A DNA stretch of 40,876 nt, taken from positions 1 to 40,876 of the forward strand of contig NZ_JAIEQY010000275.1 in NCBI RefSeq assembly GCF_019747315.1. The letters are read 5' to 3'. Position 1 is the first letter of the stretch. Each line of letters opens with the position of its first letter. This document shows positions 1 through 40,876 of this stretch, one piece after another. This DNA is from Roseococcus sp. Lineage in GTDB: Bacteria > Pseudomonadota > Alphaproteobacteria > Acetobacterales > Acetobacteraceae. Position numbers and translations under genes: made by a program. The notes under the pieces were generated by a model. The model searched no databases. It had not been told where the DNA came from and saw only the letters and a list, made by a program, of their open reading frames with translations.

Positions 1-2
1 GG

Positions 3-491
3 ACCATTCTGCATCATGAAATCGCCATTTTGGCGCTGGGCTTGGTGCTGCTGGCGATGCTCTGGGGTGCCCCTAACCAAGTCGCGCTGCACACCTATCT
101 GGTGCTCTACGTCATGCGACAAAGTGCGAAGATCAACATTTATCTGGGCGCGCGGAACCTGGGCGAAAGCATGCTGCCGCCGCACCTCACCCACCTTGCG
201 AGCTATTTTCGCAGGGGCAGCATGAATGCGCTCTTCCCCGTCTCCGTGACGGGCGGGACCATCGCCGTGGTGGTGCTGGTGCAGCACGGGCTGGGCGCCG
301 GCGATTTCGAGGCCGCCGCCTTTACGCTGCTGGCCGCGCTGATGGCGCTGGCGGTGATCGAGCATTGGTTCCTGATGCTGCCCCTGCCGCTTGATGGTCT
401 CTGGACCTGGGGGCGGCCGGGCCATGCCAGTACCCAGACGGCCCCATGCCCGACGCATGCGGAAACGGCTCGGCTGCCGCTGCGGCCATGA
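3..491 (+). CDS. puhE: PuhE, putative photosynthetic complex assembly protein (5' partial)
   Basis: The frame is open from the left edge of the window, so the gene starts upstream; the first ATG in frame (position 30) is internal. The visible part is the C-terminal half of a PuhE (DUF3623) membrane protein. A hydrophobic helix carries the characteristic WGAPNQV stretch, followed by a loop with [12 protein letters not shown] and HLASYFRR, then two more hydrophobic helices (residues around [11 protein letters not shown] and [20 protein letters not shown]) and a short polar tail. PuhE is encoded in the puh/acsF/hemA neighbourhood of purple bacteria and affects photosystem assembly and bacteriochlorophyll flux; its biochemical role is not established. 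It is followed 23 bp later by hemA in the same direction, as in other photosynthesis clusters, except that acsF, often present next to puhE, is missing here. Identification is by recognised family motifs. Confidence 0.88.
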
Positions 492-514
492 AGAAACCAG
501 AGGAAGGCCCGACG

Positions 515-1726
515 ATGAACTACGATACCCTGTTCCGCACGCAACTCGACGGCCTTCGCAAGGAGGGGCGCTACCGGGTCTTCGCCGACCTCGAACGCCA
601 GGCCGGCGCCTTCCCGCGCGCGAAGTTCCATGGCTCCAGCGGTGTCGGCGAAGTCACGGTCTGGTGCTCCAACGACTATCTGTGCATGGGGCAGAATCGC
701 AAGGTGCTTTCCGCCATGCATGAGGCGCTGGACCGCAGCGGCGCGGGCGCCGGCGGCACGCGCAACATCGGCGGCACCAACCATGAGCATATCCTGCTGG
801 AGCGTGAACTGGCCGATCTGCACGGCAAGGAAGCGGCGCTGCTCTTCAACTCCGGCTACATGTCGAACTGGGCGACGCTCTCCACGCTGGCCTCGCGCCT
901 GCCGGGCTGCGTCGTGCTCTCTGACGAGTTGAACCATGCCTCGATGATCGAGGGCATCCGCCACAGCCGTGCCGAGTGCATCGTCTGGAAGCACAACGAC
1001 CTCGCCGATCTCCGCGAGAAGCTCGCCGCCATTCCGGCCGAGACGCCGAAGCTGATCGCCTTCGAGAGCGTCTACTCCATGGATGGCGACGTCGCCCCCA
1101 TCCACGCCATCTGCGACCTGGCCGACGAATTCGGCGCCATGACCTACCTGGACGAAGTGCATGCGGTCGGCCTCTATGGCGCGCGCGGCGGCGGCATCTC
1201 GGAGCGCGATGGCGCGCAGCATCGCCTGACGGTGATCGAGGGCACGCTGGCCAAGGCCTTCGGTGTGATCGGCGGCTATATCGCGGGCTCCACCGACATG
1301 GTGGATTTCGTGCGCAGCTTCGCCTCGGGCTTCATCTTCTCGACCTCGCTGCCGCCGGCCGTCGCCGCCGGTGCGGCTGCCAGCATCCGCCACCTGAAGG
1401 AAAGCAGCGTGGAGCGCGAGCGCATGCATGAGCGCGTGGCCCAGGTGCGCGCCAGGCTGGATGAGCTGCAGATCCCGCATCTCGACAACCCGAGCCACAT
1501 CGTGCCCGTGATGGTGTACGATGCCGTGCTCTGCAAGCAGATCAGCGACCTGCTGCTGGAGGAGCACGGCATCTATGTGCAGCCGATCAACTTCCCGACC
1601 GTGCCACGCGGCACGGAGCGGCTGCGCTTCACGCCCTCGCCCGCGCATACGGATGCGGATATTGATCATCTGATGTCGGCGCTGCAGCAGGTCTGGGCGC
1701 GCTTCCAGCCGCGGCGAGTCACCTGA
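515..1726 (+). CDS. hemA: 5-aminolevulinate synthase
   Basis: HemA condenses glycine with succinyl-CoA to 5-aminolevulinate, the committed step of alphaproteobacterial tetrapyrrole synthesis, in the cytosol with pyridoxal phosphate. The 403-residue product matches the family length. It begins MNYDTLF, has the glycine-rich [13 protein letters not shown] segment, the [10 protein letters not shown] cofactor-binding motif, and the PLP lysine in TLAKAFG (about K247). The ATG at 515 was chosen because it gives the usual N terminus and follows AGGAAGG at 501-507. An in-frame ATG at 488 overlaps the puhE stop but would add nine residues lacking family similarity. Placement inside the photosynthesis cluster implies co-expression with bacteriochlorophyll genes; a second housekeeping hemA elsewhere is possible but not visible here. 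bchI follows after two bases. Confidence 0.97.
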
Positions 1727-1728
1727 AT

Positions 1729-2838
1729 ATGGATGGTGCGATCATCGCAGCCAGGCCCAAGGCGCCCCGCGCGGCGCGCAAGCCCGGCGCGGTGCGCAAG
1801 CCCCCTGCGGCCGCACCGCCTGGACCCAGGCTCGTCTTCCCCTTCACGGCCATTGTCGGCCAGGAGGAGCTTCGCCTGTCGTTGACGCTTTGCGCGGTGG
1901 ATCCGAGCATCGGCGGCGTGCTGGCGCTGGGCGATCGTGGCACCGGCAAATCCACCGCGATCCGTGCGCTGGCGGCGCTGCTGCCGCCCATGCGCGCGGT
2001 GCGCGGCTGCGCCTATCATTGCGAGCCGGGCAAGCCCACGCCCGGCTGCGAGGTTTGCAACCGCGGCAAGCCCGAAGCCGTGACGATCCCCGTGCCCGTG
2101 GTGGACCTGCCGCTCGGCGCCTCGGAGGACCGCGTGGTCGGTGCGCTCGATCTGGAAAAGGCGCTGAGCCAGGGCCAGAAGGCCTTCGAGCCCGGCCTGC
2201 TGGCCCGCGCCCATCGCGGCTTCCTCTACATCGACGAGGTGAATCTGCTGGAGGACCATCTGGTGGACCTTCTGCTCGATGTCGCCGCCTCCGGCGAGAA
2301 TGTGGTGGAGCGCGACGGCCTCAGCATCCGGCACCCGGCGCGCTTCGTGCTGGTCGGCAGCGGCAATCCGGAAGAGGGCGAGTTGCGCCCGCAATTGCTG
2401 GACCGCTTCGGCCTTTCGGTCGAGGTAATGACGCCGACCGATTTGCCGACGCGCATCGACGTGATCAAGCGCCGCGATGCCTTCGAGCGTGATCCGCCGG
2501 CCTTCTGCGCGCTCTGGCAGCCGGAGGAGGAGGCGCTGCGCACCCGCATCCTGGCCGGACGCGCCCTGTTGCCGCGCGTGGTGATGGATGATGCCGTGCT
2601 GGAAATGGCCGCGAAGCTCTGCATCACCGCCGGCACGGATGGGCTGCGCGGTGAACTCACCCTGATGCGCACCGCCCGCGCGCTCGCCGCCTTCGAGGGG
2701 GCGGAGCATGTGACGCTGGAGCATCTGCGCCGCCTGTCGCCGCTCGCCCTGCGTCACCGCCTGCGCCGCAATCCGCTGGATGACGCGGTGGCCACCACCC
2801 GCGTGGCGCGCGCCGTGACGGAAGTCTTCGGGCCGTGA
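1729..2838 (+). CDS. bchI: Magnesium chelatase subunit I (AAA+ ATPase)
   Basis: BchI is the AAA+ motor of the BchI-BchD-BchH magnesium chelatase, which inserts Mg2+ into protoporphyrin IX, the first step committed to bacteriochlorophyll. The 369-residue protein has the Walker A loop GDRGTGKST (residues 68-76), the family-typical [18 protein letters not shown] block, a Walker B at [13 protein letters not shown], and the sensor/arginine region [19 protein letters not shown]. An insertion with clustered cysteines (HCEPGK...CEVC) after Walker A is also seen in many alphaproteobacterial BchI proteins. The first 34 residues are basic and Ala/Pro-rich. The start lies two bases after the hemA stop and has no clear Shine-Dalgarno sequence, so translation is probably coupled to hemA. 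The stop overlaps the bchD GTG start by four bases. Confidence 0.97.
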
Positions 2839-4502
2839 CCAGCCCGGCGCCGGGAGACGACTCGGCGATGGCCGCCTGCCTCCTGGCGGTGGACCCGGAA
2901 GGGCTTGGCGGCGCCATCCTGCGCTGCCGCCCGGGCGTGGAGCGCGACCGCTGGCTGGCCACGCTGCGCGCCCTGCTGCCCGAGGCCACGCCCATCCGCC
3001 GCCTGCCGCCCGGCATCGGCGATGACGCGTTGCTGGGCGGGCTGGATCTCTCGGCCACGCTGGCGCGCGGCCTGCCGGTGCAGCGCGCCGGCCTGCTGGA
3101 AGCCACCGCCCATGGCGTGCTGGTCATGCCCATGGCCGAGCGCCTCTCCCGCGCCACGGCCGCCCGGCTGACCGCGGGGCAGGAGGCGCATTGCTACGCC
3201 ATGGTGGCGCTGGATGAGGGCATCGAGGATGAGGCGCCACCGCCCGCCCTGGCCGATCGCCTGGCCTTCCTGCCCGATCTCCGCGCCCCGCCGGGCGCCG
3301 CGCCCTTCCATGGCGGCCAGGTCGCCGCCGCCCGGGCGCGGCTGAACCGCGTGGAGACGGATGACGCGCTGATCGAGGCCATCCTTGGCACCGCCATGGC
3401 CGTGGGCATTGCTTCGCTGCGCGCACCTGGCCTGGCCCTGCGCGCGGCCCGCGCCGCCGCCGCCCTGCATGGCCGGACCAGCCCGAGCAGCGAGGATGTG
3501 CAGCTCGCCGTGCGGCTGGTCCTGGCGCCGCGCGCCACCATGCTGCCCGCCCCGCCCGAGGAAGCCCCGCCCGAGGAGCAGCCTGCGCCCGAATCCCAAC
3601 CCGAGCAGGAAAAGCAGCCCCAGACCTCCGACAAGATGGAGGATGTGGTGCTCCAGGCCGAGCGCGCGGCCCTGCCAGCGCAGCTTCTCGCCACCCTCGC
3701 CGCCGCCGGGCTGCGCGCCCGCACGCCGAGCGCCGGCCGTGAAGGCGCGGAGCGGATCTCGCTCAAGCGCGGCCGCCCCATCGGCAGCCGCCCGGGCGAG
3801 CCGCGCAACGGCGCTCGCATCGCCCTGCTGGAGACGCTTCGTGCCGCGGTGCCCTGGCAGAAGCTGCGCCCGCGCCCCGAGCATGCGCGCATCGCTGTCC
3901 GGCGCGAGGATTTTCGGATCCAGCGCTTCCGCGAGAACACCGAGAGCACCGCGATCTTCGTGGTGGACGCCTCCGGCTCTGCCGCGCTGCACCGGCTGGC
4001 CGAGGCCAAGGGCGCGGTCGAACTGCTGCTCGCCGAATGCTATGCGCGGCGGGATCGCGTGGCGGTCATCGCCTTCCGCGGCAAGGCGGCCGAGATGCTG
4101 CTGCCGCCCACGCAATCTTTGGTGCGGGCCAAGCGGGCGCTCGCCGGCCTGCCCGGGGGTGGGGCGAGTCCTCTCGCCTCGGGCCTCGATGGCGCGCTGA
4201 CCCTGGCGCGGCTGGAGCGCCGGGCCGGGCGCACGCCGCTCATCGTCGTGCTGACCGATGGGCGGGCCAATATGGCGCGCGATGGCCGCACGGGCCGACC
4301 CATCGCCGAGGAGGATGCGCTGGCGGTGGCCAAGCTCCTCAGCGCCGAGAAGCACAGCACCCTGATCGTGGATACGGCGCCGCGTCCGCAGCCCTTTTCC
4401 AGTACGCTGGCGGCCGCCGCCGGCGGGCGCTGCCTGCCGCTGCCGCAGGCCGGCGCCCAGGCCCTGGCGGGGGCCGTGCGCATCGGGATGGCGGCCGCAT
4501 GA
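2835..4502 (+). CDS. bchD: Magnesium chelatase subunit D
   Basis: BchD is the scaffold subunit that pairs with the BchI hexamer and docks the complex on BchH. The 555-residue product has an N-terminal degenerate AAA+ domain (about 1-230) without a usable P-loop, then a Pro/Glu/Gln-rich linker (about 235-270, [19 protein letters not shown]), and a C-terminal integrin-I/von Willebrand A domain (about 360-555). That domain carries the metal-ion adhesion motif DASGS and the later conserved threonine/aspartate in [14 protein letters not shown]. Length and domain order are those of purple-bacterial BchD. A GTG start at 2835 overlaps the bchI stop (GTGA), giving tight translational coupling and 1:1-type expression. 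The stop overlaps the bchO ATG in the same way (ATGA). Confidence 0.96.
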
Positions 4503-5389
4503 GCCTCGCCCTGGCGCTGGACGGAGAGGCCATCAGCGCTGATTGGGCGGAGGCGGGCGACTGGCCGCACCGGGAAGCGAGCCGCTTCCTGCATGCCGGC
4601 GGGCTGCGCTGGCATGTGCAGGTGATGGGTGAGGGGCCCGTGGTGCTCTTGTTGCACGGGACCGGCGCCTCCACCCATTCCTGGCGTGCGCTGATGCCCT
4701 TGCTGGCGCGGCGCTTTACCGTCGTCGCGCCCGATCTGCCGGGGCAGGGGTTCTCGGTGCCCGCGCCCAGCGCCACCTTTTCCATCGAGGGCATGGCGGC
4801 CGCACTCGCCGCGCTGCTGGCGGCGCTGGGTGTCCAGCCCAGCCTGGTTGTCGGCCATTCGGCGGGTGCCGCGCTGGGGGCGCGGATGTGCCTGGATGGC
4901 AGCATCGCGCCCGCGCGGCTCGTCTCCATCAACGGTGCCTTGCTGCCGCTGGGCGGCTGGGCGGGCCAGCTTTTCTCGCCCCTCGCGCGGCTCATGGTGA
5001 AGCTTCCGGGCATGCCGCGCCTCTTCGCCTGGCGCGCCGCGGATGCGGCCGTCGTGCGCCGCCTGCTGGACGACACCGGCTCGAAGCTGGATGCCGCCGG
5101 CGTCGAGCTCTACGCCCGCCTCTTCCGCCGGCCGGAGCATGTGGCCGGCACGCTCGGCATGATGGCCGCCTGGGGCCTGCCCGCCCTCTCGCGGGACCTG
5201 CCGCGGCTGGCCACGCCGCTGACCCTCATCATCGGCCAGCGGGACCGCACGATAAGGCCGACCGAGGCGCGTCGCCTCCATCGGATGCTGCCGCAGGCGC
5301 GTATCATCGCCCTGCCGGGACTTGGCCATCTGGCCCATGAGGAGGCGCCGGAGAGCGTCCTTCATGCGATTTTGGAGGAATTGCCATGA
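4499..5389 (+). CDS. bchO: BchO, alpha/beta hydrolase, putative magnesium chelatase accessory protein
   Basis: This 296-residue alpha/beta-hydrolase is encoded directly after bchID, the standard position of bchO. Visible features are the oxyanion-hole HGTGAS motif, the nucleophile elbow VVGHSAGAALG, and the C-terminal acid/histidine pair around IIGQRDRT and GLGHLAHEEAPE, so a Ser-Asp-His triad appears intact. The role in vivo is unsettled: the gene is conserved with magnesium chelatase and is usually described as an accessory factor, but no substrate is firmly known. The ATG at 4499 overlaps the bchD stop by four bases. A longer upstream reading frame exists but overlaps bchD extensively and has no family similarity. 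The crtB ATG overlaps its stop. Confidence 0.92.
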   Translation: MSLALALDGEAISADWAEAGDWPHREASRFLHAGGLRWHVQVMGEGPVVLLLHGTGASTHSWRALMPLLARRFTVVAPDLPGQGFSVPAPSATFSIEGMAAALAALLAALGVQPSLVVGHSAGAALGARMCLDGSIAPARLVSINGALLPLGGWAGQLFSPLARLMVKLPGMPRLFAWRAADAAVVRRLLDDTGSKLDAAGVELYARLFRRPEHVAGTLGMMAAWGLPALSRDLPRLATPLTLIIGQRDRTIRPTEARRLHRMLPQARIIALPGLGHLAHEEAPESVLHAILEELP

Positions 5390-6420
5390 GTGCCAACTAC
5401 GAGGCCGACCTGGCCGCCTGCCGCGACCTGCTGCGCGTCGGCTCCAAGAGCTTCCACGCCGCCTCGCTCCTCCTGCCGCGCCGCGTGCGGGACCCGGCGA
5501 CGGCGCTCTACGCCTTTTGCCGCCTGGGCGATGACGCGGTGGATGACGCGGCCGACCCCTCCGAGGGCCTGGCCGAGATGCGCACGCGGCTCGATGCCGC
5601 CTATCGCGGCGCGCCGCTGAACCACCCCGCCGACCGCGCCTTCGCCCATGTGGTCGAGGCGCATGAGATGCCGCGCGAATTGCCCGAGGCGCTGCTGGAC
5701 GGCTTCGCCTGGGATGCCTCGGGCCGGCGCTATGAGACGCTGGATGATGTGCATGGCTATGCCGCGCGCGTGGCCGGCACGGTGGGCGCCATGATGACGT
5801 TGCTGATGGGCGTGCGCCGCCACGCGGCCCTGGCGCGCGCGACGGATCTCGGCACCGCCATGCAGCTCACCAACATCGCGCGCGATGTGGGCGAGGATGC
5901 GCGCAATGGCCGCCTTTACCTGCCGCGCCAATGGCTGCGCGAGGCCGATGTGGACCCGGATGCCTTCCTCGCCGCGCCGCGCTTTTCCGCTGGCATTGCC
6001 AGTGTCACGGCGCGTCTTCTGGCTGAGGCGGGGCGTCTTTACGCGCGCGCGGAAGCCGGTATCCCCATGCTGCCGCGCGATTGCCGGCCGGCGATCCGCG
6101 CCGCGCACAACATCTATGCCGAGATCGGCGCCGAGGTGGTGCGCGCGGGCTATGACAGCGTGTCCCGCCGCGCTGTCGTTTCCTCCAAGCGCAAGCTGGC
6201 CTTGCTGGCCCGCGCCTGGCTGCCTTCCATGCCGCGCCGCGCCGTGGCGCCGGAGCCGCCGCTGGCCGCCAATGCCTATCTGGTGCAGGCGGTGCCGGCG
6301 ACGGAGCTCGCCATCTCCGAGCAGAGCCTGGGCGACCGCATCGGTTGGGCGATCGAGCTCTTCTCCCAACTGGATGAGCGGCAGCGCCTGGCGGATGCCG
6401 AGACGCCGCAAGCCGGCTGA
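5386..6420 (+). CDS. crtB: Phytoene synthase
   Basis: CrtB joins two geranylgeranyl diphosphates head to head to make 15-cis-phytoene, the first committed step toward spirilloxanthin-type carotenoids. The 344-residue protein shows the family's two aspartate-rich diphosphate/Mg-binding motifs: DDAVDD near residue 46 and DVGEDARNGRLYLP near residue 165. It also has the squalene/phytoene-synthase signature around AMQLTNIARDVGED and the upstream YAFCRLGDD block. The ATG at 5386 overlaps the bchO stop (ATGA), and GGAGGAA lies shortly upstream. The gene is separated from crtE, crtF and crtC (19621-21578), and its usual partner crtI is not adjacent, so carotenoid genes are split between transcription units. 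It ends exactly where the convergent downstream gene ends, with no bases between the two stop codons and no visible terminator. Confidence 0.96.
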   Translation: MSANYEADLAACRDLLRVGSKSFHAASLLLPRRVRDPATALYAFCRLGDDAVDDAADPSEGLAEMRTRLDAAYRGAPLNHPADRAFAHVVEAHEMPRELPEALLDGFAWDASGRRYETLDDVHGYAARVAGTVGAMMTLLMGVRRHAALARATDLGTAMQLTNIARDVGEDARNGRLYLPRQWLREADVDPDAFLAAPRFSAGIASVTARLLAEAGRLYARAEAGIPMLPRDCRPAIRAAHNIYAEIGAEVVRAGYDSVSRRAVVSSKRKLALLARAWLPSMPRRAVAPEPPLAANAYLVQAVPATELAISEQSLGDRIGWAIELFSQLDERQRLADAETPQAG

Positions 6421-7191
6421 TCAGGCGATCAGCCGCCGGTAGAGATGCCAGGTGGCGTGGCCCAGCAGCGGCAGCACCACGGCGAGGCCGACGAAGAGCA
6501 GCGCCATGCCCGCCGCCAGCAGCCCGGCCACGATCACGCCCCAGACCAGCAGGACCGCCCAGTTGGCCCGGAACGTGGCCAAGGAGATGCGCATCGCCTT
6601 GCCCGGCGTGACGTCGCGGTCCAGCAGCATGGGGAAGGAGACGATGCTGAGCGCCAGCACCAGCACGGCGAAAGCAGCACCCACCAGATTGCCCAGGAGG
6701 ATGAGAACCAGCCCCTGCCGCGTGCCCAGAACCTCATTCCACAGGGCCTGTGGCCCTGCCGGCACCGCATCCCCCATGGTCGCCCAATAGAGGCCGCGCG
6801 CGCTCAGCAGCCAGAGCACGAAGATGCCAAGCAGCAAGACCCCGAGTGCGACGATGGACAGGATGGCGGGTGACCGCAGCACGCCGAACATATCGGCCCA
6901 GCCCACACTCAGCCCCGCCTCGCGCCGCCGGCTGAGCTCGTAGATGCCCAGCGCCGCCAGCGGGCCGAGCAGCGCGAAGCCGGCCAGCAGCGGGTAGACC
7001 ATCGGCAGGAGGTGGCTGCCCGCCGCAGCGCTGCCCAGGATGAAGCCCAGCACCGGATAGATCAGGCAAAGGAAGATGATTTGCGTCGGGGCCGCGGTAA
7101 AATCCGCCCAGCCCGCGCGGAGGGCCGCACCGAGATCGGCGACGGTGATGCGCCGGATCCGAGCCTCCGTCCCATCCCAGCCTTGGGCCAT
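6421..7191 (-). CDS. DUF2189-type integral membrane protein
   Basis: A 256-residue polytopic membrane protein. After a polar N terminus, the segment IRRITVADLGAALRAGWADF precedes the first membrane helix; the order resembles the DUF2189 family (predicted inner-membrane proteins of unknown function). About six hydrophobic helices can be seen, including TQIIFLCLIYPVLGFILG, LLAGFALLGPLAALGIY, ILSIVALGVLLLGIFVLWLL and a C-terminal pair ending AVVLPLLGHATWHLYRRLI. The ATG at 7191 was chosen over an earlier in-frame start at 7305 because AAGGAG lies about eight bases upstream and the longer version adds a basic, non-conserved leader. It sits convergent to crtB and divergent from bchE, so it interrupts the photosynthesis genes. 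Nothing in the sequence indicates a photosynthetic function. Confidence 0.8.
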   Translation of the reverse strand: MAQGWDGTEARIRRITVADLGAALRAGWADFTAAPTQIIFLCLIYPVLGFILGSAAAGSHLLPMVYPLLAGFALLGPLAALGIYELSRRREAGLSVGWADMFGVLRSPAILSIVALGVLLLGIFVLWLLSARGLYWATMGDAVPAGPQALWNEVLGTRQGLVLILLGNLVGAAFAVLVLALSIVSFPMLLDRDVTPGKAMRISLATFRANWAVLLVWGVIVAGLLAAGMALLFVGLAVVLPLLGHATWHLYRRLIA

Positions 7192-7270
7192 CGTCACGTC
7201 TCCTTGCCGGCACAGCAGGCACAACGCGCGATGGCGCGCAGGGTGACGCGCCCTGCGGGAAATCCGTGTT

Positions 7271-7284
7271 TTGCGCCACATCAA
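7271..7284 (+). promoter_or_regulatory. FNR/FnrL-like site upstream of bchE
   Basis: The 14-mer TTGCGCCACATCAA matches the FNR-family consensus TTGAT-N4-ATCAA at 8 of 10 specified positions: the right half is perfect and the left half retains TTG. It lies about 55 bp before the bchE start, a plausible operator position. BchE is an oxygen-sensitive radical SAM enzyme, and oxygen-responsive control of bchE is known in other purple bacteria, so the site makes sense. The assignment is by motif only. An overlapping TGT-N8-ACA at 7267-7280 has the wrong spacing for a standard PpsR box. The remainder of 7192-7339 shows no other clear element. Confidence 0.4.
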
Positions 7285-7339
7285 GGAGGCGTCGCGGCGC
7301 CGCACCTAGGCTTCCTTTCGGAAGGCAGAAAGGCGCAAC

Positions 7340-8932
7340 ATGCGGATCGTCCTCGTTCATCCGAACTATCATTCCGGCGGTGCTGAGATCGCCGGAAACT
7401 GGCCGCCCGCCTGGGTGGCCTATCTGGCTGGATATCTCAAGGCGGGCGGCTACACCGACATCACCTTCATCGACGCCATGACCAACCACCTGAGCGATGA
7501 GCAGGTGCGCGAGCTGCTGGCGCGGGCGCAGCCCGATGTGATCGGCGCAACTGCCATCACGCCTGCGATCTACAAGGCCGAGGCCCTGTTGAAGATCGCG
7601 AAGGACGTCTGCCCCGACGCCGTCACCGTGCTGGGCGGCATCCACGGCACCTTCATGTATCAGCAGGTCCTGGCCGAGGCGCCCTGGATTGACGCCATCG
7701 TGCGCGGCGAGGGCGAGCAGGTCTTCCTCGACCTCGTGCGTTGCGTGGACGCCGGCCACTGGATGGAGGAGCGGCACCAGGTAAAGGGGCTTGCCTTCCT
7801 CGATGGCCAGAAGGTCGTGGCCACGCCCGCCGCCCCCACCATCAAGGATCTGGACCGGATCACGCCGGATTGGGGCGTGCTCGAATGGAGCAAGTACATC
7901 TACATCCCGAAGGGCCGGCGCGTTGCGATTCCGAACCTGGCGCGCGGCTGCCCCTTCACCTGCTCCTTCTGCAGCCAGTGGAAATTCTGGCGCGATTATC
8001 GCGTGCGCGACCCCAGGAAGGTGGTGGACGAGATCGAGACGCTGGTGCGCAACCACGACGTGGGCTTCTTCATCCTGGCCGATGAGGAACCCACCATCCA
8101 CCGCAAGAAGTTCATCCAGTTCTGCGAGCTGATGATCGAGCGCAACCTGCCGGTGGAATGGGGCATCAACACCCGCGTCACCGACATCCTGCGCGATGAG
8201 GAGCTGCTTCCGATGTACCGCAAGGCGGGCCTCGTCCATGTCTCGCTCGGCACCGAGGCGGCGGCGCAGCTGAAGCTGGACCGCTTCAACAAGGAAACCA
8301 CGGTCGCGCAGAACAAGAAGGCGATCGAGCTGCTGCGCCAGAACGGCATCGTCTCCGAGGCGCAGTTCATCGTGGGGCTGGAGAACGAGACGATCGAGAC
8401 GCTGGAGGAAACCTACCAGATGGCGCGGGACTGGAATCCCGACATGGCGAACTGGGCCATGTACACGCCCTGGCCCTTCAGCGACCTGTTCCGCGAGCTG
8501 GGCGACAAGGTCGAGGTCTTCGACTTCGACAAGTACAACTTCGTGACCCCCATCATGAAGCCCGACGCCATGGACCGCGCCACGCTGCTGGACCGCGTGA
8601 TGAACAATTACCGGCGCTTCTACATGAACAAGGCGTTGTTCCAGTATCCCTGGACGCGCGACAAGCGGCGGCGGAGCTACCTGCTGGGCTGTCTGAAGGC
8701 CTTCCTGAAATCAGGCTTCGAGCGGAAATTCTACGACCTCGGCCGCGTCGGCTATTGGGGGCCGCAATCGAAGAAGAAGGTGGATTTCCACTTCGATGCC
8801 ACGCGCAAGCTGGATGCCGAGGCGCGTGACTGGAAGAACGCGCCGCCCCGCAAGCGCGAGGTGGTGAGAGCCTGCGGCGGCGGCGAGGGACAGCTCACAG
8901 AGGCGCAGATGAACGAGAAGCGCGATGGCTGA
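7340..8932 (+). CDS. bchE: Mg-protoporphyrin IX monomethyl ester anaerobic (oxidative) cyclase
   Basis: BchE forms the isocyclic fifth ring of bacteriochlorophyll by a water-derived, oxygen-independent reaction. The 530-residue protein has the expected N-terminal cobalamin-binding-type domain (about 1-150, with [14 protein letters not shown] and VLGGIHGTF). The radical SAM core follows, with the [4Fe-4S] motif CPFTCSFC (C204, C208, C211), and then a long C-terminal region of the BchE subfamily ([21 protein letters not shown]). The family-typical start [20 protein letters not shown] fixes the ATG at 7340; GAAAGG lies just upstream. It overlaps bchJ by eight bases, so the two are translated together. 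The aerobic cyclase gene acsF is not in the window, so this is the only ring-closing enzyme seen here. Confidence 0.97.
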
Positions 8933-9509
8933 GGCGCGCATCGGCCCCAACGCCATCATCCGCGTGGGTGAGGCGTTGGTGGCGATGCAGGGCAGGGATG
9001 TGGCGGCGGATGTCTTCGCCGCGGCCGGCCTGCGCCAGGCCTTCGGCGAGCCACCACAATCCATGGTGCCCGAGGCCCAGGTGACGCGCTTGCACACGGC
9101 GATGCGGGGCATGCTCGGCGTGAGACTGGCGCGGCTTGTCGGGGCGGAGGCCGGGCGGCGCACCGCGCATTACCTGCTGGGCCATCGCGTTCCGCGGCCA
9201 CTGGTGCTGCTGCTGCCGCGCCTGCCGGCCTGGCTCTCCGCACGTGTCCTGCTGCGGGCGGTATCGCAGCATTCCTGGACCTTCGCGGGCAGTGCCGATT
9301 TCTCGGCCCGTGTCGCGCGGCCGGTGGAGATCGGGCTGGCCGGCTGCGCCATCTGCCGCGATGCGCATGAACCTGGTCCGCTTTGCGATTACTATGGCGA
9401 GACCCTGGCCGGGCTGTTCCGCGCGCTGGTCTCGCGCGATTGCCTTGCGGCGCAGACCAGTTGCGCTGCAGCCGGTGCCAGCGCCTGCCGCTTCCAGCTC
9501 GCCTGGTGA
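8925..9509 (+). CDS. bchJ: BchJ, V4R-domain bacteriochlorophyll synthesis protein
   Basis: This 194-residue protein has the V4R fold, with the conserved [10 protein letters not shown] motif near residue 143 and C-terminal cysteines in [15 protein letters not shown]. bchJ commonly follows bchE, as here. It was first called the 4-vinyl reductase, but the true 8-vinyl reductases are BciA and BciB (and chlorophyllide oxidoreductase can also reduce the group). BchJ is now better seen as an accessory or substrate-handling factor; its exact role is open. The ATG at 8925 lies inside the last codons of bchE. Gene order and overlap suggest one bchEJ transcript, ending at the hairpin at 9606-9636. Confidence 0.92.
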
Positions 9510-9605
9510 TGCTGGGCCTGTGCGGCACGGGGTCCCAGACCCATGAATTTTCGGCTTTTTTGTCAAATGCTTGAGGCCGTCTGACGGCTTCAATACAAGG
9601 GGTCC

Positions 9606-9647
9606 GGGGTCCTCGGCCCCAGCTGCCGGAGGCCCCTCTTTCCCTTT
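9606..9647 (+). terminator. Probable terminator of bchEJ
   Basis: GGGGTCCTCGG (9606-9616) can pair with CCGGAGGCCCC (9626-9636) over eleven positions with one mismatch and two G-U pairs. TCTTTCCCTTT follows. The placement, about 100 bases after the bchJ stop and just before the oppositely oriented puf terminator, fits a rho-independent terminator for the + strand. Confidence 0.6.
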
Positions 9648-9668
9648 ATCCGCGAGGATCCGGGCAAG

Positions 9669-9700
9669 AAAAAACGCGGGAAGCTTGCGCCGCCCGCGTT
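9669..9700 (-). terminator. Rho-independent terminator of the crtEF-bchCXYZ-pufBALMC transcript
   Basis: On the minus strand AACGCGGG (9700-9693) pairs perfectly with CCCGCGTT (9680-9673) across a 12-base loop, and the stem runs into six consecutive T residues (plus-strand A run 9669-9674). It lies 23 bases after the pufC stop. With the + strand terminator at 9606-9647 it separates two convergent transcripts. Confidence 0.88.
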
Positions 9701-9722
9701 GTGGGGGAGTGGTCGCCCCTGC

Positions 9723-10787
9723 CTAGTTGCGCGCGGGCACGTCCAGCGCGGCCCTGCGGGGCGGCGGGTTCAGTTCCGGGTAATCCTGCAGCATCCGGGC
9801 GCCGCGCAGCGGCTCATTCTGGCCCTGGTGGCAGGTGCTGCAGTTCACCTTCAGCGTGTCACCGAGCGGCCCCAGGCGATTTGGCGGGAATTCAGGCCGC
9901 AGCGGCTCGATGTAGTCATTGTTGATGGCCCGCACCATGCGGATGCCGTGCCAGGCCGTCACGCGCTGGGGCGTGCTGTCCTGCCAGCCGGAGAAGTTGC
10001 GGCTGTTGTGGCAGAAGGTGCAGTTCACGCCGAGCGAGTTCGACATGTGCATCATCAGCGAGTAGGTCCACTCGGTGGCGAGGATGCTCTGGTTGTTGTC
10101 CGCCTGGCGGGAGGTCGCCGATTGGACGCCGATCGGGTTGTCACGCAGCAGGTAGGGCGTGAAGGGATCGGTCGGCAGGCTGCTCAGGGCATTGGCCGGC
10201 ACGGGGCGGTTCTGCTCGGGCGCCGTCGAGAGCAGACGGTGCAGGCGCGCATTGGGCGGCGAAGTGGCCCAGACGGCGGCCGGCACGGCCTGGCCGCGGT
10301 GGCAGGTGTAGCAGGTGACGCCCACATTCTGGACGTGGCTGTTGTAGGTGGTGTTGATGGTCTGCACCATCTGCAGCATGCGCCGCGCCACGGTCTTCTG
10401 GTACATGCCCTCGGCGGCGAAGTTGCCTTCGACATGGCAGGCATTGCAGCCCTGGTTCGGACCTTCGCCCGGATAGATCCACTCGGTCATCGCCTGCATG
10501 ATCCGGCCGAACTGCTCGACGCTGAGATGGCCGAGAACGCGGACATTCTCATAGATCTCGGAGGCGCGCGGACTGGTCGGGTCATCCTCGGCCGGCTCGA
10601 TGGCCGGCGGAGCCTGGTTGCGGGCGTCGATCATCGCCAAGGTGCGGGGGTTGTCCACCCGCCCCATGGAGGTGCCGCGGAAGCCGCCCTGCTCGGCGGA
10701 GATGGGCGGCCGCTCGAAGGTGACCACGAAGAAGGCGAGACCCGCCACCGCCGCGACCAGACCGCCAAAGATGAGATTGAATTTCAT
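9723..10787 (-). CDS. pufC: Photosynthetic reaction centre tetraheme cytochrome c subunit
   Basis: PufC is the periplasmic tetraheme cytochrome that re-reduces the photo-oxidised special pair. The 354-residue product has four CxxCH heme sites: CNACH (114-118), CYTCH (159-163), CTFCH (256-260) and CSTCH (316-320). Methionine-rich helices precede each one (for example MQAMTEW, MLQMVQ, MMHMSNSLG). The N terminus (residues 5-22) is a hydrophobic helix without a lipobox cysteine, so it probably stays as an uncleaved membrane anchor rather than becoming a lipoprotein as in Blastochloris viridis. The ATG at 10787 has AGGAG about ten bases upstream; a longer frame reaching 10952 overlaps pufM and is not used. 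It is the last gene of the puf operon, 14 bases after pufM, and a strong terminator follows. Confidence 0.97.
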   Translation of the reverse strand: MKFNLIFGGLVAAVAGLAFFVVTFERPPISAEQGGFRGTSMGRVDNPRTLAMIDARNQAPPAIEPAEDDPTSPRASEIYENVRVLGHLSVEQFGRIMQAMTEWIYPGEGPNQGCNACHVEGNFAAEGMYQKTVARRMLQMVQTINTTYNSHVQNVGVTCYTCHRGQAVPAAVWATSPPNARLHRLLSTAPEQNRPVPANALSSLPTDPFTPYLLRDNPIGVQSATSRQADNNQSILATEWTYSLMMHMSNSLGVNCTFCHNSRNFSGWQDSTPQRVTAWHGIRMVRAINNDYIEPLRPEFPPNRLGPLGDTLKVNCSTCHQGQNEPLRGARMLQDYPELNPPPRRAALDVPARN

Positions 10788-10801
10788 GTCTCGCTCTCCT
10801 C

Positions 10802-11758
10802 TCAGCGGCCAGGCACGGGGATGATGCCCCACACCGCCGGATAGGCCGGTGCGAAGCGCTTCTCGACGGCCCACAGGTACCAGTTGTCCACCACCGTGCC
10901 GGTCAGCAGGATGCCGATGCCGCCGGTGATGGGCGTCAGGATGGCGAACCACCAGGCCCAGCGGTGGATGCTCTCGAAGGTGGCGTTGAAGCCCATGGTC
11001 CAGCGCCAGAACAGGCCCGCACGCTCGGCCGCGGTGCCGCGATCCACCGTCTGCTCCACCTCACGCTCGCCGCCGAAGCGGCCCACGGCGAGGATCGTGG
11101 CGCCATGCATCGCAAACAGCAGCACGGAGCCGTAGAGGAAGACGATCGAGAGCGCGTGGAACGGGTTGTAGAAGAGGTTCCCGTAGCGGATGGAGAAGGC
11201 GGCGGTCCAATCCAGGTGCGGGAAGATGCCGAAGGGCACCGCCTCGCTCCAGGAGCCCATCATGATCGGGCGGATGAAGCCCAGCACCAGGATGAGCCAG
11301 AGGGCGCCCAGCAGCGCGTAGAAGGTGTGCTGGCCGAGGCCGAGGGCGGCCGCCCGGCGGTAGGTGCGCGCGGCGAACAGCAGCAGGCCCATCGTCATGA
11401 AGAAGCCGGCGGCGAGCCACCAGCCGCCTTCCGCCAGCGGCGGCAGGCTCAGCCCATGCTTGGGCAGCGGCGCTTCGAGAGACAGCCAGGGCAGCAACCT
11501 GACGAACTGGACGACGTTCCAGTTCACCGAGGCCAGCATGTTCAGGCCGATGATCTCGATCGCGACGAAGAAGCACAGCAGCGAGAGAACGCCGAGCGTG
11601 CCGAGGTAGAAGGGGCCGATCTGCGCATCGGCAAAGTAGCCAAGCAGGCGGCTGTGCAGCGGGGTTCCAATACGGGCGTCATTGCCGGGAGGCAAGGGAA
11701 CGCCGGGGTAGTGGGGCCCTTTGGGCTGTAGCCGCGTGAAGAGGTATTGGTATTCCAT
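10802..11758 (-). CDS. pufM: Photosynthetic reaction centre M subunit
   Basis: A 318-residue five-helix membrane protein that, with PufL, binds the bacteriochlorophyll special pair, pheophytins and quinones. Key ligands are visible: the accessory bacteriochlorophyll histidine in FPHLDW, the special-pair histidine in FYNPFHALS, the tyrosine in VFLYGS next to the primary electron-transfer path, the iron/quinone region [11 protein letters not shown], and [10 protein letters not shown]...[14 protein letters not shown]. The [10 protein letters not shown] stretch and the C-terminal tail (about 25 residues after VDNWYLW) resemble reaction centres that carry a bound cytochrome, consistent with pufC next door. 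The ATG at 11758 follows GGAAGGGA; a longer frame to 11815 would overlap pufL. It starts 17 bases after pufL. Confidence 0.98.
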
Positions 11759-11775
11759 GTTGGCGTCCCTTCCGC

Positions 11776-12600
11776 TCAATTCCAGATCGGCAGCTGCAGC
11801 CACCAGTTCCACCACTCGGGCCAGCCGCGCGTCCAGAACGGCCCGCTGATCACGATGCAGACGGCACTCCAGAAGCCGGCCGACAGCGCCAGGAACAGGC
11901 CCAGCCGGTGGATGCCGAGCGTGCCGATCGAGTAGCCGATGAAGTCGCGGTAGAAGGTGTTCTCATGCTCCGGCGTCTTCACCGGCTCGCCCTTGGCGGG
12001 GTTGATCGCCGCGAGCACGAGGGAGGCATGGAGCGCGAGCGCCACTGTCGTGATGAAGAAGAAGCTCACCGCGATCATGTGGGCCGGATTGTAGTGGAAG
12101 TGCAGGTACTGGTACCCGACGTTCGACACCCAATCGAGGTGGCTGAAGATGCCGTAGGGGAAGCCATGTCCCCAGGCGCCCATCAGCACGGGCCGGATCA
12201 CGACGAGCGTGATGTAGGCGAAGACCGCCATGCCGTAGGCCCAGGGGATATGCATCCCCATGCCCAGCTTGCGGGCGATTTCGGCCTGGCGCAGAGCCCA
12301 GGAGACGAAGGCGCCGATCGCGCAGATGGTGATGGCCTGCCAGAGCCCGCCCTCGTACATCGGCGCGAGCCCGAGGCCGTATCGCAGGTCGGGGGGCGCG
12401 ATGTTGATCAGCCAGGGATTCCAGGTGCCGCCATGCGCGGCGCCCACCAGAATCAGGCCGACACCGACCAGGGTGAAGAAGATCGTCGTCACGCCGAAGA
12501 AGCCGACGAAGAAGGGGCCGACCCAGAAGTCGAAGAGGTCCCCCCCCACCAGCGTTCCGCCGCGGACGCGATATTTTGGTTCGAAACTCAGCATCGCCAT
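11776..12600 (-). CDS. pufL: Photosynthetic reaction centre L subunit
   Basis: A 274-residue five-helix protein and partner of PufM. It shows the family start [17 protein letters not shown], the first helix [18 protein letters not shown], the accessory-bacteriochlorophyll histidine in FSHLDW, the special-pair histidine in [11 protein letters not shown], the iron-binding histidine in [12 protein letters not shown], and the quinone-site region [27 protein letters not shown] lies about ten bases upstream of the ATG. It is separated from pufA by a 250-base spacer with three strong hairpins (12601-12850), a layout that in other purple bacteria stabilises the upstream light-harvesting mRNA relative to pufLM. 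pufM follows after 17 bases. Confidence 0.98.
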
Positions 12601-12658
12601 CGCTTGATGCTCCTGTGGGGGCAGCGCCGCAGCCTGCCCGGGTGTGTCGTCATCCTCG

Positions 12659-12679
12659 GCAGCGGGCGACGCCCGCTGC
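12659..12679 (-). other. Intercistronic hairpin 3 (pufA-pufL spacer)
   Basis: GCAGCGGGC (12659-12667) and GCCCGCTGC (12671-12679) form a perfect nine-pair stem with a three-base loop, about 60 bases before the pufL start on the transcribed minus strand. No T run follows, so it is more likely an mRNA-stability or processing element than a terminator. Confidence 0.7.
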
Positions 12680-12734
12680 GCATGCCTCGCCCACTGCCGT
12701 GGAGCGACACTCTTCGCCCGGGCTGGCGGGGGAT

Positions 12735-12787
12735 CGGATCACGCCCACTGGGGTTGCCCATGGGGCGTTCCCCTGGGGCGTGATCCG
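12735..12787 (-). other. Intercistronic hairpin 2, long two-part stem (pufA-pufL spacer)
   Basis: The arms CGGATCACGCCC (12735-12746) and GGGCGTGATCCG (12776-12787) pair perfectly over twelve bases. Inside them GGGG (12750-12753) pairs with CCCC (12770-12773), and GCCC (12756-12759) with GGGC (12763-12766) around a three-base loop. The whole folds into one long imperfect stem. It sits in the untranslated pufA-pufL spacer, where purple bacteria place a hairpin that blocks 3'-to-5' decay of the pufBA message. No T run follows. Confidence 0.8.
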
Positions 12788-12825
12788 TCTGTCCGTCGCC
12801 AGTTCGAGCTGCGAAACCCGCGAGT

Positions 12826-12841
12826 GCTTCCCGAGGGAAGC
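12826..12841 (-). other. Intercistronic hairpin 1, directly after pufA
   Basis: GCTTCC (12826-12831) and GGAAGC (12836-12841) pair around a four-base loop, beginning nine bases after the pufA stop codon on the minus strand. It is the first of three stems in the spacer and lies where a 3' end protecting the pufBA mRNA is expected. Confidence 0.65.
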
Positions 12842-12850
12842 CCTCGTGGA

Positions 12851-13030
12851 TCAGCGGCCGACCGGCTGCCCGGGGGTGAAGGTCGGCGTGGTCGCGCACC
12901 AGCCCAGATGGTCGCAGTAACGCGGCGAGCTGAGCACGGCGAAGTGAATCACCGCGGCGATGCCGACGACACCCAGGGTGCCGAGAACGCCGACGCGGAG
13001 GGGATTCACCACCATCCAAATCTTATGCAT
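12851..13030 (-). CDS. pufA: Light-harvesting 1 (core antenna) alpha polypeptide
   Basis: A 59-residue membrane peptide read directly from the minus strand between pufB and pufL. It begins MHKIWMVVNPLRVG, has one hydrophobic helix (residues about 13-34), and carries the bacteriochlorophyll-ligating AxxxH motif at A25-H29 (AAVIHFAVLSS), as expected for an LH1 alpha subunit. The C-terminal tail is polar and contains two cysteines (YCDHLGWC). The ATG at 13030 follows GAGGAG about six bases upstream. Neighbours fix the identity: pufB upstream and pufL downstream. It is smaller than common ORF-size cut-offs and is easily missed, because longer frames in the other phases cover it. Confidence 0.95.
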   Translation of the reverse strand: MHKIWMVVNPLRVGVLGTLGVVGIAAVIHFAVLSSPRYCDHLGWCATTPTFTPGQPVGR

Positions 13031-13054
13031 TGTAGTCTCCTCTCGAATGAGAAT

Positions 13055-13101
13055 GCCGGGCTGCCGATCCGGACCACCTGGTCAGGACCGGATTGCCCGG
13101 C
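13055..13101 (-). other. Hairpin in the pufB-pufA spacer
   Basis: GCCGGGC (13055-13061) pairs with GCCCGGC (13095-13101), and ATCCGG (13067-13072) with CCGGAT (13088-13093), giving two stacked perfect stems with a small asymmetric bulge and a 15-base loop. It fills most of the 77-base gap between the pufB stop and the pufA start. The gap is long compared with the 10-20 bases seen between pufB and pufA in Rhodobacter. Confidence 0.75.
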
Positions 13102-13107
13102 GGCTGA

Positions 13108-13293
13108 TCACAGGAACATCCGCCAATCGGGCGGCACGACCTGGGTCCCGTAGACGAGCGGGCGCCAGAGCCAGACCAGGATGTGCGCGCCCATCGAGGC
13201 GAACACGGAGAAGATCCAGCCCTGCATCACCAGGCGGTGAATTTCACGCGCCTCGGCTTCCGTCACACCGGACCTTGTAGTTACATCGGCCAT
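13108..13293 (-). CDS. pufB: Light-harvesting 1 (core antenna) beta polypeptide
   Basis: A 61-residue LH1 beta subunit: polar N terminus MADVTTRSGVTEAEAREIH, then a single membrane helix with the bacteriochlorophyll-ligating histidine in FASMGAHILVWLWRPL and a short periplasmic tail. A first histidine in the EAREIH segment is also typical of beta chains. The ATG at 13293 is used because a GGAGG (13306-13302) sits eight bases upstream. An in-frame TTG at 13308 overlaps that ribosome site and is rejected. No pufQ gene is present between bchZ and pufB. Confidence 0.95.
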   Translation of the reverse strand: MADVTTRSGVTEAEAREIHRLVMQGWIFSVFASMGAHILVWLWRPLVYGTQVVPPDWRMFL

Positions 13294-13310
13294 GAATTTG
13301 ACCTCCAACC

Positions 13311-13373
13311 GGCCTTGCGGCCATTACCGCGCACGTCCCGCGCGGCAAGGATGCACGTGGCGAAAACGCCACG
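13311..13373 (-). other. bchZ-pufB intergenic hairpins
   Basis: The 136-base gap between the bchZ stop and the pufB start holds three stems. CGTGGCG (13356-13362) pairs with CGCCACG (13367-13373) around a four-base loop. CCGCGC (13327-13332) pairs with GCGCGG (13340-13345). A short GGCC stem (13311-13322) has a GCAA-type tetraloop on the minus strand, just before the pufB ribosome site. They could mark an mRNA processing point or protect the 5' end of pufBA. No ORF of 20 residues or more resembling pufQ was found here. Confidence 0.55.
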
Positions 13374-13429
13374 CACGGCTGACGGCCCGGTGTTGCCAGG
13401 CAGACAGAGGGTGAGGGGGAGAGGCGCGC

Positions 13430-14869
13430 TCATGCGGGCACCTTCTCCACCGAAAGGGTTTTTGCTGCGCGCACGCGCGTGATGCGTGTCTCGCCCGCAT
13501 CGCGCGCCGCCTGCTCGACCTGCTCGCGCATGCGCTTGGCGGCCGATATGCGGATCAGGAAGGGTTCGCGCTCCACCAGCGCATCCAGCAGCGCCTGCGC
13601 ATCCTCGTCCCAGACGTCGGAGGGACGCGCCGGCGTCGCCGGGATCTTGTCCATCTCCGTCCCGAGCGGGAGGATGTGGAACAGCGCGTCGAACAGCGCG
13701 TTGCAGTATTCCTGGATGATGTAGGTCGCACCCGCGTAGCCCATATACGGCGTGCCGGTGGCGCGACGAATGATGGCACCCGGGAAGCTCGCAGGGATGT
13801 AGGCGGCGCGCGTGCCGGCTTCGGCCATGTACATGCGCTCGTTGAAGCTGCCGAAGACCACGAGGCCCGGGCTCTTCATCGCTTCGCGCGTCTTCGCATT
13901 ATCGGGCTTCTGGCCGGCGCGGCGCTCAGCGGCGTACGCACACGGAATGCCCATCTCCTCGGTGAGGAACTGCTGCAGGCCATGCGTGTAGGTGTGCGTG
14001 GCCACCACGGAATAGGGCGCGGAGGCGAAGAAATCCTGCGTCACCGAACGCCAGAGATCCCACATGGGCTTCAGCGTCGTGTGCTTCTCACGCTCGATGA
14101 AGGGCTCGGGGTCGAGACCGGTGAGCTCACCCAGCTTGCGCAGGAAATTCGTCGTGGCGAACATGCCGATCGGCGCCTGGAGATAAGGACGCTCCAGCTC
14201 CTCGCAGAGCTTGCGGCCGAATTCGCGGTACATGCAGATGTTCACATCCGCATTCGGCAGCTTGCCGATATCCTCGACATGGGAGCCCAGCGGGAAGACC
14301 AGGTTGATCTCGCAGCCGATCCCTTCGACCAGGCGTCGGATCTCGGCGAGGTCCGACGGCATGTTGAAGGTGCCGTAGATGGGGCCGAGGATGTTGACGC
14401 GCGGCTTCTCGCCTTCCTTGCGGACACGCGGCTTCATCTTGCGGCCCTTGGCGCCGAATTCGGTCCAGAGCCAGTTGATGGCGCGATCCGCCGCCTGCCA
14501 CTGATCCTCATCGATGGTGCGGCAGATGAAGCGCTGCAGGTTGGAACCCTGCGGCGTGACACCACCACCGATCATCTCGGCGATGGAGCCGGTGACGACC
14601 ACGGCCGGGAGGTCGGGGTCCTGCGTCGCGGACGCCCGGCGCATGTTGGGCTCGGTGCCGTTCTGGCTGAGGCTTTCCTCATCGAGGCCGGTGACCACGA
14701 TGGGCAGCTCATGCGGCGGCAGGCCGTCCGTGTAGTGCAGCACGGCGGTGACGGGCAGGTTCTCGCAGCCCACCGGGCCGTCAATGACGACGCGCATGCC
14801 GCGCACCGCCGAGAAGGCATAGATGGCGCCCCAGTAGCCGCCGGCGCGATCGTGATCGAGGACGAGCAT
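13430..14869 (-). CDS. bchZ: Chlorophyllide a reductase subunit Z
   Basis: BchZ is one half of the BchYZ catalytic component of chlorophyllide a oxidoreductase, a nitrogenase-like enzyme that reduces ring B to make the bacteriochlorin. The 479-residue product begins [20 protein letters not shown], has the conserved [19 protein letters not shown] cysteine region and [10 protein letters not shown], and ends with the usual Lys/Arg-rich tail. The ATG at 14869 gives the family N terminus. The open frame continues upstream to 15190 but overlaps bchY and has no similarity. Unusually, 112 non-coding bases separate bchY and bchZ, and no good Shine-Dalgarno precedes the start; a hairpin (14880-14913) lies immediately upstream. 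Confidence 0.97.
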
Positions 14870-14879
14870 GGTCAGTGGT

Positions 14880-14913
14880 CCGATCGTGGCTGCGTAGCAG
14901 CCGCGTGAATCGG
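14880..14913 (-). other. Hairpin just upstream of the bchZ start
   Basis: GGCTGC (14888-14893) and GCAGCC (14897-14902) form a perfect stem with a three-base loop, extended by CCGAT (14880-14884) pairing with ATCGG (14909-14913). It ends about ten bases before the bchZ ATG, within the 112-base bchY-bchZ spacer, so it could modulate ribosome access or mRNA stability. Confidence 0.5.
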
Positions 14914-14981
14914 CCCACCAGCAACGCAGGTGATGATGCGCGGCGCGATTGTCCGGAGATGGAGCGGATCGGATCGCATCA

Positions 14982-16481
14982 TCACGTCCCCACCGCTTCT
15001 TCGGATTTCGCCTTGGCCGCGCGCAGCTTGCGCTGGCGGTCGCGGAAGCCCGGCGGGTCCACCGGCTTCTCGCGGAAGCCGTAGCCCGCGCCATCCGGCG
15101 TGCCGACGCCTTCGAAGAAGCTGACCATGCGGCTGAAGCGCTCGCGCCCCTTGGTCTGGGCGGCGACGATGCCAGCCATGGAACCCGCACCCGCGATGGA
15201 AAACAGCGGCCGCGCGCTGACCATGTTGGTGAAGTAGAGGGCCGGGATGCCCATCTCCTTCGCCTTCTGCACCAGCGGCGTGGTACCCAGCGCCAGGTCA
15301 GGCTTGGCCTCCTTCATGGCGGCCAGATCCTGCTCGAGCGAGGCGCGGTACTGCACGTGGCAGCCCTGGGCCTTCAGCCACTCGGCGTCGGCCGCACTCC
15401 ATTCGGTGCGCGGGCAGGCGGTGCCGACATAGGGCACCTCGGCGCCGGCTTCGATCAGCAGGCGCGCCACCAGCAGCTCCGAGCCCTCATAGCCGGAGAC
15501 GGTGATGCGGGCGTTGATCGGATTGGCGGCCAGCACGCCGCGGATGGCGGGCAGCACGGCCTGGCGGGCTGCCTCCCGCTGGCTTTCGGGCACGCCGGCG
15601 GCGATGCCGATGGCCTCGATCCAGGCGGCGGTGCCTTCCACGCCGACAGGCCCCGAGCCCACGACGTTGCGGCCGGCCGCACGGAATTCACGCACGCTCG
15701 CCGTGTAGAAGGGATGCAGCGCGGCGACGGCCACCGAATCCAGCGCGGAGTAGAGGTCACGCCATTCGCGACAAGGGGCCTGGGCGCCGGCGGCGAGGCC
15801 CATCGGGGCCAGGATCTGGCCGATGCCCACGGGATCGGCCGGAAACAGCTCGCCGATCAGGCAGACATTGCGCGCTTCGTCGCTGTGGTTGCGCGGGCGC
15901 GCCACGGGGCCTTGCTCGGCCTCGTTGCGGGCATAGCGCAGCATGGCGCCGGTCAGGACGTCCTTGGCTTCCGCATGCGTCGGCACGCCGAAGCCCGGGA
16001 CATCGATGCCGATGATGCGAACCCCGTTGATCTCCTTGGGCAGGAGTTCCAGCGGCACGCCCGAGGCGGTGGGCACGCACAGATTGGTGATGATGACGGC
16101 GTCGTAGTCCTCCGGCTTCGCCGTCTCGTGCACCGCGTCGCGGATATCCTCGAACAGCTTGCCGGTGACGAGCGTCTCGGAGTTGAAGGGCACGTAGCCC
16201 ACCGTCCGCTTCGCGCCGTAGAAATGCGAGGTGAAGGTCAGCCCATAGACGCAGCAGGCGCTGCCCGAGAGGATCGTCGCCACGCGGCGCATCCGCAACC
16301 CCACGCGCAAGCTGCCGAAGGCCGGGCACATGCTTTGCGGCTGGTCATGCGGACCGCGCGGATAATCCTTCATCAGCTGGTCCATCACCTCCGTCTTGCC
16401 GGCGGCGCGGGCCGCGGCATCGAAGGTTTCCCGCCCGGCATGGCAGGGCGAACCGTCTGGCGTCGGAGGGGGGGGCGACAT
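14982..16481 (-). CDS. bchY: Chlorophyllide a reductase subunit Y
   Basis: BchY pairs with BchZ in the chlorophyllide a oxidoreductase catalytic heterotetramer. The 499-residue protein shows the cysteine ligand sites of the NifD/K-like fold: [28 protein letters not shown] and [16 protein letters not shown]. It also has the well-conserved [19 protein letters not shown] and the [12 protein letters not shown] region. The N-terminal 45 residues (proline-rich MSPPPPTP, then a helical stretch) are variable in the family. The ATG at 16481 lies six bases after the bchX stop. An overlapping out-of-frame ATG at 16485 is not used. Confidence 0.97.
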
Positions 16482-16487
16482 CCATGC

Positions 16488-17462
16488 TCAGACGCCCTCG
16501 TAGACCACTTCGAGGGAGGGCTTGTTCACGACATTGGCGCCGCACATGTCTTCCATCGTGGCCGGCAGCAGCGTCACGCCACGGCCCACCGCATCGCCCT
16601 TGAACAGGTTCAGCAGGTTTTCATGCGTCAGCGGGGTGGGGCGCAGCGGCGGGGCTTCCGCCACCTGCACGCCCAGCGCCTCGAAGAGCCCGGCCCATTG
16701 GCCGCCCGGCGTGCCGACGATCTCGTAATTCGCGCTCTTGCGGCGGATATCGTCATCGGCGGGGATGGCGGCCAGCACGGGGATGCCGACGGCGGCGGCG
16801 AAGGCCTGCGCCTCGCCCGTGCCGTCATCCTTGTTGATCACCAGGCCGGCCACGCCGACATTGCCACCCAGCTTGCGGAAGTAATCCACTGCCGAGCAGA
16901 CATTGTTCGCCACATAGAGCGACTGGAGGTCGTTCGAGCCGACGACGATGACCTTCTGGCACATGTCACGCGCGATCGGCAGGCCGAAGCCGCCGCAGAC
17001 CACGTCGCCCAGGAAGTCGAGCAGGACATAGTCGAAATCCCACTCGTGGAAGCCCAGCTTCTCCAGCAGTTCGAAGCCATGGATGATGCCGCGCCCGCCG
17101 CAGCCGCGGCCCACTTCCGGGCCGCCCAGTTCCATCGCGAAGACGCCGTCGCGCTTGAAGCAGACATCGCCGATGACGACCTGCTCGCCAGCGGCCTTCT
17201 TCTTGGACGAGGTCTCGATGATGGTGGGGCAGGAACGCCCGCCAAACAGGAGGGAGGTCGTGTCGCTCTTCGGGTCGCAGCCGATCAGCAGCACGCGCTT
17301 GCCCTGCGCCGCCATCATGTAGCTGAGATTGGCGAGGGTGAAGGATTTGCCGATGCCACCCTTGCCGTAGATCGCGATGATCTGCGTTTCCTTCTTCGCC
17401 GGAATCGCTTCCATCGAAGCGGAGTCGTCGGAGGGCTGCATATTCCCGGTCACAGCGTTCAT
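16488..17462 (-). CDS. bchX: Chlorophyllide a reductase iron protein subunit X
   Basis: BchX is the NifH-like ATPase that delivers electrons to BchYZ. The 324-residue product has the P-loop YGKGGIGKSFTLANL, the switch regions CDPKSDTTSLLF and LLDFLGDVVCGGFGLP, and the two cysteines expected to bridge the homodimer's [4Fe-4S] cluster (in GRGCGGRGI and DVVCGGFG). The first 27 residues are polar and variable. The ATG at 17462 overlaps the bchC stop (ATGA); a longer frame to 17633 lies over bchC and is not used. Confidence 0.97.
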   Translation of the reverse strand: MNAVTGNMQPSDDSASMEAIPAKKETQIIAIYGKGGIGKSFTLANLSYMMAAQGKRVLLIGCDPKSDTTSLLFGGRSCPTIIETSSKKKAAGEQVVIGDVCFKRDGVFAMELGGPEVGRGCGGRGIIHGFELLEKLGFHEWDFDYVLLDFLGDVVCGGFGLPIARDMCQKVIVVGSNDLQSLYVANNVCSAVDYFRKLGGNVGVAGLVINKDDGTGEAQAFAAAVGIPVLAAIPADDDIRRKSANYEIVGTPGGQWAGLFEALGVQVAEAPPLRPTPLTHENLLNLFKGDAVGRGVTLLPATMEDMCGANVVNKPSLEVVYEGV

Positions 17463-18388
17463 CCTTGTTGTCTCCAATCGAGAACCATTTTCAGGCAGCG
17501 CGCATCGCCGAAGGCGGTGCGGTAGGCATCGGGCGCATCGGTCGCGTGCTGGCGATGCGTGATGAGATGATCGAGCGAGAGCTTGCCCTCGGTGATCAGC
17601 GCATTCAGCGCGGCCATGTCCTGCGCCTGCCATTCGGCGGCGATCCGCATGGTCACTTCGCGCATGAAGGCGGGGGCGAAGGCGAAGGAGAGGCGGTCAT
17701 AGAAGCCGGCGAGCGTGATCTCGCCCCCCGAGCGCAGCCGGCCGACGAGCTGGTCGAGGATGTTGGAATCGCCGCTCGCGTCGCAGATGCGCAGGTAGTC
17801 GCGGCGCGGGTCATTCTCGGGGGTGAGGACGCTGTAGCCCTCGGCACCCTCGGCGCGCTCGGCGCTCAATTCCCAGACGGTGGGGGCGGGATGGCCCATG
17901 GCGATGGTGATGCGGGCCAGCAGCCGGCCCAGCACGCCATGGCCGACGATCAGCTCGGGCGGATGGTCCACGATGGCGTGGTAGGCGGTGGCGGCCAGCG
18001 CCAGGAGGATCGCGGTGTCACCCAGCGACTCGTCCACCGGGATGACCCGCGCGCCCGGCGTGACCAAGCGGCCGGCGGCACCGCCGAAGAGGCCGCGCAC
18101 ATCGCGGAACCCGCGGGAGCCGGGGATGAAGACGCGGTTGCCGACGACCTGGCCCGAGGCGGGGCCGGCCTGGACAACGCGGCCGACACTCTCATAGCCG
18201 GGGACCAGCGGATAACCCATGCCGGGGAAATTCGGCATGCGGCCCAGCCAAAGCAGCTTCTCGGTGCCCGTGCTGATGCCCGACCACTCCACATTGACCA
18301 CCACGTCGGCCTCGCCCGGAGGGAGAAGGTCCACGCGCTGGAGCATAAGGTGCTCCGGCTGGGTCATGAGAACTGCGATGGTGTCCAC
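17459..18388 (-). CDS. bchC: Bacteriochlorophyllide a dehydrogenase (3-hydroxyethyl to 3-acetyl)
   Basis: BchC oxidises the C3 hydroxyethyl group of the bacteriochlorophyllide intermediate to acetyl with NAD+. The 309-residue protein is of the medium-chain dehydrogenase type and matches BchC over its length: SGISTGTEKLLWLGRMPNFPGMGYPLVPGYESVG near the N terminus, the dinucleotide-binding loop VGHGVLGRLLARI, and the C-terminal HRQHATDAPDAYRTAF. It starts with GTG at 18388, preceded by GGGAGG about eleven bases upstream, and no better ATG lies nearby in frame. A promoter with a PpsR box lies between it and crtF. Confidence 0.95.
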   Translation of the reverse strand: MDTIAVLMTQPEHLMLQRVDLLPPGEADVVVNVEWSGISTGTEKLLWLGRMPNFPGMGYPLVPGYESVGRVVQAGPASGQVVGNRVFIPGSRGFRDVRGLFGGAAGRLVTPGARVIPVDESLGDTAILLALAATAYHAIVDHPPELIVGHGVLGRLLARITIAMGHPAPTVWELSAERAEGAEGYSVLTPENDPRRDYLRICDASGDSNILDQLVGRLRSGGEITLAGFYDRLSFAFAPAFMREVTMRIAAEWQAQDMAALNALITEGKLSLDHLITHRQHATDAPDAYRTAFGDARCLKMVLDWRQQG

Positions 18389-18423
18389 CGGTTTAGAAGC
18401 CTCCCTCGATTGGCTGATGTGTC

Positions 18424-18451
18424 AATCTAGAAGGACGAACACAAGTGTCAA
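18424..18451 (-). promoter_or_regulatory. Candidate bchC promoter (-35/-10)
   Basis: Minus-strand TTGACA (18451-18446) is followed after 16 bases by TAGATT (18429-18424), a fair sigma-70 pair (6/6 and 4/6 matches) about 36 bases before the bchC GTG. The -35 is inside the PpsR box, so repressor binding would block polymerase. In other purple bacteria bchC also has its own promoter within the crtEF-bchC-puf superoperon. Confidence 0.55.
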
Positions 18452-18463
18452 GCAAAATGGACA
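18446..18463. promoter_or_regulatory. PpsR/CrtJ operator upstream of bchC
   Basis: TGTCAAGCAAAATGGACA is a perfect TGT-N12-ACA box in the 102-base gap between crtF and bchC. It overlaps a good -35 hexamer. PpsR/CrtJ represses bch and crt promoters under aerobic or bright conditions in related bacteria; an additional TGT and ACA pair nearby (18418-18443) has non-standard spacing. Confidence 0.75.
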
Positions 18464-18490
18464 TTAACCAAGCGCGACCGAAAACACGCG

Positions 18491-19618
18491 TCATGCGATC
18501 GCGACCAGAACACGCGTGAGCAGGGGCGTTGCGGTCGGCAGCAGGCGGGGCTGACGGAATCCAGCCTCTTCCAGCATGGCAGAGAGCCTGGCTGGGCTGC
18601 GCGGGCGGCCCGTGCCCATGGCGCGCAGGTAGAAGCCGAAATAGGCGGCGCCCATGGCTTCCGCGCCCCGAGTCTCGGCCATGGGTTCGGCCACCAGCAG
18701 CGTGCCGCCGGCGGGCAGGGCGGCATGGGCCGCGCGCAGCATGCGGGCCACATCGGCCTCGTCATGATCATGCAGGACGCGCACGAAGCTGATGATGTCG
18801 GCGCCCTGGGGCAGGATGCCGGAGTGGAAATCCCCGCCGACGGCCCTGGCGCGGGTGGCAAGGCCAGCCGCCGCGAATCGCTGCTCAGCCCGGGCGGCCA
18901 CGGCCGGAAGGTCGAAGAGGATGACGTTCAGCGCCGGATTCGCGGCTGCCACGGCGCGCAGGAAGGAGCCATCGCCACCGCCCACATCCAGCAGGCAGCG
19001 ATGCTTGGAGAAATCATAGGTATCAATGACTTCACCCGAAATCATCGGCTGGGACGCCGCCATCAGCGCCGTGTAGGCCGCGATTTGCGCATCGCCCAGC
19101 GACTCCGGCTTCTCGACGCCGGCATAGGGCCAATAGGCGGCGAGCTGCCCGCCGCCGCGCTCGCCCCGCAGCAGCGCCACGGGGTCGGTCAAGTCGGCGT
19201 AGAGCATCGCATGGTGCTTCACCATGGATTCGATGGCGGCATTGCCCACCATCACGGCGCCCAGCTGCCCCAGCGCCCAGCGGCCATTGCGGCGCTTGGT
19301 CAGGCCGAGCGACTCGGCGGCTTCCAGCAATTGGGCGGCGGCATCGGCCGGCAGGCCAAGGCGATGCGCCAGCGCACGCTCCTCCTGCGGGCCTTCGGCC
19401 AGGATGGTGAAGAGGTCGAGCTTCACGCAGGCGTAGAGGACCTGCGAATAGACGAAGCCGGCCGCCAGGTCGAAGAGCGTGCGGGCGCGCCTGCGCGCCA
19501 TGCCGCGCGTCAGCGGGAAGCGGCCGGCCCAGCGGCGGAAATCCGCGCTGGCCACCAGCCGGTCATGCCAGGCGGCGAGGCGGTCCCGCCAATTCAGGGG
19601 AGAGGTCAGGGCCACCAT
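18491..19618 (-). CDS. crtF: Demethylspheroidene/hydroxycarotenoid O-methyltransferase
   Basis: CrtF uses S-adenosylmethionine to methylate the tertiary hydroxyl introduced by CrtC, a late step in the spheroidene/spirilloxanthin pathway. The 375-residue protein has an N-terminal dimerisation/winged-helix region (LDLFTILAEGPQEERALAHRLGL), a Rossmann SAM site LLDVGGGDGSFL near residue 210, the acidic FDLPAV loop, and the VLHDHDEADVARML motif expected for this methyltransferase family. The ATG at 19618 is two bases from the crtE stop, with no clear ribosome site, so coupled translation is likely. bchC follows after a 102-base promoter-bearing gap. Confidence 0.93.
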   Translation of the reverse strand: MVALTSPLNWRDRLAAWHDRLVASADFRRWAGRFPLTRGMARRRARTLFDLAAGFVYSQVLYACVKLDLFTILAEGPQEERALAHRLGLPADAAAQLLEAAESLGLTKRRNGRWALGQLGAVMVGNAAIESMVKHHAMLYADLTDPVALLRGERGGGQLAAYWPYAGVEKPESLGDAQIAAYTALMAASQPMISGEVIDTYDFSKHRCLLDVGGGDGSFLRAVAAANPALNVILFDLPAVAARAEQRFAAAGLATRARAVGGDFHSGILPQGADIISFVRVLHDHDEADVARMLRAAHAALPAGGTLLVAEPMAETRGAEAMGAAYFGFYLRAMGTGRPRSPARLSAMLEEAGFRQPRLLPTATPLLTRVLVAIA

Positions 19619-19620
19619 TC

Positions 19621-20487
19621 TCAGTAGGCGTGCGCGGGCAGGGTCTTGGGCACCAGGCGCCGCGCCTCATGCCGCATCAGCGCTCCCAATTCGGCGCGGC
19701 CGCGGCAGGGGGGGATCGCCTCCACCGCCAGATCCGCCAATTCTTCCAGGCGCTTGACGGCACCCTTCAGGCCGAGTTCCCGCACGGCGCTCGGCCGGTC
19801 ATGCGCGGCATCCTGGCCGACCGGCTTGCCCAGTTGCTCGGCGTCGGAAATGGCATCGCCGATGTCGTCGGCCACCTGATAGGCCTCGCCCAGCCGCATG
19901 CCGACATGGCTCCAGGCCTCGACCGGCCCGCCGGCGGCAGCCGCACCCGCCATGGTGGCGCCGGCAAAGAGAGCGGCCGTCTTGGCGCGGTGATAGGCAG
20001 CCACATCCACCCGCGTCTCGCATTCCCAGGCCTGGCCAGCGACGATGCCGAGCGGCGTGCCGACCGAATCGCCCACGATCCGCATGACGGCGCCCAGCCG
20101 CTCCGGATGGGTGCAACTGGCCGAAGCCCGCGCGATGGTCTGGAAGGCGAGGACGATCAGCGCATCGCCGGCCAGCAGCGCCAGCGGCTCGCTGAAGGCG
20201 CGATGGACCGTCAGCCGCCCGCGCCGCGTCGCCGCGTCGTCGAAGCAGGGCATGTCGTCATGCACGAGGGAAGCGCAGTGCAGCATCTCAATGGCGGCGG
20301 CGGTGGCGTCCACCAGCACGGGGTCATCCATGCCGCAGGCGGCGGCGGCGGCGAGGCAAAGCCTGGGGCGCACGCGCGCCCCGCCCGGGAACACCGCATG
20401 ATGCATGGCGAGCGACAGCAGGGGCGGCGTGGCCCCGGGCGTCAGCGCCTCGGTCAATTGCCGTTCGATGCGGCGGTTCGCGTCCAT
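19621..20487 (-). CDS. crtE: Geranylgeranyl diphosphate synthase
   Basis: CrtE extends farnesyl diphosphate to geranylgeranyl diphosphate for carotenoids and the bacteriochlorophyll phytyl/geranylgeranyl tail. The 288-residue product carries the first aspartate-rich motif DDMPCFDD, the FQTIAR and GQAWECET regions, and the second motif DDIGD in AYQVADDIGDAI. The ATG at 20487 gives the usual N terminus; AGGGAG sits about nine bases upstream. It is first in the minus-strand superoperon and divergent from crtC, with a PpsR box between them. Confidence 0.95.
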   Translation of the reverse strand: MDANRRIERQLTEALTPGATPPLLSLAMHHAVFPGGARVRPRLCLAAAAACGMDDPVLVDATAAAIEMLHCASLVHDDMPCFDDAATRRGRLTVHRAFSEPLALLAGDALIVLAFQTIARASASCTHPERLGAVMRIVGDSVGTPLGIVAGQAWECETRVDVAAYHRAKTAALFAGATMAGAAAAGGPVEAWSHVGMRLGEAYQVADDIGDAISDAEQLGKPVGQDAAHDRPSAVRELGLKGAVKRLEELADLAVEAIPPCRGRAELGALMRHEARRLVPKTLPAHAY

Positions 20488-20534
20488 GGAGGTGCTCCCT
20501 TCGAAGGCGGAAGGATGGCACCGTCGCGATTGAC

Positions 20535-20552
20535 TGTCACGTTTAATTGACA
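20535..20552. promoter_or_regulatory. PpsR/CrtJ operator between crtE and crtC
   Basis: TGTCACGTTTAATTGACA is a perfect TGT-N12-ACA palindrome-type box in the 134-base divergent crtE/crtC gap. It is 48 bases from the crtE start and about 70 from crtC, so one repressor could control both directions. Confidence 0.75.
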
Positions 20553-20579
20553 GCATTCTTCGGGGCAGTGGAAAAAAAC

Positions 20580-20597
20580 TGTCAATCTTCCCTGACC
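20580..20597. promoter_or_regulatory. Degenerate second PpsR-like box
   Basis: TGTCAATCTTCCCTGACC matches TGT-N12-ACA except for the last base (ACC). It is 27 bases after the perfect box, closer to crtC. PpsR often binds paired boxes, so it may be a weak second site; on its own it is not convincing. Confidence 0.35.
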
Positions 20598-20621
20598 AAC
20601 CAGGTCGGCGATGCAGGAGAG

Positions 20622-21578
20622 ATGCCCTTGCCCTTCGACCAGGCCGAGCCGGGCCTTGGCCCCGGCTTCCATCACACCCCGCCCAAGGATGGCTATGCCT
20701 GGTGGTACCTCGACGCGCTGAGCGAGGACCAGCAGCATGGGCTGACCATCATCGTCTTTCTCGGCTCGGTCTTCTCGCCCTATTACGCGATCGCGCGGCG
20801 GCAGGGCCCGGCCGACCCCATGAACCATTGCTGCATCAATGTGGCGCTCTATGGCCGCCCCGCGCGCTTTGCCATGACCGACCGGCCAGCCCGCGCGCTG
20901 AAGCGCGACGCGACCAGCATCACCATCGGCCCTTCGGCCATGCGCTGGGATGGCAAGGTCCTCACGCTCGACCTCGATGAGGTCGCGGTGCCCCTGCCGC
21001 GCCGCATCCGCGGGAAGGTGCGCCTGACGCCGGGGCCGATGAATGAGCGCGTCTTCACGCTGGACGCCGCCGGCCATCACCATTGGCGCCCCATGAGTGC
21101 CGCCGCGCATGTGGAAGTGGAGCTGGAGCAGCCCGGCCTCTCCTGGCAGGGGCATGGCTATTTCGACAGCAACTGGGGCTCATCCCCGCTGGAGCGGGAC
21201 TTCCAGGAATGGGATTGGTGCCGCGTGCCGCTGAAGGAGGGTGCGGCCATCCTTTATGATGCGCGCCGCCGCGACGGCACGCGCCAGCAGCTCGCCCTCC
21301 GCTTCCACGCGGATGGCCGCATCGAGGAAATGCCCGTGCCGCCCGACGTCACCATGCGCCGCTCCCTCTGGGGCATCCGCCGCGCGACACAGAGCGAGGG
21401 CCAGGCACGCATCGTGAAGACACTGCTCGACACGCCCTTCTATGCCCGCTCCGTGCTGGAGACGACCCTCTGCGGCGAAACGGCGATGGGCGTGCATGAG
21501 AGCCTGGATTGCGACCGATTCGCCGCGCTGCCGATCCAGCTCATCCTGCCGTTTCGGGTTCCGCGCCGATGGTTCTAG
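20622..21578 (+). CDS. crtC: Carotenoid 1,2-hydratase (hydroxyneurosporene synthase)
   Basis: CrtC adds water across the C1-C2 double bond of acyclic carotenoids such as neurosporene and lycopene. The 318-residue protein has the family's N-terminal DGYAWWYLDALSED and GSVFSPYYA motifs, PMNHCCINVALYG, the central GHGYFDSNWGSSPLE..F..WDWCR block with its conserved aspartates and tryptophans, and no signal peptide. The ATG at 20622 has AGGAG only two bases away, a short spacing; upstream in-frame starts are non-ATG and lie in the operator region. It is divergent from crtE; crtD and crtI, which often adjoin it, are absent here. Confidence 0.93.
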   Translation: MPLPFDQAEPGLGPGFHHTPPKDGYAWWYLDALSEDQQHGLTIIVFLGSVFSPYYAIARRQGPADPMNHCCINVALYGRPARFAMTDRPARALKRDATSITIGPSAMRWDGKVLTLDLDEVAVPLPRRIRGKVRLTPGPMNERVFTLDAAGHHHWRPMSAAAHVEVELEQPGLSWQGHGYFDSNWGSSPLERDFQEWDWCRVPLKEGAAILYDARRRDGTRQQLALRFHADGRIEEMPVPPDVTMRRSLWGIRRATQSEGQARIVKTLLDTPFYARSVLETTLCGETAMGVHESLDCDRFAALPIQLILPFRVPRRWF

Positions 21579-21607
21579 GATAGCGCCGCCCCACAGGAGG
21601 AACGACC

Positions 21608-22405
21608 ATGCTCGAACAATCCCCCATGCCGGTCCTGGACATCCCCTCGCTGCGTGACAAGGTCACGCCCGCCGAGTGGCAGGCGCGCGTGAACCTCGCC
21701 GCCTGCTATCGCCTGATCGCGCTCTACGGGATGAGCGACATGATCGCGAACCACATCTCCTGCCGCGTGCCGGGCGAGGACGGCGCCTTCCTGATCAACG
21801 CCTATGGGCTGATGTATGAGGAGATCACCGCCTCCTCGCTCATCAAGATCGATGTGAAGGGCAATATCCTGCACAAGCCGGATTTCGGCGATCTCGACTA
21901 CGGCGTGAACCGCGCGGGCTTCGTCATCCATGGCGCCATCCATGAGGCGAGCCACGAGATCGACTGCGTGATCCACACCCACACCTGGCCCGGCATGGCC
22001 GTCTCCTCGCTGGAATGCGGCCTGCTGCCGATGAACCAGACGGCGATGCGCTTCCTCAAGATCGGCTATCACGACTATGCCGGCGTGGTGCTCGACACCG
22101 CGATGCAGGCGAAGCTGGTGGAGGATCTCGGCAGCAACAACGCGCTGATCCTGCGCAATCATGGCCTGCTGACCGTGGGCAAGACCATCGCCGAGGCCTT
22201 CAACGCCATGCACCGGCTGGAGCTCTCCTGCCGGGCGCAGCTGGCGGCCCTGGCCTGCAACGCCAAGATCATCCAGGTGCCGCAGGCCGTGCTGGACGAG
22301 ACCTACATGAACTACCAGCCGCAGACCCGCCGCGCCTATGGCGTGATGGAGTGGCCGGCCCTGCTGCGCCGGCTGGATCGGATCGACCCTTCCTTCCGGA
22401 ACTGA
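21608..22405 (+). CDS. Class II aldolase/adducin-type protein
   Basis: A 265-residue class II aldolase-fold protein. Zinc-ligand histidines appear in VIHTHTWPG (residues about 120-128) and in ILRNHGLLTVG (near 182), and SDMIANHISCRVPG is the family's N-terminal signature. Members include fuculose/ribulose-phosphate aldolases and epimerases, but this longer group without a clear sugar-phosphate signature has unclear substrates. A strong AGGAGG (21595-21600) precedes the ATG. It follows crtC by 29 bases in the same direction, so the two could be co-transcribed, although no role in carotenoid synthesis is known. It ends convergent to the methyltransferase gene with six bases between stop codons and no terminator visible. 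Confidence 0.85.
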   Translation: MLEQSPMPVLDIPSLRDKVTPAEWQARVNLAACYRLIALYGMSDMIANHISCRVPGEDGAFLINAYGLMYEEITASSLIKIDVKGNILHKPDFGDLDYGVNRAGFVIHGAIHEASHEIDCVIHTHTWPGMAVSSLECGLLPMNQTAMRFLKIGYHDYAGVVLDTAMQAKLVEDLGSNNALILRNHGLLTVGKTIAEAFNAMHRLELSCRAQLAALACNAKIIQVPQAVLDETYMNYQPQTRRAYGVMEWPALLRRLDRIDPSFRN

Positions 22406-22411
22406 GCCGCC

Positions 22412-23674
22412 TCAGGCCAGCGGCACACGGATCCGCTCGCGGAACCAGAAGCTGCCCTCGGCGACCAGGCTGGCGTGATAAGGCGCCCGGGAATCGGCCA
22501 GGGGGAATTCGCCCGTGATGACGAGGCTCTCGCCCGGCGCCACATCGCGTTCCAGCTGGCCGCGGGACATCAGCTCCTGCTCGCCTTCGCCGGAGGGGTG
22601 GGTGCCGATGACGCCCATGGTCACCAGCCCTTCGCCGCGCCCGGCCCCGGCACGCCAGAGGGTCTGGCCGGTGTTCTCCGCGCGCAGCGAAATCCGGACC
22701 ATGCCGGCGCCGATGCGGGCCACCTGCACGACCTCGAAGCGCGCATGCGTCCTATCCGGGTCGAGCTCGCCGGGGCGCAGCGCGCGGGGGCGGCGGGCGA
22801 GGCAGGTGTTCCAGCCGCGCTCATGCCCGTCCCCCACCACCTCCTCAACCGTCCTGGTCCCGTCCGCCGCGGGGAAGAAGCCGTTGAGCGCGTGCAGGAA
22901 GTCAATCTCGACGAAGCCGGCCTCGCGCAGCACATGGATCATGTAGTCGCGGGTGAAGGGGCTCTCCAGCGTGCCGTAGCTGGCCATTTCCGCGTCCAGC
23001 AGATCTTCCAGCGCGCGGTCACCCGGGTTCCAGCGGCTCTCGCCCAGCACCGCCATCTGCCCGCCCGGCGCCAGCAGGCCGAAGACGTTGCGCGCGGCGC
23101 GATGCTCGTCAATCACATGATGCCAGGCCTCGTGGAACACCACGGCCTGGACGGAGGCCGAGCCCTCCAGCGCCGGCGGCAAATCCTCGATGGTGCCCTT
23201 CACGAATTCCGCGCGGGCCAGCATGTCGATCTCCCACTTCACCGAGGCGCGCTCGATCCGCTGCCTGGCGATGTCCAGCATGTCCTGGCTGGGTTCCAGC
23301 AGGATGACGCGATAGCCGATCATCAGGAATTGCTCGGCCAGCCAGCCGGGGCCCGCCCCCGCATCCAGGATGGTGCCGCCCGGCAAATCCAGCTTCTGGA
23401 TGATGTTCAGCGCGTTGTAGATGGCGCGCAGATAATGGACATGCCCGCGCGCGGCATCGAGCGGCTTGAGCAGCAGGCCGGTGCGATGCTCGGGCGGGAT
23501 GTTCCAGGTATAGGCCTCGGCCGCCGCGACCAAATCCTGGTAGCGCGCATGCGCCGTGGTGACGTAGCGGCGAGGTCCCGTGAAACCGGGCGGGGCGTCG
23601 GATGCCGGCGCGGCCTTCCCCGGCCCGATCAGCCGTTGCAGCCAGCCGGGCCGGCCGGGCGTCTCACCGCTCAT
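22412..23674 (-). CDS. SAM-dependent methyltransferase with C-terminal beta-sandwich-like domain
   Basis: A 420-residue protein of two parts. Residues about 60-250 form a class I methyltransferase with the SAM loop ILDAGAGPGWLAEQFL, an acidic end of beta-2 (LLEPSQDML), and later VVFHEAWHHVID and LAPGGQMAVLGESRW. The last 110 residues (VRISLRAENTGQTLW..., DVAPGESLVITGEFPL, ...EGSFWF) look like a beta-sandwich domain seen in proteins linked to cell-surface glycan synthesis. Substrate unknown. It is the last gene of the efflux run, 40 bases after the adaptor gene, and probably shares its transcript. Confidence 0.75.
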   Translation of the reverse strand: MSGETPGRPGWLQRLIGPGKAAPASDAPPGFTGPRRYVTTAHARYQDLVAAAEAYTWNIPPEHRTGLLLKPLDAARGHVHYLRAIYNALNIIQKLDLPGGTILDAGAGPGWLAEQFLMIGYRVILLEPSQDMLDIARQRIERASVKWEIDMLARAEFVKGTIEDLPPALEGSASVQAVVFHEAWHHVIDEHRAARNVFGLLAPGGQMAVLGESRWNPGDRALEDLLDAEMASYGTLESPFTRDYMIHVLREAGFVEIDFLHALNGFFPAADGTRTVEEVVGDGHERGWNTCLARRPRALRPGELDPDRTHARFEVVQVARIGAGMVRISLRAENTGQTLWRAGAGRGEGLVTMGVIGTHPSGEGEQELMSRGQLERDVAPGESLVITGEFPLADSRAPYHASLVAEGSFWFRERIRVPLA

Positions 23675-23714
23675 GCTCTGGCTCTCCCTGATGCAGGCCA
23701 GGGGCCTTCATAGC

Positions 23715-25895
23715 CTATTCGCGCAGCACCACCACGTCACCGGGGGTGAGGCCCGTGCGAATTTCCACCCCCTCGGGCGTGGAGATGCCCAGCGTCACGG
23801 GGCGGGAGACGACGCGCCCGCCCTCGCGCACGCGCACCACGCGCGTGCCGCCCTCATCGCGCACCGCGTGGGGCGGCATGACCACTGCATCCTCGCGCTC
23901 ATGCGTGATGATGGCGAGGCTGGCCGACATGCCGACGGCGAGGCGCGCCCGCTGCTCGGGCGTCAGGTCGGTGATCGCGACGCTGACCGCGAAATTGGGC
24001 ATGCCGCGCCCCATGCCGCCCTGGTCCGCGCTGGCCTGCGCGGCCACCGAGGCGACGCGCCCGGTCAGCACATCGCCCCCGAACGCATCACCCGTGACCG
24101 TGACGTTCTGCCCGGGGCGCACCTGGTTCACGTCGATCTCATCCACCTGGCCGCGCACCAGGAAGCCCGCGAGGTCACCGATGCCGAACATGGTCTGCCC
24201 GCGCGAGACGCGGGAGCCGACCTCGATGGTTTCGCTGCGGCCCGAACCGCCCTGGCGGTCGGGCGGCAGCAGCACCACGCCGGAGACGGGGGCGCGCACC
24301 TCGGCATTGGTCAGGTCATTCTCGATCTCGCGCAGCCGCGTCTCGGCATTGGCGAGCTCCAGCTCGGCCGTGCGCAGGTGCAATTCGCTGCCGCGCTCCA
24401 GCGTGGCCGCGAGGTCCTGCTGCGCGGCCTGGAACTGCAGTTCCTGGTTGCGCTGCTGCTGGATGAGGTTGCGATGCTCCTCGGCCGGGATGATGCCGCG
24501 GCTGAGCAGCATCTGGCTTTGCTGCAGGCGGGCGCGAAGATTGGCGGTCTCCATCTCTGCCGCCGCCAATTGCCGCCGCGCGCGGGCGACTTCGAAGCCG
24601 GTGGTCCAGCCGCGCAGCTCCTCGACACGCTGGCGGGCGCGGATTTCGGCGGCGCGGGCCTCGCGCAGGCGCGTCTCCACCTCGCCGCGATCCATGCGCA
24701 GCAGCACATCGCCCTGGTTCACGGCGCCGCCATAGCGGAACAGCCGCTCGCGCACCGTGCCGTCATAGGGGGCGACGACGCTGACATTGGCGCCGGGCTC
24801 CAGCACCCCCACCACGGCGATGCGCGCGCTGACGGGCTGCGCGGTGGCCGTGATGGTGACCGTGCCGCCGGAACCGCCGCCGGCGAAATCCTGCGGCTCG
24901 GCGGGTGAGAACCAGGTCCAGGCGGCGACGCCGAAGACGCCCAGGAAGGCCGCCGCCACCGCCGCGACGCGCAGCGCCGCGATGCGCCGCGCGACGAGCG
25001 CCGAGCGCGTGGCCGAGGTTTCGAGCTTCAGGAAGGCGTCCTGCAACTGCGTGTATTGCGAGGCGAGCTCTGCCTGGAGGCGCTCGGTCTCGGTCACATC
25101 GGCGAAGACGGCGGTGATGGCCGGCCGCCCGGCGAAGGGCCCGGTCTGCACCCGCCAGGAGGTGGCCTCGACCGAGAGGCGCCGCTCGCCGGGGAAATCC
25201 AGCACGCGGCGGCCTTGCGTCGCCTCCTCCTCCTGGAGCGGGGCGAGGACGGCGTCGATGAAGTCATCCGTGCCGTCGCGCTCGCTCAGCAGCAGGGCGA
25301 GGCTCTGGCCGATCGCCTCCTCGGCATCGATGCCCAGCATGCGGGCGGCGGCGGGGTTCACCGTCATCACGCGCGCATCGGGGCCGATGGCCAGCACGCC
25401 ATCGGTCATCACACCCAGCGCGCTGCGGTAATCGAGGGCGAGGCTCTCCTTCACCCCGGCCAGCGCCGCCTCGCGCGCGGCCAGGCGCAGCTCGGCCCCC
25501 GCGCGGGCGGCGAGGCGCTCCAGGCCCTGGCGCTGCGCCTCGCTCAAGCGGCGGGGAAGGCGGTCCATCACGCCGATTCGGCCCAGCACGGCGCCACCCG
25601 TGGCCTGGATCGGCGCGGCCGCATGGAAGCGCAGCCCCTCGGCGCCGGTGACCAGCGGGTGGGCGGCGAAGCGCGGATCCTGCGAGACATCCTCGATCTC
25701 GGCGAGGGCGTCGCCGGCCGGGATCTCCGCGCAGAAGGCCTCCAGCGCGGCGCCCGCCGGCGTGGCGCCGGCGATGCGCAGCCGCGTCCCGTCGGAGAGC
25801 GCGACATAGGCCAGGGGCGCCCCGCAAAGCAGCGCCGCCAGATGGGCGATATCGTCAAACCCGTTGGCCGCGGACGCGGCCGGCGCATCAGTCAT
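23715..25895 (-). CDS. GAF-PAS-TM-HlyD/MacA fusion: sensory efflux adaptor
   Basis: A 726-residue protein that joins two normally separate modules. Residues about 10-140 look like a GAF domain (AEIEDVSQDPRFAAHPLV, LGRIGVMDRLPRRLSEAQ). Residues about 155-270 are a PAS domain (MTDGVLAIGPDARVMTVNPAAARMLG; ITAVFADVTETERLQ). A coiled coil (about 268-300) and one membrane helix (about 308-328) follow. Residues 345-726 are a complete periplasmic adaptor: a split lipoyl-like half (VSVVAPYDGTVRERLFRYGGAVNQGDVLLRM... and AEVRAPVSGVV), a long alpha-hairpin (405-528), a beta barrel (RGQVDEIDVNQVRPGQNV) and a membrane-proximal domain. The sensory part would be cytoplasmic. It overlaps the TolC-type gene by eight bases; ABC genes lie upstream. 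Confidence 0.88.
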   Translation of the reverse strand: MTDAPAASAANGFDDIAHLAALLCGAPLAYVALSDGTRLRIAGATPAGAALEAFCAEIPAGDALAEIEDVSQDPRFAAHPLVTGAEGLRFHAAAPIQATGGAVLGRIGVMDRLPRRLSEAQRQGLERLAARAGAELRLAAREAALAGVKESLALDYRSALGVMTDGVLAIGPDARVMTVNPAAARMLGIDAEEAIGQSLALLLSERDGTDDFIDAVLAPLQEEEATQGRRVLDFPGERRLSVEATSWRVQTGPFAGRPAITAVFADVTETERLQAELASQYTQLQDAFLKLETSATRSALVARRIAALRVAAVAAAFLGVFGVAAWTWFSPAEPQDFAGGGSGGTVTITATAQPVSARIAVVGVLEPGANVSVVAPYDGTVRERLFRYGGAVNQGDVLLRMDRGEVETRLREARAAEIRARQRVEELRGWTTGFEVARARRQLAAAEMETANLRARLQQSQMLLSRGIIPAEEHRNLIQQQRNQELQFQAAQQDLAATLERGSELHLRTAELELANAETRLREIENDLTNAEVRAPVSGVVLLPPDRQGGSGRSETIEVGSRVSRGQTMFGIGDLAGFLVRGQVDEIDVNQVRPGQNVTVTGDAFGGDVLTGRVASVAAQASADQGGMGRGMPNFAVSVAITDLTPEQRARLAVGMSASLAIITHEREDAVVMPPHAVRDEGGTRVVRVREGGRVVSRPVTLGISTPEGVEIRTGLTPGDVVVLRE

Positions 25896-27384
25896 TCAGG
25901 GAAATCCGCCAGGTGTCGAGGGTGGTGCCGAGCACCTGGTCCAGCTGCGTCAGCGAATTGGCATAGGCGATGACGGCCTGGAGCTCCGCGCTCTCGGCCG
26001 CTTGCAGCGAGCCCTGGAAGGAGACGACCTGGAAGTTCGAGGAGCGCCCGGCCTGGAGCTTCACCAGCTCCGCCTCCAGCTGCAACCCGGCCAATTCGCG
26101 GGCGCGGCGGGCGAGCTCCGCCTGGCGGCGCAGCGTGTCGATGTTGCGCGTCACATCCTCCACCGCCTGGCGCAGCCGGTCGCGCGCCTGCTCGATGGCC
26201 AGCTCGGATTGGCGGAGCGCGATGGTGGCATTCACCTCCGGCTGCTCGCGCGCGATCTGGCCGAGGGGGATGTTGAATTGCAGGCCGACATTGAAGTCGT
26301 TGCGCACCTCGGCCAGGGCGCCCAGCGTGCGGGCGAGGTCGGCGCGCTGCGCGGCCAGCCCGGTGCCGGCGACCAGCGAGACATCCCAAAGCCGCTGGTT
26401 GCGCGCGACATCGAGGTTGATGCGGTTCACCTCCACCGCCAGCAGCGTGCGCAGGTAGTCCGGCTGGTTGGCCGCGGCGGTGGCCAGGGCGCGCGCGGGG
26501 TCCACCCGGGCGGATTCGGCGGCTGGCCGCTCCACCGCCCAGATCTTCTGGTCCTGGTTCACGGCCAGCAGGGTGAGCAGCCCGAGCCGCGCCGCCTCAT
26601 GCTGGTTGCGGGCGCCAAGCAGGGACAGCTCCTGCTGCGCGATGCTCGTCTCGGCCTGGATGAGCTCCACCTGCGCCAGGCGGCCGGCGGCGAAGAGCGC
26701 CTGGTTCACGCTGGCCAGTTCACGCGCCCGGCGCACGGCTTCGACCGAGATTCGCAGCTGCTCCTGCGCCTGGAGCAAGGTGCGGTAGCCGGTGATGGTC
26801 TGGGTGATCTGGTCCGCCACCAGGGAGCGCAGCTGGAGCTTGCTGTTCTCCTCCTGGATGCGGGCGATGCGGATGGGGGCCATGGCGAAATCCACGCCGC
26901 CGCCGGCCAGCAAAGGCTGGATCACCTGGAAGGTGGCGCGCCCCTGGCCGCTCGGATTGGCGCCGCGCACATTGCTCTGCACGCCGAGCCAGCCGAACTG
27001 GAATTGCGCGCCCGTGGGCGCCGCGATGTTCACCACCGGCCCGAGCGTCGCCTGCGTCAGGTTGGCGCCATTGGTGCGGGAACGGGTGATGCCGCCGGTC
27101 ACGCCGAAGCGCGGATCAAAGGTCGCCTCCGCCACGCGCAGGGAAAATCGGTCCGACACGCGTTGCAGATACTGGCTGCGGATGGCGCGGTTGCTGCGCA
27201 GCGCCAGGAAGACGGATTCCGGCAGGGTCAGCGGGATGCTGCCCTCGGGCATATGGGCCGTGGGCATGGCGGTATTGGCCCGCGCGGGCGGCCGCTCGCG
27301 CGCGGGGGCGGATTGCGCCAAGGCGGCGCCGTGGCTGGCCGCCAGGGCGAGCATCGCGCCGAAGATCGCCTTGCCTCCCGTCAT
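25888..27384 (-). CDS. TolC-family outer-membrane efflux protein
   Basis: A 498-residue outer-membrane factor. A signal peptide (residues about 1-24, ending ASHGAALAQ) is followed by a TolC-type repeat: two halves rich in long Ala/Gln/Arg helices (for example LRQAVEDVTRNIDTLRRQAELARRARELA, ESAELQAVIAYANSLTQLDQVLGTT) with short beta segments (NDFNVGLQFNIPLG). It would form the trimeric channel through the outer membrane for the adjacent adaptor and MacB-like pump. The ATG at 27384 was chosen because it begins the signal peptide and follows GGAG; an earlier start at 27414 adds ten polar residues. It is followed by the adaptor gene with an eight-base overlap. Confidence 0.87.
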   Translation of the reverse strand: MTGGKAIFGAMLALAASHGAALAQSAPARERPPARANTAMPTAHMPEGSIPLTLPESVFLALRSNRAIRSQYLQRVSDRFSLRVAEATFDPRFGVTGGITRSRTNGANLTQATLGPVVNIAAPTGAQFQFGWLGVQSNVRGANPSGQGRATFQVIQPLLAGGGVDFAMAPIRIARIQEENSKLQLRSLVADQITQTITGYRTLLQAQEQLRISVEAVRRARELASVNQALFAAGRLAQVELIQAETSIAQQELSLLGARNQHEAARLGLLTLLAVNQDQKIWAVERPAAESARVDPARALATAAANQPDYLRTLLAVEVNRINLDVARNQRLWDVSLVAGTGLAAQRADLARTLGALAEVRNDFNVGLQFNIPLGQIAREQPEVNATIALRQSELAIEQARDRLRQAVEDVTRNIDTLRRQAELARRARELAGLQLEAELVKLQAGRSSNFQVVSFQGSLQAAESAELQAVIAYANSLTQLDQVLGTTLDTWRISLND

Positions 27385-27515
27385 CCTGCCCTGCTCCGAT
27401 TGCGTTTCGTGCAAACTATCTCACTGCGCGGGGCAGAACTGCAATAGAACCTCCCGATCATGCGGATCAGCCCCGCCCTCTCGACCGCGCGCGCGGCTTG
27501 GTGTCTGCTCCCGCC

Positions 27516-27743
27516 ATGACGCGTGGTGCCCTGCTGATCCTTGCCCTTGCGGCCGCGGCCTGCGCGCCGCCGGCCACGCTGCGCCAGCCCGTGATCGGCG
27601 CCAGCTATGTGCCGGTGGTGGCGGAATTCCCGCCCTTGCCCGCCATCATGGAACGCACCGGCGCGCCGCCCATCGCGCTGCCAGAGCCCAGCAGCTTCAC
27701 TCCGATCGCAGCGCCTCGATCGGGTCCAGCCGGGCGGCCATGA
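27516..27743 (+). CDS. Possible small lipoprotein
   Basis: A 75-residue frame on the + strand in the 312-base gap between the permease and the TolC-type gene. Its N terminus (MTRGALLILALAAAACAPP) reads as a lipoprotein signal with the cysteine at residue 16. The remainder is proline-rich and unlike any family recognised. Its last 47 bases overlap the oppositely oriented end of the permease gene, and there is no clear ribosome site, so it may be a fortuitous frame in GC-rich DNA. Confidence 0.3.
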   Translation: MTRGALLILALAAAACAPPATLRQPVIGASYVPVVAEFPPLPAIMERTGAPPIALPEPSSFTPIAAPRSGPAGRP

Positions 27744-28869
27744 CGGCCGGGTAGAAGCCGAAGAAGACGCCGACCGCGAGCGAGACGCCCGCCCCCAGCG
27801 GCGCCGCCATGGGCGAGAAATGCACGGGCCACCCGGACATCCAGGCAAAGCCCACGCCGCCCGCATAGCCGAGCGCCACGCCCAGCGCCGCCCCCAGCAG
27901 CGAGAGGATCAGCGCCTCGCTGAGAAACAGCCGGCGCACATCGCGCCGCCGCGCGCCGATGGCGAGCCGGATGCCGATCTCCCGCCGCCGCTCGTTCACC
28001 GACATCAGCATGATGTTCATGACGCCGACGCCGCCCAGCACCAGCGCGATGCTCCCCACCGCGCCCAGCAGCAGCGCCACCAGCCGCACCTGGTTGTTCA
28101 TGCCCGCGATGAGCTGCCGGGCGGAGAGCACGTTCAGCGTGGAATCGCGCAGGCCCGGTCCCAGATGCTGCTGCAATTGCTGGGTGGCCACTTCCGGGTC
28201 CGCATCGCCGCGCAGCCGCGCCACCGCCATGGACAGGGCGGGCGCGGACATCACCCGCCGCGCATTGGCGAGCGAGAGGAACAGCGTGCCGTTCACATCC
28301 ATGGGCAGCATGGGGTTCATCATCACCGGCTCGATCACGCCGATCACGGTGAAGATGTAGCGGCTGACCCGGATCTGCGAGCCGACGCGGATGGGCGAGA
28401 AGGGGGTGGAGAGCTGCTCGGCCAGCTCGGAACCCAGCACGGCATGCAGTTCGAAGCGGTCATGCGGCGAGAGGAAGCGGCCCTGGGCCATGGGCAGCCG
28501 CGCCACATCGGCGAAGCTGCCGGTGGCGCCAAGGAAGCCCGCATTGCGCGTCTGCCCCTCATAGGCGATGGGGCCGCCGCCGATCATGAAGGGCGCGATC
28601 TCACCTACGGTCGGCACCATCTGGGGCACGGTCTCGATGTCGCCCAGCCGGAAATTGCCGAGGCCCTGCGGGCTGTCGGCGCGCAGGATCAGGGTGTCCG
28701 TGCCCATCTGGCGGAACTGCCGGATGGTCTCCTGCCGGGCCATGGTGCCGGCATGCAGCATGGCGATGACGGCGCCCGCGCCGACGACGATGCCGATGAG
28801 GGCGAGCAGGCTGCGCTGCCAGGCGGCGAGGAGGTTGCCCGCGGCCTCCATCAGGGTCTGGCGGATCAT
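27697..28869 (-). CDS. MacB-type ABC transporter permease
   Basis: A 390-residue permease of the MacB/LolC/FtsX class: one N-terminal membrane helix (LLALIGIVVGAGAVIAML), a large periplasmic domain (about 45-260), then three C-terminal helices around LVALLLGAVGSIALVLGGVGVMNIML, ALILSLLGAALGVALGYAGG and the final FFGFYPAVMAARLDP. The hallmark VNERRREIGIRLAIGARRRDV loop is present. Unlike MacB proper, the ATPase is a separate protein. Start and upstream ATPase stop overlap (ATGA). It presumably drives export of an unknown substrate through the TolC-type channel via the GAF-PAS-HlyD adaptor. Confidence 0.9.
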   Translation of the reverse strand: MIRQTLMEAAGNLLAAWQRSLLALIGIVVGAGAVIAMLHAGTMARQETIRQFRQMGTDTLILRADSPQGLGNFRLGDIETVPQMVPTVGEIAPFMIGGGPIAYEGQTRNAGFLGATGSFADVARLPMAQGRFLSPHDRFELHAVLGSELAEQLSTPFSPIRVGSQIRVSRYIFTVIGVIEPVMMNPMLPMDVNGTLFLSLANARRVMSAPALSMAVARLRGDADPEVATQQLQQHLGPGLRDSTLNVLSARQLIAGMNNQVRLVALLLGAVGSIALVLGGVGVMNIMLMSVNERRREIGIRLAIGARRRDVRRLFLSEALILSLLGAALGVALGYAGGVGFAWMSGWPVHFSPMAAPLGAGVSLAVGVFFGFYPAVMAARLDPIEALRSE

Positions 28870-29552
28870 GCGTGCTCCAACGCCACCTGGTCGGCCAGGC
28901 GGCCCTGGGTGAGCATGAGCCGACGCCGGCAGCGTGCGGCGACGCCGGGGTCATGCGTGATGATCAGCACCAGCACGCCCAGCTCGCGGTTGATGGTCTC
29001 GAAGAGGCCCATGATTTCGCGGCTCACCAGCGGGTCCAGCGCGCCGGTCGGCTCATCGGCCAGCAGGATGGCGGGGTCCCCCACCAAAGCGCGGGCGATG
29101 GCGACGCGCTGCTTCTGCCCGCCCGAGAGCATGCTGGGCATGTGCGTGAGGTGCTGGCCAAGGCCCACCTTGTCCAGCATCGCCTCGGCCCGCCTGCGCG
29201 CCTCGCCCTCCGGCGTGCCTCGATACATCAGCGGCAGGGCGACGTTCCGCCAGGCATTGAGGCGCGGCATCAGGAAGAATTGCTGGAAGACGAAGCCGAT
29301 CATCTTGTTGCGCATGGCCGATTGCGCATCGGCCTGGGCGGCCAGCACATTCTCGCCCCGGATGCGGTAGCTGCCGGAGCTGGGGCGGTCCAGCAGCCCC
29401 ACGATGTTCATGAAGGTGGTCTTGCCCGAGCCGGAGCCGCCCATCAGCGAAACCAGCTCGCCCCCCGCGAGGTCGAGGTCGATGCCGTGCAGCACCGTGC
29501 GCTCGGTGGGGCCGATCTTGAATTTCCGGGTGATGCCGCGCAGCTCAAGCAT
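28866..29552 (-). CDS. ABC transporter ATP-binding protein (MacB/LolD-type)
   Basis: A 228-residue ATPase with Walker A GGSGSGKTT (residues 38-46), a Q-loop (VFQQFFLMPRLNAW), the ABC signature LSGGQKQR (142-149), Walker B ILLADE (162-167) and the switch histidine in IITHD. It is of the MacB/LolD subfamily (TVLHGIDLDLAGGE, IVGLLDRPSSG). It energises the adjacent permease. The ATG is 30 bases downstream of the lpxB stop on the same strand, so read-through from the lpxB unit is possible. Confidence 0.93.
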   Translation of the reverse strand: MLELRGITRKFKIGPTERTVLHGIDLDLAGGELVSLMGGSGSGKTTFMNIVGLLDRPSSGSYRIRGENVLAAQADAQSAMRNKMIGFVFQQFFLMPRLNAWRNVALPLMYRGTPEGEARRRAEAMLDKVGLGQHLTHMPSMLSGGQKQRVAIARALVGDPAILLADEPTGALDPLVSREIMGLFETINRELGVLVLIITHDPGVAARCRRRLMLTQGRLADQVALEHA

Positions 29553-29582
29553 GGGGCGAGGCTAGCCGAGGCGGGCCTTGTG

Positions 29583-30689
29583 TCAAAGCAGGCGCAGCAC
29601 GGCCTCCGCCGCGGCCTCACTCGGCAGGCCGTGTTCGGGGCGGAGGCGGGCCAGCGCCCGGGCAAAGCCATCGCGCTGCTTCGCCACCGCCTCGTCATCC
29701 TCCAGGAGGCGGGTCAGGCCGGCGGAGATGCGGACGGGCTCGCAATGCGGCAGCAGGAATTCCGGCACCACCGGCTCATCCAGCAGCAGGTTCACGAGGC
29801 TCGCGTATTTCAGGCGGAACAGCCGGCGGATGATGAAGTTGGAGACGGGGTTGAAGGTATAGGCGATCACATGCGGCAGGCCCGCCACGGCGGCCTCCAG
29901 CGAGGAGGTGCCGGATTTGATGAGGCCCGCGCGGGCGGCGGCGAAGGCATCGGCCTTGTCCTGCGGGGTGCGGACCATGCTGATGGGGCGGCCCCATTCG
30001 GCGGCGCGGTCGCGCACCATCTCCTCCACCGTGCCGGCCAGGCCGATGATGGGGTGGATGTCCTCGGGCAGGCGTTGCAGCGATTGCGCGAAGATGGGCA
30101 GCAGGCGTTTCACTTCCCCGCGCCGGCTGCCGGGCATGATGATGAGGCGACGGCCGGTGCCGGGCGCGCGTTCGGCCACGCCACGCGCGGCCTCGCTTTC
30201 CAGGATGGGATGGCCGACGAAATCCACGGGGATGCCCGCGGCCTCGAAGATCGGCGCCTCGAAGGGCAGCAGGGCGAGGATGCGGTCCACGCGCTGGGCG
30301 ATCTTCTTCACCCGGCCCGGCCGCCAGGCCCAGACCTGGGGGGCGACGTAATGGATGACCGGAATGCCCAGATGCTTCACCCGCGCGGCGAGACGCAGCG
30401 TGAAGCCCGGGCTGTCGATGGTGATGATCAGGCGCGGGCGGCGGGCCGTGACATCGGCCACCGTCTCCTCCATCCGCTTCTTCAGGCGGAGGATGCTGGG
30501 CAGCACCTCCGCCACGCCCATCAGCGCCAATTGCCGGATGTCAAAGAGCGATTGGAAGCCCTGCTCGGCCATGCGCTCCCCGCCGATACCGGCGAATTCC
30601 AGCGTGGCGTCGTGGGCGCGGAGCGCTGCGATCAGGCGGGCACCCAGGATATCGCCCGAGGCCTCGCCGGCGGCGATGTAGAGCGTCAT
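29583..30689 (-). CDS. lpxB: Lipid-A-disaccharide synthase
   Basis: LpxB condenses UDP-2,3-diacylglucosamine with lipid X to the lipid A disaccharide at the inner membrane. The 368-residue protein matches the glycosyltransferase family 19 enzyme: MTLYIAAGEASGDILGARLI at the start, GIGGERMAEQGF, the MGVAEVLP motif, IDSPGFTLRLA, YVAPQVWAWRPGR, PFE and VGHP segments, and the UDP-binding region MPGSRRGEV plus IKSGTSSLEAA. The ATG at 30689 gives the canonical N terminus although no clear Shine-Dalgarno is present. The typical lpxD-fabZ-lpxA-lpxI context is not here; it sits 19 bases after a carbon-nitrogen hydrolase gene. Confidence 0.97.
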   Translation of the reverse strand: MTLYIAAGEASGDILGARLIAALRAHDATLEFAGIGGERMAEQGFQSLFDIRQLALMGVAEVLPSILRLKKRMEETVADVTARRPRLIITIDSPGFTLRLAARVKHLGIPVIHYVAPQVWAWRPGRVKKIAQRVDRILALLPFEAPIFEAAGIPVDFVGHPILESEAARGVAERAPGTGRRLIIMPGSRRGEVKRLLPIFAQSLQRLPEDIHPIIGLAGTVEEMVRDRAAEWGRPISMVRTPQDKADAFAAARAGLIKSGTSSLEAAVAGLPHVIAYTFNPVSNFIIRRLFRLKYASLVNLLLDEPVVPEFLLPHCEPVRISAGLTRLLEDDEAVAKQRDGFARALARLRPEHGLPSEAAAEAVLRLL

Positions 30690-30708
30690 GCGAAGGGTGC
30701 CCAGCGGA

Positions 30709-31581
30709 TCATGCGAAGACCGCGGGCGTGGGGCGGGGGATGGGCGCCCGCGGCCAGTCGCGGTGGTTGCGCACGGCGCCATCGGCGCGCACCGCTTCCA
30801 GCCGCGCGGGGTCGAGATCGGAGATCAGCAGACCCGCCGCGTCCAGCGCACGGGCGGCCACCAGGCCATCCTCGGCAAAGCCGCGATCCACGGGGCCGAA
30901 GACGCTGGCGGCGCCATGATTCTCATCCAGCGCCACCGAGGCCGCGAAGCCGCCGACCGTGGGGGCCAGCGCCACGAAGCACTGGTTCTCCATGGCCCGC
31001 GCGGCCGCGCCGATGCGGACGCGGTGAAAGCCGTGCAGCGTGTCCGTGCAGGTGGGCACCAGGATGAGCCAGGCGCCGGCCTCGACCTGGGCGCGGACCA
31101 GCTTGGGGAATTCCGCATCGTAGCAGATGGCGATGCCGATCAGCCCCCAGGGTGTCGGAAAGACGCTGGGCGGCGCCCCGGCGGAAACGCCCCAGCGCTC
31201 ATCCTCGAAGCGCGTCATCATGCGCTTGTCCTGGAAGGCGAGGCTGCCATCGGGCGCGATCAGCGGCGCACGGTTGACGACGCGCGGGCCGTCCTGCATC
31301 GGCAGGCTGCCCGGTTGCAGCCAGAGCGCATGACGGCGGGCTGCGTCGCGCATCGCGGCCAGGATGGCGTCGGCCTGATCCACCATGGCGCGGAGTTCGG
31401 TGGCCGCATCCGGTGCGCCGCCGGCCAGCGCCGCGCCGAGTTCCACGCAGGCATATTCGGGCATGTGCAGCAGGTCGGCACCCGCGCGCTTCGCCTCGGC
31501 GGCCCAGTGGTCGAGCTTCGCGGCATAGGCGGTGACGTCGGGCGTCGGCTCGACAGGCCAGGCGAGGGTGGCGAGGCGCAT
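30709..31581 (-). CDS. Carbon-nitrogen hydrolase (nitrilase superfamily)
   Basis: A 290-residue nitrilase-superfamily amidase. The Glu-Lys-Cys triad is visible as E42 (MPEYACVE), K119 (FQDKRM) and C153 (AICYDAEFP). The superfamily's LVPTCTDT and RARAMENQ-type (AARAMENQCFV) segments follow. The acyl donor or substrate is unknown. Start ATG at 31581 shares a base with the stop of the upstream GNAT gene, so the two are coupled. Pairing of this hydrolase type with a GNAT acetyltransferase recurs in bacteria. Confidence 0.88.
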   Translation of the reverse strand: MRLATLAWPVEPTPDVTAYAAKLDHWAAEAKRAGADLLHMPEYACVELGAALAGGAPDAATELRAMVDQADAILAAMRDAARRHALWLQPGSLPMQDGPRVVNRAPLIAPDGSLAFQDKRMMTRFEDERWGVSAGAPPSVFPTPWGLIGIAICYDAEFPKLVRAQVEAGAWLILVPTCTDTLHGFHRVRIGAAARAMENQCFVALAPTVGGFAASVALDENHGAASVFGPVDRGFAEDGLVAARALDAAGLLISDLDPARLEAVRADGAVRNHRDWPRAPIPRPTPAVFA

Positions 31582-32162
31582 CAAAGCGCCTTGATCCAGA
31601 AGGACAGCGCATGCGGCGTGGGCTTGCTGTCGCCGATCTCGGTCCAGTCGAAGACGCAGGAGAGCTCGGGGTGGTGCGTGTAGCCGCGCTTGCCCCAGAA
31701 GGCGTCGAGCGGCGTATGGCTGGCCGGGCGGCGCGGGTCGTTCGAGTTGCGCACCACGGCGCAGAAGGTGGCGAAGGGCAGGCCGAGGCTCGCCGCATGC
31801 GCCTCGCGCGCTGCGAAGAAGGCGACGCCGATCCCCTGGCCGCGATACGCCGGCAGCAGCACGGATTCGCCGAAATAGGCGTAATCGGCGGGGTTGCGCC
31901 CGGCGGCCTCGAAGCAGGCGCGGACCGGGCCATGGGTGGCGGCCATGGGCTGGCAGGTGGCGGCCCCCACGATCTCGGCGCCATCGCGCGCCAGGATGAT
32001 GGCCGCACCCTCGCCCTGGACGTAGCTTCGCAGGTAGCGCTCCTCCTCGCCCTCCGGCGCCTGATACAGGTAAGGCCATTCGGCGAAGACCGCGCCGCGC
32101 AGACGGGCGAGGGCGGGGACGTGTTCCAGCAGGGCGGCGCCGGTGACGGTCTCGATCTTCAT
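31581..32162 (-). CDS. GNAT-family N-acetyltransferase
   Basis: A 193-residue acetyl-CoA-dependent acetyltransferase. The acetyl-CoA loop is YRGQGIGVAFFAAR (residues about 105-118), following beta-4 FGESVLLPAY; VVGAATCQP-like IVGAATCQPM forms the preceding strand. The substrate is not deducible. It overlaps the GTPase stop by four bases (ATGA) and the hydrolase start by one, so it is an integral part of the hisI-GTPase-GNAT-hydrolase unit. Confidence 0.85.
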   Translation of the reverse strand: MKIETVTGAALLEHVPALARLRGAVFAEWPYLYQAPEGEEERYLRSYVQGEGAAIILARDGAEIVGAATCQPMAATHGPVRACFEAAGRNPADYAYFGESVLLPAYRGQGIGVAFFAAREAHAASLGLPFATFCAVVRNSNDPRRPASHTPLDAFWGKRGYTHHPELSCVFDWTEIGDSKPTPHALSFWIKAL

Positions 32163-33139
32163 TCCGCGGCCTCCAGGAAGGCGCGCAAGCCTTCCTCCAC
32201 CACGCGCGGCTCCAGGTCGCGCAGGATGAAGACGAGGCGGCTCGATTGGTCATCGCCCTCGGGCCAGGATTCCAGCATGCGGGGCGGGTGGAAGCTGTGC
32301 TGCACGCCATGCATCACCACCGGGCCGCGCTGGCCCACGAGGTTCAGCACGGCCTTCATGCGCAGCACATGGGCGCCTTGGGTCATTGCCATCATCTCCA
32401 GATAGCTCGCCAGCCCCTCCCATGGGAGGGGCGCCTCGAAGCGCAGGCAGAGGGCGCGGATGCGCGCATCATGCCGGTTCACATCATGGTGGTGGTGGTG
32501 ATGATGGTGCGCGGCGGCCGCGATCCAGTCGGTGATCTGCGGCAGCTTGCCATCGGCCGAGAAGGGGCCGGCGTTGATGAGCTGCGCGGCTGGAACCTCG
32601 CCCGTCAGGATGGGCGCCATGGGGTTGAGGGCGGCGAGGCGCGCACGCAGCGCCGTGGGGTCCGCCAGGTCGGTCTTGGTGATGACGAGACGATCGGCGA
32701 CGGCGGCCTGGCGCAGCGCCTCGGGCTGGTCGTCCAGCGTCGCCATGCCGTGCACAGCATCCACCAGCGTCACCACGCCATCCAGCCGATAGTCGCGCAG
32801 CAGCAGCGGATCGCCCATCAGGGTTTGCAGGATGGGGGCGGGATCGGCCAGGCCGGTGGTCTCGATCACCACGCGCGCGATAGGGTGGGGGCGCTGCGCC
32901 AAATCGCGCAGGGCGCGGGAGAGATCGCCCCGGATGGTGCAGCACAGGCAGCCGGCGGCGAGCAGCACCGTGTCCTCGTCCAGCCGCTCCACCAGCAGGT
33001 GGTCCAGGCCGATCTCGCCGAATTCGTTGATCAGCACGGCGGTGCCGGCCATCTCCGGCTCCCGCAGCAGCCGGTTCAGCAGCGTCGTCTTGCCGGCGCC
33101 CAGGAAGCCGGTGAGCAATGTGACGGGGATCTGGTTCAT
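32159..33139 (-). CDS. COG0523 (CobW-like) GTPase, putative zinc metallochaperone
   Basis: A 326-residue G3E GTPase with Walker [10 protein letters not shown] (residues 11-19), the diagnostic metal-binding GCLCC motif (63-67), a TKTD nucleotide-specificity motif (154-157) and a run of eight histidines (211-218) in the linker before the C-terminal CobW_C domain. Both the CxCC motif and the His run bind metal ions. COG0523 proteins next to zur and hisI are known zinc-deficiency chaperones in other bacteria, which is the likeliest role here; the exact client is not shown. The start overlaps the hisI stop by four bases; a longer frame upstream to 33346 overlaps hisI and is not used. Confidence 0.92.
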
Positions 33140-33561
33140 GCGCCGTAGAGGCTTTCCGGGCTGACCAGGGGGGCGGCGATTTCGACCAGCTCGCCCTCGC
33201 GCGGGGCCAGGAAGAAGCAGTTCCGCCGGCCCGTGTGGCAGGCGACGCCCTTCTGATCCACCAGCAGCAGCAGCGTGTCGCCGTCGCAATCGAGGCGCAA
33301 ATCCACCACGCTCTGCACCTGGCCGGAGCTCTCGCCCTTCCGCCAAAGCCCGCCGCGGCTGCGGCTATAGTAGCAGGCGCGGCCGGTCGCCAGGGTTTCG
33401 CCCAGCGACTCCGTGTTCATCCAGGCCATCATCAGCACCTCGCCCGTGTCATGCTGCTGGGCGATGGCGGGCACCAGGCCCCGCGCGTCAAACCGCACGG
33501 CGGCGATGATGCGGGCGCGGGCCTCGGCATCGGGAATGGGGAGGGGAGGGGTGCCGGTCAT
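33136..33561 (-). CDS. hisI: Phosphoribosyl-AMP cyclohydrolase
   Basis: HisI opens the purine ring of phosphoribosyl-AMP, the third step of histidine synthesis. The 141-residue protein is monofunctional (no HisE domain). It has the [10 protein letters not shown] and [20 protein letters not shown] motifs, the Mg-binding DCDGD, and three zinc-ligand cysteines in LDCDGD and [12 protein letters not shown]. The ATG at 33561 is only 45 bases from the divergent zur start. Its position upstream of a COG0523 GTPase rather than among his genes suggests a zinc-starvation paralogue or a Zur-controlled copy. Confidence 0.94.
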
Positions 33562-33565
33562 CAGG

Positions 33566-33581
33566 ATGCACTATATGGCAT
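33566..33581. promoter_or_regulatory. Candidate Zur operator between hisI and zur
   Basis: ATGCACTATATGGCAT is an imperfect palindrome (12 of 16 symmetric positions) with an AT-rich centre. It lies in the 45-base divergent gap between hisI (starts 33561) and zur (starts 33607), the only place a shared operator could be. Position and symmetry suggest Zur autoregulation; the exact Zur consensus of this group is not known to me. Confidence 0.4.
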
Positions 33582-33606
33582 TGCGCAACCGCAAGTGAGG
33601 CCCCCG

Positions 33607-34059
33607 ATGGAGATGGAAGCGACGCTGGACCGCGCGGCCGAGCAATGCGCGGCGCGCGGGGCGCAGCTCACGCCGCTGCGCCGCCAGGTGCTGCGGCTGG
33701 TGCTGGCGGCCGAGCAGCCGCTCGGCGCCTATGCGCTGCTCGACAAGCTGCGCGAGGAGCGCGGGGTGGCCGCCCCGCCCACCGTCTATCGCGCGCTGGA
33801 TTTCCTGATGGAGCAGGGGTTGATCCACAAGCTGGAGCGGCTGAACGCCTTCCTGCCCTGCATCGAGGCCGGCCACGCCCATGCCGGGCATGACCATCAG
33901 CACCAATTCCTGATCTGCGGCACTTGCGGCGCCACGGCGGAACTGACGGACCACGCCGTGGCCCATGCGCTGGAGGCCGCGGCGGCGCGGGCCGGCTTCA
34001 AGCCCGGGCGGATGACGGTGGAAGTGGAGGGCGTCTGCGCGAAGTGCCAGGGGGCTTAG
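33607..34059 (+). CDS. zur: Fur-family zinc uptake regulator (Zur)
   Basis: A 150-residue Fur-family repressor. The N-terminal winged helix shows LTPLRRQVLRLVL and the recognition region PPTVYRALDFL (about 58-68). The hinge/dimerisation part has a histidine cluster HAHAGHDHQHQFLI (about 90-103) and two CxxC zinc motifs, CGTC (104-107) and CAKC (144-147). Length and motifs favour Zur over Fur or PerR. It is divergent from hisI and the COG0523 GTPase, which other bacteria place under Zur. A terminator-like hairpin follows. Confidence 0.88.
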   Translation: MEMEATLDRAAEQCAARGAQLTPLRRQVLRLVLAAEQPLGAYALLDKLREERGVAAPPTVYRALDFLMEQGLIHKLERLNAFLPCIEAGHAHAGHDHQHQFLICGTCGATAELTDHAVAHALEAAAARAGFKPGRMTVEVEGVCAKCQGA

Positions 34060-34090
34060 GGGCCTCCGGCGGCCGGGGCCGAGAGGCCCC
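34059..34090 (+). terminator. Terminator after zur
   Basis: GGGGCCT (34059-34065) pairs with AGGCCCC (34084-34090), with further GC pairing inside, beginning at the last base of the zur stop. A T-rich tract (ATTTTGATTTTAT) follows after eight bases. It also marks the junction where base composition changes sharply. Confidence 0.6.
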
Positions 34091-34726
34091 GGACCTCATT
34101 TTGATTTTATCGCCACGCAATACTTCTGTACCCATACTGGAAACATCCCGAAACTCGGGCCGAGAAGAGAGGGAAATCAAAATGCCAGATAAAGTTGGTG
34201 AAGCGTACGATAAAATCATTAATAACGGCAGAGACATTGAACAAAAATTTGCCTCTCCCAGGTGGGACATTAGCCAAGAGAGGGCGTTTATTGAAAATTT
34301 ACTCGGTCAAAGATTCAATTTCTTTATGGCTTTTTTTTCCTTGGTTATTGGCGGAGCTATTAGTACGCGTGAAATAATAGTATTTCAAATTCCTATACTA
34401 TGGGTCGGGTTGTTGATTTGCACTCTTATTATGCTTACGTTATTTAGAACTCAGAAAAAGCTAAATATAATTTTATCCATCATTGAAAGAGACGCTAGCC
34501 ATCCCGTAACTGTGACAACTTCCCTCGCTGGGGGATGGAGTGTCCGCCGCATCGTTGGATATTATATCCCTGCCATATGCGTAACCCTGTTGCTTGTTGC
34601 TTCGCTAACCGTGACGTTCGGTAATTTTCCAAGCTCAACAGCTTCAACGGTGGTTACTGGCTGTAACTCAATGCTATTGGAACCATCCGATTAGTCTTCA
34701 CACCGCTTCTTGAGCAATGGCAGACG
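34091..34726. other. AT-rich islet of probable foreign origin
   Basis: Between the zur terminator and the Rieske gene, composition falls far below the surroundings. The 60-base line 34381-34440, for example, has 21 G or C (35 percent), against over 65 percent on either side. The islet holds one gene (34182-34694). No transposase, tRNA, direct repeats or att-like sequences were seen at the edges. Confidence 0.75.
34182..34694 (+). CDS. Orphan three-TM membrane protein of unknown function
   Basis: A 170-residue protein I do not recognise. The first 40 residues are charged and helical (EERAF-like SQERAFIENLLGQRFNF precedes the membrane). Three hydrophobic segments follow: about 46-62, 66-88 and 124-146, with a basic loop (FRTQKKLN) between the second and third and a short, serine/threonine-rich tail. 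The ATG at 34182 follows GAGAGGGA about seven bases upstream. Codon use is AT-rich with many ATA/TTA/AAT codons, unlike every neighbour. It could be a membrane effector of a small defence or stress cassette, but nothing in the sequence proves that. Confidence 0.7.
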   Translation: MPDKVGEAYDKIINNGRDIEQKFASPRWDISQERAFIENLLGQRFNFFMAFFSLVIGGAISTREIIVFQIPILWVGLLICTLIMLTLFRTQKKLNIILSIIERDASHPVTVTTSLAGGWSVRRIVGYYIPAICVTLLLVASLTVTFGNFPSSTASTVVTGCNSMLLEPSD

Positions 34727-35122
34727 CTACAACTCCACCACCACGTAATCCTCCTCGACCCGCACCGGAAACGTCTCCGCCTGCAGCGCCTCGCCCTTCT
34801 CGACGCAGGCGGGAAAGGCGCGAACCTTCATCCGGCGCGGGTCGAAGCGGGACTTGCCCGTGCGGATGTCGAATTCCCAGGCGTGCCAGGGGCAGCGGAT
34901 GATTTCGCCGGCGCGGCCATAGCTGTATTCGCCGGGGCAGGGGCTTTCCACCAGGCCCATGACGGGGCCGAGCGCGAGAGAGCCGCCCTGGTGCGGGCAG
35001 CGGTCCGACAGCGCGAAGAACTCGCCCGAGAGGTTGAACACCACCACGCGCTTGCCATTCGCCTCGACCAGGCGGCGCTCGCCGGGGGGGATTTCCGCCA
35101 CCGGGGCAACGACGTGGCGCAT
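34727..35122 (-). CDS. Rieske [2Fe-2S] ferredoxin-like protein
   Basis: A 131-residue single-domain Rieske protein. Ligands are C42 and H44 (RCPHQG) and C77 and H80 (RCPWHAWEFD), with an extended stretch of 32 residues between the pairs. No signal peptide or membrane helix is present, so it would act as a soluble electron carrier or as an oxygenase component. The ATG at 35122 was chosen as the first one giving the usual beta-strand start; the longer frame to 35512 lies over the amidohydrolase. It is 53 bases after the amidohydrolase gene and likely in its operon. Confidence 0.88.
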   Translation of the reverse strand: MRHVVAPVAEIPPGERRLVEANGKRVVVFNLSGEFFALSDRCPHQGGSLALGPVMGLVESPCPGEYSYGRAGEIIRCPWHAWEFDIRTGKSRFDPRRMKVRAFPACVEKGEALQAETFPVRVEEDYVVVEL

Positions 35123-35175
35123 GTTAGCGTCCGATCCGGCGAGGCGGGCTTCCGCCGAGGCGGTGAATCGGCCGC

Positions 35176-36288
35176 TCAGACATGGTCGAAGCCGTAGAGC
35201 TTGCGCGCATTGCCGCCGTAGATGGCAGCGCGCTTGTCCTCGGGGATGAAGCTCGGGATCGCGGTGCGCGGGTCGTCGAAATCCCAATGCGGATAGTCGC
35301 TGGCGTAGAGGATCTTGTCCCAGCCGATCCAGGACATGCAATCCAGCAGATGCTCGGGGCGCGGCGGTTCTTCGATGGGCTGGGTGCTGACCCAGATCTG
35401 GTCGCGGATCTGCTGCGAGGGCAGGCGCTTCATGGCCGGCAGTTCGGATTTCAGCATCGGCCAGTGCCGGTCCAGCCGCCACGCCACGCTCGGCAGCCAG
35501 CCGAAGCCGCATTCGATGAGGATGATGCGCAGCTTCGGAAACCGCTCCAGCACGCCCTCGATCACCAGGGAATGCACGAGGGATTGGCAGGAGGTGGCAT
35601 GCTCGCTCACCTCCTCGATGTAGAAGCTGGGCCAGCCGCCATTGGTCATCGCCCAGCCGCTATAGCCGAAGGCGTGGATGCCGATGGGCAGGCCCGCTTC
35701 CTCGGCCGCCTCGAAGATCGGCCAGTATTTCGGATTGCCGAGCGGGTGGGAGGTGCGGCTCATCAGCAGCACCTGGCAGAAGCGCTTGTCGCCCGCGCGC
35801 TTGCGGATTTCGCGCGCGCTGGCTTCCGGGTCCTCATAGGGGACGACGACGCTGGCGCGCAGCCGCGCATCGCGATCCACCCAGGTGGCGAGCTGCCACT
35901 CATTCACCGCATGCGCCATGGCGACGGAGAAGGGGTTGTTCTGGTCGCCCTGCGCGGTCGGCTGCAGCGGGTTCAGCACGCCCACATCGATGCCGTGGAA
36001 ATCCAGCATTTGCTCCTGCATGAAGGCGAGGTCGCTGGCCGGCGTGCCGGTCTCGGGCCAGGCGTCGCGGCGGCAGGCGAGCGGCTGCGACTTGAAATAG
36101 GGCGTGCCCTTCACGAAGCCGTGGCGCGGGCGGATGCCGAAGGTGTTCAGCCGCTCGCGCATCTCGGAAGAGAGCCAGGGCTCGTAGTCGTTGATCGAGC
36201 GCGGGCGCGGATGGATATCCACATCAATCAGCCCCTGTGTGGCGGCGAGTGGCCTTCCGGGGGAAGCTTGCGGGCGAATGACGTTCAT
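35176..36288 (-). CDS. Amidohydrolase-2 family (ACMSD-like) hydrolase, first copy
   Basis: A 370-residue metal-dependent TIM-barrel hydrolase of the amidohydrolase-2/ACMSD type: DVDIHP near residue 24, IHAFGYSG and the later SEHATSCQ, the IECGFGWLPSVAWRLDRHW segment, and the terminal YASDYPHWDFDDP where the catalytic aspartate lies. Such enzymes decarboxylate or hydrolyse aromatic-ring products, but the substrate is unknown. Start ATG at 36288 shares one base with the stop of the neighbouring paralogue (TGATG), so the pair is translationally coupled. Confidence 0.88.
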   Translation of the reverse strand: MNVIRPQASPGRPLAATQGLIDVDIHPRPRSINDYEPWLSSEMRERLNTFGIRPRHGFVKGTPYFKSQPLACRRDAWPETGTPASDLAFMQEQMLDFHGIDVGVLNPLQPTAQGDQNNPFSVAMAHAVNEWQLATWVDRDARLRASVVVPYEDPEASAREIRKRAGDKRFCQVLLMSRTSHPLGNPKYWPIFEAAEEAGLPIGIHAFGYSGWAMTNGGWPSFYIEEVSEHATSCQSLVHSLVIEGVLERFPKLRIILIECGFGWLPSVAWRLDRHWPMLKSELPAMKRLPSQQIRDQIWVSTQPIEEPPRPEHLLDCMSWIGWDKILYASDYPHWDFDDPRTAIPSFIPEDKRAAIYGGNARKLYGFDHV

Positions 36289-37355
36289 CAGACGGTCTCC
36301 ACGGACAGCCGAGTATAGGTCGAAAGCGCGTTCTCCACGCAGATTTTCCGCGCGAGCGTGGCATCCAGGCCCGGCGGCAGCCGCGGCGGGCCATCGAATT
36401 GCCAATGCGGCCAGTCGCTGGACCAGAGCAGCATGGCGTCGCTGCCCAGATGGTCCATCACGCGCTGGACGGTTTCGGCATCCTCGGGCGCATCGAAGGG
36501 CTGGATGGAGAGGCGGACGTTCTCGCGCACCACGTCGAAGGGGTTGCGGTCCAGCCAGGGCACCTCGAAGCGCACGCCCTTCCAGCCCTTCACCAGGCGC
36601 CACATGAAGGCCGGCAGCCAGGAGACGCCGCTCTCCAGCAACACCACCTTCAGTGTGGGGAATTTCACGAAGACGCCCTCGGTGATCAGCGAGGCCAGCG
36701 TGCTCTGGAAGGCCTGCTGGTTTGCCGCGTAATCCTCCGCATACCAGGAGGGCCAGCCGAGCGAGGTGACCGGGTTGCGGTAGCAACTGCCGGCATGGAT
36801 CGCCAGCGGCAGGTCGTGCTTCACCAGCGCCTCGAAGATCGGCCAATTGTGGCGGCGGCCCAGCGGCGTCTCGCCCATCACCAGCACCATGGCCTGGACG
36901 AAGCGGGCGTCCGGCGCGCAGCGTTCGATCTCGGCCACCGCATGCTCGGGGTTGAACATGGGCAGGATGATGGAGGCGGCGAGGCGGGGATCGGCATCGA
37001 GCCATTCCGCCCGCGTCCAGTCATTCAGCGCCGCGGTGAAGGCGTTGCCCATATCCTCGTTGAAGACGAGTTGCACGCCGTAGAGGGGTGTGACGATGCC
37101 GCGGGAAATCTTCCAGGGGTCCAGCACCTGCTCGCGCAGCAATTCCACGCGAGAGGCCGGCCAGGCGCCCTCCGGCCGCCAATCGGCGCGGACCGATTTG
37201 GGCGCCTTGGGCGGGTAGGATTGCGTGTCGAACCCCTCCATCCCGCGCAACGCGATCTGGTCCCGCCAGAGCTCCGGCAGATAGGGTGCCAGCGCCGAAA
37301 GCCCCGGAACCATCGGGTGAAGATCGGCGTCGATTGTGCCCGCGGGGAGGTCCAT
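36288..37355 (-). CDS. Amidohydrolase-2 family (ACMSD-like) hydrolase, second copy
   Basis: A 355-residue paralogue of the preceding protein, with DADLHP near residue 10, IHAGSCYRN, the LLESGVSWLPAFMWRL segment and the terminal WSSDWPHWQFDGP. It is diverged from its neighbour but collinear with it. The ATG at 37355 has AAGGAAA about ten bases upstream and begins near the metal-binding motif as expected. Two such genes with a Rieske protein suggest a two-step or heteromeric ring-cleavage/decarboxylation pathway. Confidence 0.88.
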   Translation of the reverse strand: MDLPAGTIDADLHPMVPGLSALAPYLPELWRDQIALRGMEGFDTQSYPPKAPKSVRADWRPEGAWPASRVELLREQVLDPWKISRGIVTPLYGVQLVFNEDMGNAFTAALNDWTRAEWLDADPRLAASIILPMFNPEHAVAEIERCAPDARFVQAMVLVMGETPLGRRHNWPIFEALVKHDLPLAIHAGSCYRNPVTSLGWPSWYAEDYAANQQAFQSTLASLITEGVFVKFPTLKVVLLESGVSWLPAFMWRLVKGWKGVRFEVPWLDRNPFDVVRENVRLSIQPFDAPEDAETVQRVMDHLGSDAMLLWSSDWPHWQFDGPPRLPPGLDATLARKICVENALSTYTRLSVETV

Positions 37356-37407
37356 GGCTCGTTTCCTTTTCAGCGAGCTTGCCATGGGCCTGGCCGCCGG
37401 GGAAGCG

Positions 37408-37695
37408 TCAGCGGCAGACCACCCTTCCATCATAGCGCCGGCGCCAGCAATCGCGGCGCGGGGCCTGCGGCGTGGTCAGCGCACCCACGGCCGCGCCCGT
37501 GAGGCCGCCCGCGATGGCGCCGATCGCGGCACCCTCGCCGCCACCGGCCAGGGCCCCGATGGCCGCGCCACCGCCCGCGCCGATCAGGGCGCCCCCCGCC
37601 GCACGCTGGCCGGGGCTATAGGGATTGGTGCAGGCGGCCGTGCTGGCGGCGATGCCGGCCAGCAGCAGGGTCAGGCGGAGATGTCGGGCGAACAT
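37408..37695 (-). CDS. Glycine-zipper lipoprotein
   Basis: A 95-residue lipoprotein. A signal peptide (MFARHLRLTLLLAGIAASTAAC) ends in a lipobox-like AAC with the cysteine at residue 22. The rest is a glycine-zipper stretch with repeated GAxxGALAGG motifs, like the family of small outer-membrane glycine-zipper proteins, and a basic tail with two cysteines (RRDCWRRRYDGRVVC). GGAAGGGA lies about eight bases before the ATG. It is 52 bases upstream of the second amidohydrolase gene and is otherwise unconnected to it. Confidence 0.82.
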   Translation of the reverse strand: MFARHLRLTLLLAGIAASTAACTNPYSPGQRAAGGALIGAGGGAAIGALAGGGEGAAIGAIAGGLTGAAVGALTTPQAPRRDCWRRRYDGRVVCR

Positions 37696-37751
37696 GACGA
37701 CTCCCTTCCGGTTGTGCCGAAGCTTGAACGCGGCAGGTGGGACAAGGTCAA

Positions 37752-38051
37752 TCAGAGCGCGCAGATATGGATGGTCCGCCCCTCGATCAGTGGTTCATAG
37801 GCCGCGCGCGTCCGTGCCAGGCGCGGATTTTGCGTGTGCGCCTGGAAGGCGGCGTCATCGGCATAGACCTCATAGAGCATCACGCGGCTGTCATCCGGCC
37901 CGCCCTTGCCCTTGGGCTGGAGCACGTCGAATCGCTCGCAGCCGGGCTCATCGGCCAGGGTGCCCGCGGCGTGGTCGCGGATGATGGCATCGAAGGCGGC
38001 ATGCGCGCCGGGCTTCAGCTTGAATTCGACGACGAGGGCGATCTTGGCCAT
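37752..38051 (-). CDS. ABM-domain protein, first copy
   Basis: A 99-residue antibiotic-biosynthesis-monooxygenase-type ferredoxin-fold protein: IALVVEFKLKPGAHAAFDAIIRDHAAGTLADEPGCERFDVLQ, then RVMLYEVYADDAAFQAH. The ATG at 38051 begins at the first beta strand; an earlier in-frame start at 38075 adds eight residues. It is similar to the next gene and probably arose by tandem duplication. ABM proteins are dimeric, and some cleave or oxidise polyketide or heme-like substrates; the substrate here is unknown. Confidence 0.82.
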   Translation of the reverse strand: MAKIALVVEFKLKPGAHAAFDAIIRDHAAGTLADEPGCERFDVLQPKGKGGPDDSRVMLYEVYADDAAFQAHTQNPRLARTRAAYEPLIEGRTIHICAL

Positions 38052-38102
38052 GGGGCTCTCCGGGTTTCCTGCCACCCATTGCGGACCCTCGGCCGCGCGC
38101 CG

Positions 38103-38414
38103 TCAATCCAGACCGAGCCGGCAAAGGCGCGAGGAACGCCCTAAGATCAGCGGCGCGAAGGCGGCCTTGGTCGCCTCATGGCGGGGAAAGCTCCAATGCG
38201 CCTGGCGAGCGGCCGCATCGGTAAAGACCTCGTAGAGCATCAGCCGGTTGGGGTCCGGCGTGCCCTCGGCATCCACCACCTCCAGCACGTCGAAGCGTTC
38301 GAGGCCGGGTTCCTCGGCCAGGCAGGCGGCGGCATGGGCGCGCATCAGGGCGAGGAGCGCGGCATGGCAGCCGGGCCGGACCTCGAACTCCACGATGAGG
38401 GCGATTTTGGGCAT
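38103..38414 (-). CDS. ABM-domain protein, second copy
   Basis: A 103-residue ABM-domain protein closely resembling its neighbour: MPKIALIVEFEVRPGCHAALLALM, AEEPGLERFDVLEVVDAEGTPDPNRLMLYEVFTD, QAHWSFPRHEAT. The ATG at 38414 was taken because it begins the first strand; longer frames upstream lie over the divergent Bug gene. The 51-base gap to the first copy and the similarity suggest one operon. It is divergent from the Bug-type receptor gene, with a 55-base shared promoter region in which I see no clear operator. Confidence 0.82.
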   Translation of the reverse strand: MPKIALIVEFEVRPGCHAALLALMRAHAAACLAEEPGLERFDVLEVVDAEGTPDPNRLMLYEVFTDAAARQAHWSFPRHEATKAAFAPLILGRSSRLCRLGLD

Positions 38415-38469
38415 GTGGTTTCCTCCCGCGGCGCGCGGTGGCATACCACGCGGCAACCGGAGGAAACAC

Positions 38470-39432
38470 ATGTCCATCATCACGCGCCGCGCCCTCACGG
38501 GCTCGCTTTCGCTGCTCGCCGCGCCCGCTTTGGCGCAGGGCGGCTTTCCGCAGCGCAACGTCACCATCATCGTGCCCTTCGCGCCCGGCGGCAGCACGGA
38601 CATCCTGACCCGGCTGATGGCCGAGCGGATGACGCAGACCCTCGGCCGCCCCGTGCAGGTGGAGAACCGGCCCGGCGGCAACACCATCGTCGGCGCCGAG
38701 GCCGCGGCGCGGTCGCAGCCCGATGGGCATACGCTGCTGATGGCGGCCGGCACGACGCTGACCGTGAACCCCATCATCCAGCGCAACCTGCCCTACAAGC
38801 TCGAGGATTTCGCGCCGGTCACGCTGGCCACCACCTTTCCCTTCGCGGTGATCGCGCGGCATGACGGCCCGCGCGACATTCCGGCGCTGGTGGCCGCCGC
38901 GCGCGCCCGCCCGGGCCGCATCACCTATGGCACCAATGGGCCGACCACGCTGACCAATGTGGCCATGCTGATGGTGCTGGAACGCCTGGGCGTGACCATG
39001 CAGGACGTGACCTATCGCGGCGATGCCGCCCAGCTGAATGATTTCCTCGCCGGCACGCTGGATTTGCTGGTGGTGGCGGGCAGCACGGCGCTGCCGGTCT
39101 TCCGCAACAACCAGGGAAGACTACTGGGCTGGACCAGCGCGCAGCGCGTGCCCTCGACGCCGGATGTCCCCACCTTCGCCGAATTCGCCCCGGGGCTGGA
39201 GGCGTTGAGCTGGTTCGGCCTGCTGGCGCCGGCCCGCACGCCCGCGCCGGCCATCGAGGCGCTGAACGCCGCCGCCATCGCGGCGCTGGCCGATGAGCGC
39301 ATCCGCGAGCGGCTGGCCAATGACGCGCAATTCGTCCAGGGCAGCACGCCCGCGGCCTTCGGCCAGTTCCTGACGGCGCAGCTGGCGGCCTGGCGGCCCG
39401 TGCTCAGCCGGATGGAAGTGCCGCTGAACTGA
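38470..39432 (+). CDS. Tripartite tricarboxylate transporter (Bug-family) substrate-binding protein
   Basis: A 320-residue Bug-type periplasmic solute receptor with a Tat-like or Sec signal (ITRRALTGSLSLLAAPALA), then the family's N-terminal FPQRNVTIIVPFAPGGSTD, VQVENRPGGNTIVGAEAAARSQPDG, and GTNGPTTLTNVAML with the acid-binding loops. GGAGG lies about seven bases upstream of the ATG. No TctA/TctB membrane genes are adjacent, so it is an orphan receptor, common in this family. Its divergent position relative to the ABM and amidohydrolase genes suggests it brings the substrate for them. Confidence 0.93.
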   Translation: MSIITRRALTGSLSLLAAPALAQGGFPQRNVTIIVPFAPGGSTDILTRLMAERMTQTLGRPVQVENRPGGNTIVGAEAAARSQPDGHTLLMAAGTTLTVNPIIQRNLPYKLEDFAPVTLATTFPFAVIARHDGPRDIPALVAAARARPGRITYGTNGPTTLTNVAMLMVLERLGVTMQDVTYRGDAAQLNDFLAGTLDLLVVAGSTALPVFRNNQGRLLGWTSAQRVPSTPDVPTFAEFAPGLEALSWFGLLAPARTPAPAIEALNAAAIAALADERIRERLANDAQFVQGSTPAAFGQFLTAQLAAWRPVLSRMEVPLN

Positions 39433-39446
39433 AGGGCGCGCACTGC

Positions 39447-39504
39447 GCTTTGCGGCAACCCGCCCTGCACTCGGGAGTTGAGCAGGGCTCAAACGTCGCA
39501 AAGC
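39447..39504 (+). other. Nested hairpin before the DSFPASDP-motif gene
   Basis: GCTTTGCG (39447-39454) pairs with CGCAAAGC (39497-39504), and inside it GCCCTGC (39462-39468) with GCAGGGC (39482-39488), a two-tier stem. It ends eight bases before the next ATG (39513) and starts 15 bases after the Bug stop. There is no T run, so it could be a 5'-leader element of the next gene or a weak terminator. Confidence 0.55.
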
Positions 39505-39512
39505 TCTTGATC

Positions 39513-39911
39513 ATGTCGGATAAACCAAGCGAATACCGCCATCACGACGGCACGCCGGGCTCCTCGGCGGACCGCAGCGCCAAGACCGCCGTGCCGGACA
39601 GCTTCCCCGCCAGCGACCCCGTCGCCACCACGCCGGCCGTGGGCGTGCGAGCCATGGATGTGACGGAGATGATGCCCGCCACGGAGAAGCCCGAGGTGCG
39701 GCATCCCATCCACCTGACGGCGCGCTTCGAAGACAGCGTGACGGCCAAGCTGGCGGTGGAGAAGCTCGTGCGCGACATCCCGCTGGAGCGCGCCTGCACC
39801 GAGCTCTCGGAAGAGGGCGACAAGACCCTGCTCGAGGTCACCACCACCCGGACCGATGTGGAGCGCGTGACCACCATCCTGCGCAGCGGCGGCGGCGACC
39901 TGTTGGCGTGA
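39513..39911 (+). CDS. Small protein with DSFPASDP motif, function unknown
   Basis: A 132-residue protein. The N-terminal 60 residues are polar and probably disordered, with the PDSFPASDPVA motif (about 29-39) that recurs in small alphaproteobacterial proteins. The C-terminal part (HPIHLTARFEDSVTAKLAVEKLVRDIPLERACTELSE..., DVERVTTILRSGGGD) could form a small alpha/beta fold. No family function is known to me. The ATG at 39513 lacks a clear ribosome site, and it is preceded by a strong hairpin. Neighbours on the right are envelope-stress-type membrane proteins. Confidence 0.72.
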   Translation: MSDKPSEYRHHDGTPGSSADRSAKTAVPDSFPASDPVATTPAVGVRAMDVTEMMPATEKPEVRHPIHLTARFEDSVTAKLAVEKLVRDIPLERACTELSEEGDKTLLEVTTTRTDVERVTTILRSGGGDLLA

Positions 39912-39950
39912 CCAGGTGGGAGGGGCGACGGCGTGTCGCGCCTCCCGCTG

Positions 39951-40202
39951 TCACCCGCGCCGCGCGACCATGTTCAGCAGCACCAGCAGCAGGACGGCGC
40001 CGAGCGTCGAGACGATCAGGCTCGGCAGGAAGCCGGCATAGCCGAAGCCCGCCAGCCCCGCGACAAAGCCGCCCAGCACCGCGCCCACCAGCCCCACGAT
40101 GAGGTTGGTGATCAGGCCGTGGCTGCGCCCCATGAAGCGTTCTGCCAGCCAGCCCGCGAGAAGGCCAATGACGATAGCCCCGATAAATCCAACGCCGTTC
40201 AT
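39951..40202 (-). CDS. GlsB/YeaQ/YmgE-family small membrane protein
   Basis: An 83-residue protein of the transglycosylase-associated (GlsB/YeaQ/YmgE) family: three helices, GFIGAIVIGLLAGWLAERFMG, LITNLIVGLVGAVLGGFVAGLAG and LIVSTLGAVLLLVLLNMVARR, with the characteristic glycine-rich GAxxGG turns. It is small, hydrophobic and usually stress-induced; its role is not well defined. The ATG at 40202 overlaps the stop of the upstream YihY-like gene (ATGA), so the two are co-transcribed. Confidence 0.88.
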   Translation of the reverse strand: MNGVGFIGAIVIGLLAGWLAERFMGRSHGLITNLIVGLVGAVLGGFVAGLAGFGYAGFLPSLIVSTLGAVLLLVLLNMVARRG

Positions 40203-40876
40203 CGTGTGATCCTTGCCTGTGAGGTTGCCTTGCGGAAAAGGCGAAGCGCCAGCCCGACCGCCAGCAGCGAGGTCGCGATCAGCAGCCCATAGTCCCTGGG
40301 TTTCTGGCGCAGGGGTGTGCCGAGCCCGCCATCGAGCCGCACCAGCCCCTCGGCTGTGAGGGTGACGGGCGTTTCCGCCGCCGGTTCCTTGCCGCTCCAG
40401 GCGCGGGTGAATTCCGCGCCGAGCAGGAAGATCACGGCGGAATAATAGAGCCAGAGCAGCACCACCGCGATGGACCCGGCCGCGCCGAAATCCTCCGAGA
40501 CGCCGGAGCGGCCGATGTAGAAGCCGATCGCCGTCTTGCCGAGCGTGAAGAGGAAGGCGGTGGCGATGGCGCCGACGATGACATCGCGCCATTGCAGCCG
40601 GCGGTCCGGCAGGATCTTGAAGACGGCGGCAAACAAGCTCGCGATCAGCACGAAGGAGAGCGTGAAATTCGCGAGGCTGAGCAGCCAGGACGCAGCCTCT
40701 CGCCCCGCGGTCAGCCACTGACCGAGCGCGCTGATGGCGGCACTGGCGATCAGCGAGGCCAGCAGCAGGAAGGCCGTCGTGCCGACCAGCCCCACGCTCA
40801 GAGGCCGTCTCGGAACGCCTTCGAGATAATCAGTTCCGGGGTGGATGGCCGGGCTTCATCGTGATTCGACCAGGTT
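40199..40876 (-). CDS. YihY/BrkB-type membrane protein, 5' partial and apparently frameshifted
   Basis: The C-terminal 198 residues in one frame (GTG at 40795) are clearly YihY/BrkB: GTTAFLLLASLIASAAISALG, then GAIATAFLFTLGKTAIGFYIGRS and SIAVVLLWLYYSAVIFLLGAEFTRAW. Full-length YihY is about 300 residues, so an N-terminal third is missing. Upstream in the same frame a TGA occurs at 40856-40858. The next frame over, ending at a TGA at 40798-40800, reads TWSNHDEARPSTPELIISK..., which continues well into the YihY frame if one base is added near 40799 (CTC-CTG). A one-base deletion or sequencing error is therefore likely. The 5' end lies outside the window. Confidence 0.72.

Follow-up and report, generated by a model that had tools for sequence, protein, structure and literature searches.

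Can a cell set the output of an envelope-spanning efflux pump from the cytoplasm, through the pump's own adaptor? This question is raised by a 40,876-nucleotide stretch of DNA from Roseococcus sp. (contig NZ_JAIEQY010000275.1, referred to as the window), in which a periplasmic adaptor gene begins with what the first-pass annotation took to be an intact GAF domain and a PAS domain that might sense a small ligand, redox state or light-linked cofactor. Most discussion of how tripartite pumps are regulated concerns transcription. The adaptor, its parts and the neighbouring genes are located as follows.

23715..25895, minus strand: adaptor gene, 726 amino acids, ATG start, single open frame (GAF-like domain, PAS domain, coiled coil, membrane helix, HlyD/MacA-type periplasmic adaptor)
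25491..25841, minus strand: GAF-like domain, residues 19-135, marginally short of the Pfam cut-off, with relaxed selection
25080..25433, minus strand: PAS domain, residues 155-272, with a D-V-T-E motif as its C-terminal end
24990..25079, minus strand: PAS-to-membrane helix, residues 273-302 (coiled coil by eye, helix in the model)
24912..24989, minus strand: single membrane helix with a basic N-side, approximately residues 303-328, by eye (model weak after residue 310)
23718..24848, minus strand: periplasmic adaptor part, approximately residues 350-726 (Pfam, NCBIfam, phmmer, AlphaFold2, Foldseek)
25888..27384, minus strand: TolC-type outer membrane channel (OEP; Pfam), the ATG at 27384 being preferred over the TTG at 27414
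27516..27743, plus strand: candidate lipoprotein ORF of 75 amino acids between the permease and TolC genes; it shares sequence, on the opposite strand, with the 3' end of the permease gene
27697..28869, minus strand: MacB/FtsX-type permease (MacB_PCD and FtsX; Pfam, NCBIfam)
28866..29552, minus strand: MacB/LolD-type ABC ATPase, a separate gene (Pfam, NCBIfam)

The adaptor ATG and the stop codon of the TolC gene upstream of it overlap. From the N- to the C-terminus, the protein consists of a GAF-like domain, a PAS domain, a coiled coil, one membrane helix and a complete HlyD/MacA-type adaptor. Pfam searches of the 726 residues returned HlyD_3 with 57.1 bits (cut-off 22.2) and HlyD_D23 with 49.6 bits (cut-off 30), and NCBIfam returned RND_mfp (TIGR01730) with 109.1 bits (curated cut-off 94.9), which assigns the protein to the periplasmic adaptor/membrane fusion protein family. 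The PAS domain reached 39.1 bits (cut-off 22.6). With the open frame, these scores and the structural models, the proposed in-frame fusion of a GAF/PAS-type module to an efflux adaptor was borne out.

The AlphaFold2 model of the full chain, based on 14 aligned sequences, had a mean pLDDT of 74.7 and a pTM of 0.29, a value at which the relative placement of the domains is not fixed by the model. It showed the adaptor fold and a single helix (268-317) that leads from PAS into the membrane segment, with confidence dropping after residue ~310. Residues 1-300 were modeled separately with a pLDDT of 86.7 and a pTM of 0.60, with the GAF-like fold at ~10-111, the PAS fold at 166-266 and a helix (119-162) between them. 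Searching both models with Foldseek agreed with the domain searches: the N-terminus matched GAF/PAS sensors including WalK, FixL, PpsR (FixL and PpsR for the PAS fold) and the diguanylate cyclase Dcsbis, and the top matches of the full chain were the adaptors of TMexCD1, MacAB-TolC (5nik, 9qgy) and AcrA, the MexA type being among these first-ranked adaptors as well. E-values went down to 9e-16 (5nik), yet TM-scores stayed near 0.2 of the query, the domains being loosely placed in the model.

The best solved relative by sequence is MacA (4dk0; phmmer 1e-9), and the MacA of MacAB-TolC (PDB 5nik, 9qgy, 4dk0, 3fpp) resembles the window adaptor in sequence and fold. Unlike MacA, the window adaptor has ~300 extra N-terminal residues with the PAS and GAF-like domains instead of a short N-terminal anchor, and it scored 30.6 bits against the MacA equivalog NF008606, far below the cut-off of 342. 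The hairpin tip (residues 459-470, approximately 24486-24521, minus strand) was aligned by eye with R-x3-L-x6-S, the motif by which adaptors grip TolC: L463 is kept, and a Q and a P stand at the places of the R and the S. A co-adapted TolC is possible.

A MacB-type permease/ATPase and a TolC partner are common to MacAB-TolC and the window pump. Pfam searches of the six neighbouring ORFs identified OEP, MacB_PCD/FtsX, ABC_tran, a methyltransferase and LpxB, with one ORF lacking a match. The expectation that the neighbours complete the pump held for the ATPase, the permease and the TolC-type channel; ATPase and permease are two genes, not one MacB-type protein, and the single-chain MacB family assignment did not apply. 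ATPase, permease and TolC channel also lie beside the adaptor in 18 of 21 further PAS-bearing loci (each genome counted once, L103 and L104 included), in several gene orders; the other three (L023, L028, L043) reach contig ends. The best reading of this arrangement is a putative four-gene ABC tripartite exporter of ATPase, permease, adaptor and TolC. Darobactin-type (DarD) and DevBCA exporters likewise have a separate MacB-like ATPase gene, and the window ATPase scored below both NCBIfam cut-offs (DarD, 184.5 bits with cut-off 375; DevA, 183.1 bits with cut-off 295.8). We know of no sensor domain in DarD-type or DevBCA exporters.

The cassettes and their surroundings showed several further features. 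The candidate lipoprotein ORF (27516-27743) encodes a lipobox followed by APPATLRQPV. A clear counterpart is present in six of eight other Roseococcus-like or Sabulicella gaps (L016, L018, L019, L021, L022, L024; not L017, L020), weaker ones occur in L025, L042, L103 and L104, and dN/dS outside the overlap was 0.15-0.73 (15 pairs). PDB entry 9qgy mentions in its title MacAB-TolC with a bound lipoprotein (YbjP); a tie of the candidate ORF to the pump is a lead only. The cassette of Rubritepida flocculans (L026 2536-2964 and 3052-3513, plus strand) encodes a pair of small, similar proteins that begin with Sec-type sequences and contain several cysteines, which may possibly be cargo or partner; no conserved cargo candidate was found among the pump neighbours of the loci listed. 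Among these loci, LpxB lies next to the pump in L016-L022 and L024 and next to the G011 remnant; plasmid cassettes have other neighbours. The window also carries photosynthesis genes (11776-21578), with pufL, bchZ, bchY, bchX and bchC above and crtF-, crtE- and crtC-like genes (methyltransferase, prenyl synthase, carotenoid hydratase) below the cut-off. Near the pump, such genes were found in some Roseococcus-like loci only: L017, L019 and L020 have several crt/bch genes there, L016 has crtC alone and L023 a piece of crtE. None was found in the examined stretches of L021, L022, Sabulicella, Humitalea, R. flocculans, Rhodovarius and Pseudolabrys. A link of the pump to photosynthesis genes was considered and dropped.

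The two N-terminal domains differ in their conservation. Between the window and its five nearest relatives (L002-L006), dN/dS was 0.05-0.17 for the PAS domain and 0.13-0.14 for the adaptor part, compared to 0.47-0.85 for the GAF-like domain. In three pairs among L006-L009, the values were 0.14-0.43 (PAS), 0.16-0.26 (adaptor) and 0.16-0.33 (GAF). Against the more distant L007, L009, L010, L012 and L014, where silent sites are partly saturated, PAS (0.29-0.68) was at or above the adaptor (0.19-0.44), and GAF reached 0.43-0.98. As dN/dS was a simple count at high GC, the argument relies on the contrast among close pairs only; among these close relatives, the PAS domain is under purifying selection, judged by substitution counts.

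The GAF-like domain scored 28.2 bits for GAF_2, just below the cut-off of 28.6, and the relatives L003 and L005 also remained below (20.5 and 18.9 bits, cut-off 22.4), in contrast to L006, L009, L010, L012 and L014, which scored above. A segment with two cysteines, kept in L006-L010, L012 and L014 (and thus in the L006-L009 pairs above), is wholly or partly missing in the window and L002-L005. Pfam found PAS and no GAF in Sabulicella (L011), Rubritepida flocculans (L013), Rhodovarius (L042), Pseudolabrys (L045), G217 (L068), G100 (L069), G323 (L070) and G553 (L103); the N-terminus of L100 appears GAF-like by eye, in a region where Pfam made no GAF call. By these comparisons, the GAF domain is optional across the fusion family and decaying in the close relatives of the window. 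Of the supposed intact GAF domain, the GAF-like fold of the model stood, and the intactness was an overstatement, given the score, the shortened segment and the relaxed dN/dS. Similarly, the PAS half of the GAF-PAS pair was upheld as conserved and under purifying selection, while the pair as such was not, GAF being absent in several genera; on this evidence, the conserved sensor-type module is the PAS domain.

No His, Cys or Trp was found among the invariant or 90% columns of the PAS alignment. A light (LOV) or His-bound haem cofactor is unsupported in the PAS domain, which has neither a conserved photo-active Cys nor a ligand His, and the light-linked cofactor suggested for the GAF-PAS module found no support. 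A metabolite or redox-linked ligand stays conceivable.

In the connection between the PAS domain and the membrane, a length rule was observed. From the D-x-T-E end of PAS to the basic pair at the membrane, 33 residues were counted in 13 of 27 proteins and 40 in 14, exactly one coiled-coil heptad apart. The definition of the basic pair was set visually, and K-K was later allowed so as to include G1005. An initial count covered 23 proteins; the four added afterwards, three from the genus of G217 (G965-G967) and one from another family (G1005), also gave 40. The flanking segments vary, with nine lengths of the PAS interior (26 of 27 measured) and eight of the membrane-to-barrel linker (24 of 27), and the 33/40 length changes twice on the adaptor tree (24 proteins). 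Read most simply, selection acts on the register of the helix that leads from PAS into the membrane, which would be expected if PAS packing passes to the adaptor. Together with the selection on PAS among close relatives, the heptad-stepped helix backs the earlier idea of sensor-adaptor coupling. The fixed register supports coupling, not ligand sensing, and an equally fixed register would be expected of a coiled coil with a structural role alone.

A constitutive platform has to be weighed here, in which PAS (and GAF) would serve dimerisation or assembly and help to pack the adaptors round the permease, with no sensing involved. The register suits such a structural coil, the PAS domain has no conserved cofactor residue, and GAF is gained or lost often (five changes on the tree, some labels assigned by eye). 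A plain coiled coil would suffice for packing, yet close relatives show PAS and adaptor under similar constraint, and in G758 a GAF domain takes the position of PAS within a cassette of this kind. We consider the platform unlikely, though it is the strongest of the competing explanations. In G758, GAF reached 47.5 bits (cut-off 22.4) ahead of a distant adaptor in a comparable four-gene cassette type; this domain was given little weight, as the whole fusion was found in one of 48 genomes of its class.

The fusion recurs in Roseococcus, Rubritepida, Sabulicella, Humitalea, Rhodovarius, further Acetobacteraceae and Rhodospirillales genomes and one Pseudolabrys genome, and also in four further families of the alphaproteobacterial class (G217, G100, G323, G1005). 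A scan of named genomes with two short peptide patterns gave at least 17 loci, 15 of them in the family of the window, with L046 and L047 matching only in parts. Among 59 relatives searched besides the own genome, a fused adaptor was present in 12 of 20 from the same genus and 2 of 15 other family genomes, and at that match level in none of 24 further genomes of the class. Wider samples gave matches in 18 of 299 genomes of the order (13 across the PAS part, own genome included), 5 of 337 of the class (own included, all across PAS), 4 of 43 of the order of G217 (all one genus, all across PAS) and 23 of 398 of the phylum (across PAS only the own genome). Among plasmids, 26 records matched the Pseudolabrys protein, none over 80% of its length. 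These counts are lower bounds, since only a handful of candidates was scored in each genome and the scan of named genomes relied on the two short patterns. So far as sampled, the fusion appears rare and alphaproteobacterial.

Since the identical architecture recurs in other genomes, named isolates included, a frameshift, chimera or other assembly error is argued against. A passive fusion or gene-calling artefact would fit the decaying GAF in the window lineage and the related cassettes that have no sensor; its presence in named isolates and in the four further families, and the purifying selection on PAS among close relatives, speak against it. For the PAS domain, this explanation is answered by its conservation, and overall we regard it as barely credible; the GAF domain of the window, unlike PAS, is possibly a passive leftover.

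Sensor-less related adaptors occur in comparable cassettes: L101 (by Pfam), L108, L110 and L111 (by length and translation) and plasmid cassettes. Four-gene cassettes of Deefgea, Pantoea and Enterobacter plasmids and of G466, G770 and G886 combine ATPase, permease, TolC and a related adaptor of ~415-436 residues that starts close to the membrane helix; in those of the three plasmids, the genes overlap (L129 4545-9185, L130 4500-9137, L131 4512-9197). Because related adaptors in the same cassette type have no sensor, the sensor is an add-on, and because some cassettes keep the pump without it, it is dispensable for the pump as such. Three changes in the presence of PAS and five in that of GAF are required on the tree built from the adaptor part; this tree has long branches (G847, G758, G872), and GAF was assigned by eye in G562 and G378, where Pfam gave none. 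The three changes would fit one gain of PAS with losses as well as several gains. In the Deefgea and Pantoea plasmids, a hypothetical gene precedes the cassette. Remnants with pieces of ATPase and adaptor only were found in G011 and G575 (L029 7951-8543, L030 123-491, L105 6101-6702), and from these the pump seems to have been lost in some lineages.

We favor, with a probability of roughly 0.52, an ABC-type tripartite exporter in which a PAS sensor on the cytoplasmic side of the adaptor tunes export, without transcription. The N-terminus of the adaptor is predicted to lie in the cytoplasm because basic residues precede the membrane helix and an N-terminal signal is absent (both judged by eye). 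PAS, in some lineages with GAF, would thus be positioned at the membrane beside the pump ATPase, and the coiled coil of fixed register would tie it to the membrane helix of the adaptor. An intracellular signal, be it a small ligand, a metabolite or the redox state, would alter PAS packing, this change would travel along the helix across the membrane, and the adaptor would then assemble with, or stimulate, permease and ATPase differently. MacA forms a ring of six on the MacB dimer and stimulates the MacB ATPase. By analogy, six PAS domains may surround the ATPases, and a change in their packing could shift adaptor assembly or ATPase stimulation. In this mechanism, sensing by the N-terminus, ligand binding, the signal direction and an output in pump activity are presumed.

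Two variants assign the PAS domain another task. It might sense cargo or a precursor and serve as a loading gate, switching the pump on only with cargo present. Its predicted position beside the ATPase and the two small proteins with Sec-type starts within the R. flocculans cassette would suit a gate, but the permease-TolC gap of the window (~310 bases) leaves no room for such genes, and we consider this variant improbable. PAS domains often act as relays, and the same helix could carry a signal in either direction, so the adaptor, by way of PAS and a partner protein, might inform the cytoplasm of the state of pump or periplasm. As no kinase, cyclase or other output domain is present in the adaptor or the six neighbours scanned, such a reverse signal is still less probable than the gate.

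Beyond the direct tuning of export by PAS, a broader and more tentative idea, which we hold possible but doubtful, is that the adaptor N-terminus accepts, in the manner of a socket, exchangeable sensors on the cytoplasmic side (PAS, GAF-PAS, GAF or none), with the heptad-stepped helix relaying the sensor state through the membrane and directly gating an envelope-spanning tripartite pump without transcription. In the literature searched, we found no description of such transcription-free efflux control for an ABC-type pump.

The statement that no characterised example of the fusion was known stood for PAS: none with HlyD, membrane fusion protein, TolC or MacA was found in the literature searched, mostly titles and abstracts, with few subscription journals. 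It did not stand for sensor-fused adaptors in general. The alginate co-polymerase Alg44 is reported to combine a cytoplasmic sensor domain, a membrane region and a periplasmic adaptor-like domain, the sensor being required for alginate synthesis (PMC3815931). Its sensor differs, being a c-di-GMP-binding PilZ domain that acts for a polysaccharide synthase; the eight Pfam families listed for the window adaptor (E up to 0.1) do not include PilZ. For GAF proteins that carry HlyD/biotin_lipoyl domains and are encoded in SecA_DEAD/peptidase M50 loci, e.g., in Methylobacterium extorquens, a regulatory and sensory role has been proposed, and no homologue of an ABC transporter was found there by the authors (PMC4452313). 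Like the window protein, they unite sensor and HlyD domains in one chain, and the accessible text does not mention PAS for them (PMC4452313). Neither SecA_DEAD nor peptidase M50 was found among the six ORFs scanned near the window adaptor. This comparison suggests that, with sensor-fused adaptors already known, PAS on the adaptor of an ABC-type pump is an apparently new variation.

With a conserved sensor borne by the adaptor, export could be adjusted immediately; inside-to-outside signalling through a single membrane helix would become experimentally tractable by simple deletions and heptad insertions, and a handle on the control of MacB-type ATPases by their adaptors would be gained. Related adaptors with PAS, GAF-PAS, GAF or no sensor form a natural series that is ready for comparison.
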